In this document: positions 1-64,000 of the stretch, one piece after another | Position numbering within the stretch: position 1 is the first letter of the stretch | Layout of the letters: each line of letters opens with the position of its first letter | NCBI RefSeq assembly: GCF_002093975.1 | Contig: NZ_KZ084324.1 | Coordinates: 191,606 to 255,605 of the forward strand | Source of the DNA: Thermoactinospora rubra | GTDB taxonomy: Bacteria > Actinomycetota > Actinomycetes > Streptosporangiales > Streptosporangiaceae | Direction of reading: 5' to 3' | DNA: 64,000 nucleotides | Notes under the pieces: generated by a model | Database searches by the model: none | What the model saw: the letters and a program-made list of their open reading frames with translations, nothing else | Told to the model about the DNA's origin: nothing | Position numbers and translations under genes: made by a program

Positions 1-18
1 CGCCCGCGGCCGGACCGG

Positions 19-1146
19 TCAGAACCTCCGGAAGGGCCCGGTCACCTCGTAGGTGACGCCGCCCGTCCCCGCCCGCTCGCCGCTGGTCCCGCGCTGGGAG
101 GAGAAGTACAGGCGGGTGCCGTCGGGCGAGAAGGCGGGCCCGGTGATCTCCGACCTGCCGTGACCCTCCAGGCGCAGGACCGGCGCCACCACCCCGTCCG
201 GCGTGATGATGTTGATCTCCATGTTGCCGCCGTCCTCGGCCACGTAGAGATCGCCCCCGGCCGTGCCGGTGATGTTGTCGACGCCGTCGAGTGTGCCGCC
301 GCCGTCGTAGATCGACCTGATGGTCTGCTGCCGGGCGTCGTAGGCCCACACCTTGCGGTCGCCCTTGGCGGTGAAGTAGCAGACGCCGTCCGCGTAGTGG
401 CAGCCCTCGCCGCCGTCGAAGTGGCGCGCGGCGGCCAGCTGGTGCCTGGTCTGGCGCTCCAGCACGCCCGGCGTGGGATCGGGCACGCGCCGCCACTCGA
501 CGCCGCCCCCGCCGGTCGAGCACAGCACGTCCAGGCGGCCGCTGGACAGGTCTCCCCACACGTCCGGGACGAAGCGGTAGAAGCAGCCGTCCTGCTCGTC
601 CTCGGTCAGGTAGACGACCTTGCGGTCGGGGTCGCAGGCCGCGGCCTCGTGCTTGAAGCGGCCCATCGCCGGGCGCGGCTGGGCCGTACGCCTGCCGTAC
701 GGGTCGGTCTCGTAGACGCGGCCGCGGAAGGTCTCCTCGCACGACAGCCAGGTGTTCCAGGGAGTGCGCCCGCCCGCGCAGTTGAGGGTGGTGCCGGACA
801 GGATCCGGTAGGCCCGGTCGATCGAGCCGTCGGCGCGGAACCTGATCGCGGTGACGCCGCCGACGAGGGGGACCTCGGAGTTGGAGACGTAGATCCAGCC
901 GTCGCCGTCGGGGAAGCAGACGCCGCCGTCCGGGGCGGGGTGCCACAGGACGCCGCCGACCGGACGGCCCGACCGGGCGACCACGCGGCTGCGGAACCCG
1001 GCCGGCAGCGACACGCCGTTGCCGTCGGGCGGGCCGAGCGGGCCGTACGGGCCGGCGCCGCGGGCCACGGCGGCGACGGCCTTCTGCCACAACGTGCCTG
1101 ATAAGGCCACGGCGGACAGGGAGACGAGGAACGTGCGGCGGTGCAT
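19..1146 (-). CDS. PhoX-like (DUF839) Tat-exported protein
   Basis: A 375-residue protein that starts MHRRTFL, a twin-arginine signal followed by a hydrophobic stretch, so it is probably exported folded by Tat. The mature part is rich in short Gly/Asp-containing beta repeats and contains the LSCEE stretch near residue 135 and the late FSPDGTRLYF motif, both typical of the PhoX/DUF839 beta-propeller family. Family members are calcium/iron-dependent phosphatases; whether this one is an active phosphatase cannot be told from the sequence. It is shorter than classical PhoX enzymes (over 450 residues), closer to the actinobacterial DUF839 group. It is transcribed alone, leftward, divergent from the transglycosylase gene. 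The ATG at 1146 begins exactly at the Tat motif. Confidence 0.8.
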   Translation of the reverse strand: MHRRTFLVSLSAVALSGTLWQKAVAAVARGAGPYGPLGPPDGNGVSLPAGFRSRVVARSGRPVGGVLWHPAPDGGVCFPDGDGWIYVSNSEVPLVGGVTAIRFRADGSIDRAYRILSGTTLNCAGGRTPWNTWLSCEETFRGRVYETDPYGRRTAQPRPAMGRFKHEAAACDPDRKVVYLTEDEQDGCFYRFVPDVWGDLSSGRLDVLCSTGGGGVEWRRVPDPTPGVLERQTRHQLAAARHFDGGEGCHYADGVCYFTAKGDRKVWAYDARQQTIRSIYDGGGTLDGVDNITGTAGGDLYVAEDGGNMEINIITPDGVVAPVLRLEGHGRSEITGPAFSPDGTRLYFSSQRGTSGERAGTGGVTYEVTGPFRRF

Positions 1147-1268
1147 GAGGGCCTCCAGGGGGTGGGGAGCCGCTTCGCCGTTTCGAGTATCCGCCGCGCG
1201 CCGGGCTCGTCCACCCTGATGAGAGAACTCCGTCTTGTCGAGAAAGTCGGGCGATACGGTAAGGCGTC

Positions 1269-2192
1269 ATGAGACTGGCCCACGCCCTGACCGCCGGAGC
1301 CCTGGCCGTCGCCCTCGCCGGGTGCGACGCCGCGAACGGATCGGCAGCCCAGAGCGGATCGGAGTCCGCCGGACGCTCCGCGCTCAGCGCCCCGCCTAGC
1401 GTCACCGCGACGCCCTCGCCCCGGCCGCCCGCGCCCGACGCGCCCATCCCGGCCCGCCCCGCCGAGCTGGCTCGCACGCTCAAGGCGACGACCGCCGCGC
1501 TGTATGCGGCGATCGACCGCTGGACCGAGAGCTCCCAGGAGCAGGCCCCGGAGGACGTGATCCTGTACGGCCTGCACCACCAGCGCATCTACCGGGCGAT
1601 GGCGCGCGACGCCGAGCTGGCCGACGCGACGATCCGGCGCCTGCCCAAGGCGCTGGCGGCCGAGGCGCGCGACAACGTCACCGCGGTGTCGAAGCTGCTG
1701 TCGATGGCCCGCCCCATCAGCGCGGAGCGGCGCAAGCGCATGCGCCTGGCCGACCCCCTGCCCGCCGAGCGGCTGCGCGGCTATATGGAGCGCGCCGAGA
1801 AGCGGTTCGGCGTCGAGTGGGAGGTGCTCGCGGCCATCATGCTGGTGGAGACCAAGTTCGGCCGCGTGCGGTCGGCCAGCTCCACCGGCGCGCAGGGGCC
1901 CATGCAGTTCATGCCCGGCACGTGGCGGGCGTACGGCATGGGCGGAAACGTCCACGACGCCCGCGACGCCATCCTCGCGGCGGCGAACTACCTGAAGGCC
2001 ACGGGAGCGCCCAAGGACTACCGCCGCGCGGTGTTCGCCTACAACCACGACACGCGGTACGTGGACGCCGTCCTCGCGCACGCCCGCCAGATCAAGCGCG
2101 ACGAGCGCAGCTTCTACGCCTACTACACCTGGCAGGTGTTCGTGCTGTCCACCAAGGGCGACGTGCGGCTGACAGGTCCCGGGCTGGCCTGA
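1269..2192 (+). CDS. lytic transglycosylase lipoprotein
   Basis: A 307-residue secreted lipoprotein: hydrophobic leader ending LAGC, so Cys19 is the likely lipidated residue, then a Ser/Pro-rich spacer to about residue 65. The C-terminal half is a soluble-lytic-transglycosylase-like (SLT/MltB type) lysozyme fold: the catalytic Glu is probably E194 in MLVETKFG, followed by GAQGPMQFMPGTW and FAYNHDTRYVDAV, which are standard for this fold. It should cleave the MurNAc-GlcNAc bond of peptidoglycan from outside the membrane. It stands upstream of modABC but is separated from it by a long perfect inverted repeat, so it is probably its own transcription unit. Confidence 0.85.
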   Translation: MRLAHALTAGALAVALAGCDAANGSAAQSGSESAGRSALSAPPSVTATPSPRPPAPDAPIPARPAELARTLKATTAALYAAIDRWTESSQEQAPEDVILYGLHHQRIYRAMARDAELADATIRRLPKALAAEARDNVTAVSKLLSMARPISAERRKRMRLADPLPAERLRGYMERAEKRFGVEWEVLAAIMLVETKFGRVRSASSTGAQGPMQFMPGTWRAYGMGGNVHDARDAILAAANYLKATGAPKDYRRAVFAYNHDTRYVDAVLAHARQIKRDERSFYAYYTWQVFVLSTKGDVRLTGPGLA

Positions 2193-2194
2193 TC

Positions 2195-2240
2195 CTCGCA
2201 GATGCGATGGCGATGAGGATTTCGTCATCGCATCTGCGAG
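2195..2240 (+). promoter_or_regulatory. 15-bp inverted repeat made of two TCGCA-N2-TGCGA palindromes upstream of modA
   Basis: CTCGCAGATGCGATG at 2195-2209 is repeated as its exact reverse complement at 2226-2240, 16 nt apart. Each arm contains its own palindrome, TCGCA-N2-TGCGA (2196-2207 and 2228-2239). The right arm can also pair with GCGATGA at 2210-2216, giving two mutually exclusive hairpins. It lies directly after the transglycosylase stop and 15 nt before the modA GTG. It may be a tandem operator for a molybdate regulator, an RNA switch, or a terminator; the lack of a T-run argues against a simple terminator. Confidence 0.55.
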
Positions 2241-2254
2241 AGTATGGTGGCTCG

Positions 2255-3061
2255 GTGACTCCTTTCCGGAAGAGCCGTCGGTGGCTGGCCGTCCTCGCGG
2301 TGACGACCGGCGTGATGGCCGGCGCGGCGGCCTGCGGCACGGGCGGCGGATCCGGCCGGCCCGGCCAGGCGGGTCAGGCCACCCCGGCGGCCGGGACGGT
2401 GACCGTCTTCGCCGCGGCCTCGCTGACCGGCGCCTTCACCGAGCTGGGCAAAGCGTTCGAAGCCGCCAACCCGGGCGTGACCGTGCGGTTCAACTTCGGC
2501 TCCAGCGCGACCCTGGCCCAGCAGATCACCCAGGGCGCGCCCGCCGACGTGTTCGCCGCCGCCAGCCCGGCCACCATGAAGACGGTCACGGACGCCTCCC
2601 TGGCCTCCGCCCCGATCACCTTCGTGCGCAACAAACTGCAGATCGCCGTCCCCGCCGGCAACCCGGCCAAGGTCGACGAGCTGAAAGACCTGGCCGACCC
2701 GAAGGTCAAGGTCGCCCTGTGCGCGGCCCAGGTGCCGTGCGGCGCGGCGGCGGCCAAGGCGCTCGCGGCGGCGGGGCTGAAGGTCACCCCGGTCACCCTC
2801 GAACAGGACGTCAAGGCCACGCTCACGAAGGTCGTGCTGGGCGAGGTGGACGCCGCGCTGGTCTACCGGACCGACGTGCTGGCCTCCGGCGGCGAGGTGA
2901 GCGGCATCGACTTCCCCGAGGCCCGGCAGGCGGTCAACGACTACCCGATCGCGGCCCTCGCCAAGGCCCCGGCCGGCGACCTGGCCCGGCGCTTCGTCGA
3001 CCTGGTGCTGTCCCAGCGGGGCAGGGACGTGCTGGCCGAGGCGGGCTTCGAGCTGCCCTGA
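2255..3061 (+). CDS. modA: molybdate ABC transporter, substrate-binding lipoprotein
   Basis: A 268-residue extracytoplasmic binding protein. The GTG at 2255 gives VTPFRKSRRW, a basic n-region and hydrophobic core ending GAAACG, a lipobox, so it is membrane-anchored. The mature part begins TVTVFAAASLTGAFTELG and continues FNFGSSATLAQQI, the signature ModA oxyanion-binding segments, and ends with the FVDLVLSQRGRDVLAEAGF helix shared by ModA proteins. It binds molybdate (or tungstate) outside the cell and delivers it to ModBC. First gene of modABC, with the double palindrome immediately upstream as the likely control site. Confidence 0.93.
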   Translation: MTPFRKSRRWLAVLAVTTGVMAGAAACGTGGGSGRPGQAGQATPAAGTVTVFAAASLTGAFTELGKAFEAANPGVTVRFNFGSSATLAQQITQGAPADVFAAASPATMKTVTDASLASAPITFVRNKLQIAVPAGNPAKVDELKDLADPKVKVALCAAQVPCGAAAAKALAAAGLKVTPVTLEQDVKATLTKVVLGEVDAALVYRTDVLASGGEVSGIDFPEARQAVNDYPIAALAKAPAGDLARRFVDLVLSQRGRDVLAEAGFELP

Positions 3062-3092
3062 GATCCTGGGGCCATGACGGGTCGGGGACACC

Positions 3093-3917
3093 GTGACGGC
3101 GACGGCTGAGCGGCGCGGGGCGCGCGAGCAGGGGCGGCTGGGCCGTACCCCCTGGGTGCTGGTCGTCCCGGCGGCGTGCGGCCTGGCCTTCCTGGTGCTG
3201 CCCCTGGCCGGGCTGCTGGTCCGCGCGCCGTGGTCCACGCTGCCGCGGCGGCTGGCCGAGCCGCAGGTGCTGGAGGCGTTGCGGCTGTCGCTGGTCACCG
3301 CGAGCGCGGCCACGCTGGTCTGCCTGGTGCTGGGCGTGCCGCTGGCGTGGGTGCTGGCCCGCGTGTCGTTCCCCGGGCGGCGGCTGGTGCGGGCGCTCGT
3401 CACGATCCCGCTCGTGCTCCCGCCCGTGGTCGGCGGCGTCGCGCTGCTGCTGGTCCTGGGGCGGCGCGGCCTGATCGGGCAGTGGCTGGAGGCGGCCTTC
3501 GGCGTGACGCTGCCGTTCACCACGGCGGGCGTGGTGGTCGCCGAGGCGTTCGTGGCCATGCCGTTCCTGGTCATCAGCGTCGAGGGGGCGCTGCGGGCCG
3601 CCGACCCGCGGTATGAGGAGGCCGCCGCCACGCTGGGCGCCTCCCGCTGGACCATCTTCCGCCGGGTCACGCTGCCGCTGGTCGCGCCCGGCATCGTGGC
3701 GGGGGCGGTGCTGTGCTGGGCCAGGGCGCTGGGGGAGTTCGGGGCGACGATCACGTTCGCCGGGAACTTCCCCGGCCGCACGCAGACCATGCCGCTGGCC
3801 GTCTACCTGGCCCTGGAGACCGAGCCCGAGGCCGCCATCGTGCTGAGCCTGGTGCTGCTGGCCGTGTCGGTGGCCATCCTGGCCAGCCTGCGCGACCGCT
3901 GGGTGGGGGGCGCATGA
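3093..3917 (+). CDS. modB: molybdate ABC transporter, permease
   Basis: A 274-residue integral membrane protein with about five to six hydrophobic segments and the inner-membrane EAA loop (EEAAATLGASRWTIFRRVTL) that docks on the ATPase. The ALGEFGATITFAGN and GRTQTMPLAVY segments are characteristic of ModB-type permeases. It forms the transmembrane channel for molybdate. The chosen start is the GTG at 3093, 31 nt after the modA stop; the first 15-20 residues are polar and of uncertain reality. It overlaps modC by 4 nt (ATGA), consistent with translational coupling. Confidence 0.93.
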   Translation: MTATAERRGAREQGRLGRTPWVLVVPAACGLAFLVLPLAGLLVRAPWSTLPRRLAEPQVLEALRLSLVTASAATLVCLVLGVPLAWVLARVSFPGRRLVRALVTIPLVLPPVVGGVALLLVLGRRGLIGQWLEAAFGVTLPFTTAGVVVAEAFVAMPFLVISVEGALRAADPRYEEAAATLGASRWTIFRRVTLPLVAPGIVAGAVLCWARALGEFGATITFAGNFPGRTQTMPLAVYLALETEPEAAIVLSLVLLAVSVAILASLRDRWVGGA

Positions 3918-4945
3918 GCCTGCACGCCCGGCTGGTCGTCCAGCGTCCGCGCTTCCGGCTCGACGTCTCGATCGAGGCGGCGTCCGGGCAGGTCCTGGCC
4001 CTGCTGGGGCCCAACGGCGCGGGCAAGACCACCGCGCTGCGCGCCCTGGCGGGGCTGACGCCGCTGTCCGGCGGGCACGTCACGCTGGACGGCCGCCCGC
4101 TGCACGCGCTGCCGGTGGAGCGGCGTCCCATCGGCGTGGTCTTCCAGGACTACCTGCTCTTCCCGCACCTGTCGGCGCTGGAGAACGTCGCGTTCGGCCC
4201 GCGGTGCCGCGGCGTGCCGCGTGCCGAGGCCCGCCGTACGGCCGCCGCCTGGCTGGAGCGCGTGGGGCTGGCCGAGCACGCGGGCGCCAGGCCGCGGCGG
4301 CTGTCCGGAGGCCAGGCCCAGCGGGTCGCGCTGGCCCGGGCGCTGGCCGTCGAGCCCCGCCTGCTGCTCCTCGACGAGCCGCTGGCCGCCCTCGACGCCC
4401 ACACGCGGCTGGAGATCCGCTCGCAGCTGCGCCGCCACCTGGCCGCCTTCGGCGGCGTCACCGTGCTGGTCACCCACGATCCGCTGGACGCGATGGTGCT
4501 GGCCGACCGGCTCGTGGTGGTCGAGGACGGCGCCGTCGTCCAGGAGGGGGAGCCGGGCGAGGTGGCGCGGCGCCCCCGCACCGACTACGTCGCCCGCCTG
4601 GTGGGCCTCAACCTCTACCGGGGTACGGCCGGCGGCCACCAGGTCAGGATCGACGACATGCTCTTCCACGTCAGCGAGGACCTCCACGGCCCCGTGCTGG
4701 TCGCCTTCCCGCCCTCGGCCGTGGCCCTCTACCGCGACCGCCCGGACGGCACCCCGCGCAACCTCTGGCGGGCCCGCATCGAGGGCATCGAACGGCACGG
4801 CGACAGCGTGCGCGTCCGCCTCGAAGGCCCGCTCGCCGCGGCGGCGGACGTCACCCCCGCGGCCGTCGCCGACCTGGACCTGTCGCCGGGCCAGCAGGTC
4901 TGGGCTTCGGTCAAAGCTACAGAAACACACGCCTATCCGGCATAA
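3914..4945 (+). CDS. modC: molybdate ABC transporter, ATPase
   Basis: A 343-residue ABC ATPase: Walker A GPNGAGKTT (residues 32-40), Q-loop in VVFQDYLLFP, signature LSGGQAQR (130-137), Walker B LLLLDEP with its catalytic Glu at 155, and H-switch in VTHDPLDA. About 65 residues after the nucleotide-binding core form a TOBE/MOP-like region, which in ModC binds molybdate and gives feedback inhibition. The start ATG overlaps the modB stop. There is no separate modE gene in the window. Confidence 0.92.
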   Translation: MSLHARLVVQRPRFRLDVSIEAASGQVLALLGPNGAGKTTALRALAGLTPLSGGHVTLDGRPLHALPVERRPIGVVFQDYLLFPHLSALENVAFGPRCRGVPRAEARRTAAAWLERVGLAEHAGARPRRLSGGQAQRVALARALAVEPRLLLLDEPLAALDAHTRLEIRSQLRRHLAAFGGVTVLVTHDPLDAMVLADRLVVVEDGAVVQEGEPGEVARRPRTDYVARLVGLNLYRGTAGGHQVRIDDMLFHVSEDLHGPVLVAFPPSAVALYRDRPDGTPRNLWRARIEGIERHGDSVRVRLEGPLAAAADVTPAAVADLDLSPGQQVWASVKATETHAYPA

Positions 4946-5048
4946 AGGTCATATCGCCAGCAAGGCGGCAAGCGGCTACGATGGTTTCTTTCCCCTCTGG
5001 CGTCCGTGCTGACACAACAGACCCTCACGAGACACCGAGAGGTGCGTC

Positions 5049-5471
5049 ATGGACGGAACCATCCACCGCCGGGAAATCGCCGCCGTCCTCGGTGCGGCCG
5101 CCATCCTCGCCTCCGCCTGCGGGGTCGGCGCCGCCGGGCCGCCCGCCGCGCTGCCGATGGCCGCGGCGCCCGCCACCACCCACGAGATGGGCACCCGGGT
5201 CGAGGTGACCATGACCGAGTACTCCTTCGACTTCCCCGACCGGACGCTCAAGCCCGGCACCTACACCTTCATGCTCGACAACAGGGGCGACGCGCCGCAC
5301 GCCATGGCCATCAGGGGGCCCGGCATGGAGGAGGCGGAGACCTCCGACAGGGTCGACGGCGGGGAGCGGACCGAGTTCACCGTCACCCTGCGGCCCGGCC
5401 GCTACCAGGTCTGGTGCCCGGTCGGCGACCACCGCCAGGAGGGCATGGAGACCACGCTCACCGTCGAATAA
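5049..5471 (+). CDS. cupredoxin-domain lipoprotein
   Basis: A 140-residue exported protein with lipobox LASAC (Cys24) and one cupredoxin domain. The expected type-1 copper ligands are all present: His84 in DAPHAM, then Cys123, His128 and Met133 in the CPVGDHRQEGM loop. This is a plastocyanin/amicyanin-like arrangement, so it probably carries one electron on the outer face of the membrane. The redox partner is unknown. It is preceded by modC and followed by a BlaI/CopY-type regulator, but intergenic gaps on both sides suggest a single-gene unit. Confidence 0.85.
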   Translation: MDGTIHRREIAAVLGAAAILASACGVGAAGPPAALPMAAAPATTHEMGTRVEVTMTEYSFDFPDRTLKPGTYTFMLDNRGDAPHAMAIRGPGMEEAETSDRVDGGERTEFTVTLRPGRYQVWCPVGDHRQEGMETTLTVE

Positions 5472-5486
5472 CGCACTGACGCGGAC

Positions 5487-5502
5487 CTACGACCGTCGGT
5501 AG
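5487..5502. promoter_or_regulatory. possible BlaI operator
   Basis: CTACGAC at 5487-5493 and GTCGGTAG at 5495-5502 form an imperfect dyad about 35 nt upstream of the BlaI-family gene. Regulators of this family usually bind TAC/GTA-type dyads and repress themselves. The match is partial (one extra base in the right arm) and no footprint is implied. Confidence 0.3.
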
Positions 5503-5537
5503 CATGGGGATGCCGGTGACGGGAGGGAGTCTCGCGC

Positions 5538-5906
5538 ATGCGTGGGCTGGGAGAGCTGGAGTCCGCGATCATGGAGCGGATGTGGGCGTACCGCCGGCCC
5601 GCCACGGTTCGCGACGTGCTCGAAGACCTCCGGCGCGACCGCGAGATCGCCTACACGACCGTCATGACCGTGATGGACAAGCTCTTCAAGAAGGGTTTGC
5701 TCAAACGTCAGCCGATGGGGAAGGCTTACGTGTACGAGACGGTCGGCAGCAAGGAGGCCTACACCGCCCAGCTCATGCGCGAGACGCTCGCCAGCAGCGG
5801 CAACCAGGCGGCCACGCTGGTGCACTTCCTGGAGCGGCTGACGCCCGAGGAGGCCAGGGCCCTGGAGGCCGCGCTGCGGGTCTTCCCGGTGCGGGATCGC
5901 CCATGA
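5538..5906 (+). CDS. BlaI/MecI/CopY-family transcriptional repressor
   Basis: A 122-residue winged-helix protein: LESAIMERMWAYRRPATVRDVLEDL and AYTTVMTVMDKLFKKGLL are the helix-turn-helix and wing of the BlaI family, followed by a C-terminal dimerisation helix. Such repressors are removed from DNA by a membrane metallopeptidase sensor. The start is set by the strong ribosome-binding sequence GGGAGGGAG at 5521-5529. The next gene is an M56-type peptidase, so the two probably form a BlaI/BlaR1-like sensing pair, here without a beta-lactamase gene. Confidence 0.9.
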   Translation: MRGLGELESAIMERMWAYRRPATVRDVLEDLRRDREIAYTTVMTVMDKLFKKGLLKRQPMGKAYVYETVGSKEAYTAQLMRETLASSGNQAATLVHFLERLTPEEARALEAALRVFPVRDRP

Positions 5907-5934
5907 CCTGGGGTGGGGCAGCCGGCCAACGGGG

Positions 5935-6915
5935 GTGGTATCGGTGGTCGTTCCGTTGATCTTGACGCTGTACGGCGTGGCGGCGGCCGTCCTCCTTCCG
6001 CGGCTCCTCGCCCGCGGCACGTGGGCCGACCGCGCGCCCCGGCTGGCGATCACGGTGTGGCTCGCGAGCTGCGTGTCGTGCGTGGCGGCCGTTGTCCTGG
6101 CGGGTCTCGCGGTCGCCGTGCCCGCCTCGATGGTCGGGCACGGGCTGGCCCACCTGTTCGAGGTGTGCGCCGCGATGCTCGCCGACGTCACGGCCATGTC
6201 CTCCATGGACGCGCGGCTGGCGCTGCTCGTCTCCGCCGCGCTCACCGTCCGGCTCGCGTACTGCGCGGCGGTCGTGCTGCTGCGCGCCCGGCGCGAACGG
6301 CGGCAGCACGCCGACATGCTCGCCCTGCTCGGCCGCCACGACGGCGATCTCGGCGCGGTGGTGCTCACCTACGACGAGCCCGTGGCGTACTGCCTGCCCG
6401 GCCGCCGCGGCACCACCGTGATCACCACCGGCGCGCTGCGGGCGCTGAGCCGCCCGGAGGCGGCGGCCGTCCTCGCCCACGAGCGGGCGCACCTGCGGGG
6501 ACGCCATCACCTGCCGCTGGCCGCCACCGACGCCATGGCACGGGCCTTCCCCCGAGTACCGCTGTTCGACCGGGCCAGGTCCGAGGTGGCGAGGCTGGTC
6601 GAGCTGCTGGCCGACGACGTGGCGGCCCGCCGCCATCCGCGCCTCCACCTCGCCGCCGCGCTCGTGCGGCTGGCCACCGGCCGGCCCCCGGCGTTCGCCC
6701 TCGGGGCGGGCGGCGGCACGGCCATCACGCGCCTGCGCCGGCTGCTCGCCCCGGAGTCGCCGCTGAGCCGCCACGAGCGCTGGGCCGGGATGGCCGTGGT
6801 CGCCGCCCTGCTGGCCGGGCCGGCCGCCGTGGCCGCCTGGCCGGGCGTGAGCGCCTTCCTGGCCCAGCACTGCCTGGAGGTGCACGACTGCGTTGATACG
6901 GGCCTGTTCCATTAG
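5935..6915 (+). CDS. M56-family membrane metallopeptidase (BlaR1-like, no sensor domain)
   Basis: A 326-residue membrane protein with N-terminal hydrophobic segments (about residues 4-25, 37-65 and 93-115) and the zinc-protease motif AHERAH (His182, Glu183, His186), followed by polar residues and a final hydrophobic segment near 285-303. It lacks the extracellular penicillin-binding domain of true BlaR1. Paired with the BlaI-type gene just upstream (28 nt), it probably inactivates that repressor in response to an unknown cell-envelope or copper-related signal. Starts at 5935 and 5944 (both GTG) are both possible. Confidence 0.85.
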   Translation: MVSVVVPLILTLYGVAAAVLLPRLLARGTWADRAPRLAITVWLASCVSCVAAVVLAGLAVAVPASMVGHGLAHLFEVCAAMLADVTAMSSMDARLALLVSAALTVRLAYCAAVVLLRARRERRQHADMLALLGRHDGDLGAVVLTYDEPVAYCLPGRRGTTVITTGALRALSRPEAAAVLAHERAHLRGRHHLPLAATDAMARAFPRVPLFDRARSEVARLVELLADDVAARRHPRLHLAAALVRLATGRPPAFALGAGGGTAITRLRRLLAPESPLSRHERWAGMAVVAALLAGPAAVAAWPGVSAFLAQHCLEVHDCVDTGLFH

Positions 6916-6955
6916 CGTGCGAGGTGTGCGTAACCCCCACGGGCTGAGCTGAACG

Positions 6956-8599
6956 ATGCGTCCCCTCCGTCTGGTCGCCCTGCTCCTGGGCGCGCTGCTG
7001 CTCGCGTACGCGATCCCCGCCGTGGTCTTCCTGGGCGAGGTGCCTCCCGGCACCCGGGTGGCGGGCGTCGACGTCGGCGGCCTGTCCCCGGGCGGGGCCG
7101 CGGCGAGGCTGCGCCGGGAGCTGGGCGCCAGGGCGGTCCGGCCGCTCGCCGTGGAGGCCGGCGGCGAGCGGGTACGGCTGGCGCCGCAGGAGCTCGGCCT
7201 GTCGCTCGACGTTCCCGGGACCGTGGCCGCCGCCCACGACGGCTGGCCCTCCCCGGCGCTCGTCGCCCGATCACTGTTCGGCGGGCGTGACATCCAGCCG
7301 GTCGTGCGCGTCGACCGGGCGCGGCTCGACGCGGCGGTGGCGAAGCTGGCCAAGAGGGTGGACCGGCCCGCCCGCGAGGGCTCGGTGCGCTTCGACGGCC
7401 TGGAGGTGCGGACCGCGGCGTCCCGGCCGGGCAGGAAGCTCGACCGGGCGGCCGCGGGCGCCGCCCTGCGCGCGGGCTACCTCCGGTCTGAGGCGGTCCG
7501 GCTGCCGGTGGCGGCCGTGGCGCCCGCCGTACCCCCGGAGGAGGTCGAGCGGGCCGCGGCGCTGGCGCGTACGGCTGTCGCCGCGCCCCTGACCGTCACG
7601 AACGGGACCAGGCGCGTCACGCTGAGCAGGCAGGACCTGGCCGCCCACCTGCGCTTCACCCCCGACGGCGGCAGGCTCGTGCCGGCCTTCGACGCCAAGG
7701 GGATCGCGGGCAGGGTCCAGGCCGCTCTCGTGGACAGGCGGCTCGCCCCGAAGGACGCCCGCTTCGAGATCGTCGGAGGGCGGCCGCGCATCGTCCCGTC
7801 GCGGCCCGGCCAGGGCGTCGACCCGGCGGCGCTCGGGCGGGCGATCGCCGAGACGCTCACCCGCGGCGGCGACCGTATCGTGGCGGCGCCGATCACCCGG
7901 CGGCAGCCCGAGCTGACCACCGAGGAGGCCAGGAAGCTGGGCATCAGGGAGAAGGTCAGCTCGTTCACGACCCGGCATCCCTGCTGCGCGCCCCGCGTGC
8001 GGAACATCCACCGCATCGCCGACATCCTGGACGGGCACCTGGTCATGCCGGGCGAGACCTTCTCCCTGAACGGCGTGGTCGGCAGGCGCGACAGGGCCCG
8101 GGGCTTCGTCGAGGCGCCGATGATCCTCAACGGCCGGTTCGTCGAGGACGTCGGCGGCGGGGTCTCGCAGTTCGCGACCACGATGTTCAACGCGGTGTTC
8201 TTCGGCGGGTTCGAGGACGTGCAGCACAAGCCGCACCAGTTCTACATCTCGCGCTACCCGGCCGGGCGGGAGTCGACGGTCTCCTATCCGCAGCCGGACT
8301 TCCGCTGGCGCAACGACTCGCCGTACGGCGTGCTGGTCACCACCTCCTACACGGACACCTCGATCACCGTGGAGTTCTGGAGCACCAAGCGGTTCGACAT
8401 CGAGGCCAGGAGCTCGGAGCGCTACAACGTGCGCGACTTCCCGACGCTGTCGGACTCGGGGCCGGACTGCATCCCGATGGAGGGCGCGGAGGGCTTCGCC
8501 ATCGACGTCTGGCGGATCTTCAAGAAGGACGGCAAGGTCGTGAAGAGGGAGAAGTTCCATACCGTTTACGACCCGGAGCCGCGACTCACGTGTTCCTGA
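6956..8599 (+). CDS. VanW-family membrane-anchored protein with peptidoglycan-binding-like repeats
   Basis: A 547-residue protein with an N-terminal transmembrane anchor (residues about 5-25), two tandem PG_binding_4-like repeats (each introduced by the VAGVDVGGLSPGGA or equivalent segment) and a C-terminal VanW domain from about residue 330 (FSLNGVVGRRDRARGF, GGGVSQFATTMFNAVFF). This is the YoaR-type architecture common in Gram-positive bacteria. VanW itself is found in some vancomycin-resistance clusters but its biochemical role is unknown. No VanHAX genes accompany it here, so it is better viewed as a general cell-wall protein. A strong hairpin lies about 95 nt downstream. Confidence 0.88.
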   Translation: MRPLRLVALLLGALLLAYAIPAVVFLGEVPPGTRVAGVDVGGLSPGGAAARLRRELGARAVRPLAVEAGGERVRLAPQELGLSLDVPGTVAAAHDGWPSPALVARSLFGGRDIQPVVRVDRARLDAAVAKLAKRVDRPAREGSVRFDGLEVRTAASRPGRKLDRAAAGAALRAGYLRSEAVRLPVAAVAPAVPPEEVERAAALARTAVAAPLTVTNGTRRVTLSRQDLAAHLRFTPDGGRLVPAFDAKGIAGRVQAALVDRRLAPKDARFEIVGGRPRIVPSRPGQGVDPAALGRAIAETLTRGGDRIVAAPITRRQPELTTEEARKLGIREKVSSFTTRHPCCAPRVRNIHRIADILDGHLVMPGETFSLNGVVGRRDRARGFVEAPMILNGRFVEDVGGGVSQFATTMFNAVFFGGFEDVQHKPHQFYISRYPAGRESTVSYPQPDFRWRNDSPYGVLVTTSYTDTSITVEFWSTKRFDIEARSSERYNVRDFPTLSDSGPDCIPMEGAEGFAIDVWRIFKKDGKVVKREKFHTVYDPEPRLTCS

Positions 8600-8691
8600 C
8601 TTTTCACGGAGCGTGTCCGTCATCTACTATGGGCTGTAGTGCATAAATCGGGCTCGTGCCGCGGTCCGGTGGATGAGGCCCGACTCGGACC

Positions 8692-8735
8692 AGCGTGCCC
8701 GGCATTCGCCCCCGTGGTGCCGGGCACGCTCCTTT
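8692..8735 (+). terminator. strong intrinsic terminator, perhaps ending a small RNA
   Basis: AGCGTGCCCGGCA (8692-8704) and its exact complement TGCCGGGCACGCT (8718-8730) make a 13-bp perfect stem with a C-rich loop, followed by CCTTTTC. It can terminate the VanW transcript. Upstream, about 8640-8690 contains two further complementary pairs (TCGGGC/GCCCGA and GGTCCG/CGGACC), and CTACTAT near 8624-8630 looks like a -10 element, so a separate short RNA ending here is possible. Confidence 0.7.
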
Positions 8736-8746
8736 TCTGGCGCGTT

Positions 8747-9073
8747 TCAGGTGCGCGGGCTGTACATGATGACCGCCACGCCGAGCAGGCAGAGGAGCGC
8801 GCCGATCACGTCCCAGCGATCGGGGCGGAAGCCGTCCACGACGACGCCCCACAGCAGGGAACCGGCCACGAAGACCCCGCCGTAGGCGGCCAGGATGCGG
8901 CCGAAGTGGGGGTCGGGCTGGAAGGTGGCCACGAAACCGTAGGCGCCCAGGGCCAGGACGCCGCCGGCGGTCCACAGCGCTCCCCGCCCCTCCCGCCACC
9001 CCTGCCAGACCAGCCAGGCGCCGCCGATCTCGGCGAGGGCGGCCACGGCGAACAACACGACGGAGCGCAGCAC
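8747..9073 (-). CDS. YnfA-family (UPF0060) small membrane protein
   Basis: A 108-residue protein with four hydrophobic segments that match YnfA/UPF0060 proteins closely in length and motifs: [39 protein letters not shown] and a final segment [11 protein letters not shown]. The family belongs to the small-multidrug-resistance-like fold; an export function has been proposed but substrates are not firmly established. The GTG at 9073 gives the usual family length; a longer reading to 9133 adds an unrelated polar extension and is unlikely. Confidence 0.85.
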
Positions 9074-9211
9074 GGTCACCCGTGAACTATCGCATGGCGT
9101 CTTCGTCTGTCGGAGTGCTGTGCCGTACGGCAAGGCGGGACGCTTGATCGTCTTCGCGGCGACGGCTCGCTAAGGTGAGGCGTTCGATCCCCTTCGCCCC
9201 CGGGAAGTGTC

Positions 9212-10022
9212 GTGCTCGGTCGCCATCGTTTGGGCGTTCCCGCCCTGCTCATCACGAGCGTGTACCTCGTCTCGCTGGTCGTCGCCGCCGTGATCGCGCC
9301 GATCACTGGTGAACTCACCGTGTTGTGGCGCTTGGCGCTGTTCACGGAGGTGACCGAAGGCATCGCGGTGACGTGGCCGAACGCGCTCGTCCCGGTCCTG
9401 GCCGGGCTGCCGTGGGCCTGGGCGCTGTGGCAGTGCCTGCGCGGGCCGCTGACGGGGCCGCCGCCCGACCTGGGCCGGAGGGTACGGCGGCTGCGGGTCG
9501 GGCTGTACGCCGCGGCGGCGTCCTGGCTGTTCTACGCCTTCCTCCCGTCCTGGCCCTGGTGGGTGTGGGTGCTCGACGCCGTGCTGATGTGGGCGGTCGT
9601 GCTGCTGTTCCAGCCGGTGCTGACGCGCGACAGGAAACTGGACGATCAGATGGGGGCTGGGGTACGGCGGTGCCGCCATCCTCGAGGTGCTCGACGTCCT
9701 GGACGTGCCCCTGCCCGACGAACTGGGCCTGATCTGCGGACTGGCCGCCCTGATCTGGACGGCGCTCGTCCTGCGGGCCCAGTGGCGGGACGACCGCTGG
9801 CAGCGGGCCACCGTTGGGTACGGCATCGCCTCCGTGGTAGTGCCGTTGCCTCTCGCTCTGGTGACGCCGCTGCTCGCAAGCATGGGAGACGTCTACGGAC
9901 ACGCCGTTGCGGCCAACAACGCCCTGATGATGATCTGGCTCGCCCGCTCCGCCCACGACCTCGCCGACCCGCACCGCCAACCGGCTCCGCCTTCGCCCCT
10001 CGTAGCGGAGCCGCAGGGCTGA
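9212..10022 (+). pseudogene. hypothetical membrane protein with an internal frame change
   Basis: The GTG at 9212 (after GGGAAG) opens a frame encoding several hydrophobic segments up to VLTRDRKLDDQM near 9652. The frame then degenerates into Arg/Pro-rich shadow sequence, while from about 9654 a different frame reads YGGAAILEVLDVLDVPLP and continues with clear membrane segments to the TGA at 10022. Joined, the two halves make one protein of about 270 residues. The switch falls in the G-runs at 9652-9662, so this is either a real disruption or a base-count error in the sequence. I do not recognise the family. Confidence 0.55.
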
Positions 10023-10259
10023 ACGCGCAGCCGTGTTGACGTCGGCGAGCGTCGGAGGAGCACCCGAATGCGCCGGGAGTGCGTCACGCCCAGGTCACCT
10101 TCGCCAGGGCCGCGGTCGACGTATCGCATGAGGCTTCGTCTCTCGACGTGCTGGGCCGTACGGCAAGCCTCTGGCCGGTGATCGCACGTTCTGCGAGATC
10201 GTCGCCGGGCGCCTGCCGTTCCATCGTGTCCTGGAGGGACAGGAGGGTAAGATCTCTGT

Positions 10260-10448
10260 ATGGCGATCGAGCGAGTCGTCACCCGCCGGGGCCTGCATGA
10301 TCGGGATTCCACTCGCGCATGGTGGCTGAGTCAGCCACCGGCAGCTCGGATTGCCCACGTCCAAGAACTCAGGGCTGAATACTATGGGTGGAGCGATGGA
10401 GCTGGACCCCGACTTCAGCGAGTTTATCGCATTGTGCGTCGCACGTGA
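10260..10448 (+). CDS. small partner protein of a nucleotidyltransferase module
   Basis: A 62-residue protein with a good ribosome-binding site (AGGAGGG at 10241-10247). The pattern WWLSQPPAARIAHVQELR followed by EYYGW and PRLQRVYRIVRR resembles the short companion proteins found directly upstream of MNT-type nucleotidyltransferase genes; I recognise the pairing rather than a named family. It probably acts as the partner or antitoxin-like member. Its last 53 nt overlap the nucleotidyltransferase start in another frame. Codon use is less GC-biased than in the neighbours. Confidence 0.6.
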   Translation: MAIERVVTRRGLHDRDSTRAWWLSQPPAARIAHVQELRAEYYGWSDGAGPRLQRVYRIVRRT

Positions 10449-10851
10449 TGTGCGTTTTTTGATCGTGGGTGGCTATGCCCTGGCCGCACATGGGCATCCG
10501 CGCTTTACCAAAGATCTCGATATCTGGGTTTGGGTCGATCCGGGCAACGCAGATCGGCTCGTGGCCGCTCTGGAGGAGTTCGGGTTTGCCTCACTCGGCC
10601 TCCAGCCCGCTGACTTCCTTCAGCAAGGTGTGGTGGTCCAGCTCGGATACCCGCCGAAGCGAATCGACATCTTGACCTCTGTGGATGGGGTGGAATTCGA
10701 GTCGTGCTGGCCGCGCCGAGTAGAAGTCAGTATCAGTGGTCAGCCTGTCCCCTTCATCTCCGTCGATGACATCATCGCGAACAAGCGCGCGTCTGGACGG
10801 CCGCAGGATCTCGCCGACATCGCGGCCTTGGAGAGTCGAGAGGGAGCCTGA
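10396..10851 (+). CDS. MNT-type nucleotidyltransferase
   Basis: A 151-residue nucleotidyltransferase-fold protein: VGGYALAAHGHPRFTKDLDIWV contains the G-G-(x)n-D-x-D metal site, with further conserved parts IDILTSVDGVEF and ISVDDIIANKRASGRPQDLADI. Such minimal nucleotidyltransferases are commonly toxin-like or accessory partners in two-gene modules. Start chosen at the ATG opening MELDPDFSEF, the usual beginning in this family; an in-frame ATG at 10384 is an alternative. The gene overlaps its small upstream partner by 53 nt. Its lower GC content and T-rich stretches suggest recent transfer. Confidence 0.8.
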   Translation: MELDPDFSEFIALCVARDVRFLIVGGYALAAHGHPRFTKDLDIWVWVDPGNADRLVAALEEFGFASLGLQPADFLQQGVVVQLGYPPKRIDILTSVDGVEFESCWPRRVEVSISGQPVPFISVDDIIANKRASGRPQDLADIAALESREGA

Positions 10852-11023
10852 CCCTCCCATGAGAGGCGTGGAGTGAGCCGCCGGCCCCGCCCGAGGCTGT
10901 AGCGACGTGCGGCCGGGGCCGGGAGGGCGGTCACCGCGAACGCGGCGGCCGGCCCGGCGAGGAGGCGGACTCTTGTCGCGGTCGATGTCTTCGATCGGAC
11001 GACGATCCGGGTGGTGTGGTCGG

Positions 11024-11092
11024 AGCAACCGGTTGTGCTGCCGCGAATACCGAAAAATCTCGATTCGTGTCCCTCCAGCCCCACCGGTTGCT
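11024..11092 (+). promoter_or_regulatory. separated inverted repeat AGCAACCGGT / ACCGGTTGCT before the sigma-factor gene
   Basis: AGCAACCGGT at 11024-11033 is mirrored by ACCGGTTGCT at 11083-11092; the left copy also holds the 10-bp palindrome CAACCGGTTG (11026-11035). The pair brackets an AT-richer segment just upstream of the sigma-factor ATG at 11108, so it may mark an autoregulated promoter. The rest of the 10852-11107 gap shows nothing I can interpret. Confidence 0.35.
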
Positions 11093-11107
11093 ACGCTCTG
11101 GCGCTCG

Positions 11108-11628
11108 ATGGCTCATGACCGAGCCGCCCAGGAGGAGTTCCGGCTCTTCTTCGAGCGGCACCACCGCGAGATGTCGCGCCTGGCCTACCTGCTCACCGGC
11201 GACCACGACCTGGCCGACGACCTCGCCGCAGACGCCTTCACGGCCGCATGGAGCCGGTGGGACCGGGTGCGGGCCTGCCCGAGCGCCCAGGCGTACGTGC
11301 GCGGCATCGTCGTCAACCTGGTCAGCAACCGGTTGCGGAAAGTCATCCGTGAGCGGGCCAAGCTGCTCAAGCTGGAGGTCGCCGACCGCGCCCACGACCC
11401 CGACGTCCCGGCGGTCGTCGACGTTCGCAGCGCGCTGCGCCGCCTCCCGGTGCGCAAGCGCGCCTGCGTGGTCCTGCGGTACGCCTTCGACCTGTCGGAG
11501 GAGGAGACCGCGGCGGCCCTGGGCATCTCGGTCGGCACCGTGAAGAGCCAGACCTCCAAGGCGTCGGCCGAGCTGGCGGCTATGCTCCGGTCCCTGCGGA
11601 GGGAACCGGTGGCCGAAGGGAGGCGCCG

Positions 11629-11632
<4 letters not shown>
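11108..11632 (+). CDS. SigE-type RNA polymerase sigma factor
   Basis: A 174-residue sigma-70-family factor with only regions 2 and 4. Region 2 covers FFERHHREMSRLAYLLTG and DLADDLAADAFTAAWSRWDR; region 4 is LSEEETAAALGISVGTVKSQ near the C-terminus. It resembles the SigE/ECF group common in actinomycetes. The ATG at 11108 starts just before region 2; earlier in-frame codons are shadow sequence. It overlaps the next gene (membrane partner) by 4 nt and is followed by a GH6 cellulase, suggesting a regulator-sensor-target arrangement. Confidence 0.88.
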
Positions 11633-13829
<2,197 letters not shown>

Positions 13830-13833
13830 CTCC

Positions 13834-13876
13834 CGCAGGTACGGCGGGGCGTCCTGCCCGCCCCGCCGTACCTGCG
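13834..13876 (+). terminator. perfect 17-bp hairpin after the GH6 gene
   Basis: The arms 13834-13850 and 13860-13876 are exact complements (core GGTACGGCGGGGC / GCCCCGCCGTACC) with a 9-nt loop, starting 5 nt after the cellulase stop codon. There is no T-run, as is common for GC-rich actinomycete terminators. Confidence 0.75.
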
Positions 13877-13976
13877 GCGCTCGATGCCCGCGGGCTCGCT
13901 GGAGACGGGTAGAAGTCCGGCGTAGGGTGCAGAAAGGACTGTGGATCAAGGACGAGCCTCCCGGGAGATGGCCGAG

Positions 13977-15092
13977 ATGCGCACTTCACCCCCGTTCCGA
14001 GCCGACCACGTAGGCAGCCTGCTCCGTCCCCAGCGCCTCCTCCAGGCACGCGAGGACCACGCGGCCGGGAAGATCACCTCCGACCGGCTCCGCGAGGTCG
14101 AGGACGAGGCGATCCGCGAGGTCGTGCGCCGTCAGGAGGAGCTGGGCCTGCAGTCGGCCACCGACGGCGAGTTCCGCCGCGCGGCCTGGCACATGGACTT
14201 CATCTACCGGCTGGGCGGCATCGACCCCGCCCGCGACGAGCGCATCAAGGTGCGGTTCGTCAACGAGAAGGGCGAGATCGAGTTCGCGCCCGCCGCGCTG
14301 CGCGTGCACGACCGGATCCGGCTGGAGCAGCCGATCTTCGCCGACCACTTCGCCTTCCTCCGCGACACGGTCACCACCGCGACGCCGAAGCTCACCATCC
14401 CGTCGCCCAGCATGGTCCACTACCGCGGCGGCCCCGCCTCCATCGACCCGGCGGTGTACCCGGACGTGGAGGAGTTCTGGGCCGACCTGAGCGCCGCCTA
14501 CGCCGAGCAGGTCCGCCGGATCGCCGAGCTGGGCTGCACCTACCTGCAGTTCGACGACACGAGCCTGGCCTACCTGAACGACCCGGCGCAGCGCGCGGAG
14601 ATCGCCGCCCGCGGGGAGGACGCCGAGCACCTGCACCTGCGGTACATCAAGCAGATCAACGCCGCCCTCGCCGGCAAGCCGGAGGGCCTGACGGTCACCA
14701 CGCACATGTGCCGCGGCAACTTCCGGTCCTCGTGGGCGGCCTCGGGCGGCTACGACTTCGTGGCCGAGGCGCTGTTCAACGAGCTGGCCGTGGACGGGTT
14801 CTTCCTGGAGTACGACGACGAGCGCTCCGGCGGCTTCGAGCCGCTGCGGTTCGTGCCGCCGGGCAAGACGGTGGTGCTGGGCCTGGTGACCACCAAGCGC
14901 GGGCGGCTGGAGTCGAAGGACACGCTCAAGCGCCGGATCGAGGAGGCGGCCAAGTTCGTCGACGGCGACCAGCTGTGCCTGTCGCCGCAGTGCGGCTTCT
15001 CCTCCACGGTGGAGGGCAACCTGCTGACCCACGACGAGCAGTTCGCCAAGCTGGCATTGATCGTCGAGACCGCGCGAGAGGTCTGGGGCTAG
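13977..15092 (+). CDS. MetE C-terminal-like (YxjG/YxjH-type) methyltransferase
   Basis: A 371-residue protein of the cobalamin-independent methionine-synthase C-terminal family, about half the length of full MetE. Zinc-site segments are visible: THMCRGNFRSSW (His and Cys) and LSPQCGFSS (Cys), plus FFLEYDDERSG. The start FRADHVGSLLRP is the family hallmark. Without the MetE N-terminal folate domain it probably uses a different methyl donor or methylates a related thiol; YxjG-type proteins are often annotated simply as methionine-synthase-like. ATG at 13977 has GGGAG 9 nt upstream; ATG at 13968 is also possible. Confidence 0.85.
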   Translation: MRTSPPFRADHVGSLLRPQRLLQAREDHAAGKITSDRLREVEDEAIREVVRRQEELGLQSATDGEFRRAAWHMDFIYRLGGIDPARDERIKVRFVNEKGEIEFAPAALRVHDRIRLEQPIFADHFAFLRDTVTTATPKLTIPSPSMVHYRGGPASIDPAVYPDVEEFWADLSAAYAEQVRRIAELGCTYLQFDDTSLAYLNDPAQRAEIAARGEDAEHLHLRYIKQINAALAGKPEGLTVTTHMCRGNFRSSWAASGGYDFVAEALFNELAVDGFFLEYDDERSGGFEPLRFVPPGKTVVLGLVTTKRGRLESKDTLKRRIEEAAKFVDGDQLCLSPQCGFSSTVEGNLLTHDEQFAKLALIVETAREVWG

Positions 15093-15113
15093 AGACCGGG
15101 TTTCGGAGCCGGA

Positions 15114-16472
15114 TCACGAACCGGGTGGCGTCGGCCGGCGCCGTACAGCCGCCAGCCGGACGATCAGCGGCGGCGCCAGGCCGCCCAGGGCGAGCGCCGC
15201 GACGAGCAGCGCGGTGGGCCGCCACGGCCACGCCGCCCCGGACAGCCGCAGGTGGGAGGAGGGGTACTCGGTGAACTTCGCGGTCGCCCGCGCCGTCGCC
15301 ACGTCGGCGTGCGCGGCGAGATCGCGCAGGACCGGGTCGAAGCTGAACTCCCCGCCGGCCTGGTCGCGGTGGGGCAGCTCGACGGGGATCCCCCGGCCGG
15401 CGGCCCACCGGGTCAGCGCCGGGTCGACCTGGGCCGCCGCCCGGGCTCCCGGGACGACGAACCGGTCCACCCGGTCGACGCCCTCCGCCGGTCGCGCGAG
15501 CAGCGTCACCCCGTGCCGGGTCGTCACCACCGGGCCGGACGCCAGCGGCACCGCCCGGGCGGCGAAGGAGGCGCCCGCGTACACCTCGAACGCCGCTGCC
15601 ACGTCGACCTCGCCCACGCCCTGCTGGAGCCCGACGCCGACGGTGGGGCCGAACCAGGGGAACGCGGCGTTCAACCCGTAGGCCAGGTCGCCGGGGGCGA
15701 GCCGCCGCTCGGCGATCGCGGTGGAACCGCTCACCGACCAGCCGGGGTAGGCCAGGTCCCGCCCCATCCGCTCCGCCTCCGCCGCCCCGGCCAGCCGTTC
15801 CACCAGGCGCAGCGCGCCGACCAGCCCGGAGGTCACCCCGGCCGTCGTGGTGACCGGGCCGTCCTCGACGTACCGTTCGCCCGCCACCCACCGGACCTGT
15901 GGATAGCCGCTCCGCAGCCCGTCGATGTTCGCCCAGAACGAGGTCGCCCGGCGGCCGTCGAGCACGCCGGTGGCCGCCACCAGCTCCGAGCCCGCGCACA
16001 CGCCGAGGACGCGGGCGCCCCTGGCGGCCTGGCGGGCGATCCACGCGCGCAGCGACGCCTCGCGCTCCCCGGTGGGGTCCACGACCGCCGGGACGACCAC
16101 CACGTCGGGCGGCGGCGCCTCGTCCAGCGCGTAGTCCGGCAGCAGGTGCGGCCCGCCCGACAGCGGCACCGGCTGCCGCCGCGCCGACACGGTGTGCACG
16201 GAGAACCGGTCGGACCGGGCGAAGACCTCATACGGCGCGAGCACGTCGGTGACGACCGACCCGGTGCTCCCGACGACGACCGCGACCACCGTCCGGCCCG
16301 GCCGCGTGGGCCGCGGCTCCGGCCATTGCCCAGCCGGTACGGCAGGCGCCACGGCGGCGTAGCTGTGCCCCATCGACACGGCGACGCCCGCGGCTCCGGC
16401 GCCTGCCGCGGCCAGCAGCGACAGCCCGGCTCCACAGCCGATCAGGACGAGGCGTTTGACGGCAGGCGGCAT
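15114..16472 (-). CDS. membrane-anchored DJ-1/PfpI (GATase1-like) protein
   Basis: A 452-residue protein with an N-terminal hydrophobic segment (about residues 8-30) and a C-terminal one (about 420-442). Between them lies a DJ-1/PfpI-type domain with a nucleophile-elbow Cys in VLGVCAGSELVAATGVLDG and the segment TTTAGVTSGLVGALRLVERL; a second, weaker part follows with a TEYPSSHLRLSG stretch. It resembles the ligand-binding half of GlxA-type AraC regulators but has no DNA-binding domain. It is immediately downstream of such a regulator on the same strand, so the two may act together. Function unknown. Confidence 0.7.
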   Translation of the reverse strand: MPPAVKRLVLIGCGAGLSLLAAAGAGAAGVAVSMGHSYAAVAPAVPAGQWPEPRPTRPGRTVVAVVVGSTGSVVTDVLAPYEVFARSDRFSVHTVSARRQPVPLSGGPHLLPDYALDEAPPPDVVVVPAVVDPTGEREASLRAWIARQAARGARVLGVCAGSELVAATGVLDGRRATSFWANIDGLRSGYPQVRWVAGERYVEDGPVTTTAGVTSGLVGALRLVERLAGAAEAERMGRDLAYPGWSVSGSTAIAERRLAPGDLAYGLNAAFPWFGPTVGVGLQQGVGEVDVAAAFEVYAGASFAARAVPLASGPVVTTRHGVTLLARPAEGVDRVDRFVVPGARAAAQVDPALTRWAAGRGIPVELPHRDQAGGEFSFDPVLRDLAAHADVATARATAKFTEYPSSHLRLSGAAWPWRPTALLVAALALGGLAPPLIVRLAAVRRRPTPPGS

Positions 16473-16505
16473 GGGACGACTCCCGAGGAGGGCAGGGGAC
16501 GGGGT

Positions 16506-17465
16506 TTAGTTCGAGCGGCGGCGCGTGGCCGAAGGCGGCATGCCGTACCGGGCCTTGAACAGCCGGCGGAAGTGGCGGCCGTCGTGGAAGCCGCACCGGG
16601 CGGCCACCGCCTCGACGGGCAGATCGGTCTCGGCCAGCAGCGTGGCGGCCCGCTCCAGGCGCAGGCGTTGCCGGTACTCCAGCGGCGTGATGCCGATCGT
16701 CTCGGTGAACGCCCGGCTCAGCCCGCGCGGCGACAGGTTGACCTGCGCGGCCAGCGACGCGAGCGTGTGGCGGGCGTCGAGGTGCTGGGCGAGGTGGTCC
16801 TGCACCCGGTGGACGGCGGCGTTGAGGTGCGACCGGTGCTCCAGGAAGGGGCTGATCTGCCTGCCCGACCCGCTGCGCCGCAGGTAGACGACCAGCTCGC
16901 GGGCGATGGCGGCGGCCGGCTCGGGCCCGTGGTCGCGTTCCACCAGCGACAGGGCCAGGTCGATGCCCGCCGAGATGCCCGCGCTGGTGCTGACCGGGCC
17001 GTCGTGGACGTAGAGCACGGCGTCCTGCACCCGGGCGGCCGGGTAGCGCTGCCGCATCGCCTCGACCAGCGACCAGTGCGTGGTGCATCGCCGCCCGTCG
17101 AGCAGCCCCGCCTCGCCCAGCGCCGCCGCGCCGCTGCACACCGCCGCCAGCCTGGCGCCCGCGCGGTGCGCGGCACGCAGCCACGCGATCACCTCGTCCG
17201 ACGCCAGGGGCTCGCCGGGGCCGGGCGGCCGCAGCCGCGGTCCCGGGATCAGCACCAGGTCGCCGCGCTCGACCTCCGGCAGCGGCTGGAGCCCCGCGAG
17301 CCGCAAGCCCTGCGCCGACGCCAGTTCGCCGGACTCTGCCACGTACCGCAGGCGGTAGTCCGCTCCCAGATGGGTCGCCGCGTCGAACACCTGGACCGGA
17401 CCGGACAGATCAAGCAGGTTGACGTCCGGCAGGACCAGCACCACGACTCGCCTTCCCGCTCGCAC
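16506..17465 (-). CDS. GlxA-type AraC-family regulator (DJ-1/PfpI plus HTH)
   Basis: A 319-residue regulator: N-terminal DJ-1/PfpI-like domain beginning VVVLVLPDVNLLDLSGPVQVF and containing the elbow LAAVCSGAAALGEAGLLDG; C-terminal AraC helix-turn-helix domain (LASLAAQVNLSPRGLSRAF, VEAVAARCGFHDGRHFRRLF). The amidotransferase-like domain in this family senses small molecules, usually without catalysis. The GTG at 17465 gives the usual GlxA N-terminus; a longer reading to 17522 is possible. It lies 33 nt upstream of the membrane DJ-1-like gene and probably forms an operon with it. Confidence 0.88.
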   Translation of the reverse strand: MRAGRRVVVLVLPDVNLLDLSGPVQVFDAATHLGADYRLRYVAESGELASAQGLRLAGLQPLPEVERGDLVLIPGPRLRPPGPGEPLASDEVIAWLRAAHRAGARLAAVCSGAAALGEAGLLDGRRCTTHWSLVEAMRQRYPAARVQDAVLYVHDGPVSTSAGISAGIDLALSLVERDHGPEPAAAIARELVVYLRRSGSGRQISPFLEHRSHLNAAVHRVQDHLAQHLDARHTLASLAAQVNLSPRGLSRAFTETIGITPLEYRQRLRLERAATLLAETDLPVEAVAARCGFHDGRHFRRLFKARYGMPPSATRRRSN

Positions 17466-17601
17466 GACGTCGATCGTAGGAACGCCGCTGACGGCGCCGC
17501 CAGGGCCGTCAGCGGCGGGCACCGGACGGATCCGGCACCATCACAAGGCCGGTGGGTCGCGCCGCTCCCCGTCGCGCCGCTACCCATGACTGGCGGTGCC
17601 G

Positions 17602-18012
17602 TCACCCGAGGCCGGTCAGCCGGCACAGCGCGGCGAAGCCGTCGTCGGTGCCGGGCCAGTGGCGGCGCACCGCCTCCAGCCCGGACCGCCGCACCACGGA
17701 CCTCAGCACCACCGTGACCACGATGACGTCGTCGGCATAGCCGAGCACCGGGATGAAGTCGGGCACCAGGTCGATCGGGACCGCCAGGTAGGCCAGCAGC
17801 AACGCCAGCCGGACCCGGACGCCCCCGGGCAGGTCGCGGTCGGCCGCCAGGCGCCGGACGAGCCGCAGCACGTCGGGCAGCAGCCGCAGCGCCTCACGCG
17901 GCAACCCGCCACGCGGCCGGAGGAATGCCAGCGCCGCAATGAGCACCAGCCACGCCACAGCCAGCGCGACCGCGACGCCGATGACTAGATCCCACGCCCA
18001 CGACCCGGTCAC
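17602..18012 (-). CDS. DUF1232 (YkvA-type) membrane protein
   Basis: A 136-residue protein with an N-terminal transmembrane segment (LVIGVAVALAVAWLVLIAAL) and a C-terminal DUF1232 domain with its invariant core YLAVPIDLVPDFIPVLGYADD. The family is widespread and its function is not known. Leftward gene; the 18-bp tandem repeat lies just upstream of it. Confidence 0.88.
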   Translation of the reverse strand: MTGSWAWDLVIGVAVALAVAWLVLIAALAFLRPRGGLPREALRLLPDVLRLVRRLAADRDLPGGVRVRLALLLAYLAVPIDLVPDFIPVLGYADDVIVVTVVLRSVVRRSGLEAVRRHWPGTDDGFAALCRLTGLG

Positions 18013-18040
18013 GGACGCCGCCCTGCCGCAAGCACCGCCC

Positions 18041-18112
18041 CGATCACATGCGCTGCCCCGATCACGAGCACGGCCCCGATCACGAGCACGGCCCCGATCA
18101 CGAGCGCTGCCC
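18041..18112. repeat. 18-bp tandem repeat, four copies
   Basis: The unit CGATCACGAGCACGGCCC is present at exact 18-nt spacing from 18041, 18059, 18077 and 18095. Copies 2 and 3 are identical; copies 1 and 4 end CGCTGCCC. It lies between two leftward genes and a degenerate fifth copy may follow. This could be a minisatellite or a set of regulatory sites. Confidence 0.85.
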
Positions 18113-18120
18113 TGCCATGA

Positions 18121-18309
18121 TCACAGCCCCGAGGGATCCCGCCCCACGCTGATCTCCTCGGCGATCCGCCGGATCTCCTCCACGGTGATCCCCGGCGCCG
18201 CGGGCAGCTGGTCGATCAAGGCGCGCATGACCGTGGGAACCGGCTGCCCCGCATAGCGTGCCGCGACCCCGTGAACCGCCAGGAACAGCGCCTGATCGCT
18301 GTCGTGCAT
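18121..18309 (-). CDS. small conserved-looking hypothetical protein
   Basis: A 62-residue acidic, mostly helical protein (MHDSDQALFLAVHGVAARYA, then PTVMRALIDQL and GITVEEIRRIAEEISVG). It has a plausible ATG start and codon use with high third-position GC. No family recognised and no signal or membrane segment. It lies between the 18-bp repeat and the MarR gene, all leftward. Confidence 0.55.
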   Translation of the reverse strand: MHDSDQALFLAVHGVAARYAGQPVPTVMRALIDQLPAAPGITVEEIRRIAEEISVGRDPSGL

Positions 18310-18376
18310 CTTCCCCCACCCCGTCGGTCGACTCTGCTGACGCAGGTACGGTACGGCCTGCCCCCGACAATCGCGG

Positions 18377-18835
18377 CTACGACTCTCCGTTTCCGTGGGC
18401 CCGGCGCACCGCCACGCAGATCTCGTCGAGGGCGCGCACCTGCTCGGGCGTCAGCGCGTCGAACAGGCTCCGCCGTACCTGCTCGACGTGGCCGGGGGCG
18501 GCCTCGGCCAGCGCGCGGAAGCCCTCGCCGGTCAGCACGGCCACGTTGCCGCGCCGGTCGGACGGGCACCGCTCGCGCCGGACCCACCCCCGCTCCTCCA
18601 GCCGCGCCACCGCGTGCGACAGGCGGCTCTGCGAGCTCTGCGCCCGGGAGGCCAGCTCGCTCATCCGCATGGAGCGTCCCGGCGCCTCCGAGAGCGCCAC
18701 CAAGATCATGTAGTAGGTGTGCGGCATCCCGGCGTCGCGCTGGAGCTGGCGGTCGAGCGCCTCGTCGATGAGCTGGGTGGCGGCCAGGAAGTTGCGCCAC
18801 GTGCGCTGCTCGTCGGCGGAGAGCCATCTCGTCAT
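18377..18835 (-). CDS. MarR-family transcriptional regulator
   Basis: A 152-residue winged-helix protein with the MarR core: MPHTYYMILVALSEAPGRSM, MSELASRAQSSQSRLSHAVA and RLEERGWVRRERCPSDRRGN (recognition helix and wing with the DxR motif). It is divergent from a vicinal-oxygen-chelate gene with only 39 nt between starts, the usual arrangement when a MarR protein controls a ring-cleavage or glyoxalase-type enzyme and itself. The ATG at 18835 opens MTRWLSADEQ. Confidence 0.9.
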   Translation of the reverse strand: MTRWLSADEQRTWRNFLAATQLIDEALDRQLQRDAGMPHTYYMILVALSEAPGRSMRMSELASRAQSSQSRLSHAVARLEERGWVRRERCPSDRRGNVAVLTGEGFRALAEAAPGHVEQVRRSLFDALTPEQVRALDEICVAVRRAHGNGES

Positions 18836-18874
18836 GATCACGATTTTACTTGAACTCTCATGTACTCTGGAAGC
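18836..18874. promoter_or_regulatory. divergent promoter/operator between MarR and VOC genes
   Basis: A 39-nt AT-richer intergenic stretch (contains ACTTGAACTCTCATGTACT) shared by the two divergent starts. It must contain at least part of both promoters, so the MarR operator is probably here; I see only a loose dyad (TTGA...TGTA) and cannot define the site. Confidence 0.45.
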
Positions 18875-19378
18875 ATGCCAGTACAACGCCTCAACCACGC
18901 GGTCCTCTACGTCAGGGACGTCGAGCGCAGCGTGGCCTTCTACCAGCAGATGCTCGGCTTCCGCGTCGTCATGTCGATGCCGGGAGCGGCCTTCCTCCAG
19001 GCCGAGGGCTCCACCAACGATCACGACCTCGGCCTGTTCGAGATCGGCTCCCAGGCCGGTCCCTCGGCGGCGGGCCGGTCCACGGTCGGCCTGTACCACC
19101 TGGCCTGGGAGGTCGACACGTTGGAGGAGCTGGAGCGCATCGCCGCCAGACTGCGCGAGTCCGGCGCCCTCGTGGGCGCCTCCGACCACTCCACCACCAA
19201 GGCACTGTACGCCAAGGACCCCGACGGCCTGGAGTTCGAGGTCTCCTGGCTGGTGCCCGCGGCGCTGATCACCGAGGAGGTGCTCGCCGGGCGCAGCCGC
19301 ATCCGCCCGCTCGACCTCGCCGCCGACAAGGAGCGGTACGGCGCGCGGACCCGCGGCGGCGTGGGCGTCTCCGTCTAA
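18875..19378 (+). CDS. VOC-family (glyoxalase/extradiol dioxygenase-like) protein
   Basis: A 167-residue vicinal-oxygen-chelate protein with two beta-alpha-beta-beta-beta modules. The metal triad looks intact: His in RLNHAVLYVRD, His in LYHLAWEVDT and Glu in GLEFEVSW. This places it near type I extradiol dioxygenases (catechol 2,3-dioxygenase-like). Substrate unknown. The ATG at 18875 (MPVQRLNH) is preferred to 18860, which adds only MYSGS. Probably controlled by the divergent MarR protein. Confidence 0.85.
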   Translation: MPVQRLNHAVLYVRDVERSVAFYQQMLGFRVVMSMPGAAFLQAEGSTNDHDLGLFEIGSQAGPSAAGRSTVGLYHLAWEVDTLEELERIAARLRESGALVGASDHSTTKALYAKDPDGLEFEVSWLVPAALITEEVLAGRSRIRPLDLAADKERYGARTRGGVGVSV

Positions 19379-19477
19379 ACCAGGAGAACCAGGAGAATCA
19401 GGAAAATTCACCCTCCTGCGCCACCCCGGACCCGAGTTACCGTGAAGGGAGTCCGACTACGGCGTCTGGAGACGGCG

Positions 19478-19891
19478 ATGCCAAGCGATCCCGACCACGT
19501 GCTCGACGCCATCGACGGTGCCGTCGAGGATTGGGAGGCCGTGAGCGCCGACGCGATGCGCTGGGCGCCTCCCGAGCGGAAACCGTCCCCCTCCGGTGAC
19601 GTCTTCAAGGAGGTCACCGACCTGTTCGCGCCGCTGACGGCGGCCCTGCGCTCGCTCGGCGAGGCGGTGCTGGAGGCCCCGCCGGTGCGCCGCCTGTTCG
19701 AGTTCGTCGAGGACGTGCCGCTCCCGTCCGAGCCCACCCTCGACGTGGACGACGAGGAGCCGACCTGCCGGTGCCTGTGCTTCCGCCACGCCGACAGCCC
19801 CGGCGTGTGCACGGGGCGGGTCGACGGCGTGTTCGCGGGGGTGCAGATGTGCGCCGCCTGCATGGAGGCGCAGCGGCACCGGCAGGGTTAG
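19478..19891 (+). CDS. hypothetical protein with Cys-rich C-terminus
   Basis: A 137-residue protein. The first 95 residues are acidic and helical; the last 35 contain six Cys (CRCLCFRH, GVCTGR, CAACMEA) plus His, a spacing that could hold a zinc ion or an iron-sulfur cluster. No signal peptide or membrane segment. Family not recognised. The ATG at 19478 is preferred (GGAGACGG upstream); a GTG at 19442 would add 12 residues. It converges on the radical SAM gene with a 4-nt overlap. Confidence 0.6.
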   Translation: MPSDPDHVLDAIDGAVEDWEAVSADAMRWAPPERKPSPSGDVFKEVTDLFAPLTAALRSLGEAVLEAPPVRRLFEFVEDVPLPSEPTLDVDDEEPTCRCLCFRHADSPGVCTGRVDGVFAGVQMCAACMEAQRHRQG

Positions 19892-21162
19892 AACGTGCGG
19901 CGGCGCCTGGCCCGGCGCGGATAGGCCTTGGCGTTCTCGGCCAGCCGTACCGAGTGCTCGGCCTGCTTGCGCCAGTGCCCGTAGGCGTCGCCCCGCTGGG
20001 CCAGCCGGTCGAGCTGCCGCATGGTCTCCAGCGGGATGAACGCGGGCTCCGCGTCCCGCCACGGGGTGCCGGGCAGCGGCATGAACGTGTGCGTGTGGAT
20101 GCGCGCCCCCAGGTCCGCCAGGTCGCTCGCCAGCCGCAGCGACGCCTCCTGGTCGGCGGCGTCCTCGCCGGGCATGCCGAAGATGAAGTCGACGTTGGGG
20201 CGGAAGCCGTGCTCCACGGCGATGCGGACCGCGTCGCGCACCGGCGAGGTGCCGTGCCCGCGCCCCGCCGCACGCAGGACCCGGTCGGACCCCGACTGGG
20301 CGCCGATGATGATGTTGTCGTTGGCGACGTAGCGCTTGAGCAGCCGCATCGCCTCCGGGGTGACGTGCTCGGGGCGCACCTCGGAGGGGAAGCTGCCGAA
20401 GAACACCCTGCCGTTCGCGGGCAGCTCCTCCTTCACCCCGGCCAGCAGCTCCTCGACCTTGTCCAGGTCGGGGTCGGGGCCGGGCGAGCCGTACGACAGG
20501 GACGTGGGCGTGATGAAGCGGACGTCGCGCAGCCCGAACCCGGCGATCACGCGGACGTGCTCGCGCACGCTGGCCACGGACCGGTGGCGGAACTGGCCGC
20601 CGAACATGAACGGCGTCTGGCAGAAGCGGCATGTATACCGACATCCGCGTGTGATCTCGATGGGCCCGACGTGGCGGCGCTCGGCCGGGAAGGACGGGAA
20701 GGCGTCGAGGGGCAGCTGGCGCGCCGGGGGAGTGCGGACGGCGACGCCGTCGGGGTCGCGCAGCGCCAGCCCGGGCACCTCCCGCAGGGGGCGGTCCGCG
20801 GCGAGCGTCTCGACCAGGGAGACGATCGTCGACTCGCCCTCGCCGATGGCGGCCAGGTCCCAGCCGCAGTCGACGACGTGCTGCGGCTCGGCCGTGGCGT
20901 GGACGCCTCCGGCGATGTGCAGCACGCCCTCGCGGGAGGTGAGCGCCTTGACCCGGGCCAGCTCCTCGGCCATGGCGAAGGCGTCGGGGGAGTAGAACGA
21001 CCAGAGCACCAGCACCCGGTCGGCGTCGCTGCCGTCGATCGCCGCGGCGGTCTCCTCGGGGGTGCGGCCGAGGCGCACGTCGGCGGGGCCCAGGGCCGCC
21101 ATCAGCGTGTGCACGCCGTACGTCACGGCCTTGCGATACCGGACCACCACACTCACGCGCAC
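19888..21162 (-). CDS. B12-binding domain radical SAM protein
   Basis: A 424-residue protein: N-terminal cobalamin-binding-like Rossmann region (VLVLWSFYSPDAFAMAEEL, IAGGVHATAEPQ, AIGEGEST) followed by a radical SAM domain with the CxxxCxxC cluster motif in RGCRYTCRFCQTPFMFGG. Further conserved parts are FFGSFPSEVRPEHV and FIFGMPGEDAADQE. It resembles the B12-binding radical SAM proteins of the MJ_1487 type found in archaea and actinomycetes; the reaction is unknown. Leftward single gene. Confidence 0.88.
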   Translation of the reverse strand: MRVSVVVRYRKAVTYGVHTLMAALGPADVRLGRTPEETAAAIDGSDADRVLVLWSFYSPDAFAMAEELARVKALTSREGVLHIAGGVHATAEPQHVVDCGWDLAAIGEGESTIVSLVETLAADRPLREVPGLALRDPDGVAVRTPPARQLPLDAFPSFPAERRHVGPIEITRGCRYTCRFCQTPFMFGGQFRHRSVASVREHVRVIAGFGLRDVRFITPTSLSYGSPGPDPDLDKVEELLAGVKEELPANGRVFFGSFPSEVRPEHVTPEAMRLLKRYVANDNIIIGAQSGSDRVLRAAGRGHGTSPVRDAVRIAVEHGFRPNVDFIFGMPGEDAADQEASLRLASDLADLGARIHTHTFMPLPGTPWRDAEPAFIPLETMRQLDRLAQRGDAYGHWRKQAEHSVRLAENAKAYPRRARRRRTF

Positions 21163-21253
21163 GCAGGCAGCCTACTGGCTCAGGGACTTCTCGGGGTCGG
21201 CTCAGGGACGGGACCGGATGCCCTGGATCGTCCCGCAGGGGCAGTCTGAGGGC

Positions 21254-21787
21254 ATGGTCCAGAGGTTCTCCCCGCTCGTCGTCGTCGCGTGCCTGGCTTA
21301 CGTGGTCATCGACCTGGCTCTCACCGAGGACTGGACGGACCGGGCGATCGCCCCCGGCACGCTGGTCGTCATGGGGGTGGCGGCGCTCGCCTTGACGGCG
21401 GGGATGCGCGCCGCCGACGCCCCGGTCAGGGGCCTGCCGCAGCGGCTGCTGCTCGGCTCGGGGGCCGCGCTGGTGGCCGCCGGGCTGGTGCCGCACGCCG
21501 AGGTGGCGGCGCTCGTGGGCCTGCCCGCCGCGGCGGCGCTGCTCGTGCCGAGGCTGGCGGGGCAGGAGCGGTGGCAGGCCGTGGCGCGGCCGGTGGAGTG
21601 GATGACGCTGGTCGCGGGCTTCGGGCTGCTCGCCATGACCTACGTGGCGCTGCCGGGCGACCGGGTGATGCTCGGGCTGGTGGAGAGGCTGCTGCTGGTG
21701 GCGGAGGCGGGTCTGCTGGCCGTGCTCGCGGCCGGGCTGGCTCAGGTGGCATGGCCCCAGATGACCAGGTTCCTATCCATCTCCTGA
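21254..21787 (+). CDS. hypothetical membrane protein
   Basis: A 177-residue protein made almost entirely of hydrophobic segments, about six (for example SPLVVVACLAYVVIDLAL, LVVMGVAALALTAGM, MTLVAGFGLLAMTYVAL and the last about residues 150-170). No recognised motif. It is upstream of the conservon kinase, but a 77-nt gap with its own promoter-like AT-rich segment separates them. Confidence 0.65.
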   Translation: MVQRFSPLVVVACLAYVVIDLALTEDWTDRAIAPGTLVVMGVAALALTAGMRAADAPVRGLPQRLLLGSGAALVAAGLVPHAEVAALVGLPAAAALLVPRLAGQERWQAVARPVEWMTLVAGFGLLAMTYVALPGDRVMLGLVERLLLVAEAGLLAVLAAGLAQVAWPQMTRFLSIS

Positions 21788-21864
21788 CATTTCGTGTCCA
21801 TATCCGAGAAACCTGGACTTAGGGTGCTATTCTCTCCCGCGATCTTCTATCCGGGAGCGAGCGC

Positions 21865-23850
21865 ATGGCAGCGGGCAGATCTATCCGATCCAAGATCATA
21901 GTCCTGCTCGCCCTCCCCCTGGCCTCCCTGGTCGTCCTGTGGGGCTACGCCGCGAGCCACACCACCCACGACGCGGCCAACCTGCTCAGGGTCGACACCA
22001 TCTGGCGTGGCGTCGTCGACCACGCCGACCTCCTCGTCGCGAGGGTGCAGCAGGAACGGCTCGCCGCCGCCGAGCGGCTGGCCGGAGCGGACGACCCGGT
22101 CAAGGTGGGGCGCACCCGCGCCGCGGTCGACGAGGCGAGCAAGGCGCTGACCGACAGCGCGACGAGCGACGACACCCAGTCGGCCCTCAACGCGGAGATG
22201 AAGCGGCAGCTGCAGGCGGTGTTCGCCGCCGCGGCCCGGCTGCCGGAGATCCGCCGCCAGGTCGACAGGGGCGCTCTCACCCCCTCCCGGCTGGTCGAGG
22301 AGTACGCGACCGTCTCCGACGCGGTCTGGCGCCTCTACGCCGAGTTCGCGCTGGCCACCGACCTGGAGCTGTACCGCCGCGCCAACGGCCTGATCGCCGC
22401 CGACCAGGTCCGCGAGCTGCTCAGCCGCGAGCACGCCCTGGTGGTGGCCGCGGCCGGCAAGCCGGACCTCCAGCTGCTGTCGAGGATCGACGGCGCGAGG
22501 ACCTGGCAGTTCCGCCGGGCGATGACCGACCTGGACGAGGAGCTGCGCGCGCCGTACGAGAAGGTGCCCCTGGCGCCGGTGGACCGCGCGGTGGCGACGC
22601 TGACCTCGGGCGGCGAGCTGACGGTCGCGCAGTGGCGGGCCGCGATGGACCCGGCGCTGGCGGTCTACACCGAGGCCATGAGCGTGTCCGGCGAGGCGCT
22701 GCTGGCCAGGGCCGAACCGGCCGGGACCGGCATCGTCGCCCGCGCGGCCGTGGCCGGCCTGGTCGGCCTCGTCGCCGTGATCCTGTCCGTGGTCGTCGCG
22801 GTGCGCATGGGCCGCGGCCTGGCGCGCGAGCTGGCCGGCCTGCGCGCGGCCGCGCAGGACCTGGCCGAGGTACGGCTCCCGCACCTGGTCGAGCGGCTCA
22901 AGCGCGGCGAACGTCCCGACATCCCCCGGGAGGCGATCCCGTCGGGGACCACCACGGAGATCGCCGACGTGGCCACGGCCTTCGGCAGCGTGCGCGACAC
23001 CGCCGTCGAGGCCGCCGTCGGCCAGGCCGTGCTGCGCGAGGGCGTCGCCGAGGCGCTGCGCAACCTGGCCAGGCGCAGCCAATCGCTGGTCCAGCGCCAG
23101 CTGTCGCTGCTGCAGGAGATGCAGGGCCAGACCGAGGACCCCGAGGCGCTCGGCAAGCTGTTCAAGCTCGACCACCTCACCACCCGCATGCGCCGCCACG
23201 CCGAGGGCCTGGTGCTGCTCACGGGCGGCAAGACCGGACGCGCCTGGCGCGGCGCCATCCCCGTGGAGGAGGTCGTCACCGGCGCCGCCGCGCAGGTGGA
23301 GGACTACACGCGGGTGCGGGTGTACCCGATGCCGGAGTGCGGCGTGTCCGGCCTGGCGGTCGCCGACCTGATGCACCTGTTCGCCGAGCTGATCGAGAAT
23401 GCGGCCGCCTTCTCGGCCCCCACCAACGAGGTGTCGGTGCGCGGCGAGGTGGTCGGCAAGGGCTTCGCGGTCGAGATCGAGGACCGCGGCTTCGGCATGG
23501 ACGCCGAGCAGCTGCGCGCGGTCAACGCCAGGCTGGCGGCGCCGCCCGACTTCAACCCGGCCGACACCGAACGGCTGGGCTTCGCGGTGGTGGCCCTGCT
23601 CGCCTCCCGGCACGGCGTCCAGGTCACCCTCAAGGCCTCGCCGTACGGGGGGACGACCGCGGTGGTGCTGCTGCCGGCGGACCTGCTGGAGCAGCCGGAG
23701 CCGGCCCCGGCGGCGGCGCCCGGCCGGGTGCCCCAGCCGCGGCAGGGCCAGGCGCGCGGGCCCGGGCTGCCGCGCCGCGTACGGAAGGTGAACCGCAGCC
23801 CCGAGGAGGTCAGGGCGCTGCTCCAGTCGGACGGGGAGGGAACCCCGTGA
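21865..23850 (+). CDS. nitrate-sensor-type histidine kinase-like protein (conservon CvnA-like)
   Basis: A 661-residue membrane protein: transmembrane segment about 10-29, an extracellular nitrate/nitrite-sensor (NIT)-like helical domain about 35-285, second membrane segment about 290-313, HAMP-like region, dimerisation helices near 430-455 (LDHLTTRMRRHAEGLVLL) and a HATPase domain (N-box HLFAELIENAAAF at 505-517). The usual phospho-accepting H-box is replaced by this DHLTTRMRRH sequence, as in CvnA proteins. It is followed with a 4-nt overlap by a DUF742 gene. The second kinase in this window shares the same architecture. Confidence 0.88.
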   Translation: MAAGRSIRSKIIVLLALPLASLVVLWGYAASHTTHDAANLLRVDTIWRGVVDHADLLVARVQQERLAAAERLAGADDPVKVGRTRAAVDEASKALTDSATSDDTQSALNAEMKRQLQAVFAAAARLPEIRRQVDRGALTPSRLVEEYATVSDAVWRLYAEFALATDLELYRRANGLIAADQVRELLSREHALVVAAAGKPDLQLLSRIDGARTWQFRRAMTDLDEELRAPYEKVPLAPVDRAVATLTSGGELTVAQWRAAMDPALAVYTEAMSVSGEALLARAEPAGTGIVARAAVAGLVGLVAVILSVVVAVRMGRGLARELAGLRAAAQDLAEVRLPHLVERLKRGERPDIPREAIPSGTTTEIADVATAFGSVRDTAVEAAVGQAVLREGVAEALRNLARRSQSLVQRQLSLLQEMQGQTEDPEALGKLFKLDHLTTRMRRHAEGLVLLTGGKTGRAWRGAIPVEEVVTGAAAQVEDYTRVRVYPMPECGVSGLAVADLMHLFAELIENAAAFSAPTNEVSVRGEVVGKGFAVEIEDRGFGMDAEQLRAVNARLAAPPDFNPADTERLGFAVVALLASRHGVQVTLKASPYGGTTAVVLLPADLLEQPEPAPAAAPGRVPQPRQGQARGPGLPRRVRKVNRSPEEVRALLQSDGEGTP

Positions 23851-24200
23851 GCGAAGAGTGGGTGGACGAGCCGGTCGTGCGGCCCTACGCGCTGACCAGG
23901 GGCCGCACCGCGCCCTCTCCCCGCGCCGCGCTCGACCTGCTGGCCACGGTCGTCAGGACGGCCGCCCCCGCGCCGGATTCGGCGGAGCTGGGCGTGCACC
24001 ACCGGCGGCTGCTGGAGCGCCTGGCCGAGCCGCGCCGCGTGGTGGAGGTCGCCTCCGACATGGGACTGCCCGTGGGCGTCGTGCGCGTGCTGCTGGGCGA
24101 CCTGCTGGAGCACAAGCTGATCACGGTACGGCAGACGGCGCCCTCCTCGACGATGGAGAGTCTGCTGCGCGAAGTGATCGACGGGCTCAGGGCGCTGTAG
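23847..24200 (+). CDS. DUF742 protein (conservon CvnC-like)
   Basis: A 117-residue DUF742 protein with VRPYALTRGRTAPS near the N-terminus and the winged-helix-like part VVEVASDMGLPVGVVRVLLGDL and LITVRQ. In conservons this protein is thought to couple kinase and GTPase. It overlaps the kinase stop by GTGA. Its 3' end overlaps the convergent GTPase gene by 14 nt. There is no Roadblock gene between kinase and DUF742 here, unlike a standard conservon. Confidence 0.88.
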   Translation: MSEEWVDEPVVRPYALTRGRTAPSPRAALDLLATVVRTAAPAPDSAELGVHHRRLLERLAEPRRVVEVASDMGLPVGVVRVLLGDLLEHKLITVRQTAPSSTMESLLREVIDGLRAL

Positions 24201-24759
24201 CCAGCGTCCGCAGGGAGTGCTCGACCAGCGCGATCATGACCTCCTTGGCCGAGGAGCGCTTGCGCACGTCGCACAGCAGGACGGGCACGTGGTCCTCCAG
24301 GTCGAGCGCGATCTTCACGTCCTCCACGCTGTGGCTGGCCTCGCCGTCGAAGCAGTTGACCGCCACCACGAACGGCGTGCCGCGCTGCTCGAAGTAGTCG
24401 ATGGACGGGAAGCAGTCGGTCAGCCTCCGGGTGTCGGCGATGACCACCGCGCCGAGCGCGCCGTAGGACAGCTCGTCCCACATGAACCAGAACCGCTCCT
24501 GCCCCGGCGTGCCGAACAGGTAGACCACCAGGCCCTCGCGGATGGTGATGCGCCCGAAGTCCATGGCGACCGTCGTGGTCGTCTTGCCCTCCACGCCGTC
24601 GAGGTCGTCCACGCCGATGCCGCGGTCGGACAGGATCTCCTCGGTCTTCAGCGGCTTGATCTCGCTGATGGAGCCCACGAGGGTGGTCTTGCCGACCCCG
24701 AAACCCCCGGCGATGAGGATCTTGAGCGCTACGGGGTCTTCAGAGAGCGCGGAGTCCAT
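24187..24759 (-). CDS. Ras/MglA-like small GTPase (conservon CvnD-like)
   Basis: A 190-residue GTPase: P-loop GGFGVGKTT, switch region TEEILSDRGIGVDDLDG, G3 motif LFGTPGQERFWFMW, and G4-like VNCFDG (Cys replaces the Lys of NKxD, as usual in this family). It is the last gene of the leftward conservon and overlaps the preceding DUF742 gene by 20 nt. As the only GTPase here it may serve both kinases. Confidence 0.92.
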   Translation of the reverse strand: MDSALSEDPVALKILIAGGFGVGKTTLVGSISEIKPLKTEEILSDRGIGVDDLDGVEGKTTTTVAMDFGRITIREGLVVYLFGTPGQERFWFMWDELSYGALGAVVIADTRRLTDCFPSIDYFEQRGTPFVVAVNCFDGEASHSVEDVKIALDLEDHVPVLLCDVRKRSSAKEVMIALVEHSLRTLATAP

Positions 24760-25081
24760 TGATCACTTCCTTGAGAACGCGCTCGCTCGGGCGCGGTCCC
24801 GCCTGGGACGTCACCGAGATGAGCCCTTGGTCACGCATGTCGGCGAGGAGCACGCGGACGACTCCCACCGGCAAGTCGAGGTCGGCGGCGACGTCCGCCA
24901 CGGAGATGGGGGAGCGCGCCAGCCGCAGGATAGCCTCCTGCTCGGGGCTGCCCGCGGCCTCGCCCGTGGCGGTCACCAGGGCGAGGAGGTCGAGCATAGC
25001 GCCGGAGGGCCGGGTGCGTCCCTTGGTCAGCGCGTAAGGGCGGACGATGGGCCCGGCCTCGTCGTCCATCCACGTGCTCAT
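24740..25081 (-). CDS. DUF742 protein (conservon CvnC-like), second copy
   Basis: A 113-residue DUF742 protein closely similar to the one at 23847 (shared VRPYALTKGRT, VAADLDLPVGVVRVLLADM, KEVINGLRAL). The ATG at 25081 overlaps the Roadblock stop by 4 nt, and its own 3' end runs 20 nt into the GTPase gene. Third gene of the complete leftward conservon. Confidence 0.9.
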   Translation of the reverse strand: MSTWMDDEAGPIVRPYALTKGRTRPSGAMLDLLALVTATGEAAGSPEQEAILRLARSPISVADVAADLDLPVGVVRVLLADMRDQGLISVTSQAGPRPSERVLKEVINGLRAL

Positions 25082-25485
25082 GGCCGCACCGCCGAGCGCG
25101 GATTGGTCTTCAGGTGCTGGCCCACCCGCTTGACCAGCATCGCCATCTCGTAGGCGATGTGGCCCACGTCGGCGTCGCCGTCGGCGAGCACGGCCAGGCA
25201 CGTGCCCTGGCCCGCGGCCGTGACGAACAGGAAGGCCGATTCCAGCTCGACGATGGTCTGCCGGACGTCACCGCCGCCGAAGTGCCGTCCCGCGCCTCTG
25301 GCCAGGCTCTGGAAGCCCGCGGCCAGCGCGGCCAGGTGCTCGGCGTCCTCCCGGATCAGACCCTTGGAGTGGCCCACGGCCAGGCCGTCGGTGGACAGGA
25401 TCACGGCCTGGCGCACGGAGCCCACCCTCGCGGTCAGATCGTCGAGGAGCCAGTTCAGCTCGCCCGTGTTCGTCGAGGTCATCAA
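25078..25485 (-). CDS. Roadblock/LC7-domain protein (conservon CvnB-like)
   Basis: A 135-residue Roadblock/LC7 protein: LNWLLDDLTARVGSVRQAVI, STDGLAVGHSKGL and FLFVTAAGQGTCLAVLAD are the conserved helix-strand segments. These proteins regulate Ras-like GTPases of the MglA/CvnD type. It overlaps both neighbours by 4 nt in the order kinase, Roadblock, DUF742, GTPase. No second Roadblock gene exists in the convergent operon. Confidence 0.93.
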   Translation of the reverse strand: MMTSTNTGELNWLLDDLTARVGSVRQAVILSTDGLAVGHSKGLIREDAEHLAALAAGFQSLARGAGRHFGGGDVRQTIVELESAFLFVTAAGQGTCLAVLADGDADVGHIAYEMAMLVKRVGQHLKTNPRSAVRP

Positions 25486-27644
25486 TCCCCTTCTTCCTGT
25501 CTTCCGCGTTGGGTCCCGCGCTGGAACGCCGAGAACAGATCACGCACCTGCTCGGGCGAGCGCTCCTCGGGGCCGGGCTCCTCGACGGGCGCCGCCTGGA
25601 GCTGGGGTGCCGGCTGGAGCTGGGGGGCAGGCTTGCTCTGCCGTACGCGCCTGGGCAGTCCGGCGTGGGTGCCGGCCGGCCCGCCCGCCGTGCCGCCGAC
25701 CACGGCCAGCGGCTTCTTCCTGGGCCGCTGCTCCAGGGCCGGCGGCTGGTCGCGCCGCTCGAGTTCGGGCTCGTCGGTGACCAGCGCGCGGGGGACGAGC
25801 ACGATGGCGGTGGTCCCGCCGTACGGTGAGGCGCGCAGCACGACCTGGACGCCGTGCCGGGCGGCGAGGGTGGCGACCACGATCAGGCCGAGCCGGTCGC
25901 TGTCGGCGCCTTCCTCGGTGAGGGCGTCGAAGTCGGGCGGGGCGGACAGGAGCGTGTTGATCCTGGCGTAGTCCTCGGGCGGCAGGCCGGGGCCGCGGTC
26001 CTCCACCTCGACGGCGTAGCCGTTGGCGACCCGGTCGCCGCGCACCTGGACGGTGGTGGTCGGAGGGGAGTAGATCGCGGCGTTCTCCACCAGTTCGGCG
26101 AGCAGGTGGGTGAGGTCGGCGGCGGCCGAGCCGTCGACGGCGGCGACCGGCATCGCGCCCACCTCGACGCGGGTGTAGTCCTCCACCTCGGCCACGGCGG
26201 CGCGGACGATGTCCAGCACCGCCACGGGCTTGCGCCACGCGCGGCTCGGGGCGGCGCCCGACAGCGTGATCAGGCCCTCGGCGTGGCGGCGCATGCGGGT
26301 GGTCAGATGGTCCAGGCGGAACAGCTCTTCCAGGCGGTCGGGGTCGTGCGTGCGGCGCTGCATGCCGTCCAGCAGCCGCAGCTGGCGGTGCAGCAGCCCC
26401 TGCTTGCGCCGGGCGAGGTTGAGGAACACCTGGCCGACGCCCCGGCGCAGCGCGGCCTGGCCCACCGCGGCCTCGACGGCGGTGCGCTGCACGGTGGAGA
26501 ACGCCCTGGCCACGTCGATGATCTCGGCCGAGCCGCTGACCTTGAGCCCGCGCGCCTCCTCGCCCGCGTCGACCTCCTCGCCCCGGCGCAGCCGCTCGAC
26601 CAGCCGCGGCAGCCGTACCTGGGCCAGCTCCAGCGCGGCGTCGCGCAGCGCGGCCAGCTCGCCCGACAGGCGGCGGCCGAAGCGCACCGAGACGACGATC
26701 GACAGCACGACGGCCAGCAGCCCGGCGCCGCCCGCGACGGCGATGCGCATGGCGACCCCGTTGGCGGCCTGGGCCGTGCGCTCCTCCAGGACGCGGGAGG
26801 ACTGCACGCCGAGCCTGTCGAGTTGGGCCAGCACCTCGCTGACCGCGGCCGTCCAGTCGGGCGTGGGCACCCCGGTGTGCCGGATCTTGGCCTCGATCAG
26901 CGTGAAGGTCATGAACGGCTGGCTGCCGAAGGCCAGCTCGTACGGCTGGCGCAGCTCCAGGTCGAGCACGGCCAGGGCGCGGTTCTGGAGGAACTTGCGG
27001 GTGGCGGCGTACTCGGTGAGGGCGGCGACCTCGGCGGGGGTCAGGGCGCCGCCGGCCAGCGCCGCGCCGACGAGCGCCTGCTCGCGGGCGATCACCTCGC
27101 GGGCCTTGGCCATGGTCTGCACGCCGGAGGCCTGCTGGTAGAGGGTGAGGTCGGGAACGGCGATGAGGTGGTCGTAGACGGGGAACAGCGCGTCCATCAC
27201 GCGGTTGTAGTCCGTCAGCCCGGCCAGGCGGGTGCTGCTGCCGTCGTCGATGGCGGCGCGGATCGCGCCCAGGCGGTTGAGCTCGGCGGACAGGGCGTCG
27301 AGCGCGGCACGCAGCTGGGGCCCGACCGTGTCGCCCGCCTCTCGCACGGCCTCGCGCAGGTCGGCGACGGCCTGGTCGGTGCGGGTGCGCTGCGCGCCGA
27401 GGTCTTCGGTGAGCTTGCGCGTGGCCATGGCGGTGGCGGAGCGGGCGCGTTCGGCCTGGAGCTGCACGCCCAGCTCGGTCGAGCTCACCCCGATGGTGTC
27501 GTACAGGGTCTCGGCCCGGTGGAGCGCCTGCCCGTCGGCCACCGTCAGATTGAGCACGAAGCCCCAGAGCGCGCTGAGTGACACGAGCGGCAAAAGCAGC
27601 AATAAGAAGATCTTTCGCCGGATCGTTCGGTTTCTCGAGCTCAT
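25482..27644 (-). CDS. nitrate-sensor-type histidine kinase-like protein (conservon CvnA-like), second copy
   Basis: A 720-residue homologue of the kinase at 21865: membrane segment near residues 13-33 (IFLLLLLPLVSLSALWGFVL), NIT-like sensor domain, second membrane segment about 310-330 (VAGGAGLLAVVLSIVVSV), conserved DHLTTRMRRHAEGL and HATPase N-box LTHLLAELVENAAIYS. It has a longer Pro/Gln-rich C-terminal tail than its partner. The ATG at 27644 opens MSSRNRTIRR; an upstream reading to 27680 is unlikely. First gene of the complete leftward conservon. Confidence 0.9.
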   Translation of the reverse strand: MSSRNRTIRRKIFLLLLLPLVSLSALWGFVLNLTVADGQALHRAETLYDTIGVSSTELGVQLQAERARSATAMATRKLTEDLGAQRTRTDQAVADLREAVREAGDTVGPQLRAALDALSAELNRLGAIRAAIDDGSSTRLAGLTDYNRVMDALFPVYDHLIAVPDLTLYQQASGVQTMAKAREVIAREQALVGAALAGGALTPAEVAALTEYAATRKFLQNRALAVLDLELRQPYELAFGSQPFMTFTLIEAKIRHTGVPTPDWTAAVSEVLAQLDRLGVQSSRVLEERTAQAANGVAMRIAVAGGAGLLAVVLSIVVSVRFGRRLSGELAALRDAALELAQVRLPRLVERLRRGEEVDAGEEARGLKVSGSAEIIDVARAFSTVQRTAVEAAVGQAALRRGVGQVFLNLARRKQGLLHRQLRLLDGMQRRTHDPDRLEELFRLDHLTTRMRRHAEGLITLSGAAPSRAWRKPVAVLDIVRAAVAEVEDYTRVEVGAMPVAAVDGSAAADLTHLLAELVENAAIYSPPTTTVQVRGDRVANGYAVEVEDRGPGLPPEDYARINTLLSAPPDFDALTEEGADSDRLGLIVVATLAARHGVQVVLRASPYGGTTAIVLVPRALVTDEPELERRDQPPALEQRPRKKPLAVVGGTAGGPAGTHAGLPRRVRQSKPAPQLQPAPQLQAAPVEEPGPEERSPEQVRDLFSAFQRGTQRGRQEEGD

Positions 27645-27692
27645 ATCCCAACCTCGGAAGATCGCACAGGAGACTAGCACCGATGCGCCTAG

Positions 27693-29657
27693 TTACGCAT
27701 TGGGGGGAAGAGGATGCTTACCGGGAAAATTGCTGCTTTGTGAGGCTGCTTCTCCGGCCAGCAGCTCGCCGACCGCCCGGTAAGCAGCGGTGATGGCGGC
27801 GTCCGCGGAGGCCGCGGGGACGGAGTCGGAGTTGGCGATCGCGATCCGGCCGAAACGCCTGCGCGCGAGGTCCGCCGGGAGGGGGCCGTCGGGGTAGAAC
27901 GTGTTCCACGGACGGCAGTACTCCGGCGCGTAGCCGTGGCCCCACCGGTTGACGGCGACGGCCTCGATGTCGCGCGCCGGGTCGAAGCCGCCGGGGCCCA
28001 GCAGGCGGGCCAGCTGGTCCCTGATCGTGTGCTCCAGGTGGCTGTAGGGGGTACTCAGCAGCGCCCGCCGCCCCGCCGCCGCGCCCTCGGCGGGCGGCAT
28101 GCCCGGCGCGCACGGCGCGGCGACCATGTGGACGACGATCGGCTCGGCGGGGTCCTCGGGGCAGGCGTACCCCGGCATGCGGACCGGGCGGTCCAGCTCG
28201 GACACGCACCAGTAGGCCCCGGTCCACCGGACGCGGTGGACGCCCAGGCGCCGCCACGCCTCCCAGGTGCGCAGCTGGACCGTGGCCGACAGCAGGGGGA
28301 TCTTGACGGCCCGGCGCAGCGCGTCCTTCTGCCCGGCGGGCAGGTCCGCGACGAGATGGGGGACGACCATGTTCCAGCAGGCCATGATCACCGACCCGGC
28401 GCGGACGGTCCTGACCGCGTGGCCGTCGAAGTAGCCGACCGTGGCCGTGGCCGCCGTGCCGGGGTCGCCGTCGTTGGCCACCGAGACCACGGGGCTGGAC
28501 AGGCGGTACCGCACGCGGTTGCCGAGCACGTCGAGCCGATCGTGGTCGTAGGCGGCGGTCGTGACGCCGGCCATGCTCGCGTCGCCGGCGAACCCCGGGA
28601 TCATCCGGCCCAGCATCATCCGCACGAGCGCCTGGTTGCCCTCAGGGAACAGGACGTCCTCGGCGCCATGGGCGCCCCACTCCTTGCGGACCGTGGGCGA
28701 GTTGTACCGCGACGGCCTGCCCGCGTCGAGGCCGAGCCCCTGGAAGCCGGGCAGGCCCCTGCCCCAGGCGTCGATCGCGCCGAAGACCGTGGTGTCGTAG
28801 CCCCACTCGGCACTGGAACTGGTACGCAGGAACCGCTCCGCGTCCGGGTGGACGCGGCAGACCCGCAGCAGGAACTGCGAGTACGTGAGCCCGGCCAGCC
28901 GGGCCTCCTTCTCCTTCGGCGACAGGCCGGGGAACCAGTCCGGCGGCCGGCCGTACAGCATCGCCAGGTCCTTCCTGGCTGGCTCGGCGACCGGCAGCTC
29001 GGCGAGCCACTCCAGGCCGGGCGTGAGGCGCACCAGCCTGTCGGCGGCGAAGCTCTCCCTGTCGCACATGACGCCCTCGGCCATCCCGTGCCCGGCGTAC
29101 AGGCCGCGGTCCAGGGACCGGCCCAGCGCGGCGGGCTCGACGCCCAGGCGGCCGAGCAGGTCCCTGCCCTCCGGCGTCCACGCCGAGACGGCCCTCATCC
29201 ACCGGGAGCCGCCGCAGGCGACGAGCGGCGCCGGGCGGCCGCGCGGGTGGAACTCGTTCCGCCTGGCGTGCCCGCCGATCTCGTCGTGATTGTCCAGGAT
29301 GAGGATCCGCGCGCCGGGGTCGTGCTCCAGCCAGTGGAAGGCCGCGGCGACGCCGCTGATGCCGCCGCCCACGACCACCAGGTCGTAGTGCTCGCCGGTG
29401 GGCTCGGGGTCGCCGGCGAGCCGCCAGAAGCGGCCGTCGCGCAGGGCGTGGGGGACGGCGAGGGCGTCGGGCGTGTCGCCCCGCAGGCCGGAGGGCGGCG
29501 CCGGGGAGCCGCCGCCCATGAACTCCGGGGCAGCGTCCGGGAGAGCCTCGGACCCGGCGGCCAGCGCCGCCGTCCCGGCCGCCCGCGCGACACCGTCGAG
29601 GAAGTCGCGCCGGGATATGCGGCGATCCATGCCGAGGTCGCGTGAACCGGTTCCCAT
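27693..29657 (-). CDS. Tat-exported flavin-dependent oxidoreductase (amine-oxidase-like)
   Basis: A 654-residue enzyme with a twin-arginine signal (RRISRRDFLDGVARAAG) near residues 11-27, then an FAD dinucleotide-binding motif DLVVVGGGISGVAAAFHWLE and a second FAD segment LILDNHDEIGGHARRNEF. The late part (GRIAIANSDSVPAASADAAI) is the FAD-contacting C-terminal segment of the amine-oxidase superfamily. The closest general label is NAD(P)-binding/flavin monooxygenase-like protein; the substrate is unknown. The ATG at 29657 is chosen because the longer reading adds a polar stretch before the Tat signal. Confidence 0.82.
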   Translation of the reverse strand: MGTGSRDLGMDRRISRRDFLDGVARAAGTAALAAGSEALPDAAPEFMGGGSPAPPSGLRGDTPDALAVPHALRDGRFWRLAGDPEPTGEHYDLVVVGGGISGVAAAFHWLEHDPGARILILDNHDEIGGHARRNEFHPRGRPAPLVACGGSRWMRAVSAWTPEGRDLLGRLGVEPAALGRSLDRGLYAGHGMAEGVMCDRESFAADRLVRLTPGLEWLAELPVAEPARKDLAMLYGRPPDWFPGLSPKEKEARLAGLTYSQFLLRVCRVHPDAERFLRTSSSAEWGYDTTVFGAIDAWGRGLPGFQGLGLDAGRPSRYNSPTVRKEWGAHGAEDVLFPEGNQALVRMMLGRMIPGFAGDASMAGVTTAAYDHDRLDVLGNRVRYRLSSPVVSVANDGDPGTAATATVGYFDGHAVRTVRAGSVIMACWNMVVPHLVADLPAGQKDALRRAVKIPLLSATVQLRTWEAWRRLGVHRVRWTGAYWCVSELDRPVRMPGYACPEDPAEPIVVHMVAAPCAPGMPPAEGAAAGRRALLSTPYSHLEHTIRDQLARLLGPGGFDPARDIEAVAVNRWGHGYAPEYCRPWNTFYPDGPLPADLARRRFGRIAIANSDSVPAASADAAITAAYRAVGELLAGEAASQSSNFPGKHPLPPNA

Positions 29658-29798
29658 GGCGCGATCATCCGGAAATCCGCCAAATACCTCAGGACGGCAC
29701 GCAGCGGTTGGCAGAGATTTGCGCAAGCGGGAAACCCGCCCGCCGCGCCGGGAAATCGTCTACCGTGCTGTCGACTGGTTCCCTCGGCTGGAAATTCG

Positions 29799-30473
29799 AT
29801 GAAGAAATCAATTAGCGCGATATTTGCGGGAATTTTGGTGCTTGCCGGGTGCGCCGCACACGATCCGCCGCCCGCGGCGGGCGGCAGGCCCTCGCCGTCC
29901 GCGACGCCGACCTCCGGCCTGGCCGCCGCCCTCATCCCCGCGCCGCCCGGCATGCGCCTGGCCTACGGCCCGGAGTACGGCGCGTACGGCTCGCTCCAGG
30001 CGACTCAGCGGGGCCTGGCGGCGCTGCGGCAGGCCAAGCTGGACCGGCCGCAGTGCGCCATGTCCGGCCAGCTCGACGCGACGGTGCCGGAGATCGGCAA
30101 GGCGCCGGCCGCGGTCGTCGCCTTCGTCTCCGACAAGCTGTCGATCACCCAGGCCCTCGTCGCGCTCCCGCCCGGCAAGGCGGCCCTCCCGCCGCCCGTG
30201 GCCAAGGAGTGCCGCTCCTACCACGCCACGATCGGCGACGCCCAGGTCCGCTACACCACCGAGCAGGTGCGCGCGCCGCGCCTGGGCGCGGAGTCGCGCG
30301 CCTTTGTCACCACCACCTCCGGCGGCGGGCGCAGGCTGCAGATCGGCGCGGGCATGGTGCGCCACCGGAACGTGGTGATGACCATCCTGCTGGTCGGATC
30401 GACGATTAAGCCCGCCGATTTGCGGAGGAATATCGCAGACGCCTATGAAAGGCTGGCGAAAGTCGTGAAGTAG
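29799..30473 (+). CDS. hypothetical lipoprotein
   Basis: A 224-residue lipoprotein: leader MKKSISAIFAGILVLAGC with lipobox LAGC (Cys18), a Pro/Ser-rich spacer and a globular domain with two Cys (RPQCAMSG and KECRSYH) that could form a disulfide. It resembles PknH-sensor-like or LpqN-type mycobacterial proteins in layout, but no family is certain. The 5' end (AAG AAA TCA ATT AGC) uses unusually AT-rich codons for this genome. Confidence 0.65.
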   Translation: MKKSISAIFAGILVLAGCAAHDPPPAAGGRPSPSATPTSGLAAALIPAPPGMRLAYGPEYGAYGSLQATQRGLAALRQAKLDRPQCAMSGQLDATVPEIGKAPAAVVAFVSDKLSITQALVALPPGKAALPPPVAKECRSYHATIGDAQVRYTTEQVRAPRLGAESRAFVTTTSGGGRRLQIGAGMVRHRNVVMTILLVGSTIKPADLRRNIADAYERLAKVVK

Positions 30474-30585
30474 TCGCGGTCGCGTATTCGCCGCCCGCGG
30501 TCAGGCTCAGGAGACCCGCTGCGTGCTCGGCCCGCGCGTGCAGGCGCACCACGTCGATCCACATGTCGTCGTCGGTCGTCGCCAT
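30406..30585 (-). CDS. possible small hypothetical protein
   Basis: A 59-residue reading frame starting MATTDDDMWIDVVRLHARAE, with a good ribosome-binding sequence (GGGAGG, 9 nt upstream). It fills the otherwise empty 30474-30679 interval but runs 68 nt into the 3' end of the convergent lipoprotein gene. The first 35 residues look like real coding sequence; the Arg/Ser-rich tail may not. Function unknown. Confidence 0.35.
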   Translation of the reverse strand: MATTDDDMWIDVVRLHARAEHAAGLLSLTAGGEYATATTSRLSPAFHRRLRYSSANRRA

Positions 30586-30679
30586 CGCCACTCGCCTCCC
30601 GGCTGAGATTCAGCCCATGTGCACGCACTGCGGATGCACGGACAGGCGACCGGCCGGGAGCGGCCCATCGAGCAGGCGG

Positions 30680-31411
<732 letters not shown>

Positions 31412-31512
31412 GGCTCGATGCTGCGGCGCGCCGGCCCGGGCAACCAGGACCGCGCCGAGGGTGGTACCGGCAGGGTCAGGCAGGCCCCGTCCGCGTCGCC
31501 GAGAATGGCGAC

Positions 31513-32364
31513 ATGGGGAACGAGCTCGGAGACTTCCTGCGGTCGCGGCGGGCCCGGGTGCGGCCGGAGGCCGCGGGCCTGCCCACGTACGGCGAGCGCC
31601 GCCGCGTCGAGGGCCTGCGCCGGGAGGAGGTCGCCCTGCTGGCCGGGGTGAGCGTGCCGTACTACGTCCGGCTGGAGCAGGGCCGCGCGGGCAACGTCTC
31701 GGAGGAGGTCGTCGACGCCGTCGCCAGGGCGCTCGGGCTGGACGAGACCGAGCGGGCACACCTGCACGCCCTGGCCAGGCCGGTCCGCGCCCGCCGGGCA
31801 GGCGCGCCCGCGCAGCGGGTCCGGCCCACGCTCCGGAGGCTCCTGGACGCCATGGGCGACACGCCGGCGTTCGTGCTCGGCCGCCGGACCGAGCTGCTGG
31901 CCTACAACCGCATGACGGCCCTGCTGTTCTGGCGGCCCCTGGCCGACACCAACTGCGCCCGCCTGGTCTTCCTCGACGAGCACTTCCGCTCGCTCTACCC
32001 GGATTGGGCGGACAAGGCCAGGGAGACCGTCGCCTTCCTGCGCCTGGACGCCGGGCGCCACCCCGAGGACCGGCGCCTGGCCGCGCTCGTCGGCGAGCTG
32101 TCGGTCAAGAGCGCCAACTTCCGGCGGCTGTGGGCGCGGCACGACGTCAAGGAGCGCTCGGCCGGGCGCACCCGGTTCCGCCACCCGCTGGTGGGCGAGC
32201 TGGTCCTGGACTACGACAGCCTGCGCCCCGCCGACGACCCCGACCAGGTCCTGGTCACCTACCTGCCCGAGCCGGGCTCGCCGAGCGAGGAGGCCCTGCG
32301 GTTCCTCAGGGCACAGTTGAGCGGCCCGGCCTCTTCCGCAAGCTCCTCTGAGGGGCTCAGATGA
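31513..32364 (+). CDS. XRE-family regulator with MmyB-like ligand-binding domain
   Basis: A 283-residue regulator: N-terminal helix-turn-helix (GLRREEVALLAGVSVPYYVRLEQGR) and a C-terminal MmyB-like PAS-type domain (PAFVLGRRTELLAYNRMTALLF, then the FRHPLVGELVLDYDSLRPADDPDQ signature). MmyB-type domains bind fatty-acid-like ligands in the known case. It is divergent from the SDR gene with a 101-nt gap that should hold both promoters. Its 3' end overlaps the convergent glycosyltransferase gene by 8 nt. Confidence 0.9.
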   Translation: MGNELGDFLRSRRARVRPEAAGLPTYGERRRVEGLRREEVALLAGVSVPYYVRLEQGRAGNVSEEVVDAVARALGLDETERAHLHALARPVRARRAGAPAQRVRPTLRRLLDAMGDTPAFVLGRRTELLAYNRMTALLFWRPLADTNCARLVFLDEHFRSLYPDWADKARETVAFLRLDAGRHPEDRRLAALVGELSVKSANFRRLWARHDVKERSAGRTRFRHPLVGELVLDYDSLRPADDPDQVLVTYLPEPGSPSEEALRFLRAQLSGPASSASSSEGLR

Positions 32365-34393
32365 GCACGTGCTCGGCCGGGTGCCCCACGAAGGAGAACT
32401 GCGCGTTGCGCGTCAGCTTGATGTGGTCGGCCTGCCAGGTGTGCATGGCCGTGTCGGCGCTGCGCCAGTAGACGAAGTTGAAGCGGTCCGCCGAGTAGAT
32501 CTTGACGCCCTCCTCCTTGAGCCGGCGCACCAGCCTGGTGTCCTCCCCGCGCGTGACGTCCTCGAAGGGGTAGGCGCGGAACAGCCCGGCCTTGCCGAGG
32601 AACGTGCCGCCCTGCACGAGCCAGGAGTAGCGGTGCTCCAGCCCCGGCAGGCGGAGCATCGTGGTGTTGATCCCCTCGAAGTAGGCGTAGTGGGCGCCCT
32701 TGCCGACCAGCTCCGCCTCGGTGTAGTCGAACGCCCGCACCAGGTCGGACAGGTAGTGCTCGCCGTACAGGTTGTCGTCGTCCATCTTGGCGATCAGCTC
32801 GCCGTCGGCGGCGGCGATGCCGTGGTTGAGGCAGGCGCCCAGCGACCAGTCGGCCGGCGCCGGGAGCACGACCACGTCGGTCACCCCGGCCGCCCGCGCC
32901 TTGTCGGCCACGACCACCGGGTCGATGTCGAGGCCGTGCAGCACCATGACGAGCTGGAGCGGCCGGTGCCGCTGCCTGGCCACCGACGAGATCGCGTGCT
33001 CGATCTGGGAGGCGCGGTTCGTCGGCAGGACGACCGAGATGCTCCTGGACCGGCTCTCGACCGTACGGCCCAGCGCCCGCAGGACCTGGTCGACCCGGTG
33101 GGAGAACAGGTGCTTGTCGAACACCTCGCGCATCGCCAGGTGGCCCAGCCGGGCGCGCAGCTCCGGGCTGTTGAGCAGGTGCAGCACCTGGTTGTAGGAC
33201 TCCACCGGCTCCCTGGCGATCGGGATGAGCTCGCCGAAGGTCTCCTCGATCGCCCGCGACCAGCCGCTGACCACCGGCGTGGCGCAGGCCGACAGCTCGA
33301 AGACGCGCCGCGCGCACATCGTGGGGGAGTCGAGCACCGAGTTGACGTTGAGGAAGACCTTGTACATCCGGTAGGCGGCGAGCATCTGGTCGTAGGGCAG
33401 CTCGCCGACGATGTGCGGGCGGTACTTGTCCGGCCAGGCGTACTTGTCGTCGACCGTGTCGTTGCGGGCGAAGATGTGCAGGCCCAGCTCGCGGACCGGG
33501 TCGAGCACGGTCTCCATCTGCTCGCGGCGCTCGGGGTGCTTGTCGCGGAAGTACATGCCCGCGAAGACCACGTCGTGCAGGCGGCCCTCCTTCTGCTGGA
33601 CCGGGTTGTGCACGCGCGGCTGGGCGGCGAACTGCAGCACGTCGACGCGGTCATGGCCCAGGATTTCCCGATATTTCGGGATCATGTCGCCGTCGCACGT
33701 GAACACGTAGTCGAACAGCTTGGCCGTGTCGATGAAGTGGTCGAAGTTGGGCGGGTCCTCCTTGTTCCAGAAGACCGTCGGGATGCCCTCGGCCCTGCAC
33801 CAGGCGACCAGCTCGCGCAGCGGCTCCTTGGGCGCGTTCGTGCCGGTCATCTGGTAGCGCCACCGGCCCTGGTTGCCGTGCCAGGCCGACTCGCAGAACA
33901 GCAGATCGGGCCGCTTCTCGGCGAAGATCTCGCGCCAGTTCTGCTGCCCGAACTCGATCTGGTCCCACTCGTAGCGGAAGGCCATCCGGGAGAAGTCGTC
34001 CAGGATCACCGCGACCTTGAGGTCCGGGCGGTTGACCGGCCCGTCGGGCCACTTCACCGGCGGCACCTCGACGCGCGGGCCCCTCCTGTCGATCTCCTCG
34101 ACCACCTCGGCCACCGGCCTCGGCGCCTCGGGCGCCCTGCCGTTCGACCTCATCGCCTTGAGGAACGCGCCCGGGTTCTTGGCGGCGATCGCCTCGCCCA
34201 GCTTGAAGGACCGCTTGGCCTGGGTCGCCTCCAGCTTCCAGGTGGCGTAGGCGGCCTTGGCCTCGGCGATCTCCAGCCGCCTTCGCAGCTCGGCGACCTC
34301 GGCCTCGTACCTCTCGACCAGCTTGCGCTCCTCGGGCAGCCAGTTGATCGGCCCGAGCCGCTGGAACCGGGGCTCTTCGGGGGTTTCGGCCAT
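32357..34393 (-). CDS. fused glycosyltransferase: coiled coil, CgeB-like domain, GT2 domain
   Basis: A 678-residue cytosolic protein in three parts. Residues about 15-75 form a coiled coil (RKLVERYEAEVAELRRRLE). The middle, about 110-420, is a CgeB/GT-B-like domain with DRVDVLQFAAQPRVHNP and FELSACATPVVSGWSRAIEE. The C-terminus from about 440 is a GT2 domain with VVLPTNRASQIEHAISSVARQ and the metal-binding KMDDDN. It probably adds two sugars, or glycosyl plus polyol units, to a surface polymer. It starts with MAETPEEPRF and sits beside the other glycan genes. Confidence 0.82.
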   Translation of the reverse strand: MAETPEEPRFQRLGPINWLPEERKLVERYEAEVAELRRRLEIAEAKAAYATWKLEATQAKRSFKLGEAIAAKNPGAFLKAMRSNGRAPEAPRPVAEVVEEIDRRGPRVEVPPVKWPDGPVNRPDLKVAVILDDFSRMAFRYEWDQIEFGQQNWREIFAEKRPDLLFCESAWHGNQGRWRYQMTGTNAPKEPLRELVAWCRAEGIPTVFWNKEDPPNFDHFIDTAKLFDYVFTCDGDMIPKYREILGHDRVDVLQFAAQPRVHNPVQQKEGRLHDVVFAGMYFRDKHPERREQMETVLDPVRELGLHIFARNDTVDDKYAWPDKYRPHIVGELPYDQMLAAYRMYKVFLNVNSVLDSPTMCARRVFELSACATPVVSGWSRAIEETFGELIPIAREPVESYNQVLHLLNSPELRARLGHLAMREVFDKHLFSHRVDQVLRALGRTVESRSRSISVVLPTNRASQIEHAISSVARQRHRPLQLVMVLHGLDIDPVVVADKARAAGVTDVVVLPAPADWSLGACLNHGIAAADGELIAKMDDDNLYGEHYLSDLVRAFDYTEAELVGKGAHYAYFEGINTTMLRLPGLEHRYSWLVQGGTFLGKAGLFRAYPFEDVTRGEDTRLVRRLKEEGVKIYSADRFNFVYWRSADTAMHTWQADHIKLTRNAQFSFVGHPAEHVLI

Positions 34394-34482
34394 GGGTGCT
34401 CGCCTTATCGCAGTGCGGGGTCGGTTTGTCATGGTACGGCGACCGCCGCCATGATGGCGCACCCTTGACCGGAAACCGCCCA

Positions 34483-34890
34483 CTACGGGGCGACGAGCTC
34501 CACAACCCCAGGGAGCGCTTTCGCCAGCTTCTGGTCCGCTGACAGCAGGACCCCGGCTCCGGCCACCTGCGCAGTGGCGGCGATCAAGGCATCGGGCAGC
34601 CTCAACCCCAGGTCATTCGCCCGCAGCCGGGCGGCCGCCGCCGCCACCGGTTCTGTGACCGCGAGCACCTCATCGAGAGCGGCCGTTCGGAAGGCGGCCA
34701 AGACCTCCTCGCCCGCCTGCCCCCTTCGCAGCGCGCCTACCCGGAGTTCCGCCCAGGTGACGGATGAGACGGCGAAGGATCCGCCCATGCCTTCCCACCG
34801 GAGCACGGCCTGCATGGCCACTGCGTGGAGGGCGTCATCGGGATCGATGATCGCGCTGACGATGTTGGTGTCGAGGACCACCAGAGGCAT
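34483..34890 (-). CDS. vapC: PIN-domain ribonuclease toxin (VapC)
   Basis: A 135-residue PIN protein with the acidic site spread as usual: Asp in VVLDTNIVSAI, Glu in VTWAELRVG, Asp in LRLPDALIAATA and Asp in LSADQKLA. It should cleave RNA when freed from its antitoxin. The ATG at 34890 begins 2 nt after the antitoxin stop; a GTG at 34905 would overlap it. Toxin of the VapBC pair with the AbrB-type gene upstream. Confidence 0.9.
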   Translation of the reverse strand: MPLVVLDTNIVSAIIDPDDALHAVAMQAVLRWEGMGGSFAVSSVTWAELRVGALRRGQAGEEVLAAFRTAALDEVLAVTEPVAAAAARLRANDLGLRLPDALIAATAQVAGAGVLLSADQKLAKALPGVVELVAP

Positions 34891-34892
34891 CG

Positions 34893-35144
34893 TCAGCCGG
34901 TCCACTCGTCACGGGAGGTTTCGACGTCGACGTCGGCCGAGAACCCAGGCAGGCTTCCCGCCAAGCCGGAGAAGCGGCTGCGGTGGCGGCGGATCACGAT
35001 GTGGTCGCCCTCGTCGGAGATGTCGACCGGGTCACCGGGACCCATGCCAAGCTTGCGCAGCACGGCAGCAGGCAGCGTGACCTGGTTCTTACTGGAGATG
35101 CGCGCCGGGCCGGAACGCCGCCGGGTGCGCCGCTCGTCATCCAT
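34893..35144 (-). CDS. vapB: AbrB/SpoVT-type antitoxin (VapB)
   Basis: An 83-residue swapped-hairpin AbrB-type DNA-binding protein: ISSKNQVTLPAAVLRKLGMGPGD is the signature, followed by an acidic toxin-binding tail (ADVDVETSRDEWTG). It neutralises the PIN toxin encoded directly downstream and probably represses the operon. ATG at 35144 (MDDERRTRRR) is preferred to the 35165 GTG. Confidence 0.87.
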   Translation of the reverse strand: MDDERRTRRRSGPARISSKNQVTLPAAVLRKLGMGPGDPVDISDEGDHIVIRRHRSRFSGLAGSLPGFSADVDVETSRDEWTG

Positions 35145-35228
35145 AACCTTTACCGTAGCTCGCACACGTAAAGATTAAGCATGTGACTTTCCGTGTGCAG
35201 TTCATTGCTGTACGTACGCTAGGAGGCG

Positions 35229-35249
35229 ACGCGGTTGAAGGCCGCCGGG
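35229..35249 (-). repeat. duplicated 3' end of the UDP-GlcNAc epimerase gene
   Basis: ACGCGGTTGAAGGCCGCCGGG at 35229-35249 differs by one base from 35954-35974, the end of the epimerase gene. Read leftward, the sequence here still encodes AFNRVAS and a TAG stop (35220-35222), against AFNRVQS and TGA in the intact gene. It is therefore a remnant of that gene end, and with the intact copy it brackets the second toxin-antitoxin module. Confidence 0.8.
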
Positions 35250-35270
35250 ATGGCACACCTTCAAGCTGAA

Positions 35271-35299
35271 CACATAACCAGTGCTACACTGGTTATGTG
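35271..35299. promoter_or_regulatory. perfect palindromic operator of the second toxin-antitoxin module
   Basis: CACATAACCAGTG (35271-35283) and CACTGGTTATGTG (35287-35299) are exact complements around a 3-nt centre. The site lies 11 nt before the antitoxin ATG in an AT-rich stretch, where the ribbon-helix-helix antitoxin would be expected to bind and repress its own promoter. Confidence 0.8.
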
Positions 35300-35310
35300 C
35301 TGGGGGTGTC

Positions 35311-35541
35311 ATGGCGAACGTCACGCTGAGCATCGACGACGGCCTGCTGCGCCGGGCGCGCATCAAGGCGCTGGAGCAGGGCACCACGGTCAACGCCCTG
35401 GTGCGCCGCTATCTGGAGCGGTTCGTCGACGATGAGGAGTCTCGCGCCATCGAGACGATCCTGTCCGTCGCCCGGCGCAGCCAGGCCAGCTCCGGCCCCG
35501 GCGGCCGCACCTGGAGCCGCGAGGATCTCTATGAGCGCTAG
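35311..35541 (+). CDS. ribbon-helix-helix-type antitoxin of a PIN module
   Basis: A 76-residue protein beginning ANVTLSIDDGLLRRARIKA, a ribbon-helix-helix-like DNA-binding start, followed by helices (VNALVRRYLERFVDDEESR) and a C-terminal tail rich in Gly/Arg that would contact the toxin. It overlaps the PIN gene by 11 nt (ATGAGCGCTAG). The start is the ATG at 35311, close behind the palindromic operator. Confidence 0.83.
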   Translation: MANVTLSIDDGLLRRARIKALEQGTTVNALVRRYLERFVDDEESRAIETILSVARRSQASSGPGGRTWSREDLYER

Positions 35542-35953
35542 CACGTTCATCGACACGAGCGTCTTCGTCTACGCCGTGGACGTGGCGGATCCAGGCAAAC
35601 AAAAGCGCGCCCAGGACGCGCTGGCCCGCGCGACGGGCCCGACGGTCTCTCCGCAGGTGATGAGCGAGTTCTTCGTGGTCACGACCAGGAAGCTGGCCAC
35701 GCCGCTGCCTCCGGAGGAGGCCGAGGAGATGATCGAGGCGATGGCGCTGCTGCGCTGCGTCCCGATCGACGCCGATCTCGTGCGAGCGGCGGTCGGCCTC
35801 GGCCGTCGGCACCGGCTCTCCCACTGGGACGCCCTCATGGTGGCGGCGGCTCAGCGCGGCGGCTGCGAGACCTTGCTGACGGAGGACCTCGCGGACGGCG
35901 CCGTCTACGACTCCGTCCGCGCGTGCAATCCCTTCAAACCCGGTCAGGACTGA
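35531..35953 (+). CDS. PIN-domain toxin, second module
   Basis: A 140-residue PIN nuclease: FIDTSVFVYAVD, VSPQVMSEFFVV, LSHWDALMVAAAQ and LLTEDLADGA provide the four acidic positions. It is a different subfamily from the VapC at 34483. Its 3' end overlaps the convergent epimerase gene by 10 nt. Together with the upstream antitoxin it forms a compact module that appears to have been inserted at the end of the epimerase gene. Confidence 0.9.
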   Translation: MSASTFIDTSVFVYAVDVADPGKQKRAQDALARATGPTVSPQVMSEFFVVTTRKLATPLPPEEAEEMIEAMALLRCVPIDADLVRAAVGLGRRHRLSHWDALMVAAAQRGGCETLLTEDLADGAVYDSVRACNPFKPGQD

Positions 35954-37074
35954 ACGCGATTGAAGGCCGCCGGGGCCAGGCTGTCCCCGCGCAACCAGGC
36001 GGCGATCACCCTGGCGATCCGCACACCTGCCTTGCCGTCCCAGAGCGCCGGCAGCTCCTCGGCCGGGATCGCCGCGCCGTCGGCGAGCATTTTGGAGGCG
36101 GCGGCGGCCAGCATTGCGGGGGTGACGAGCCGGTTGGTCCCGTGGCTGACGGTGATCGGCCGCTCGGTGTTGGGCCGGACCGTGAGGCAGGGCACGCCCA
36201 GCACGGTGGTCTCCTCCTGCACGCCGCCCGAGTCGGTGACGACCAGGGCGGCACCGCGCACCAGCGAGAGGAAGTCGACGTACCCCAGCGGGTCCACGAT
36301 CCGCAGCCGCTCGCCGTTCACCAGGCCCGCCTCCGCCAGCCGCGTGCGCCCGCGCGGGTGGATCGGCACCACGACCGGGATCAGCTCGGTGACCTCCAGC
36401 ACGGCCGAGACCAGCTCGCGTGCCGCCTCGGGGGTGTCGACGTTGGCCGGGCGGTGCAGGGTGCCGACCGCGTACCGCTCGGGCAGGCCGAGCCGCTCCA
36501 CGACCGGGGCGGGATCGAGCTGGGGCAGCGCCGCGAACAGGCTGTCGATCATCGAGTTGCCGACCAGGTGGACCTTCCGCGGGTCCACGCCCTCGGCCGC
36601 GAGATAGGACAGCGCGTCCGGCGAGGTCGCGAACAGCAGGTCCGCCAGCGAGTCGGTGACGATGCGGTTGACCTCCTCCGGCATGGTCCGGTCGAAGGAG
36701 CGCAGCCCGGCCTCCACGTGCGCGGTGGGCACGCCGAGCTTGGCGCACACGAGGATCGCGGCCAGCGTGGAGTTGACGTCGCCGTAGACCACGACCAGGT
36801 CGGGCGAGTGCTGGACCACGACTTCCTCCAGCCCCACGAGCAGGGCGGCGGTCTGCCTGGCGTGCGTCCCGGACCCGACGCCGAGGTTCGCCAGCGGCTC
36901 GGGCAGGCCGAGGTCGGCGAAGAACACGTCCGACATGAGCGCGTCGTAGTGCTGGCCGGTGTGGATGATCCCCTGCCGGACGCCGAGCCCTTCCAGCGCG
37001 CGCACGACCGGGGCGGCCTTGACGAAGTTCGGCCGGGCGCCCAGGACGTGCAGGACCAGGGGGTTCTCCCTCAT
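35944..37074 (-). CDS. wecB: UDP-N-acetylglucosamine 2-epimerase (non-hydrolysing)
   Basis: A 376-residue GT-B-fold epimerase: VLGARPNFVKAAPVVRAL, IIHTGQHYDALMSDVFF, HVEAGLRSFDRTMPEEVNR and TDSGGVQEETTVLGVPCLT are diagnostic. It converts UDP-GlcNAc to UDP-ManNAc. Divergent from a glycosyltransferase gene and close to a nucleotide-sugar dehydrogenase, so the pathway probably goes on to UDP-ManNAcA for a surface polymer. Its extreme 3' end is the part duplicated at 35229. Confidence 0.94.
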   Translation of the reverse strand: MRENPLVLHVLGARPNFVKAAPVVRALEGLGVRQGIIHTGQHYDALMSDVFFADLGLPEPLANLGVGSGTHARQTAALLVGLEEVVVQHSPDLVVVYGDVNSTLAAILVCAKLGVPTAHVEAGLRSFDRTMPEEVNRIVTDSLADLLFATSPDALSYLAAEGVDPRKVHLVGNSMIDSLFAALPQLDPAPVVERLGLPERYAVGTLHRPANVDTPEAARELVSAVLEVTELIPVVVPIHPRGRTRLAEAGLVNGERLRIVDPLGYVDFLSLVRGAALVVTDSGGVQEETTVLGVPCLTVRPNTERPITVSHGTNRLVTPAMLAAAASKMLADGAAIPAEELPALWDGKAGVRIARVIAAWLRGDSLAPAAFNRVQS

Positions 37075-37131
37075 TGACCTCGCCTTTCTGAGCGGAGGGG
37101 GACAAACGTTGCCTATGGTACGGTCCTCGTC

Positions 37132-38802
37132 GTGGTATCCGATGCCAGTCGACCGAAGTCCTCACAGGTAAGCGCGAAGTCGGCCAGGGCCGGTGTCGGT
37201 GGTCTCGTCAAGGGGTTCGTCCAGCACCCCGTCATCGTCTCCCGCGTCGTCTTCTCCAAGGTCAAGTCCGACCCGGTGCGGGTGGCGCAGGCCGCCGCCG
37301 ACGCGCTTCCCCCGCGGCTGCGCCCCATCGTGGGCCGGTTCGCCTGGCCGGCGGCGCGCAAGGTCCGCCACGTGGTGCGCAAGGTCGGCATGCGGCTGAT
37401 CCAGGCGCCGTGGAACGAGGCGAAGGAGCACTGGGACAAGGGCCGCGTCACGCTGGCCGCCGAGACGCTGCGCCAGCACGCGAAGTATCCCTTCGTCAAG
37501 CGCCGCATGCAGTACTACCAGGGCGAGCTGGCCGCGATCAGCCCCGATCCCATCCCGCCAGGGCCGAAGGTCCACATCGAGGGCCGCGTGCCGGGCCGGG
37601 TGCTCCACCTCGTCACCAACGCCCTGCCGTACACCCAGGCCGGCTACACGGTGCGCACGCACCGCATCGTCACCGCGCAGCGGGCCAAGGGGCTCGACCC
37701 GCACGTCGTCACCAGCTGGGGCTGGCCGCTGCTGCAGGGCCACGCGACGGCCGAGCCGTACGAGGAGATCGACGGTATCCCCTACCACCGGCTGCTGCCC
37801 GACGGCCGCGGCGAGGTGCCGTTCGAGATGCGCGGGCGCATGGTCCGCGGCGCCGAGGACGTGACCGAGCTGGTCAGGAGGCTGCGCCCGCAAGTGCTGC
37901 ACGCCGCGACCGACCACCGCAACGGCTCGGTGGCGCACGCCGTGCGCGAGCGGACCGGCACGCCGTTCGTCTACGAGGTGCGCGGCTTCCTGGAGGAGAC
38001 CTGGGCCTCGCGCGACCCCGAGCGGATCGGCAGCGAGCGGCACGTGCTGCAGCGCGAGCGCGAGGCGTTCCTCATGCGCGAGGCCGACGCCGTCGTCACG
38101 CTCGCCGAGACGATGGCCGCGGAGATCGTCGAGCGCGGGGTGCCCCGCGAAAAGATCTACCTTGCGCCCAACGCGGTGGACGACTCCCTGCTGACCGCCG
38201 ACTACGACGGCGAGGCCTTCCGCCGGGCGTACGGCATAGCCGACGGCGAGGTCGTGGTGGGCTCGGTGTCGAGCATCGTGGCCTACGAGGGCTTCGCCAC
38301 CCTGCTGCGCGCCGCGGCGATCCTGCGCGACCAGGGCACGCCGGTGCGCGTGCTGATCGTGGGCGACGGCGCCGAGCGGGACAACCTGCTGGAGCTGGCG
38401 GCCGAGCTGCGGCTGGCCGACGCGGTCCTGCCCGGCCGGGTCGGCCCGGAGGAGGCCCTGCAGGCCCAGGCGGCCATCGACATCTTCGCCTGCCCGCGCG
38501 AGGACCTCCAGGTCTGCCGGCTGGTGACGCCGCTCAAGCCGGTCGAGGCGATGGCGCTCGGCAAGCCGGTCGTGCTCAGCGACCTGCCCGCGCTCGCGGA
38601 GCTCATCGGCACCGAGGGGGCCGGCGTGCTGGTGCCGCCCGGGGATCCCGGCGAGCTCGCCAAGGCCCTGGCCGCCCTCCGCGAGGACCCCGCGAAGCGG
38701 GCCGAGATGGGCGAGGCCGGGCGGGCCGAAGTGGCGGCGAAGCGGACCTGGGGCCGCGTTGCCGAGACCTACCGGGATCTGTATGGTTCCCTTGGCGTTT
38801 GA
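37132..38802 (+). CDS. family 4 glycosyltransferase with long N-terminal extension
   Basis: A 556-residue GT-B glycosyltransferase. The first about 150 residues are basic and helical; the catalytic region contains VLHLVTNALPYTQAGYTVRTHR, the N-domain YEVRGFLEETWASR, and GT4 signatures VGSVSSIVAYEGFATLLRAA and CPREDLQVCRLVTPLKPVEAMALGKPVV (E-x7-E type). It presumably transfers a sugar from a nucleotide donor during synthesis of the surface glycan. GTG start at 37132; only 57 nt separate it from the divergent epimerase gene. Confidence 0.87.
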   Translation: MVSDASRPKSSQVSAKSARAGVGGLVKGFVQHPVIVSRVVFSKVKSDPVRVAQAAADALPPRLRPIVGRFAWPAARKVRHVVRKVGMRLIQAPWNEAKEHWDKGRVTLAAETLRQHAKYPFVKRRMQYYQGELAAISPDPIPPGPKVHIEGRVPGRVLHLVTNALPYTQAGYTVRTHRIVTAQRAKGLDPHVVTSWGWPLLQGHATAEPYEEIDGIPYHRLLPDGRGEVPFEMRGRMVRGAEDVTELVRRLRPQVLHAATDHRNGSVAHAVRERTGTPFVYEVRGFLEETWASRDPERIGSERHVLQREREAFLMREADAVVTLAETMAAEIVERGVPREKIYLAPNAVDDSLLTADYDGEAFRRAYGIADGEVVVGSVSSIVAYEGFATLLRAAAILRDQGTPVRVLIVGDGAERDNLLELAAELRLADAVLPGRVGPEEALQAQAAIDIFACPREDLQVCRLVTPLKPVEAMALGKPVVLSDLPALAELIGTEGAGVLVPPGDPGELAKALAALREDPAKRAEMGEAGRAEVAAKRTWGRVAETYRDLYGSLGV

Positions 38803-38803
38803 T

Positions 38804-38892
38804 CACCTCATGTTTGCTGTCTGTTCTGACGGTTTCCGTCGCATTAGGCGTGAGCTAGGTGGACTTGAGATAACCTTTGCGACCATGAGGTG
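38804..38892 (+). promoter_or_regulatory. untranslated leader with distant inverted repeat
   Basis: CACCTCATG (38804-38812) is repeated as CATGAGGTG (38884-38892), flanking a less GC-rich stretch just upstream of the dehydrogenase. This may be promoter DNA with a regulator site pair or a leader RNA able to fold. No further motif is seen. Confidence 0.3.
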
Positions 38893-38919
38893 TTGTTTCC
38901 GGCTCCCCAAGGTACAGCT

Positions 38920-40182
38920 GTGACAGATTTCGACTTGGCTGTCATCGGGCTGGGATACGTCGGCATGCCGCTGGCCAAGGAGGCCGTGGCGGCAGGGCTG
39001 CGCGTCGTCGGCCTGGACGTGGACGCGCGCAAGGTCGACTCGCTCAACGCGGGGCGCTCCTACATCGACGACCTGACCGACGCCGACCTCGAGCACATGC
39101 TGGCCAACGGGTTCGGCGCCACGCTCGACGAGTCCGTGCTGGCGAAGAGCAACACGATCGTCATCTGCGTGCCCACCCCGCTGGACGAGGACCACCGTCC
39201 CGACCTGTCGGCCGTGGAGGGCGCCACCAAGGCGGTGGCGCGCAACCTCACCCCCGGCACGCTCGTGGTGCTGGAGTCCACCACGTGGCCCGGCACCACC
39301 GACGAGGTGGTCAGGCCGCTGCTGGAGTCCTCGGGGCTGACGGCCGGAGCCGACTTCCACCTCGCCTTCTCGCCGGAGCGCATCGACCCGGGCAACCCCA
39401 AGTTCGGCCTGCGCAACACCCCCAAGGTCGTCGGCGGCTACACCGCCGCCTGCCGCGACCGGGCGGCGGAGTTCTACGCCCGGTTCATCGAGCAGGTCGT
39501 GCCGGTCAGCGGCACCCGCGAGGCCGAGATGGCCAAGCTGCTGGAGAACACCTACAGGCACGTCAACATCGCCCTCGTCAACGAGATGGCGATCTTCTGC
39601 GACGAGCTGGACATCAACCTGTGGGAGGCGATCGAGGCGGCGGCCACCAAGCCGTTCGGCTTCCAGAAGTTCCTGCCCGGTCCGGGCGTGGGCGGCCACT
39701 GCATCCCCGTCGACCCCTCCTACCTGTCCTACACGGTCCGCAAGCTCGGCTACCCGTTCCGGTTCGTCGAGCTGGCCCAGGAGATCAACGAGCGCATGCC
39801 GTCGTACGTGGTCAACCGCGTGCAGCGGCTGCTCAACCGGCACCGCAAGGCGGTCAACGGCGCCCGGGTCGTCCTGCTCGGCGTCACCTACAAGCCGGAC
39901 ATCTCCGACGAGCGTGAGACCCCGGCCCTGCCCGTGGCGCGGCAGCTGCTGGAGCTGGGCGCCGAACTGTCCTTCGTGGACCCGCACGTCAAGGAGTGGA
40001 AGGTCGACGGCACCCCGGTGCCGCGTGAGGAGGACCTGGCCGAGGCGGTGGCCCGCGCGGACATGACGCTGCTGCTGCAGCAGCACGCGGCCTTCGACCT
40101 CGACATGATCGAGGAGCGGGCCAGGCTCGTGCTCGACACCCGCGGTGTGCTCACCGAGGGTGAACGCATCGAGCGGCTCTAG
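38920..40182 (+). CDS. UDP-N-acetylmannosamine/UDP-glucose-type dehydrogenase
   Basis: A 420-residue UDP-sugar 6-dehydrogenase: NAD-binding AVIGLGYVGMPLAKEAVAAG, FSPERIDPGN, ENTYRHVNIALVNEMA, and the catalytic Cys in GPGVGGHCIPVDP. It oxidises a UDP-hexose to the uronate in two steps. With the epimerase next door, UDP-ManNAc to UDP-ManNAcA (WecC-type) is most likely, although UDP-glucose or UDP-GlcNAc cannot be excluded. GTG start at 38920, giving VTDFDLAVIG. Confidence 0.9.
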   Translation: MTDFDLAVIGLGYVGMPLAKEAVAAGLRVVGLDVDARKVDSLNAGRSYIDDLTDADLEHMLANGFGATLDESVLAKSNTIVICVPTPLDEDHRPDLSAVEGATKAVARNLTPGTLVVLESTTWPGTTDEVVRPLLESSGLTAGADFHLAFSPERIDPGNPKFGLRNTPKVVGGYTAACRDRAAEFYARFIEQVVPVSGTREAEMAKLLENTYRHVNIALVNEMAIFCDELDINLWEAIEAAATKPFGFQKFLPGPGVGGHCIPVDPSYLSYTVRKLGYPFRFVELAQEINERMPSYVVNRVQRLLNRHRKAVNGARVVLLGVTYKPDISDERETPALPVARQLLELGAELSFVDPHVKEWKVDGTPVPREEDLAEAVARADMTLLLQQHAAFDLDMIEERARLVLDTRGVLTEGERIERL

Positions 40183-40202
40183 CGACGGGAGGGCTGCGCG
40201 CA

Positions 40203-41291
40203 GTGCACGTGCTCGTCATGACGGTGGTGCATCACCCCGAGGACGCGCGGATCCTGCACCGCGAGATCCGCGCGCTCGTCGATGCCGGTCATGAGGTCAC
40301 GTACGCCGCGCCGTACACCGCCCGCGGAGTCGTGCCCCGCCCCTGGGTGACCGGCGTCGACCTGCCGCGCGCCGCGGAACGCAAGCGCATCGCGGCGGTG
40401 TGGGCCGCGCGCAGGCTGTTCAAGAAGATGCGCGACAAGGTCGACCTCGTGCTGATCCACGACCCGGAGCTGCTGTTCGCGGTCTGGGGGGTGCGCAACC
40501 GGCCGCCGGTGGTGTGGGACGTGCACGAGGACACCCCGGCGACGCTCTCGCTCAAGCCGTGGCTGCCGTCGTTCCTGCGCCCGCCCGTCCGCTTCCTGGC
40601 CCGCCTGCTGGAGGGTACGGCGGAGCGGCACCTGCACCTACTGCTGGCCGAGACCGCCTACGCGGGCCGGTTCAAGCACGCCCACCTGATCGTGCCCAAC
40701 GAGACGTGGGTGCCGGACACGGTGGTCCCGCCCGGCGACGACCGCGTGGTCTACCTGGGCTGGCTGTCGTGGGCGCGCGGCGTCCAGGAGGCCGTCGAGG
40801 TGGCCCGGCTGCTCCAGCCGTACCGGATCGCGGTGGAGCTGATCGGCTACGCCGACCCGCAGTCCCGGCCGATGCTCAACCAGGCGGTGGCCGAGGGCGT
40901 GCTGGAATGGCGCGACTTCATGCCCAACGACGAGGCGCTCAAGCGGCTCGACGGCGCGCTGGCCGGGCTGTCGCTGCTGCACGACGAGCCCAACTACCGG
41001 CACTCGATGCCCACCAAGATCGTCGAATACATGGCGCACGGCATCCCCGTCATCACCACGCCCTCGCCCCGCGCGGTCGAGCTGGTCGAACGCTATGACA
41101 GCGGTGTCGTGGTGCCGTGGAAGGACCCCAAGGCCGTGGCGCAGGCCGTCCTGACCCTCCGCGACGACGAGCAGGAACGGCGGGCGCAGGGAGCGCGCGG
41201 GTACGCCGCCGCCCGCGCCAACCACCACTGGCCGAACTCGGCGCGCAGGTTCGTGGCGCAGCTGGAGGCCTGGGCCGGGGTCAAGAAGTAA
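40203..41291 (+). CDS. glycosyltransferase, GT4-like
   Basis: A 362-residue GT-B-fold glycosyltransferase: VVHHPEDARILHREIRALVDAGH at the N-terminus, LVLIHDPELLFAVW, DVHEDTP and the donor-binding C-terminal part GLSLLHDEPNYRHSMPTKIVEYMAHGIPVI. It starts with GTG 21 nt after the dehydrogenase and is followed 4 nt later by the membrane-anchored hydrolase-like gene, so the three are probably co-transcribed. Confidence 0.87.
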   Translation: MHVLVMTVVHHPEDARILHREIRALVDAGHEVTYAAPYTARGVVPRPWVTGVDLPRAAERKRIAAVWAARRLFKKMRDKVDLVLIHDPELLFAVWGVRNRPPVVWDVHEDTPATLSLKPWLPSFLRPPVRFLARLLEGTAERHLHLLLAETAYAGRFKHAHLIVPNETWVPDTVVPPGDDRVVYLGWLSWARGVQEAVEVARLLQPYRIAVELIGYADPQSRPMLNQAVAEGVLEWRDFMPNDEALKRLDGALAGLSLLHDEPNYRHSMPTKIVEYMAHGIPVITTPSPRAVELVERYDSGVVVPWKDPKAVAQAVLTLRDDEQERRAQGARGYAAARANHHWPNSARRFVAQLEAWAGVKK

Positions 41292-41295
41292 CGCC

Positions 41296-43080
41296 GTGCG
41301 CTGGCTGACCGTGCTCCTCGGAGCGGTGATCCTCGTCGCCGTCGCGACCGTCGTCACGGTGCTGCGCGGCCCGAGCGAGGAGCCGCCGCCCGCCAAGGTG
41401 AGCGCCCCCACCCCGACGGCCGCCCCCTCGGAGGCGCCCACGCCCAAGGTGAGCGAGTTCACCGACCCCTGCGGCTCGTTCTCCTCCGACCGCAAGGCCG
41501 ACTACGCGATCACCGGCTACTGGATCATGCCGTCCAGCAACCCGTGCACGTGGCGGCACCAGCTGGAGCAGATCCACCAGGTCGGCGGCGACACGGTCAT
41601 CAGGATCGGGCACGGCCTGCAGTACCGCTACGTCGACGAGCAGGGCAGGATCCTCAAGAACAACGAGGTGGACCCGCTCTACGAGCCGTGCGTGGAGAAC
41701 GGCGTGACCTGCGTCGAGGCGGCCAAGGCGGACCTGGCGCGGCTCGGGCCCGGCAACCGCATCGCCCGCGTGTACGTCTACCGGAGCGACGAGGGGTACG
41801 GCCCCGGCCTGTTCCGCTGCCCCCAGCTGGAGCACACGATCCCGGCGGGCAAGCGCGTCTACTACCGCGTCGTGGCGCCCACCGACGGCTCCGACCCCGA
41901 CAGCTGCGACTTCAGCCGGCCGCAGAACTACGACCTCATCCTCATCGCCGCCGCGCCCCCGGACAAGGACAGCCTGACCGAGCTGCTGGAGCTGGGCGAG
42001 CGGTTCGGCGTGCGGGTCTTCCCGTCGCTGCCGCTGGCGCCCCGCGACCCCAAGACGCCCACCAGGGCCAACCGGACCCACATCGGCACGCTCACCACGC
42101 TCACCCGCCGGATCCTGCAGGACTACGGGCGGCGCTTCCGCGACAACGAGTACCTGGGCGGCGTCTACCAGCCCTTCGAGGTGCAGATGTCGGCCACCCT
42201 GGCCGGCAACCCCACGCTGGAGGTCTACGCCTCCCAGCACGACATCGTCGAGCAGGAGCTGCCCGACAAGGAGATCCTGATCAGCCCCTACCTCGACGCG
42301 CGCAAGCGGGTCGGCTTCGGCCAGACCCCCAAGCAGGTCGCCGAGGGGTTCAAGGCGCTGGCCAGGACCGGGGTGGGGATCATCGCGCCGCAGGACAGCC
42401 GCGGCACCGGCAAGGTGGGCCTGTTCTGGCCCGACCAGCGCGACGCCGAAGTCGACGAGCGGCTGCGGCCCGTGGTCGGCGAGACGACGTACGGCGACGC
42501 CTACCACGGCTCCACGCGCGACTACTACCGCGAGATGTCGCTGGCGCGCGAGGAGATGATGGAGGAGGGCTACGAGGTCGCGCTGTGGGCCAACATCGAG
42601 GCCTTCGAGCCCTCCGGCGACCGGCCGTGCGCGCCGCAGGGCACGCGCGGCAAGACCGACAAGAAGCGCCTGGACCAGGCGGTCACCATGGCGGGGCGGT
42701 ATGTCCAGAAAATCGTCTCCTACATGTGGAGCGATTTCATGACATGTGGTGATCCGTCGCTGTCGGCGGAGCTGGTCGCCGACCAGGACCGGCCCATCGT
42801 CGTGGACGCCATCCGGCAGGTGGAGAGCGGCGACGGCATCGAGGTCCGCGGCTACCGGCTCGACGGCGGCACCGTCACGCTCACCTGGTCCGGCGGGTCG
42901 GCCGAGCTGCCCATCGCGATGGCGACGGAGGCGCTGATGGACCTGCCGCTGCGGATGCAGTCCGCCTGGGTCCCCTTCGACTGGAACCAGGTCCCCCCGG
43001 GCGAGTGGGTCCGCCTGGCCGTACGGTCCCCGGCGGGCAAGGAGACCACCGAGCCGCTGCACATCCGCCTTCAGCCCTGA
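41296..43080 (+). CDS. membrane-anchored TIM-barrel (DUF4434-like) protein
   Basis: A 594-residue exported protein with an N-terminal anchor (LTVLLGAVILVAVATVVTVL), a Pro/Thr/Ala spacer and a large domain (about 65-480) that looks like a DUF4434-type (beta/alpha)8 barrel: YAITGYWIMPSSN, LGGVYQPFEVQM, DIVEQELPDKEILISPYLDA and WANIEAFEP. The Glu residues in YQPFEVQM and NIEAFEP are candidate catalytic acids. A beta-rich tail follows from about 495. It may trim or release the polysaccharide made by the neighbouring glycosyltransferases. GTG start, 4 nt after the preceding gene. Confidence 0.72.
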   Translation: MRWLTVLLGAVILVAVATVVTVLRGPSEEPPPAKVSAPTPTAAPSEAPTPKVSEFTDPCGSFSSDRKADYAITGYWIMPSSNPCTWRHQLEQIHQVGGDTVIRIGHGLQYRYVDEQGRILKNNEVDPLYEPCVENGVTCVEAAKADLARLGPGNRIARVYVYRSDEGYGPGLFRCPQLEHTIPAGKRVYYRVVAPTDGSDPDSCDFSRPQNYDLILIAAAPPDKDSLTELLELGERFGVRVFPSLPLAPRDPKTPTRANRTHIGTLTTLTRRILQDYGRRFRDNEYLGGVYQPFEVQMSATLAGNPTLEVYASQHDIVEQELPDKEILISPYLDARKRVGFGQTPKQVAEGFKALARTGVGIIAPQDSRGTGKVGLFWPDQRDAEVDERLRPVVGETTYGDAYHGSTRDYYREMSLAREEMMEEGYEVALWANIEAFEPSGDRPCAPQGTRGKTDKKRLDQAVTMAGRYVQKIVSYMWSDFMTCGDPSLSAELVADQDRPIVVDAIRQVESGDGIEVRGYRLDGGTVTLTWSGGSAELPIAMATEALMDLPLRMQSAWVPFDWNQVPPGEWVRLAVRSPAGKETTEPLHIRLQP

Positions 43081-43099
43081 CAGCGTGTAACGTTCCTCC

Positions 43100-43765
43100 A
43101 TGGTCCCCAGGATTCCGGTGAGCGTGGACCTCGTCGTGCTGACGGTGCGGCACAGCTCCCTGTGCGCCCTGGTCTGGCGGCGCGACAACCCGCCCTACCT
43201 GCGCCGCTGGTCGCTGTCGGGCGGCTTCATCCAGCTGGACGAGGACCTGCCCGACGCCGCCCGGCGCATCCTGGCCGAGCGCGCCGGCCTGCCCGGCGCC
43301 CCGGTCCACCTGGAGCAGCTGCGCACCTACGGCTACCCCGACCGTGACCCGCGCCAGCGCGTGCTCAGCGTCGCCTACCTCGGCCTGGCCCCCGACCTGC
43401 CCGCCTCGGAGCAGGCGCACATGGCCTGGGTCCCGGTCGAGGACCTGACCGTCATGGCCTTCGACCACCGCCGCATCATGCTCGACGGCATCGAGCGCGC
43501 CCGCGCCAAGCTGGAGTACACCTCGCTCGGCGCCGCCTTCTGCCCGCCCGAGTTCACCGTCGCCGACCTGCGGCGGGTCTACGAGATCGTCTGGGGGCGG
43601 CCGCTGGACCCGCGCAACTTCCACCGCAAGGTCACCAAGGCCCACGGCTTCCTCGTCGAGACCGGCGAGACCACCACGCGCGACGGCGGCCGCCCGGCCA
43701 AGCTGTACCGCCGCGGCCCGGCGGAGCTGCTGCATCCGCCGATGCTGCGCTCCCTGAAGGAGTAG
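43100..43765 (+). CDS. Nudix-domain protein with winged helix, NrtR-like regulator
   Basis: A 221-residue protein: N-terminal Nudix domain with GGFIQLDEDLPDAARRILAE, where the usual REUxEExG core reads RILAERAG, so the catalytic Glu pair is incomplete; C-terminal winged helix from about 150 (FTVADLRRVYEIVWGRPLD, FHRKVTKAHGFL). This is the architecture of NrtR-type regulators that sense ADP-ribose-like molecules and control NAD metabolism. No NAD genes are next to it. A hairpin directly follows. Confidence 0.82.
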   Translation: MVPRIPVSVDLVVLTVRHSSLCALVWRRDNPPYLRRWSLSGGFIQLDEDLPDAARRILAERAGLPGAPVHLEQLRTYGYPDRDPRQRVLSVAYLGLAPDLPASEQAHMAWVPVEDLTVMAFDHRRIMLDGIERARAKLEYTSLGAAFCPPEFTVADLRRVYEIVWGRPLDPRNFHRKVTKAHGFLVETGETTTRDGGRPAKLYRRGPAELLHPPMLRSLKE

Positions 43766-43791
43766 GCGGGCCGCGCGGCGTACGGCCCGCC
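43765..43791. terminator. bidirectional GC-rich hairpin between Nudix and GH5 genes
   Basis: GGCGGGCCG (43765-43773) and CGGCCCGCC (43783-43791) form a perfect 9-bp stem right at the end of the Nudix gene, in the 60-nt gap between two convergent genes. No T-run on either side. Confidence 0.6.
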
Positions 43792-43797
43792 CTCGGA

Positions 43798-43823
43798 TGT
43801 CAGCCGGTCGTGTCAGCCGGTCG
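43798..43823. repeat. 13-bp tandem duplication after the GH5 gene
   Basis: TGTCAGCCGGTCG occurs twice in direct succession (43798-43810, 43811-43823), with a third partial copy running into the GH5 stop codon region at 43826. Confidence 0.8.
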
Positions 43824-43825
43824 TG

Positions 43826-45250
43826 TCAGCTCGTCGGGAAGTTGTCCGGCGTGCGGATGCGGTCACGCATGTAGACGCCCGACTCCTTCAGCACGCCCGT
43901 GCCGGCGTAGGTGCTGCCGTTGCAGGTGCCCGCCTTGAAGGCGGCGCTGCTCTCCTCGTGGTCGGAGAAGGTCCAGTTGGCGTAGCTGATCTTGTGCTGG
44001 TCCAGCAGGTTCAGCCACGCGGTGGTGCTGGCCAGGTCGACCGTGCCGCCGCCGGTGTAGGTGACGGTGCCGAACTCGGTGACGAACAGCGGGAGCCTGG
44101 TGGCCGCGCGGGCGACCGTGCTGCGGTAGTTGTCGCCGTGGGAGGCGGCGTAGAAGTGGAAGGCGTACATGACGTTCGGCGCGTTGACCGGGTTGTTGAC
44201 GATCTCGCTCTCGTTGGAGCCCTCGGAGACGCCCAGCGAGGACCAGGCGCGGGTGCCGACGACGACCACGGCGTCGGGGTCGTTGGCCCGGATGACCGGG
44301 ATGACCTGCTCGGCGTAGCTCTTGATCGTCGCCCAGCTCACGCCGTTGGGCTCGTTGGCGATCTCGTAGATGACGTTCTTCTTGGCCGCGTTGCGCGCCG
44401 AGACGGCGGCGAAGAAGGTCTTGGCGCGCTCGAGGTTGTACATCGGGTCGCCGGGGGTGAGGATGTGGAAGTCGATCAGCGCGTACATCCCGCGCGCCTC
44501 GGCCATGTCGACCAGCGTGTTGACCCGGTTGGTGAACTCCGCCGGGTTGGTCTCGTAGCCTTGCTCCTGGACGTACATGGCGATCCTGAACAGGTCGGCC
44601 TTCCAGTCGCCTGCGAGCGCGTCGAGCGAGGCGTTGTTGTAGCACTTCGCGAACCACTGGATGCCGTGGGTGCTCATGCCGCGCAGCTGGATCGGCTTGC
44701 CGTACTGGTTGCACAGGTTGACGCCGCAGACGCGCAGCTGGCCGTTGATCTCCACCGGGGTGCCGTTCGGGTTCGACGTCGGGGTCACGGTTGGGGTCAC
44801 GGTTGGGGTCACGGTCGGCGTGGGCGTCGTGACGCTGCCCGTGCAGGTGACGCCGTTGAGCGTGAAGGTCTGCGGCGTGGGGTTGGCCGTGGTCCAGGTG
44901 CCGTTGAAGCCGATGGTCGTGCTCGCCCCGGTGGCCAGCGAGCCGTTGTAGTCCAGGCTGCGGGCGGTGACCGCGCTGCCCTGCTGGCTGTAGGTCGCCG
45001 ACCAGCCGTGGCCGACCTTCTGGCCGGAGTCGGGGAACGTCCAGGCGAGGGTCCAGCCGTTGACCGGGTCGCCGAGGTTCTTGATGACGATGTTGGCGGT
45101 GAACCCGCCCTGCCAGGTGTTGGCGGTGTAGGTGACCGCGCAGCCGGAGGCGGCGGCCGTCGCCCTCATGGCGGGCACGAGCATCAACGCACCGAGGACT
45201 AAGGCGATGACGGCGCCGGCGGTGAGGCGGCCACGGTGTTGATGGCGCAC
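43826..45250 (-). CDS. secreted CBM2-GH5 cellulase
   Basis: A 474-residue exported enzyme: signal peptide to about residue 33 (VPAMRATAAA), N-terminal CBM2 (WQGGFTANIVIKN, GWTLAWTFP, LDYNGSLATGASTTIGFNG), a Thr/Pro linker built from TPTV repeats, and a GH5 catalytic domain. The acid-base Glu is in VIYEIANEPNG and the nucleophile Glu in LFVTEFGTV. It should cut beta-1,4-glucans with retention. The GTG at 45250 is preferred since GAAAGG lies 9 nt upstream; an ATG at 45280 would add ten residues. Divergent from the sigma-factor gene across a 227-nt gap. Confidence 0.93.
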   Translation of the reverse strand: MRHQHRGRLTAGAVIALVLGALMLVPAMRATAAASGCAVTYTANTWQGGFTANIVIKNLGDPVNGWTLAWTFPDSGQKVGHGWSATYSQQGSAVTARSLDYNGSLATGASTTIGFNGTWTTANPTPQTFTLNGVTCTGSVTTPTPTVTPTVTPTVTPTSNPNGTPVEINGQLRVCGVNLCNQYGKPIQLRGMSTHGIQWFAKCYNNASLDALAGDWKADLFRIAMYVQEQGYETNPAEFTNRVNTLVDMAEARGMYALIDFHILTPGDPMYNLERAKTFFAAVSARNAAKKNVIYEIANEPNGVSWATIKSYAEQVIPVIRANDPDAVVVVGTRAWSSLGVSEGSNESEIVNNPVNAPNVMYAFHFYAASHGDNYRSTVARAATRLPLFVTEFGTVTYTGGGTVDLASTTAWLNLLDQHKISYANWTFSDHEESSAAFKAGTCNGSTYAGTGVLKESGVYMRDRIRTPDNFPTS

Positions 45251-45392
45251 GATGGTTGACCTTTCGCATTCCGGGAGCATCAGGGCGGGAAGCTAACAAC
45301 CGGTCCCCGGGACTGCCCAGCATCGGGAAGCCACCCGCTCCCGCGCTCCGCGCATCGCTCCAGCTCAGGTACGGCCCGCCGGAGCCGCCCCG

Positions 45393-45405
45393 GTGAAACT
45401 TTCAC
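45393..45405. promoter_or_regulatory. palindrome GTGAAACTTTCAC in the GH5/sigma-factor intergenic region
   Basis: A perfect 6-1-6 palindrome placed between the divergent GH5 and sigma-factor starts, followed by another GTGAA half-site at 45411-45415. It does not match the CebR box (TGGGAGCGCTCCCA) known from streptomycete cellulase genes, so a different regulator is implied. Confidence 0.5.
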
Positions 45406-45477
45406 GAACCCGTGAAGGAATCGGCGGCAGCGGCGGAGGAGGAGTGTGACAGTTGTGAAACCCAGCCGGAGCGCCGT

Positions 45478-46032
45478 GTGAAGGTGCCTTCCGAAGTGAC
45501 CCGTCCCCCTTCGACGCTCGCCGACTTCGAGGAGGTCTACGACCGCCACTTCGAGGAGATCCACGGCTACCTCGCCGGGCGGCTCGGCGCGGAGGCGGCC
45601 GACGACCTGGCCGCGGAGACCTTCGTGGTGGCCTTCAGGAAGCGGGCGAGCTTCGATCCCGGGCGCGGCGCCGTCCGTCCATGGCTGTACGGCATCGCCA
45701 CCAACCTCGTCGCCCAGCACCGCCGCAGCGAGGCACGCAGGCTGGCGGCGCTGCGCCGGGCGGCGCCCGAGCAGGCGCAGGAGGGCCCCGAGGAGCAGGT
45801 GGTCGACCGGCTCGCGGTCGCGGGCGCACAGGGGCGGCTCGCGGCCGAGCTGGCCGGGCTGGCCGACGGCGACAGGGACGTCCTGCTGCTGGTGGCGCTG
45901 GGCGAGCTCAGCTACGAGGAGGTCGCGCAGGCCCTCGGCATCCCCTACGGCACGGTCGGCTCCCGGCTCAACCGGGCGCGCAGGAAGCTGCGTGCCGCCC
46001 TGAACGGACTTTACGGAGGTGGCGATGAATGA
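45478..46032 (+). CDS. ECF-type RNA polymerase sigma factor
   Basis: A 184-residue sigma factor with region 2 (FEEVYDRHFEEIHGYLAGRLG, DDLAAETFVVAFRKR) and region 4 (LSYEEVAQALGIPYGTVGSRL). The GTG at 45478 is chosen; an earlier GTG at 45412 would add an acidic, Cys-containing stretch of 22 residues. It overlaps the next gene, which encodes a membrane protein of the type usually paired with such factors. Divergent from the GH5 cellulase. Confidence 0.88.
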   Translation: MKVPSEVTRPPSTLADFEEVYDRHFEEIHGYLAGRLGAEAADDLAAETFVVAFRKRASFDPGRGAVRPWLYGIATNLVAQHRRSEARRLAALRRAAPEQAQEGPEEQVVDRLAVAGAQGRLAAELAGLADGDRDVLLLVALGELSYEEVAQALGIPYGTVGSRLNRARRKLRAALNGLYGGGDE

Positions 46033-47026
46033 CCTGGAGGCAGTGCGGGCCGCGCTGAAGGCCCCGCCGCCCGCGCCGGAGGTCAAGCGGGCCGGGCGCG
46101 CCCGGCTGGCCGCCGCGGCGCTGGCGGACCCGCCGGACCGGCACCCGGTACGGCGCAGCCGCCGCGCCGCCCGGTGGAGCACGCTGGCGATCGGCCTGGC
46201 GGGAGCCGCGGCGGCGGTCGCCCTGGCGTTCTCCAGCGTGCACGCGCCCCCCGACGCCCAGCGGATCCTCCTGGCCGCCGCGACCGAGGTGGCCCGGACC
46301 CCGGACCAGGGCGCCTGGTGGGGCACCACGGTGATCCACGGCCGGCAGTTCCACGACCCCGCTCGCCGCTACGTCCTGCGGCAGACCGAGTCGGAGGAGG
46401 TCTGGATCCCCGCCGACCCGGAGGCGCCCACCTGGTACCGCCTGACATACCTGGGCACGGCGCCCGCCACGCCCGAGGACGAGGCCGCGTGGCGGGCGGA
46501 CGGCTCGCCCGCGAGCTGGACCTTCCCGGCCGGCGCCCTTCCCCGGAGCATGTGGCGTTTCCCCGACGCGGTCCAGGCGGCCCCCCGCGGGCCGGCCACC
46601 TGGTCGAGCGAGGACTGGGACCTCCGCGTCGTCATAGCCGGCAAGCCGCTGACCCGGATGAGCGAGGTCTCCCTGGACGCCGTGCGCGGCGGCGACCGGG
46701 CAGCCGTCGACAGCCTGGCGCGCCTGCTGGTCTTCGCGCCCGTCGCGAGCGAGACGCGGGCCGAGGCCTACCGGTTGCTGGCCCGGATGCCGGGCGTCAC
46801 CCCGGTGGGCGAGGTGACCGATCCGCTGGGCCGTACCGGACAGGCCGTGGAGTACTCCTCGGCGGAGTACGGCGGCAGAGTCCGGCTGGTGATCGACCCC
46901 GGCACCGGTGCCCCCCTGGCCATCGAGAAGCGGGGGACCAGCGGTGACGGGCCGCAGCCGGTGGAGTTCACCGCCGTCCGGCAAGGCCGCTGGGCGGACG
47001 ACAATCCCTTGAAGGAGAAACCATGA
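46025..47026 (+). CDS. CU044_5270-type membrane protein, likely partner of the sigma factor
   Basis: A 333-residue protein: cytosolic N-terminus of about 50 residues, one transmembrane segment (WSTLAIGLAGAAAAVALAF), then an extracellular domain with DQGAWWGTTVIHGRQ and TPEDEAAWRADGSPASWTFP. This is the layout of CU044_5270-family proteins, nearly always encoded downstream of ECF sigma factors. It could act as an anti-sigma or sensor partner; the biochemical role is not established. The ATG at 46025 follows GGAGG; it overlaps the sigma gene by 8 nt. Confidence 0.78.
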   Translation: MNDLEAVRAALKAPPPAPEVKRAGRARLAAAALADPPDRHPVRRSRRAARWSTLAIGLAGAAAAVALAFSSVHAPPDAQRILLAAATEVARTPDQGAWWGTTVIHGRQFHDPARRYVLRQTESEEVWIPADPEAPTWYRLTYLGTAPATPEDEAAWRADGSPASWTFPAGALPRSMWRFPDAVQAAPRGPATWSSEDWDLRVVIAGKPLTRMSEVSLDAVRGGDRAAVDSLARLLVFAPVASETRAEAYRLLARMPGVTPVGEVTDPLGRTGQAVEYSSAEYGGRVRLVIDPGTGAPLAIEKRGTSGDGPQPVEFTAVRQGRWADDNPLKEKP

Positions 47027-47901
47027 GATTCGCTGCCATCACCGGTGTGACCACCCTGGCGCTTTTGGCAGCACCGGCTCCCGCGGCCCAGGCCGCGCCC
47101 CCTGAGGGCAAGTACTGGCAGGTGGCGGCCGTCTACAGCATGACGCATCCCCGCCCGGTGGGCAGCGGGTACTGGCTGGCCGAGCGCAGAGCCTCCACCG
47201 AGTGGCTGACCCCCGACGGCAGGGCCTGGCACGGCTATCGCCCGCTCGGCGCCCGGCCGCTGACGCCCAAGGACGAGGCCGCCTGGAAGGCCGACGGTTC
47301 GCCCACCTCGTGGAGCTACCGCACCGAAGGCATGAAGATCACGCTGTCGGCCGAGCCCGGCAAGGGCTACGTCAAGCAGGACGAGAACCGCCCGCGTGGC
47401 TTCGACCTCACGGGAGAGGCGAAGTTCGTCTCCTACCAGGAGCTCCAGGCGTTGCCGGCGCAACCCGCCGCCCTGCGCGCGCGCCTCGTCGCCGACATCA
47501 GGGAATGGATGGCCAAGGCCGCCGAGGAGGCCAAGACGACGGACCCGAAGGCCAAGCCGGAGGACTGGACCTCCCGCCTGGACTTCTACGTGGCGGAGGG
47601 GCTGGCGAGGTTGATGTACGCCAATCCGGTGCCCAAGCCGGTCCGCGCCGCGGCGTTCGAGGCGCTCAAGAGCACCAAGGGCGTGCAGGCGCCGGGCCGG
47701 GCCAAGGACCTGCTGGGGCGGGCCGGGCAGCGCCTGACGTGGAAGGACTCCGGCATCACCCGGACGGTCCTCGTGGACACCGGCACGATGACGCTGCTGT
47801 CGTCGAGCTTCGACGCCGCCGTCAAGGCCAAGTCGCGCGTGGAGACCTACACCAAGGTCGGCTGGACCGACGACGAGCCCGCGGTTCCCGCCGCCTCCTA
47901 G
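47023..47901 (+). CDS. secreted CU044_5270-type protein, related to its upstream neighbour
   Basis: A 292-residue exported protein with a cleavable signal (LLAAPAPAAQAA) instead of a membrane anchor. Its mature part matches the ectodomain of the upstream protein (TPKDEAAWKADGSPTSWSYR against TPEDEAAWRADGSPASWTFP), so the pair arose by duplication. It starts in the upstream stop (ATGA) and ends on the CTAG that also holds the stop of the convergent ATPase gene. Function unknown. Confidence 0.75.
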   Translation: MRFAAITGVTTLALLAAPAPAAQAAPPEGKYWQVAAVYSMTHPRPVGSGYWLAERRASTEWLTPDGRAWHGYRPLGARPLTPKDEAAWKADGSPTSWSYRTEGMKITLSAEPGKGYVKQDENRPRGFDLTGEAKFVSYQELQALPAQPAALRARLVADIREWMAKAAEEAKTTDPKAKPEDWTSRLDFYVAEGLARLMYANPVPKPVRAAAFEALKSTKGVQAPGRAKDLLGRAGQRLTWKDSGITRTVLVDTGTMTLLSSSFDAAVKAKSRVETYTKVGWTDDEPAVPAAS

Positions 47902-48671
47902 ACAGGGGCGTCCGGCAGGCAGCGGGGCGTGCCGTGCAGATCGTCGAGCACGACACGCCCCGCCACCCCGAAGACCTCGGCGAGCAGGCCCGTCGTGATC
48001 ACATCCTTCGGCTTGCCGTCGGCCCACACCCGGCCTTGGTGCAACGCGACGATGCGTTCGGCGAAGCGCGCGGCGTGGTCCAGCTCGTGCAGCACTGTCA
48101 CCACCGTCAGGCCACGCGCCGCGCGCAACGACCGCACGAGCTCCAGCACCTCCAGCTGGTGGCGGATGTCCAGGTGCGCGGTCGGCTCGTCGAGCAGCAG
48201 GACGCCCGTGTCCTGGGCGACCGCGAGGGCCAGCCGTACCCGCTGGCGCTCCCCGCCGGACAGCGTGTCCAGCACCCGGTCGGCGAGGTGCGCGACCCCG
48301 GTCAGCTCCAGGGCCTCATCCACCGCGTCCGGCTCCCCGAGCATGCCGAACGGCCCCCGATGCGGGTAGCGGCCCTGGCGCACGAGCTGCCGCACGGTGA
48401 GCCCGGGCACCGGCGGCAGGCTCTGGTGGAGGACGGCGACGCGACGGGCCACCTCGCGGCGCGACAGCGACGCCAGCGGCGTGCCGCCGAGGAGGATCCG
48501 CCCCGACGTGGGCTGGAGCAGGCCGGCCATCAGCCGCAGGAGCGTGCTCTTGCCGCACCCGTTGACCCCTGCCAGCGCCACGAACTCCCCGGGCGCGACC
48601 GTCAGGTCGACCCCCGCGAGGATGGGGCGCGGGCCGTACGAGAAGTGCAGGTCCCTGACCTCGATGCTCAT
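47898..48671 (-). CDS. metal-chelate ABC importer, ATPase
   Basis: A 257-residue ABC ATPase of the FecE/BtuD type: Walker A GVNGCGKST, Q-loop VAVLHQS, signature LSGGERQR, Walker B VLLLDEP, H-switch VTVLHELDHA. Such ATPases drive uptake of siderophore-metal complexes or cobalamin. It is the last gene of a five-gene leftward operon in which every junction is a 4-nt overlap (AztD-like protein, binding lipoprotein, two permeases, ATPase). The operon begins at the shared Zur-like box. Confidence 0.92.
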   Translation of the reverse strand: MSIEVRDLHFSYGPRPILAGVDLTVAPGEFVALAGVNGCGKSTLLRLMAGLLQPTSGRILLGGTPLASLSRREVARRVAVLHQSLPPVPGLTVRQLVRQGRYPHRGPFGMLGEPDAVDEALELTGVAHLADRVLDTLSGGERQRVRLALAVAQDTGVLLLDEPTAHLDIRHQLEVLELVRSLRAARGLTVVTVLHELDHAARFAERIVALHQGRVWADGKPKDVITTGLLAEVFGVAGRVVLDDLHGTPRCLPDAPV

Positions 48672-49630
48672 TGCGATCTTCCCAGTCTGGCGAGGACGGC
48701 GGCTCCGGCCAGGGCGGTGACCACCCCGGTGGGGACGCCGAGCCGATGCGTGTCGTCGAGCAGGTGCACGGCGAGCTGGGCCAGGGTGTCGGCGCCCGCC
48801 AGCGCCACGGCGCCGGCCACCGCGGCGGTGGGCACGCCGCCGCCGAGCCGGCGCGCGGCGTGCGGGGTGACCAGCCCGACGAAGGCGATGGCGCCGGACA
48901 GGCCGGCCGCTCCCGCGGTGAGGGAGATCGCCACGGCGAGCGCGACGCCCCGGCCCACGCCCGGGCGCAGCCCCAGCGCGGCGGCGTGCTCGTCGCCGGG
49001 CGCGAGGACGGCGAGCATCGCCGAACAGGCCCAGGCCACCGCGATCCATCCCGCGATCCACCACGACGTGAAGCCCAGGTGTTCCCACACCCGGCCCTCC
49101 ACCGAGCCGACGAGCCAGCGCAGGGCGTTGCCGAACCGGCTGGGCTGGTAGGCCAGCAGCATGGTGGCGATCCCGGCCAGCAGCGCGCTGCCGAGCAGGC
49201 CGTACACGACCAGTTGGACCGGATCGCGGCGGGCCGCGAACAGCCAGGTGATCCCGCCACCGAGCGCGCCGCCCAGCAGCGCGGCCGCCAACGCCCCGGC
49301 CGCCGAGTCCGCGGGCACGACGCCCAGCGTGAGACCGGCCAGGATGCCGAGCACCGCGCCCGGGTTGACGCCGGAGAACTCGGGCGCGGCCATCGGGTTG
49401 CGCAGCGCCGTCTGCAGGACGTATCCGGCCACGCCCAGGGCGGCGCCGGTGAGCACCGCGGTCAGCAGCCTGGGCAGGCCGAGCTCCCAGACGATCCGCT
49501 CCTCCAGGCCGCCCGCCGTACCGTCCAGCAGGCCGGTGAGCGCGGTGACGGGCCGCCCGGCGGCGAGGAGGTGCGCGGTCGCGACGGCCGCGAGCAGAAC
49601 AGCCGCCGCGACCGCACGCCCGGCGGTCAT
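48668..49630 (-). CDS. metal-chelate ABC importer, FecCD-type permease 2
   Basis: A 320-residue permease with about nine hydrophobic segments and the FecCD signatures RLLTAVLTGAALGVAGYVLQ, LRNPMAAPEFSGVNPGAVLG and FVGLVTPHAARRLGGG. It pairs with the other permease as a heterodimeric channel for a metal-chelate complex. The ATG at 49630 overlaps the upstream stop. Confidence 0.92.
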   Translation of the reverse strand: MTAGRAVAAAVLLAAVATAHLLAAGRPVTALTGLLDGTAGGLEERIVWELGLPRLLTAVLTGAALGVAGYVLQTALRNPMAAPEFSGVNPGAVLGILAGLTLGVVPADSAAGALAAALLGGALGGGITWLFAARRDPVQLVVYGLLGSALLAGIATMLLAYQPSRFGNALRWLVGSVEGRVWEHLGFTSWWIAGWIAVAWACSAMLAVLAPGDEHAAALGLRPGVGRGVALAVAISLTAGAAGLSGAIAFVGLVTPHAARRLGGGVPTAAVAGAVALAGADTLAQLAVHLLDDTHRLGVPTGVVTALAGAAVLARLGRSQ

Positions 49631-50583
49631 GCTCTCCTCACGAGGACGGCCGCCGCCACCACCCCGGCGAGCGCGGTCCACGCCCCGAGCGGCGTCTCGA
49701 CGGGCGCGAACGCCAGCCGGGCGGCCAGGTCCGCCGCCAGCGTGACGAGCGCCCCGAACGCGGCCGACCACGGCAGCCACGTCCGGGCGTCGGCCCGTGG
49801 CCGCAGCCGCCTGGCCAGGAGCGGAGCCAGAAGGCCCACCCAGGCGACGGGCCCGCAGGGACCGGTCACGCAGCCGACCAGCAGGGCCGCGACGGTGAGC
49901 ACGCCGAGCCTGGCGCGGTGCACCCGGCTGCCGAGCGAGGCCGCCGCGTCGTCGCCGAGCCGGAGCAGGCCCAGTGCGGGCACGCACAGCACCACGAGCG
50001 GCAGCGCGGCGGCCAGCCACGGCAGCGTCCGGCCCGCCTGCTCCCACATCAGCCCGGACAGGCTGCCCACGAGGTAGCGGAACAGCATGTCGTACTGGAG
50101 CCGGTCGGCGGTCGCCATGACGGCCAGCAGCAGCGCCTGGATCGCGCTGGAGACGGCCGCGCCCACGAGCAGCACCCCGCCCGCCGTCCTGGCCGCCCGG
50201 GCGGCGGCGAGGGTGAGCAGCCCGCCGGCGACGGCGCCCAGCAGCCCCATGACGGGGTACAACGGGAAGGGCACCGGCAGCGCCCACACCACGCACACGC
50301 CCACGGCGAGCGCGGCGCCCGTGGAGACGCCGATCATCTCGGGGACGGCCAGCGGGTTCCGCAGCGATTCCTGCAGCAGGAGCCCCGCGGCGCCGATCGC
50401 CGCCCCGCCCGCCAGGCCGACCAGCACGCGGGGGACCCGCAGCTCCCAGACCACGACCCCGGCGACGGCGTCGCCGGTCAGGAGGTCCTGCGGCGCGACG
50501 AACGGCGTGCCCAGGCACAGCCCGGCCAGCCCCAGCGCGCCCAGCCCGATCCCCGCCGCCCACGGCGCGACCGGGATGCTCAC
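49627..50583 (-). CDS. metal-chelate ABC importer, FecCD-type permease 1
   Basis: A 318-residue permease of the FecCD family: RVPRVLVGLAGGAAIGAAGLL, LRNPLAVPEMIGVSTGAAL and PVAWVGLLAPLLARRL. It is a diverged paralogue of permease 2. The GTG at 50583 sits in the GTGA overlap with the binding-protein stop codon. Two different permease genes and a lipoprotein are the usual make-up of Gram-positive siderophore importers. Confidence 0.92.
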   Translation of the reverse strand: MSIPVAPWAAGIGLGALGLAGLCLGTPFVAPQDLLTGDAVAGVVVWELRVPRVLVGLAGGAAIGAAGLLLQESLRNPLAVPEMIGVSTGAALAVGVCVVWALPVPFPLYPVMGLLGAVAGGLLTLAAARAARTAGGVLLVGAAVSSAIQALLLAVMATADRLQYDMLFRYLVGSLSGLMWEQAGRTLPWLAAALPLVVLCVPALGLLRLGDDAAASLGSRVHRARLGVLTVAALLVGCVTGPCGPVAWVGLLAPLLARRLRPRADARTWLPWSAAFGALVTLAADLAARLAFAPVETPLGAWTALAGVVAAAVLVRRA

Positions 50584-51566
50584 CCCGCGGCCTTGGCGAG
50601 CGCCTCGTCGAGGATGACGCCGAACGCCCGGGTGCCCCGGCCCGACGCCCACAGCTCCGGCTGCACCTCGAAGACCTTGCCGGACGCCACGGCCGGGACG
50701 CGCCTCCACACCGGGTTGTCCTTGAGATGCTCGCTCACCGAGGTGCCGAAGGACTGGACGAAGATCACCTCGGGGGCCTTGGCGAGGATCTCCTCCAGGC
50801 TGTAGGCCTGGGCGGTCTCGAAGCCGCCGCCCTTGCTCGGCCACGGGTAGGCGAAGAACCGGGACATGAAGTGGCCGAGCACGTCGTCGGTGGTGTTCAC
50901 GCCCACCGAGGTGCCGCCGTACATCGCCAGCACCGGCTTCCTGTCCAGCCCCGCCGCCTTGGCGCGGGCCATGCCGTCGGCCAGCTTCGCCCGGAACCGG
51001 CTCTCGGCCGCCGCCTGCTGCCGCCCGCGGTCGGTCAGCCGGGCGAGCGCCCGCAGGTAGCCGATGGAGTGCTCGTAGGACTTCACCTCCACCACCCACA
51101 GCGGCGCGAACTTCTCCACCGCGGTCCTGAGCTGGTCGTGCACCCCGGCCAGGCCGATCACCAGGTCCGGCCGGGCCTCGGCGATCTTGGAGACGTCCTC
51201 GCCGCCGAAGCTGCCGGGGATGACCGGCACCTTGGCCCCCTCCGCGCCCAGGTAGTCGGGCCGGGACAGGAGCTTGGGCGTGGTCGTGGCGACGGGCTTG
51301 AGCCCGAGCTCGACGAGGGCGTCGTCGCACAGGCCCGTCAGGCAGACGATCCGCTCGGGTTTCCTTGGGAGGGTGATGGTCCTGCCGTGGGGGTCGGTGA
51401 CCGTCAGCGCCGCGCTGACGGGGGTCACCTGTGCCGCCGGGTCCGCCTGCGGGGTGGTGGCGGCCTGCGGGCTGGTGTCGGTCTGCGGCTTGCTCTGGCC
51501 GCCGCAGGCCGACACCAGCGCGAGCGCCACGAGTGCGATCAGGTGCTTGCTCATTACCCGGCTCAT
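50580..51566 (-). CDS. metal-chelate ABC importer, substrate-binding lipoprotein
   Basis: A 328-residue lipoprotein (leader ending LVSAC, Cys21) of the BtuF/FhuD/TroA-like fold: TVTDPHGRTITLPRKPERIV, ARPDLVIGLAGVHDQL, and an AYSLEEILAKAPEVIFVQS segment are the conserved binding-lobe parts. This class binds metal-chelate complexes (siderophores, cobalamin), not free metal ions. The ATG at 51566 lies in the overlap with the propeller gene; an internal ATG at 51554 is also possible. Confidence 0.9.
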   Translation of the reverse strand: MSRVMSKHLIALVALALVSACGGQSKPQTDTSPQAATTPQADPAAQVTPVSAALTVTDPHGRTITLPRKPERIVCLTGLCDDALVELGLKPVATTTPKLLSRPDYLGAEGAKVPVIPGSFGGEDVSKIAEARPDLVIGLAGVHDQLRTAVEKFAPLWVVEVKSYEHSIGYLRALARLTDRGRQQAAAESRFRAKLADGMARAKAAGLDRKPVLAMYGGTSVGVNTTDDVLGHFMSRFFAYPWPSKGGGFETAQAYSLEEILAKAPEVIFVQSFGTSVSEHLKDNPVWRRVPAVASGKVFEVQPELWASGRGTRAFGVILDEALAKAAG

Positions 51567-52834
51567 CGCCCGACCTTGTCCACGGTGTCGTGGCCGGGGA
51601 CGACGACCGTGACCGCGCCGCCGCCCTCCAGCGAGGTCGGCGTGGCGATGGTGCCCACCACCTTGCCGAGGTCGGGGGAGATGACCGAGATCTTGCCGGT
51701 GCCGCCGCCGGTCACGTAGGCCAGCACGCCGGAGGGGTCCAGGGCGATGCGGCGCTTCTGGGCGGCCCACGGCGACTGCCCGGGAACCGGCCCGCCCGGC
51801 AGCGGCGGCAGCTGCACGCGGGTGGTGACCTGGCCGGTCTTCACGCTCACGAAGGCGACCTGGTCGCCGCCGGGCCGGTGGAGGACGTACCCGGCGTACC
51901 GGTCCGAGAGCCCGTGCCGGAACAGGAACCCGGTGCCCAGCTCCGCCGTGGTCGTCCGGCCGCTGTCGGGGACGACCGTGAAGGCGTCGTGCTTCCAGTT
52001 CTGCCAGTCGTCGCCCGACTCGTCGGAGGTGTAGGTGACGAGCTTCTCGCCGGTCACGCGGACGTAGTAGGCGCGCCCGCTGTCCGGCCACGGCACGGTC
52101 CTGACGGGCTGGAGCCTGCCGTCCACGACCCGCGCCGTGTCCAGGCCCGCGTCGGTGGCGCCGAGCACCAGGCCGCCCGCGTGCGCCGCCTCGCCGTGCC
52201 CGTGCTCGCCGGTCGCCAGCGTGCTCGTGGGCTCCAGGTGCGCGCCCGGGTTGGCCAGGATGCCGGCGATGGGGAAGGTCTCCAGCTCGCCGTCGCCCCG
52301 GTGCACGACCGTGCCGCCGCTGACGACGACACCCGGGTGCTCGCTGTCCACCTCGATCGTGGCGGGCCGGTACGTCGTGAGGTCGACGACGGTCAGGGTG
52401 CCGTGCGGCTCCTCCTCCGCCGGCTCCTCGTGGTCGTGCGCCCCGGCCGCCGCCACGACGGCGTAGCGGCCGGTCTCGTCGGCGGCGATGTGGGTGGGCT
52501 CGCCTTCGGGGAGCCTGGCCGTTCCCACGACCTTGGGCGTGCCGCCCACCTGCAGGGCGACCAGCTCGCCGGCCGCCTCGTCCACGAACAGCACCCGGCC
52601 GTCGCGCAGCGGGAGCATCCCCGCGTGGTCGGCGAAGGTCCGCCCGGTGATCGTGGCCAGCTTCTTGTTCGACGGGACCGCGTACACGTGCACGCTTCCC
52701 GCGGCGGCGTCGGCCACCACCAACCGGGCCGCCGGCGGGAACCGCCCGCCGGCGTCCGCCGAGGCGGGCTGGGCGTGCAGGGCGGCAAGGGCCAGTACGG
52801 CTACCGCGCCGGCCGAGAGGGCGCTGCGGCGCAT
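51563..52834 (-). CDS. AztD-like secreted beta-propeller, probable zinc-binding protein
   Basis: A 423-residue exported protein: signal peptide cleaved after ASA near residue 26, then repeated propeller blades (RLVVADAAAGSVHVYAVP, ADETGRYAVVAAAG, LDPSGVLAYVTGGGTGKISVI). Two loops are rich in metal ligands: AHDHEEPAEEEPH (His133, His135, His144) and GEHGHGEAAH (His211, His213, His218). This blend of propeller and His/Glu loops resembles AztD, a zinc metallochaperone that hands zinc to an ABC importer. It heads the importer operon, 28 nt downstream of the Zur-like box. ATG at 52834 has AGGAGG upstream; a longer reading to 52879 starts inside the box. Confidence 0.75.
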   Translation of the reverse strand: MRRSALSAGAVAVLALAALHAQPASADAGGRFPPAARLVVADAAAGSVHVYAVPSNKKLATITGRTFADHAGMLPLRDGRVLFVDEAAGELVALQVGGTPKVVGTARLPEGEPTHIAADETGRYAVVAAAGAHDHEEPAEEEPHGTLTVVDLTTYRPATIEVDSEHPGVVVSGGTVVHRGDGELETFPIAGILANPGAHLEPTSTLATGEHGHGEAAHAGGLVLGATDAGLDTARVVDGRLQPVRTVPWPDSGRAYYVRVTGEKLVTYTSDESGDDWQNWKHDAFTVVPDSGRTTTAELGTGFLFRHGLSDRYAGYVLHRPGGDQVAFVSVKTGQVTTRVQLPPLPGGPVPGQSPWAAQKRRIALDPSGVLAYVTGGGTGKISVISPDLGKVVGTIATPTSLEGGGAVTVVVPGHDTVDKVGR

Positions 52835-52861
52835 GGATCCTCCTAGGGTTGAGCTCTGGAC

Positions 52862-52880
52862 AATGAAAATCATTATCATT
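52862..52880. promoter_or_regulatory. Zur-like (Fur-family) operator between divergent operons
   Basis: AATGAAAATCATTATCATT is a palindrome with 8 of 9 base pairs matching around C52871. Its core TGAAAATCATTATCA (52864-52878) matches 13 of 15 positions of the TGAAAAT-N-ATTTTCA pattern described for actinobacterial Zur. It is 28 nt from the propeller start and 64 nt from the peptide start, so one bound repressor could silence both operons. Iron control in actinomycetes usually uses DtxR-type sites of quite different sequence, which favours zinc. Confidence 0.75.
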
Positions 52881-52943
52881 TACGCTCTCGTGGCAGCAAG
52901 GGGCAGGACCGGACTTGTCCCTCAAATCACGAAAGGAGAGCTG

Positions 52944-53066
52944 ATGGAGCAGTTCGACGAGGTCCCGGTGTTCTCGCCGGTCGTCACGGCCACCCAGCTG
53001 GCCCCGGCGCACCCGACGTGCAACCACGCCCTGGTGGCCGACCTGTTCGACGACGACCAGGCCTGA
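52944..53066 (+). CDS. candidate TOMM/RiPP precursor peptide (40 residues)
   Basis: MEQFDEVPVFSP starts a 40-residue peptide behind the strong ribosome-binding sequence GAAAGGAGAG (52931-52940). Residues 1-20 could be the leader; the centre HPTCNH (23-28) contains the only Cys (26), one Thr, and two His, and the C-terminus DLFDDDQA is acidic. The cyclodehydratase encoded downstream would act on Cys26 (and possibly Thr25 or other Ser/Thr) to give a thiazoline, which the flavin enzyme could oxidise to thiazole beside two His residues, a plausible zinc site. It could instead be a regulatory leader peptide. First gene of the rightward operon. Confidence 0.65.
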   Translation: MEQFDEVPVFSPVVTATQLAPAHPTCNHALVADLFDDDQA

Positions 53067-53073
53067 CCCGCTC

Positions 53074-53108
53074 GTGGTGCCGCGCCGTCCGCGGGCGCGC
53101 GGCACCAC
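53074..53108 (+). terminator. hairpin between peptide gene and modification genes
   Basis: GTGGTGCCGCGC (53074-53085) and GCGCGGCACCAC (53097-53108) form a perfect 12-bp stem with an 11-nt loop, 7 nt after the peptide stop. In RiPP operons such a structure often works as a partial terminator or RNA-stabilising end, giving more precursor transcript than enzyme transcript. Confidence 0.6.
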
Positions 53109-53130
53109 CCCGGACCGGAAAGGACCGCGC

Positions 53131-53838
53131 ATGACCCTCGCGCCCGGTGTCTCGATCTTCGACCTGGACGGCACGGCCGTGCTGCGCACGCCCGACGGGG
53201 AGTTCCTCGCCGTCAACGCCGAGGTCGGCCCGGATCTCGGCGGTCTCGCGCCCGCCGTGGCCGAGGCCTTCTCCCGCGCCGGATTCCTGGCTCCGGACAG
53301 CGAGTGCGCGCCGGCGGCCGTGGCGGTGGCCGGGGACGGGCTGATCGCGCAGTCGCTGGCCGGCCTGGTGGACCGCACGCCGTTGAGTCTCGTGCCGTCG
53401 ATCGAGGAGGCCGACGTGGTGAGCTGGGCCTGCGACGGGCTGCCGCCGCAGCGGGAATGGGCCGCCCTCGACGCCGAAGTGGGCCGCATCGCCTGGCAAC
53501 GCTGCTCGGTCGAGGGCGCGACCGCCGTCATCGAGCCCATCGCCGTCGCCCCGGGGGACGTCACGCACGAGCACGTCCGCCTGCGCCGCCTGGCCGCCTC
53601 CGACAGCCCCGGCCACCTGGCCGCCTACTGGGCCACCACGCCGCTGCACGCAGCCCCGGCGGTGACCCCGGTTACCGCCGCGTTCGTCGCCTCCCTGCTC
53701 GCCGCCGACCTCCTGGCCTGGGCGCACGGCCACCCGCGCACCCGCACCCTGCGCCTGGCCGACCTGCGGACCCAGCGCGTCGCCGACCACCCGATCCTGC
53801 CCGTCCCGCCCCACGACCCCCGCCGGGAGGTCCGGTGA
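53131..53838 (+). CDS. ThiF-like TOMM cyclodehydratase partner (leader-binding protein)
   Basis: A 235-residue protein resembling the small Ocin-ThiF-like (cyclo_dehyd_2) partners of YcaO enzymes: an N-terminal part VSIFDLDGTAVLRTPDGEFL, a degenerate dinucleotide-fold motif VAVAGDGLIAQSLAGL (residues 65-80), and a C-terminal HPRTRTLRLADLRTQRV. Such proteins bind the leader peptide and present it to the YcaO enzyme. It lacks zinc-binding Cys pairs found in larger E1-like proteins. Ribosome-binding GGAAAGGA precedes the ATG; it overlaps the hydrolase gene by one base. Confidence 0.75.
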   Translation: MTLAPGVSIFDLDGTAVLRTPDGEFLAVNAEVGPDLGGLAPAVAEAFSRAGFLAPDSECAPAAVAVAGDGLIAQSLAGLVDRTPLSLVPSIEEADVVSWACDGLPPQREWAALDAEVGRIAWQRCSVEGATAVIEPIAVAPGDVTHEHVRLRRLAASDSPGHLAAYWATTPLHAAPAVTPVTAAFVASLLAADLLAWAHGHPRTRTLRLADLRTQRVADHPILPVPPHDPRREVR

Positions 53839-55211
53839 TGACGGTGCTCCGCGAGGGGTTGCGCACGCCCGGCGGCCTGGTCTGCGACGCCGTCCTGCCC
53901 GCCGCGACCGGCCGCTGGCCCGTGCTCGCGATCCGCACGCCGTACGGCAGGAGCCGCCACCTCGCCGAGGCCCACGGCTGGGCCCGCAGGGGCATGGCCG
54001 CCGTGGTCCAGGACGTGCGAGGCCGTCACGAGTCGCCGGGCGAGTGGCGCCCCTACGCCCACGAGCACCACGACGGCCCCCTGTTCGCCGCATGGCTGCG
54101 CGACCAGCCTTGGTGCGACGGCCGGGTGATCGCCTACGGCTCCTCCTACGCCGCCCACTGCGCTCTCCACATGGACGCCGACGCGATCGTGGCCGCCGTG
54201 CCGGCGCTGGGGCCGGCCGAGACCGCGCGGGAGGCGACGGGCGTGCCGAGGCTGTACTCGCCCGTGTGGTGGTGGAGCACGTACGGCGCCTGCCGTACCG
54301 AACGGCCCGGCCTGCTGGACACGCGCCTCGCCCACGACCCGCTCGCCCTCCACGAGCCGCCCGCGCGCATCCCGGCCCGCCTCGGGCTGGACCTGCCGGG
54401 CCTGGAGGAGGCGTGGCGAGCGCCGCGCGAACCGGCGATCTGCGGCCGGGTGCCGCTGCTGAGCCTCGCGGGGCTGTACGACCCCTTCCTGGACGCGGCC
54501 GTCGGCCTGTGGCGGGGCTGGAGCGGCCCGGCCGAGCTGGTGGCCGGACCCTGGCAGCACGATCTGGGCCTGATCCACCGCGAGCGCAACGGCGACCGCC
54601 CGCTGCTGCACGCCGAGAAGGTGACCCGGTTCGTCACGCGCTGGGTGGACCGCGTGCTGGCCGGAGAGGAGCCGTCCGGCGCCACGCTCGCCGTCGAGTC
54701 GACACGCGACTGGATCGGCTCCCTGGGCGGGGACGCGCTGGAGGTGCCCTTGAAGGGCGAGGGCCGCTTCGAGGCCGACCCCGCCGACCCGTTCCCCTCG
54801 GCGATGGGCCCCGTCGACGTGTCGCGCCCGCGCGCCGACGCCGTCGTCGCCGTGAGCGAGCCGTACGAAGGCGTCGCCGCCGGGCGGCCCCGCGTGACCT
54901 TCCAGGGGCACTTTCCGGGGCACATTCAGGGGCGCATTCAGGGGCACTGGGTGGCGCGCCTGTCGGAGGCCCTCCCCGACGGCAGGGCCGTCCAGCTCGG
55001 CCACGCCGTGGGCGAGACGACCGACCTGACGCTCCCCACGATCGTGCACCGCTTCGCGCCCGGCTCCCGCCTGCGCGTCGAGATCGCGGCGCACCACTTC
55101 CCCCTGCACGTGCGGCACCCGCACACCGACGACGACCCGCTGACCGCGACGACGCTGCGCCCTTCCGTCCGGGAGGTCGCCGGCGTCCGCCTGACCCTGG
55201 AGACCCCGTGA
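53838..55211 (+). CDS. CocE/NonD-family serine hydrolase
   Basis: A 457-residue alpha/beta hydrolase of the X-Pro dipeptidyl-peptidase (CocE) family: oxyanion and nucleophile region AYGSSYAAHC (Ser103 likely nucleophile), Asp215 in LAGLYDPFLDA, His241 in AGPWQHDLG, and a C-terminal jelly-roll domain from about 290. Residues RTPYGRSRHLAEAHGWARRG are a conserved family opening. In this operon it may remove the leader peptide or an N-terminal segment, or hydrolyse an ester or amide during maturation. It starts in a TGATGA overlap with the ThiF-like gene and ends in a GTGA overlap with YcaO. Confidence 0.85.
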   Translation: MTVLREGLRTPGGLVCDAVLPAATGRWPVLAIRTPYGRSRHLAEAHGWARRGMAAVVQDVRGRHESPGEWRPYAHEHHDGPLFAAWLRDQPWCDGRVIAYGSSYAAHCALHMDADAIVAAVPALGPAETAREATGVPRLYSPVWWWSTYGACRTERPGLLDTRLAHDPLALHEPPARIPARLGLDLPGLEEAWRAPREPAICGRVPLLSLAGLYDPFLDAAVGLWRGWSGPAELVAGPWQHDLGLIHRERNGDRPLLHAEKVTRFVTRWVDRVLAGEEPSGATLAVESTRDWIGSLGGDALEVPLKGEGRFEADPADPFPSAMGPVDVSRPRADAVVAVSEPYEGVAAGRPRVTFQGHFPGHIQGRIQGHWVARLSEALPDGRAVQLGHAVGETTDLTLPTIVHRFAPGSRLRVEIAAHHFPLHVRHPHTDDDPLTATTLRPSVREVAGVRLTLETP

Positions 55212-56491
55212 TCGTGGACTCTGTGATCATTAGCCCGGTGTGCGGCGTGATCAAACGCATCACGAAATATCCGCAGCTGGACGGCATGCCGGACAGCTAC
55301 CGCTGCCTCATCGCCGAGGTCGCCGACACGCGCCGCATCGGCCTCTGGCTGGCCGACCGGATCGCCGCCGGGACCTCCTTCGGCGACGAGGAGCAGGCCA
55401 GGCACGGCGCCATCGGCGAGGCCGTCGAGCGGTACTGCGGCAACAACATCCCCCGCGGCCTCCTGCGCGCGAGCGTCGCCGACCTCGGCGACCGGCCGCA
55501 CCTCGGCCCCGCCGACCTGCCCTCCTTCAGCGCCGACCAGTACGGCAGGCCCGGCTTCCCGTACCGACCCTGGGAGGAGGACGAGCCGATCCTGTGGGCG
55601 CGCGGCGTGGACGGCGTGCTGGTGCCGGGCTCGTGGACCTACCTCAACTGGCACCAGGGGCCCCGCCGCGCCGAGCCACGCCACCATCACCTCAACTACG
55701 CCGGGATCGCGTGCGGCGTCGGCCTCGAGGACGCCGCTCGGCGCGCCCTCCTGGAGGTGATCGAGCGCGACGCCGTGACGCTCTGGTGGCACCTCGGCCT
55801 CCCGACCCGCGGCATCCGCGTCTCCTCGGTTCCCGGGCTGGCCGAGGCGTGGGCGGGCGCGCGGCTGGAACTGCACCTGGTGGAGGTGCCGTGCGAGTTC
55901 GGGGTGCCCGTGGTCGCCGCGCTGGCCTACGACCCGGTGCTGCGGATCCCGGCGGCCGGGTTCGCCTGCCGTACCGATCCGGTGGCGGCCTGCCTGAAGG
56001 CCGCGCAGGAGGCGGTGCAGGTGTGGATCGCCGCGCGTGGCCTGCTGGAGGAGGACGGGCCGGCCTTCGACGCCATGCGGCGCGGGGTCCTGGCCCGGCA
56101 CTCCTACCTGCCGTGGCGCGCCGACCGCCGCTACCTCGACTCGGCGGGCGAGGGCTTCTCTGCCGTCCGCGACCTGGCCGCCCAGGCCCAGGTGTGGCTC
56201 GACGAGCGGCTCCACGGCCTGCTCTCGCGCTTCACCGCCCTGCCGCCGGCCGACGTGACCGAGATGGCCTCCGGCCCGCCCCGGCTCGGCGGCCGCCGCG
56301 TCGTCACCGTCGACCTGACCACCTCCGACATCGCCGAGACGCCGCTGCGCGTGGCCCGGGTCGTGGTCGCCGGGCTGCTGCCGAACAGCCCCGCCGCGTT
56401 CCCCTATCTCGGCTCCCCCCGCTGGAAACACGTCGCCGATCTCCACGGCGTCTCCGGCGCCGTCGACCCGACCCCGCCGCCGCACCTATGA
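55208..56491 (+). CDS. YcaO cyclodehydratase (TOMM D protein)
   Basis: A 427-residue YcaO protein. The ATP and magnesium motifs are intact: EAVER (Glu71, Glu74), LLEVIERDA (Glu183, Glu186, Arg187, Asp188) and AAQEAVQ (Gln267, Glu268, Gln271). The C-terminus ends VDPTPPPHL, a proline-rich tail like the PxPxP tail needed by azoline-forming YcaO enzymes. It should activate peptide backbone amides with ATP and convert Cys/Ser/Thr to azolines, with the ThiF-like protein as partner. The start is the GTG at 55208 inside the hydrolase stop; the ATG of the next gene overlaps its own stop. Confidence 0.92.
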   Translation: MIVDSVIISPVCGVIKRITKYPQLDGMPDSYRCLIAEVADTRRIGLWLADRIAAGTSFGDEEQARHGAIGEAVERYCGNNIPRGLLRASVADLGDRPHLGPADLPSFSADQYGRPGFPYRPWEEDEPILWARGVDGVLVPGSWTYLNWHQGPRRAEPRHHHLNYAGIACGVGLEDAARRALLEVIERDAVTLWWHLGLPTRGIRVSSVPGLAEAWAGARLELHLVEVPCEFGVPVVAALAYDPVLRIPAAGFACRTDPVAACLKAAQEAVQVWIAARGLLEEDGPAFDAMRRGVLARHSYLPWRADRRYLDSAGEGFSAVRDLAAQAQVWLDERLHGLLSRFTALPPADVTEMASGPPRLGGRRVVTVDLTTSDIAETPLRVARVVVAGLLPNSPAAFPYLGSPRWKHVADLHGVSGAVDPTPPPHL

Positions 56492-57582
56492 GCACGCCGG
56501 CAGTACGGCAGGCCGAGGCCGCCGCCCGCGCCCCCTTCGACGGCGCCCCGCCCACGCCGGGCACGCAGCCGCGTCCCCGCTACCCCGGCCGCCCCGCCGA
56601 GGTGGCTCCCCGGGTGCTGGAGGTCGTGGACCTGGCCCTGGGCGTCTCCCGAGGCCGCCTGCGCCGGGTGCCCTCCGCGGGCGCCCTCTATCCGGTGGAC
56701 GCCCACGTCATGGCCGGCGGGCGCCTGCTGGCCTTCGATCCGTTCCGCCACGTCCTGCGGGATCGGGGGCTCTCGTGCTCAGCCGTGCCGGGGGCCGTCG
56801 TGCTGCTGTCGCTGGAGCCGTCGCGCACGGTGTGGAAGTACGGCTCCCGCAGCCTGCCCAGCCTGCTCCTCGACCTCGGGCACGCGGCGGGCTCCCTGGC
56901 CGCGGCCGCCGCGTGCCTGGGCGTGGAGTGCCGCGTCTCGCTGGACGTGGACGCCCGCCGGATGGCCGTGCCGTACACCTTCGCCGCCGTCTGGCTCGCC
57001 CCTCCCGCCGCCACAGACGTGCTTCTCTGCGCCGGTACGGCCTGGAGGGGTACGGCGGAGCCCGGCCACACGCTCATCCGCCAAGCCCTCGACGACCTCG
57101 CCGAGGGCGGCACCACCTGGGAAGCCCCCGGCATGCCGCCCTTCCCGAGGCACGTCATCGAGTCGCGCCGCAGCGCCCCGCCGCCCTTCACCGGCGAGCT
57201 GGACCGCACCGACCTCCACGCCCTGCTCGACGGCACCCCGCTGATCGCCGCCACCCGCGACGGCCTGACCACCGCCGACGGCCCCGTCGGACGCGGCGAC
57301 GCCCGCCCGGCCCTGGCCGCCTGGGCCACCGGTCAAGCCTTCCTGGCCGACGCGGCCGCCGTCCTCCTGGTCACCGCCGACCTGACCGGCTACCGGGCCG
57401 CCTACACCAGGGCCGGCCTGCTCGTGCACCGCGCCCTGCTCGCCGCCCACGCCCGCGGCCTGCCCGCCCGGCCCGTCGGCAGCTGGGGCCCGGCCGACCT
57501 CGGCGCCGCCCTCGGCCGGCCGCCCGGCACCCACGTGATCGTCCACGGAGCCGCCATCGGCGGCGGGAAGGACACCAAGTGA
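56488..57582 (+). CDS. SagB-type flavin azoline dehydrogenase
   Basis: A 364-residue nitroreductase-fold protein of the SagB/ThcOx group. FMN-binding RRVPSAGALYPVDAHV (residues 59-74) and SLPSLLLDLGHAAGSLAAAA are family landmarks. It would oxidise azolines made by the YcaO enzyme to aromatic azoles. A second, weaker nitroreductase-like half lies after about residue 225 (RRSAPPPFTGELDRTDLHALL), as in the tandem SagB-like proteins. It overlaps both neighbours by 4 nt. Confidence 0.87.
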   Translation: MSTPAVRQAEAAARAPFDGAPPTPGTQPRPRYPGRPAEVAPRVLEVVDLALGVSRGRLRRVPSAGALYPVDAHVMAGGRLLAFDPFRHVLRDRGLSCSAVPGAVVLLSLEPSRTVWKYGSRSLPSLLLDLGHAAGSLAAAAACLGVECRVSLDVDARRMAVPYTFAAVWLAPPAATDVLLCAGTAWRGTAEPGHTLIRQALDDLAEGGTTWEAPGMPPFPRHVIESRRSAPPPFTGELDRTDLHALLDGTPLIAATRDGLTTADGPVGRGDARPALAAWATGQAFLADAAAVLLVTADLTGYRAAYTRAGLLVHRALLAAHARGLPARPVGSWGPADLGAALGRPPGTHVIVHGAAIGGGKDTK

Positions 57583-59207
57583 TCATCCATCGCCGCCTGC
57601 TGCACCTGGCCGGCAGCGTCAAGGGCCCGATCGCCGCCTGCGTGGGGCTGGGCCTGCTGGTGAGCGCCGCCTACGTGGCGCAGGCCGTACTCCTCGCCGC
57701 CGCCCTGGCCGCCCTCGTGCGCGGCGACACCGCCGCGGTGGTCCGCCTGCTGGCCTGGACGTTCGCGGTCATCGCCCTGCGGGCGGCCCTGCTGTGGGCG
57801 AGGGAGACGGTCACGGTGTGGGCGGGCGCGCTGATCAGGGCCAGGCTGCGCGACCGGCTCGTCGCCCACCTGGACCGCCTCGGCCCGGCGCACCTCACCG
57901 GCGCCCGCACCGGCCACGTCCAGACCACGCTCGTGGACGGCGTGGAGGGCCTCGACCCGTATTTCAGCCGCTACCTTCCCCAGGTCGTGGTCACCTTCTG
58001 CGTGCCGGTGGGCCTGGTCGCCTGGCTGTTCACGGTCGACTCCGCGGCCGCCGCCGTCCTGGCCGTCGCCGTCGCGGGGGTGCTGATCATCCCGCGCTTC
58101 TGGGACGCGACGCTGCTCAGGAGGGGGCGCACGCGCTGGACCGCGTTCGCCGAGCTGGCGGCGGACTACCTGGAGGCGATGCAGGGCATGGCGACGCTGC
58201 GGGCGTTCGGCGCCGTCCACAGGCTGGGGACGAAGCTCGCGACCCGGGCGCACGACCTCTACGTGACCACGATGCGCCAGCTCAAGGTGTCGCTGGTGGA
58301 GACAGGGGTGAGCGCGTTCCTCATCCAGGCGGGCACCGCGGGCGCGATCCTGGCCGCCGCCACCGCGAGCACCCCATGGGGCGTGTTCGCGGTGCTCGTC
58401 ATCACGGTGGAGTGCTTCCGCCCCGTGAAGAACCTCTCCGAGTACTGGCATGCCGGATATCTCGGGATCACGGCGGTCGACGGCATCGAGGAACTCCTCT
58501 CCGCCACGCCCGCCGTGGCCGACACCGGCACCCGGCGGCGCTTCCCCGCCCCTCCGGACATCACGTTCGACGACGTCACCTTCGCCTACCCGGGATCCGG
58601 CCGCCCCGCCGTCCACCGGGTGACCTTCACCGTCCCGGCCGGGCGGACCGTCGCCCTCGTCGGCCCCTCCGGCGCGGGCAAGACCACCCTCGCCGCCCTC
58701 CTCCAGCGCCACTACGACCCCGACCAGGGCCGCATCGCCATCGGCGGCGTGGACATCCGCGACCTGACGCTCGACACCCTGCGCCGCGGGATCGCGGTCG
58801 TCGCCCAGGACACCTACCTCTTCCACGGCACCGTCGCCGAGAACCTCCGCCTGGCCCGCCCGGACGCCACCGACGAGGAGCTGGTCGCCGCCGCCCGGCT
58901 GGCCGCCGCCCACGACTTCGTCGCCGCGCTCCCCGAGGGGTACGGCACGCGCCTCGGCGAGCGCGGCGCGACCCTGTCCGGCGGGCAGCGCCAGCGCCTG
59001 GCCATCGCCCGCGCCCTGCTGGCCGACGCGCCCGTGCTGGTGCTCGACGAGGCGACCTCGCACGTGGACGCGCGCACCGAGCAGGCCCTGGCCGAGGTAC
59101 GGCGGGGCCGTACCTGCCTGATGATCGCCCACCGGCCCGACACCATCCGCCAGGCGGACCACGTCGTGGTGCTGGAGAACGGAACCGTCCTGGAGGCAGT
59201 CGCATGA
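57579..59207 (+). CDS. ABC exporter half-transporter 1
   Basis: A 542-residue protein: six-helix membrane domain (about 15-300) fused to an ATPase with Walker [11 protein letters not shown]-loop [11 protein letters not shown], signature LSGGQRQR, Walker [12 protein letters not shown]. The membrane domain resembles the CydD/CydC type of thiol or peptide exporters. With the following gene it probably forms a heterodimer that exports the modified peptide. GTG start in the SagB stop codon overlap. Confidence 0.9.
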
Positions 59208-60862
59208 ACCCGTCCATCCGCTGGCTGGCCGGGGCGGTCGGCTCGCACCGCCGGGCCTTCCTGTCCACGCTCGCCGCCAACCTGCTGGGCCAGCTGGCCG
59301 TCCTGGGCGCCGCGGTGACGGGCGCCTGGCTGGTCGGCCGGGTGATCAGCGGGCAGACGGCGCCGTTCGACCTCGTGGGCGCGCTGCTCGGCGGCCTCGT
59401 CGTCGTGGCCACGCTGGCCGCCTGGTGGGAGACGTACGTCGCGCACGACCTGGCCTATCTGGTGCTGGCCCGGCTGCGCGGCCAGGTCTACGACGCGATC
59501 GCCCGCATCGCCCCCGCCCGGCTGCTGGGCCGCCGCAGCGGCGACCTGTCGGCGGCGGTGCTGTCGGACATCGAGACCCTCGAATGGCTCTTCGCCCACA
59601 CGCTCGCCCAGCTCGTCACCGCGGCCACCGTGCTGGTCGCCGGAAGCGCGGCCGCCGCGCTGATCGACCCGCTGCTCCTGGCCGTCTCGCTGCCGCTGGC
59701 GGCGTGCGTGCTGACCGTGCCGCTGTGGCTGCGCAAGGCGTCACGCAAGCACGGCGACGAGTTGCGCGCGGCCACCGCCGAGCTGACGTCCGACGTGGTG
59801 GACACCGTGCAGGGCATGCGGGAGCTGGCCGCCTTCCGGGCCGTCGGCCGCCGCAGGGAGCTGCTGGCCGCCAAGACCCGCAGGCTCGCCCGCGCCCAGG
59901 CGGCCAACGCGGCGCGCGGCGGCCTGGAGGCGGCGGTCACCGACCTGCTCATCGCGGTCGCCGCCGCCGGAACCCTGCTGCTGGTGGCCACGGTCATCAG
60001 GTCGCCGGCCGACGCGCCGGTCGCCATGGTGCTCGCGGCCAGCTCGCTCGGGCCGGCCGCGCAGGTGGCGCTGCTGCTCAAGGAGTACGGCACGCTGCGC
60101 GCGGCGGCCGAGCGCGTGCACACGCTGGTGACCGCCCCGGCCAACGTCGCGCCGGTGTCCTCGCCGCGACCGGTCGGGGACAGACCGGACGTCGTCTTCG
60201 AGGACGTGCGGTTCCGCTACACGCCCGACGGGCCCGAGGTGCTGCGGGGGGTCTCGTTCCGCGTGCCGTACGGGAAGACCGTGGCTCTGGTCGGCGCGTC
60301 GGGGGCGGGCAAGTCGACGTGCGTGTCGCTGCTGCTGCGGTACTGGGACCCGGACGCGGGGCGGATCCTGGTCGGCGGGGTGCCGTTGCCGCAGGTGGAG
60401 GACCTGCACCGCCATGTGACGGTCGTGCCGCAGGACGTGCACCTGTTCGCGGGGACCGTCGCGGAGAACGTACGGCTGGGCGCGCCGGACGCCGACGTGG
60501 CGAGCGCCCTGCGGACCGCGCAGCTCGCGATGGATCCGGAGATCTCGGTCGGCGAGCGGGGAGTGACGCTCTCCGGCGGCCAGCGGGCCCGGGTGGCCGT
60601 CGCCCGGGCACTGGCCACCGGCGCGCCCGTGCTCGTGCTCGACGAAGCGGTGGCCAACCTCGACACCGGCAACGAGACGCGCCTGGCCGAGGCGCTGGAG
60701 GAGGCCGCCGAGGGCCGCGCCACGCTGGTCGTCGCGCACCGCCTGTCCACCATCCGCCGGGCCGACCACATCGTGCTGCTGGAGGACGGCCGGGTCGTGG
60801 CCGAGGGCTCCTACGCCGAGCTCGCCGACCGCCTATCGCACCTGGTCACAAGCGGGTCGTAA
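59204..60862 (+). CDS. ABC exporter half-transporter 2
   Basis: A 552-residue ABC half-transporter with six membrane segments and an ATPase: Walker A GASGAGKST, Q-loop VVPQDVHLFAG, signature LSGGQRAR, Walker B LVLDEAVANLD, H-switch VAHRLSTI. Both catalytic sites of the pair look intact. It is the last gene of the rightward RiPP operon, overlapping its partner by 4 nt. The next gene, an aminotransferase 10 nt downstream, has its own unrelated function. Confidence 0.9.
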   Translation: MNPSIRWLAGAVGSHRRAFLSTLAANLLGQLAVLGAAVTGAWLVGRVISGQTAPFDLVGALLGGLVVVATLAAWWETYVAHDLAYLVLARLRGQVYDAIARIAPARLLGRRSGDLSAAVLSDIETLEWLFAHTLAQLVTAATVLVAGSAAAALIDPLLLAVSLPLAACVLTVPLWLRKASRKHGDELRAATAELTSDVVDTVQGMRELAAFRAVGRRRELLAAKTRRLARAQAANAARGGLEAAVTDLLIAVAAAGTLLLVATVIRSPADAPVAMVLAASSLGPAAQVALLLKEYGTLRAAAERVHTLVTAPANVAPVSSPRPVGDRPDVVFEDVRFRYTPDGPEVLRGVSFRVPYGKTVALVGASGAGKSTCVSLLLRYWDPDAGRILVGGVPLPQVEDLHRHVTVVPQDVHLFAGTVAENVRLGAPDADVASALRTAQLAMDPEISVGERGVTLSGGQRARVAVARALATGAPVLVLDEAVANLDTGNETRLAEALEEAAEGRATLVVAHRLSTIRRADHIVLLEDGRVVAEGSYAELADRLSHLVTSGS

Positions 60863-60871
60863 AGTGTGGCC

Positions 60872-61945
60872 ATGCCTCGATTCCGCGCGATCCTGGACAC
60901 CATGCCGGCTTACAAGCCGGGCAAGGCCGTCACCTCACCCGACGGCCGGTCCTACAAGCTGTCCTCCAACGAGTCGCCGTACGACCCGCTGCCCTCCGTC
61001 GTCGAGGCGATCGCCGAAGGGGCGGGGCAGGTGAACCGCTATCCCGACCCGGCCGCGGTGAAGCTGACCGAGGCCATCGCCGAACGGCACGGCGTGCCGT
61101 TCGGCCACGTGGCGCTCGGCCCGGGCTCGGTCACCGTCGCGCAGGAGCTCTTCGCGACCGTCGGGGAGCCCGGCGCCGAGGTCGTCTACGCCTGGCGGTC
61201 CTTCGAGGCCTACCCGCTGCTGGCCGACCTCGCGGGCGTGAGGTCGGTCCGCGTCCCGCTCAAGGGCGAGGACCACGACCTGGACGCGATGGCCGAGGCG
61301 ATCACCGGCCGCACGCGCATGGTCTTCGTGTGCAACCCCAACAACCCCACGAGCACCGCCATCCGCACCCGGCAGCTCGTCGCCTTCCTCGACCGCGTGC
61401 CCGAGGACGTGCTGGTCGTGCTGGACGAGGCCTACCGGGAGTACGTCCGCGACGCCGACGTGCCCGACGGGCTCACGCTCTACCGCGACCGGCCGAACGT
61501 CTGCGTGCTGCGCACCTTCTCCAAGGCGTACGGCCTGGCCGGGCTGCGCGTCGGCTACCTCATCGGGCACGAGCCGGTCGCCGCGGCCGTCCGCAAGGTG
61601 ATCGTGCCGTTCGCGGTCAACCACCTCGCGCAGGTGGCGGCGATCGCCTCGCTCGAGGCGGAGGCCGAGCTGATGGAGCGCGTCGAGACCGTGGTGAAGG
61701 AGCGCAGCCGCGTGCGCGAGGCGCTCATCGCGCAGGGCTGGGAGGTGCCGCCCACCGAGGCCAACTTCGTCTGGCTCCGGCTGGGCGAGCGGACCATGGA
61801 CTTCGCCGCCGCGTGCGCCGCCTCCGGCGTCGCGGTGCGGCCGTTCGCCGGGGAGGGCGCGCGGGTCTCCATCGGCGCGCCGGAGGAGAACGACGCCTTC
61901 CTGGAGGCCGCTCAGCGGTTCATGGCCGGCTCGGCCTCCGGCTGA
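60872..61945 (+). CDS. histidinol-phosphate/aromatic amino acid aminotransferase
   Basis: A 357-residue class I/II PLP aminotransferase: opening [19 protein letters not shown] and [33 protein letters not shown] and the PLP Lys in [14 protein letters not shown]. The length and N-terminus match actinobacterial Pat/HisC2-type enzymes, which transaminate aromatic amino acids and sometimes histidinol phosphate. The ATG at 60872 (MPRFRA) is used. It is not obviously part of the RiPP operon, though it is only 10 nt away. Confidence 0.88.
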
Positions 61946-62856
61946 GGCACGGCTCGCGGGCGTCGTTCCGTCGAGATGACGAGGGCGACGCCCACGACGA
62001 TCACCAGGCCGCCGAGCATCACGGGCACCGTGACCCGCTCGCCCAGGACCAGGGCGCCCAGGACGACGGCCACCACCGGGTTGACGTAGGCGTACGTGGA
62101 CACGAGCGAGATCGGCGCGTTGTTCAGCAGCCAGATGTAGGACGTGAAGCCCAGCATCGAGCCCACGAGGATCAGGTACGCCAGGCCCAGCCACGAGCCG
62201 GCCGACACCTGCGCCGGATCCAGGCGCTCGCCCAGCGTGGCGCCGATGACCGCCAGGCCCACGCCGCCGACCAGCATCTCGACCGAGCTGGCCGCGAACG
62301 GGTCCTTCGGCATCGGGATCTTGCCGGACAGGAACGAGCCGATCGCCCACGACAGCGACGCCAGCAGGATCACCACGATGCCGGTGGCGGAGCCGCTGGT
62401 GCCGCCTCCGCTCAGCGACAGCGCCGCGACGCCGCCGAACCCCACGAGGACGCCGGCGAGCGTGAGAACCTGGGGCCGGTCGCGGGCCAGGAGGCGGAAG
62501 ACCACCAGCCACAGCGGGACGGACGCGACCAGGAGCGCGGCCAAGCCGGTGGAGATGTGCTGCTCGGCCACGGCGACCATGCCGTTGCCGGCCGTGAGCA
62601 GCAACAGGCCCACGACCGCGGCGCCGAGGAACTCCCTGCCGGTCATGCGGAAGATCGCCGTGCCCTTGCGGGCCAGGAGGAAGCCGCCGAGGATCACGGC
62701 GGACGCCGTGAACCGTATCGCGCCGTGGAGCAGCGGCGGCATCGTCTCGATGGCCACCTTGATGCCGAGATAGGTCGAGCCCCACACCACGTACACCAGC
62801 CCCAGCGCCACCCAGATGAGGATCGCCTTGCGGTTGTCAGTGGTGTTTTGTCCCAT
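61912..62856 (-). CDS. EamA-family (DMT) transporter
   Basis: A 314-residue membrane protein with ten hydrophobic segments in two EamA halves; [21 protein letters not shown] and [16 protein letters not shown] are the two repeat openings. Members export amino acids or metabolites; the substrate is unknown. It converges on the aminotransferase gene with a 34-nt overlap. Confidence 0.9.
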
Positions 62857-63025
62857 AGCTCATGACAATACCGATGGCGACCGACACATTCCCGAGCCAC
62901 CCCCAAGCGCCCCGCCGTCCCCTTTTTCGCCTCCCTTGGGTCCCCAGCCCGTGCGGGCCGTGGTTCTGCGGCGGTGGGCAAGGGGGTACGGCGAGTGCCG
63001 GCACAGCCCAAAGGGCACCCCAAGC

Positions 63026-63065
63026 GGCCCGCCGCCCCTGGAAAGGGGAAGGGGGACGGCGGGCC
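63026..63065 (-). terminator. GC-rich hairpin downstream of the last gene
   Basis: GGCCCGCCG (63026-63034) pairs with CGGCGGGCC (63057-63065), with an inner CCCC/GGGG stem. It lies just beyond the stop of the leftward gene at 63077 and could end its transcript. The rest of 62857-63025 shows only loosely repeated C/G-rich runs related to this hairpin. Confidence 0.4.
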
Positions 63066-63076
63066 TGTCGGAAGGG

Positions 63077-64000
63077 CTACCGCGGCCCGAGCTTCTCCAC
63101 GATGAGCCGGTACAGCTGCCGGGGACGTCCCGGTTGCGGCGTGCGGTTCGGCGGAAGCGGCCACGCGAGTCCCTCGTCAACCAGCGTGCGCAGCAACCGC
63201 CGAGCCGTACGCGGCGTGACCCCGAGCATCCTGCCCGCGCTCTCCGCGTCGACCACGGTGTCCCCGCCCTCGAGCTTCGCCGCGAGCCGGGCCAGCACCT
63301 CGATGCCCTTCGGCTTGAGCGTCGTCGCCCCCGCCGGCGGCATCCTGGGCGCCGGGATGAGCGCCCTGCCTTCCCTGTCCACCGCGAAGCCCTGGGCCTG
63401 CTTGCCCGCCTGCGTGCGCGCCAGCGCCGCCCTGGCGTGCGATTCGGCGTCGTGCGTGGTGCGCCCCATGCCGACGCCCACCTCCACCGCCAGCCCCAGC
63501 TCGTCCCGGATCCGCGCCGCGAACGGCAGGACACGGAACCCGTCGGTGGCCGCGGTGATGGATCCCCGCGTGGCCGTCACCAGGTAGCTGTGGTCGTCGA
63601 TGGGCCACACCGTGGCGTTGAGCCGGTTGGCCTCCTGCACCAGCAGCCGGTGCAGCGACAGCCGCAGCTCGTCGCGCCAGTAGCGCGGCGAGGCCCGCCG
63701 TACCGGCTCCCGGAGGGTCGGCACCTCGACCAGCACCACGGTGAGCTGCGACTCCTCCAGCCGGTGATGGGCGCCGAGCAGTGCGGCGGTGTGCAGCGCC
63801 GTCCGCACGGCGGCCGAGGTCGGCCGTACCCTGATGACCGGCACCCCGGCGCCCTGCAGCCGGTCCGCCACGGCGGGCAGGCACGTCAGCGCCCCGGTGG
63901 TGGTCCCTTGGCGGGCCAGCCGTTCATGGAAGGCCGCGATCGTCCCGGTCGCTCCGGGCTCGTCGCGGCTGTGCACTTCTGTTGTCGGAATTCCCAGATC
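63077..64000 (-). CDS. hypothetical regulator, C-terminal winged helix, N-terminus cut by window edge
   Basis: A protein fragment of 307 residues; the frame stays open to base 64000, so the true start is outside. The visible part has an alpha/beta sensor-like region (RLQGAGVPVIRVRPTSAAVRTAL), a nucleotide-cyclase-like or GGDEF-like fold suggested by LGLAVEVGVGMGRTTHDAESHA, and a C-terminal winged helix (TVVDAESAGRMLGVTPRTARRLLRTLVDEGLA). The family is not recognised. It probably regulates genes outside this window. Confidence 0.7.
   Translation of the reverse strand, partial: DLGIPTTEVHSRDEPGATGTIAAFHERLARQGTTTGALTCLPAVADRLQGAGVPVIRVRPTSAAVRTALHTAALLGAHHRLEESQLTVVLVEVPTLREPVRRASPRYWRDELRLSLHRLLVQEANRLNATVWPIDDHSYLVTATRGSITAATDGFRVLPFAARIRDELGLAVEVGVGMGRTTHDAESHARAALARTQAGKQAQGFAVDREGRALIPAPRMPPAGATTLKPKGIEVLARLAAKLEGGDTVVDAESAGRMLGVTPRTARRLLRTLVDEGLAWPLPPNRTPQPGRPRQLYRLIVEKLGPR

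What the first reader, a model, noticed from the sequence alone, without database searches (positions are those of the whole stretch)
47898..60862. Candidate zinc-regulated ribosomal metallophore (TOMM) with matching export and import systems
Two divergent operons share one Zur-like operator. Rightward: short Cys/His peptide, leader-binding ThiF-like protein, CocE hydrolase, YcaO cyclodehydratase with full ATP-site residues and proline tail, SagB-type dehydrogenase, two ABC exporters. Leftward: an AztD-like His-rich secreted protein and a complete chelate importer (BtuF/FhuD-type lipoprotein, two FecCD permeases, ATPase). All junctions except the peptide gene are 1-4-nt overlaps, so each half is one transcription unit. 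Seen: the genes, overlaps, operator. Known: YcaO/SagB make azoles; FecCD systems import chelates; AztD-type proteins handle zinc; Zur represses zinc uptake. Inferred: the product is an azole peptide secreted under zinc starvation that returns as a zinc complex. I am not aware of a described zincophore made by YcaO chemistry.
Basis: partly seen in the sequence, partly recalled or inferred. Interest (0 to 1): 0.93.

Follow-up and report, generated by a model that had tools for sequence, protein, structure and literature searches.

The report
Zinc-controlled streptamidine-family zincophore gene cluster
This stretch holds a divergent relative of the gene cluster that makes streptamidine, a widespread bacterial peptide of unknown purpose, and here and in most relatives examined the start regions carry a sequence matching the box of the zinc repressor, so the peptide is likely made when zinc runs short and would help the cell collect zinc.

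Summary
The genes, overlaps and operator are there. They form a divergent member of a published family, the ami clusters of streptamidine (Russell 2021, PMC8442711). That paper saw the importer linkage, guessed at metals, and reported no metal binding (zinc included) and no starvation phenotype; the word Zur is absent from its main text.

New here is the regulation. The operator matches the published Streptomyces Zur motif. In the 8.2-Mb genome only four sites lie within one mismatch of the palindrome (0.17 expected): one is this operator, one sits 20 nt before a znuA-type gene whose operon ends in a Fur-family gene. The box precedes the precursor gene in 69 of 76 relatives at two mismatches or fewer. 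Some loci also hold COG0523 GTPases and spare L28/S14 ribosomal proteins. AmiX has the fold of the zinc chaperone AztD.

This clade has a new predicted core, HPTCNH, and a KY dyad in its dehydrogenase where relatives have HY or RY. Zinc control is likely; zincophore function is inferred; azole versus amidine is open.

The parts
52864..52878 (.). Zur-box-like operator TGAAAATCATTATCA (7-1-7 palindrome) between the two divergent operons
   Evidence: exact match to TGANAATNATTNTCA and to the published S. coelicolor Zur motif tGaNNatSatNNtCa (PMC5472717, passages); 4 sites within 1 mismatch in 8.2 Mb, one 20 nt before znuA; 0.0025 exact and 0.17 one-mismatch sites expected
52944..53066 (+). amiA-like precursor peptide, 40 aa, predicted core HPTCNH, follower ALVADLFDDDQA
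   Evidence: six precursors with invariant HPTCNHALVADLF: window, L035, L036, L038, P0122 and P0121; ALV shared with streptamidine precursors; no NCBIfam hit
53131..53838 (+). amiB homologue: leader-binding / E1-like partner of the YcaO (235 aa)
   Evidence: sub-threshold TIGR03882 (22.7 of 36.9 bits); 32-53% identity at the amiB position in named relatives where a match was found; none found in eight of the 80
53838..55211 (+). amiC homologue: CocE/NonD, S15-type hydrolase, GSSY nucleophile motif
   Evidence: TIGR00976 129 bits, PF02129 101 bits; 35-66% identity in named relatives with a match; motif serine near residue 103
55208..56491 (+). amiD homologue: standalone YcaO with proline-rich C-terminus (PTPPPHL)
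   Evidence: PF02624 152 bits, TIGR03604 198.8 bits, below cut-off; 327 relatives; 51-86% identity to the other 24 rows of A1
56488..57582 (+). amiE homologue: SagB/McbC-like flavin dehydrogenase with KY dyad at residue 117
   Evidence: PF00881 38 bits, TIGR03605 sub-threshold; KY in the window clade, HY in Streptomyces, RY in 10 of 12 other loci where the motif was found
57579..59207 (+). amiT1 homologue: ABC half-transporter
   Evidence: best NCBIfam CydD, below cut-off; best half-transporter in PDB YbtP (6p6i_A), then MsbA
59204..60862 (+). amiT2 homologue: ABC half-transporter
   Evidence: CydC/MsbA-like, below cut-offs; CydC first and YbtQ lower among half-transporters in PDB
51563..52834 (-). 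amiX homologue: AztD-like beta-propeller with three invariant histidines (H70, H115, H213); secretion-signal-like N-terminus by eye
50580..51554 (-). amiF-type (FecB/FhuD-like) substrate-binding lipoprotein
   Evidence: PF01497 66.6 bits; profile closest to YfiY and siderophore-binding proteins
49627..50583 (-). FecCD permease
   Evidence: PF01032 209.9 bits
48668..49630 (-). FecCD permease
   Evidence: PF01032 182.7 bits
47898..48671 (-). FecE-type importer ATPase
   Evidence: translation; no family scan of its own; 47-75% identity in the 65 full-flank loci with all four importer genes

Best explanation
The window holds a divergent ami (streptamidine-type) peptide cluster whose two divergent operons share one Zur-box-matching palindrome, and it is predicted to be switched on by zinc starvation and likely to make a secreted peptide that brings zinc back through the FecCD-type importer. 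How it would work: (1) With zinc plentiful, Zur bound at 52864-52878 blocks both operons; when zinc falls both fire (inferred from the box). (2) AmiB presents the 40-residue precursor to the YcaO enzyme AmiD, the S15-type hydrolase AmiC frees the N-terminus, and AmiE oxidises a ring (inferred from the 2021 genetics). In this clade the predicted core is His-Pro-Thr-Cys-Asn-His; a His-Pro amidine, a Cys thiazole, or both are possible (inferred). (3) The half-transporter pair moves the product across the membrane, probably outward (direction not shown). (4) The product binds zinc through its two histidines and modified residues, and the lipoprotein-FecCD-ATPase system takes the complex up (inferred). 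(5) The AztD-like AmiX, which here begins with a secretion-signal-like stretch, takes or hands over zinc outside the membrane (inferred from fold). Streptamidine itself would then be a trimmed remnant left after uptake. That would explain why the purified compound binds no zinc, why the importer genes are needed for it to appear, and why a dehydrogenase is essential although streptamidine is not oxidised.
For: Same box 20 nt before a znuA-type gene followed by an ABC ATPase gene, a permease gene (both by reading the ORFs) and a Fur-family gene; 0.17 one-mismatch sites expected in the genome. Box within 300 bp upstream of amiA in 39 of 76 loci at <=1 mismatch, 69 of 76 at <=2, 76 of 76 at <=3; outside Streptomyces 23 of 25 at <=2; letter-shuffled promoters 0 of 385 at <=2. 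A box before the importer's lipoprotein gene in 56 of 68 usable loci at <=2. Iron-type DtxR box absent: best 8-10 mismatches, no better than shuffled. All four importer genes in 65 of 70 full-flank YcaO loci. COG0523-type GTPase in 13 of 70, spare L28 in 7, S14 in 6 of 70, several behind boxes of their own. AmiX fold: AztD first. Chelate-type binding-protein profile. Published genetics: amiF1-F4 and amiE essential, amiT1-T2 important (PMC8442711).
Against: The 2021 paper reports no binding of Fe, Co, Cu, Mg, Mn, Ni or Zn by purified streptamidine and no phenotype of the amiD mutant under metal starvation. amiX was not needed for production there, and a Ser3-to-Cys core change abolished products, which does not favour a simple switch to thiazole. 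Streptamidine was made in substantial amounts, with no mention of zinc depletion in the text I read, so repression may be leaky or the media poor in zinc. Zur binding is not tested here; the Fur-family gene beside znuA scores below every NCBIfam cut-off and higher with iron-type Fur models than with the Zur model. The znuA site misses the published motif by one base, and that looser motif has seven exact sites in this genome. In five of 70 loci the importer is incomplete or unlike (L039, L064, L072, L081, L105); 17 of 70 lack an amiT1 match at >=50% identity and 10 an amiE match, so export and oxidation by these genes are not universal. Permuted-palindrome controls averaged 2 of 76 but one reached 49 at <=2 mismatches: related promoters are not independent. 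The core register of this clade against streptamidine is ambiguous by two residues.
Confidence: 0.57

Rival explanations
1. The cluster is a Zur-regulated ami cluster, but its peptide is not a zincophore: it is a signal or a competitor-directed compound made when zinc is scarce, and the FecCD importer serves another chelate or senses the peptide.
For: Purified streptamidine bound no metal and the mutant had no starvation phenotype (PMC8442711). Loss of the importer genes abolished production, as if import feeds back on production. Zur boxes only argue for timing.
Against: No antibacterial or antifungal activity was found in 2021. Importer, AztD-like protein and, in some loci, neighbouring zinc-sparing ribosomal proteins and COG0523 GTPases point to zinc supply. 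The predicted core keeps two histidines as H-x-[ST]-x-x-H in 71 of 76 loci.
Confidence: 0.25
2. The peptide is a metallophore for another metal (copper, cobalt, nickel or iron) and Zur control is incidental or reflects cross-regulation.
For: FecCD systems commonly import iron or cobalamin chelates (established knowledge); binding-protein profile is nearest to iron-siderophore proteins.
Against: No iron-type box; CAS assay negative in 2021; the box is shared with the znuA-type operon, and zinc-linked genes are neighbours in some loci.
Confidence: 0.08
3. One reading: a new azole (TOMM) zincophore family unrelated to any described cluster.
For: Window precursor has no NCBIfam match and has Thr-Cys plus a KY-type dehydrogenase.
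Against: Same gene set as the published ami clusters. YcaOs at 50-52% identity (L050, L074, L047) lie beside precursors of the kind that hits the streptamidine model.
Confidence: 0.05
4. The half-transporters are the importer of the metal complex (YbtPQ-like) and the FecCD system recovers something else, so the directions are swapped relative to the best explanation.
For: Best solved half-transporter for AmiT1 is YbtP at 240.6 bits, ahead of MsbA at 235.3; for AmiT2 CydC scores 201.7 and YbtQ 189.2 or less.
Against: Scores are nearly tied with exporters; loss of amiT1-T2 lowers but does not abolish product; a binding lipoprotein goes with the FecCD system only.
Confidence: 0.1

Closest known systems
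Streptamidine (ami) gene clusters, Streptomyces albidoflavus J1074 (Russell et al. 2021, PMC8442711)
   Same: gene set amiA-B-C-D-E-T1-T2, four FecBCDE-type importer genes, amiX; ALV in the precursor; YcaO with proline-rich tail
   Different: Predicted core HPTCNH, not HLSATH; follower ALVADLF, not SNALVENPF; no match to the streptamidine model NF040714; amiX and importer form one operon facing away from amiA with one shared operator; secretion-signal-like start of AmiX; AmiE has KY, not HY
AztD zinc metallochaperones (P. denitrificans, C. koseri; PMC6689063, passages and section 6 read)
   Different: 15% identity, no sequence match; no AztC/ZnuA gene in the two operons described here; zinc sites not shown
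Klebsazolicin and bottromycin (YcaO amidines), as described in PMC8442711
   Same: YcaO-made amidine is the known chemistry of the streptamidine family
   Different: no zinc link known to me (recalled); different precursors
Zur-regulated zincophores: the S. coelicolor cluster called 'enterobactin-type zincophore' in PMC5472717; opine zincophores and EDDS (recalled)
   Same: Zur-controlled synthesis of a small zinc ligand
   Different: to my knowledge (recalled) none is a YcaO-modified ribosomal peptide

Membership tests
ami / streptamidine-type cluster family (PMC8442711) | gene set amiA, B, C, D, E, T1, T2, F1-F4 (amiX partial) | tested here: met
   all twelve present
ami / streptamidine-type cluster family (PMC8442711) | YcaO of the ami clade, standalone, proline-rich C-terminus | tested here: met
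   50-52% identity to YcaOs of L050, L074 and L047, whose precursors are of the kind that hits the streptamidine model; PTPPPHL end. No tree built.
ami / streptamidine-type cluster family (PMC8442711) | short precursor with conserved ALV next to the YcaO genes | tested here: met
   A29 L30 V31 (and F10, F35) invariant in 18 aligned precursors
NF040714 streptamidine equivalog (product streptamidine itself) | precursor over the model cut-off of 40 bits | tested here: not met
   window and four clade precursors give no hit at E<=10; three precursors of other loci give 56.6-66.4 bits. Not filed as a streptamidine equivalog.
ami / streptamidine-type cluster family (PMC8442711) | amidine product | not testable with these tools
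   needs mass spectrometry and NMR
Zur regulon | Zur box at the promoter, shared with the genome's znuA-type operon | tested here: met
   the znuA site misses the published 15-bp motif by one base
Zur regulon | Zn-Zur binding and zinc-dependent repression | not testable with these tools
   needs gel shift and transcript measurement
AztD | AztD-type beta-propeller fold | tested here: met
AztD | sequence similarity to AztD (BLASTP/HMM) | tested here: inconclusive
   no AztD among matches of phmmer (E<=1) or of a 14-row profile (E<=10); NCBIfam none
AztD | site 1: three pore histidines; site 2: two His, one Asp of a hairpin and a C-terminal His (PMC6689063) | tested here: inconclusive
   H70, H115, H213 invariant in 14 of 14, equivalence to His124/167/218 not superposed; site 2 not located
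SagB/McbC azoline dehydrogenases | catalytic KY dyad | tested here: met
   WKYGSR with K at residue 117
SagB/McbC azoline dehydrogenases | family model TIGR03605 over its cut-off | tested here: not met
   31.4 bits against 78.4; hence called SagB-like, not filed as SagB
zincophore | product binds zinc and supports uptake | not testable with these tools
   published test on streptamidine was negative

The most novel reading that the evidence does not exclude
The ami family is the first group of ribosomally made zincophores: Zur-controlled, YcaO-modified peptides that leave the cell, load zinc and return through their own FecCD importer. Streptamidine, isolated in 2021 and found not to bind metals, is the spent, trimmed remnant. 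The window clade is an azole-bearing branch (HPTCNH core with a KY dehydrogenase) in which a thiazole may take the place of the amidine as ligand.
Probability: 0.33. Interest if true: 0.92.

Novelty: new variant of a known kind. Interest (0 to 1): 0.73.

Why it matters
Clusters of this family occur in over 230 species (PMC8442711), yet streptamidine has no known function and its discoverers' metal tests came out empty. A conserved Zur-type box at its promoters says when to look (zinc starvation) and which metal to test, and the requirement for the importer and dehydrogenase suggests that the molecule tested may not have been the working form. That makes an orphan natural-product family directly testable with strains that already exist. 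If right, YcaO peptides would join opines and non-ribosomal peptides as another route to zinc-scavenging molecules.

Tried and rejected
Rejected: iron control. A DtxR/IdeR-type box (consensus recalled) is absent from 77 amiA promoters (best 8-10 mismatches, no better than shuffled). Rejected: an undescribed family. Considered and left open: direction of AmiT1/T2 and core register (the gapless alignment puts Pro-Ala-His-Pro-Thr-Cys under the streptamidine core, whereas invariance of HPTCNH across six precursors with variable residues before it, and the Ala|His boundary, favour HPTCNH). Not used as evidence: the other two sites within one mismatch in the genome (C2:235900, C20:98748). As I read the ORFs they lie by a holin-like gene and by sugar-kinase/RpiR-type genes, with no zinc link that I could see. 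The looser published motif gave seven exact sites in this genome and 2-7 in each of five relatives, most not followed up.

Searches that led nowhere: papers with YcaO+Zur+zinc+actinobacteria (one paper, listing only), YcaO/SagB/CocE/zinc (seven listed), AztD+YcaO (none), Zur regulon/Streptomyces/AztD (20 of 67 listed), zincophore+RiPP (ten listed), Zur+RiPP+Streptomyces+zinc (five listed); none is on this by title and abstract start. Streptamidine is in 12 held papers. Two of these also hold 'zinc': PMC8442711, and PMC12982422, where zinc concerns thiolutin (passages). A mixed search for streptamidine, Zur, zincophore and metallophore listed 20 of 111 papers, none of the 20 holding streptamidine. 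So 'Zur control of ami clusters is not in print' rests and on held open-access papers only. Supplementary files of PMC8442711 could not be read, so whether its 22 motif-less precursors include HPTCNH peptides is unknown. Its main text was read in parts 1-3 of 5 plus term passages; the remaining parts were not read.

Dropped rows: four of 80 loci (L056, L097, L104, L112) have no amiA; in each the held DNA ends before or within the upstream genes. L037 was dropped from the importer-promoter count because its lipoprotein gene runs off the locus and the window computed for it was wrong; seven more loci gave no usable importer promoter. The 80 loci were the best 80 of 216 confirmed.
Full report
What is there. 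One search confirms twelve open genes in two divergent blocks around a 15-bp palindrome at 52864-52878. Junctions are 1-4-nt overlaps except AmiX to lipoprotein (8-nt gap) and peptide to AmiB (64-nt gap). Pfam confirms YcaO, S15-type hydrolase, nitroreductase fold, binding protein and FecCD permeases. NCBIfam leaves the leader-binding domain, the SagB call and the SagD-type YcaO call below their cut-offs.

Identity. A whole-collection scan gave 80 named loci encoding the YcaO (best 80 of 216). The window's own genes were compared with them. Translating the space before AmiB gave a short precursor in 76 of 80 loci; the four misses are cut by the ends of the held DNA. Three precursors typed from these loci hit NCBIfam NF040714, streptamidine, at 56.6-66.4 bits. 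The published streptamidine cluster has the same gene set: precursor amiA, amiB, hydrolase amiC, YcaO amiD, dehydrogenase amiE, transporters amiT1-T2, importer amiF1-F4 and amiX (PMC8442711, text parts 1-3 of 5 and term passages read). The window precursor itself does not hit the streptamidine model, so it is a divergent branch and not a streptamidine equivalog.

The branch. Cores next to the family's ALV are HDSASH 33, HNSASH 13, HLSATH 9, HASASH 8, THSAGH 5, HASATH 4, HNSATH 1 and HPTCNH 3 of 76. The window and two more precursors (P0121, P0122) share the last type, giving six in all, in which HPTCNHALVADLF does not vary while the residues before it do. The gapless alignment would shift the register by two residues, so the core is a prediction. 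The dehydrogenase motif is WKY or RKY in the window, L035, L036 and L038, HY in the Streptomyces loci, and RY in 10 of 12 other loci where the motif was found, the other two (L101, L113) being HY; in 10 loci no motif was found. The 2021 paper calls KY the catalytic pair of McbC. A Cys-bearing core and a KY enzyme thus go together, but within one group of close relatives, so this counts as a single event. The same paper found no product when Ser3 of the streptamidine core was changed to Cys, which warns against assuming a simple switch to thiazole.

Zinc control. The published S. coelicolor Zur motif is tGaNNatSatNNtCa (PMC5472717, passages read) and the window palindrome fits it fully. The genome has four sites within one mismatch of TGANAATNATTNTCA; the reversed control pattern has none. 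From the window's dinucleotide composition 0.0025 exact and 0.17 one-mismatch sites are expected. One site is the ami operator. Another lies 20 nt before the likely start of znuA, which is followed by an ABC ATPase gene, a permease gene (both by reading the ORFs) and a Fur-family gene. It is the only PF01297 protein of the genome; its best NCBIfam model is AztC, below cut-off. This znuA site misses the published motif by one base, and the looser published motif has seven exact sites in the genome. The other two near-exact sites have no zinc link that I could see. The Fur-family gene is taken as zur by its place; its NCBIfam scores are all below cut-off, with iron-type Fur models above the Zur model, which does not settle the name.

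Conservation. Within 300 bp before amiA the box occurs at <=1 mismatch in 39 of 76 loci, <=2 in 69 of 76, <=3 in 76 of 76. Letter-shuffled promoters gave 0 of 385 at <=2. Outside Streptomyces the count is 23 of 25, over 18 genus labels. Permuted-palindrome controls (60 used) average 2 of 76 but one reaches 49 at <=2, a warning that related promoters are not independent. Before the importer's lipoprotein gene the box is found at <=2 in 56 of 68 loci after L037 is removed; the three relatives with the window's gene order (L035, L036, L038) count as misses there because their box lies before amiX. Of 30 fetched ZnuA loci from 17 relatives, 10 hold a site at <=2 mismatches anywhere in about 3.8 kb (place not checked one by one), so Zur boxes there are either more degenerate or not all ZnuA genes are controlled. 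A DtxR-type iron box is absent.

Neighbours. Full-flank loci number 70. All four importer genes are within the locus in 65, amiX in 55, amiT1 (>=50% identity) in 53, amiE in 60. COG0523-type GTPases occur in 13, a second L28 in 7, an S14 in 6 of 70 (families by Pfam on representatives), several behind boxes of their own. In Actinomadura hibisca (L038), one of the closest relatives, a GTPase gene next to the importer has an exact box. Zinc-free spare ribosomal proteins and COG0523 proteins are classic zinc-starvation genes (established knowledge; PMC6689063 section 6 also links COG0523 with zinc).

Mechanism. The best reading is zinc-starvation synthesis, modification, export, zinc binding and re-uptake. 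Against it stand the published negative metal-binding test, which included zinc, and the unchanged amiD mutant. Both can be reconciled if streptamidine is what remains after uptake and trimming: its three masses are a nested series HLSATH, HLSAT, HLSA; the importer genes are needed for it to appear; and amiE is needed although streptamidine is not oxidised, for which the authors themselves list loss of an oxidised part as one option. This is an inference. The single mutant may have been covered by another zinc importer.

Transport direction is open: AmiT1 is nearest to YbtP among solved half-transporters, with MsbA close behind, and AmiT2 to CydC with YbtQ lower. The lipoprotein profile is nearest to siderophore-binding proteins, which fits a chelate and not free zinc.

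Verdict. Observation right, zinc control well supported, family already published, function inferred. New points are the Zur link of an orphan peptide family, the AztD fold of AmiX, and a new predicted core with a matching dehydrogenase change. On recheck the confidence in the best explanation was lowered by 0.01 because the looser motif's other sites and the Ser3-to-Cys result are now told.

Noticed in passing
L068:16762-19003, L063, L079, L094, L050, L088, L103: In these Streptomyces loci the ami genes lie near a COG0523-type GTPase and an extra ribosomal protein L28 (with S14 in all but L103), several behind a Zur-like box: a local zinc-starvation island.
   Followed up: partly
L041:3083-3886, L059:5326-6096, L095:3090-3884, L111:5266-6036: A TIM-barrel protein (AP_endonuc_2 family; below the Pfam cut-off in L041, above it in L059) sits in 9 of 70 ami loci and has a Zur-like box just upstream in these four; role unknown.
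   Followed up: no
G000:C2:235900-235914 (L116): A second exact Zur-like palindrome in the genome lies at the start of a holin-like gene; no zinc gene seen nearby.
   Followed up: partly
L091 against L085: The record titled Kitasatospora arboriphila has the same ami locus layout and boxes at the same positions as Williamsia muralis L085, so the record is probably mislabelled or contaminated.
   Followed up: no
window 47023-47901: A protein of 292 aa with a signal-like start and no Pfam family over cut-off converges on the importer ATPase gene with a 4-nt tail overlap.
   Followed up: no
G000:C2:355276-356274 and C26:2011-2982: Two more YcaO genes in the same genome, not closely related to this one.
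   Followed up: no
L042, L086, L103 and other aligned Streptomyces loci: AmiX of Streptomyces shows no secretion signal by eye, while those of the window, Planobispora and Allokutzneria do, so the protein may work on different sides of the membrane.
   Followed up: no
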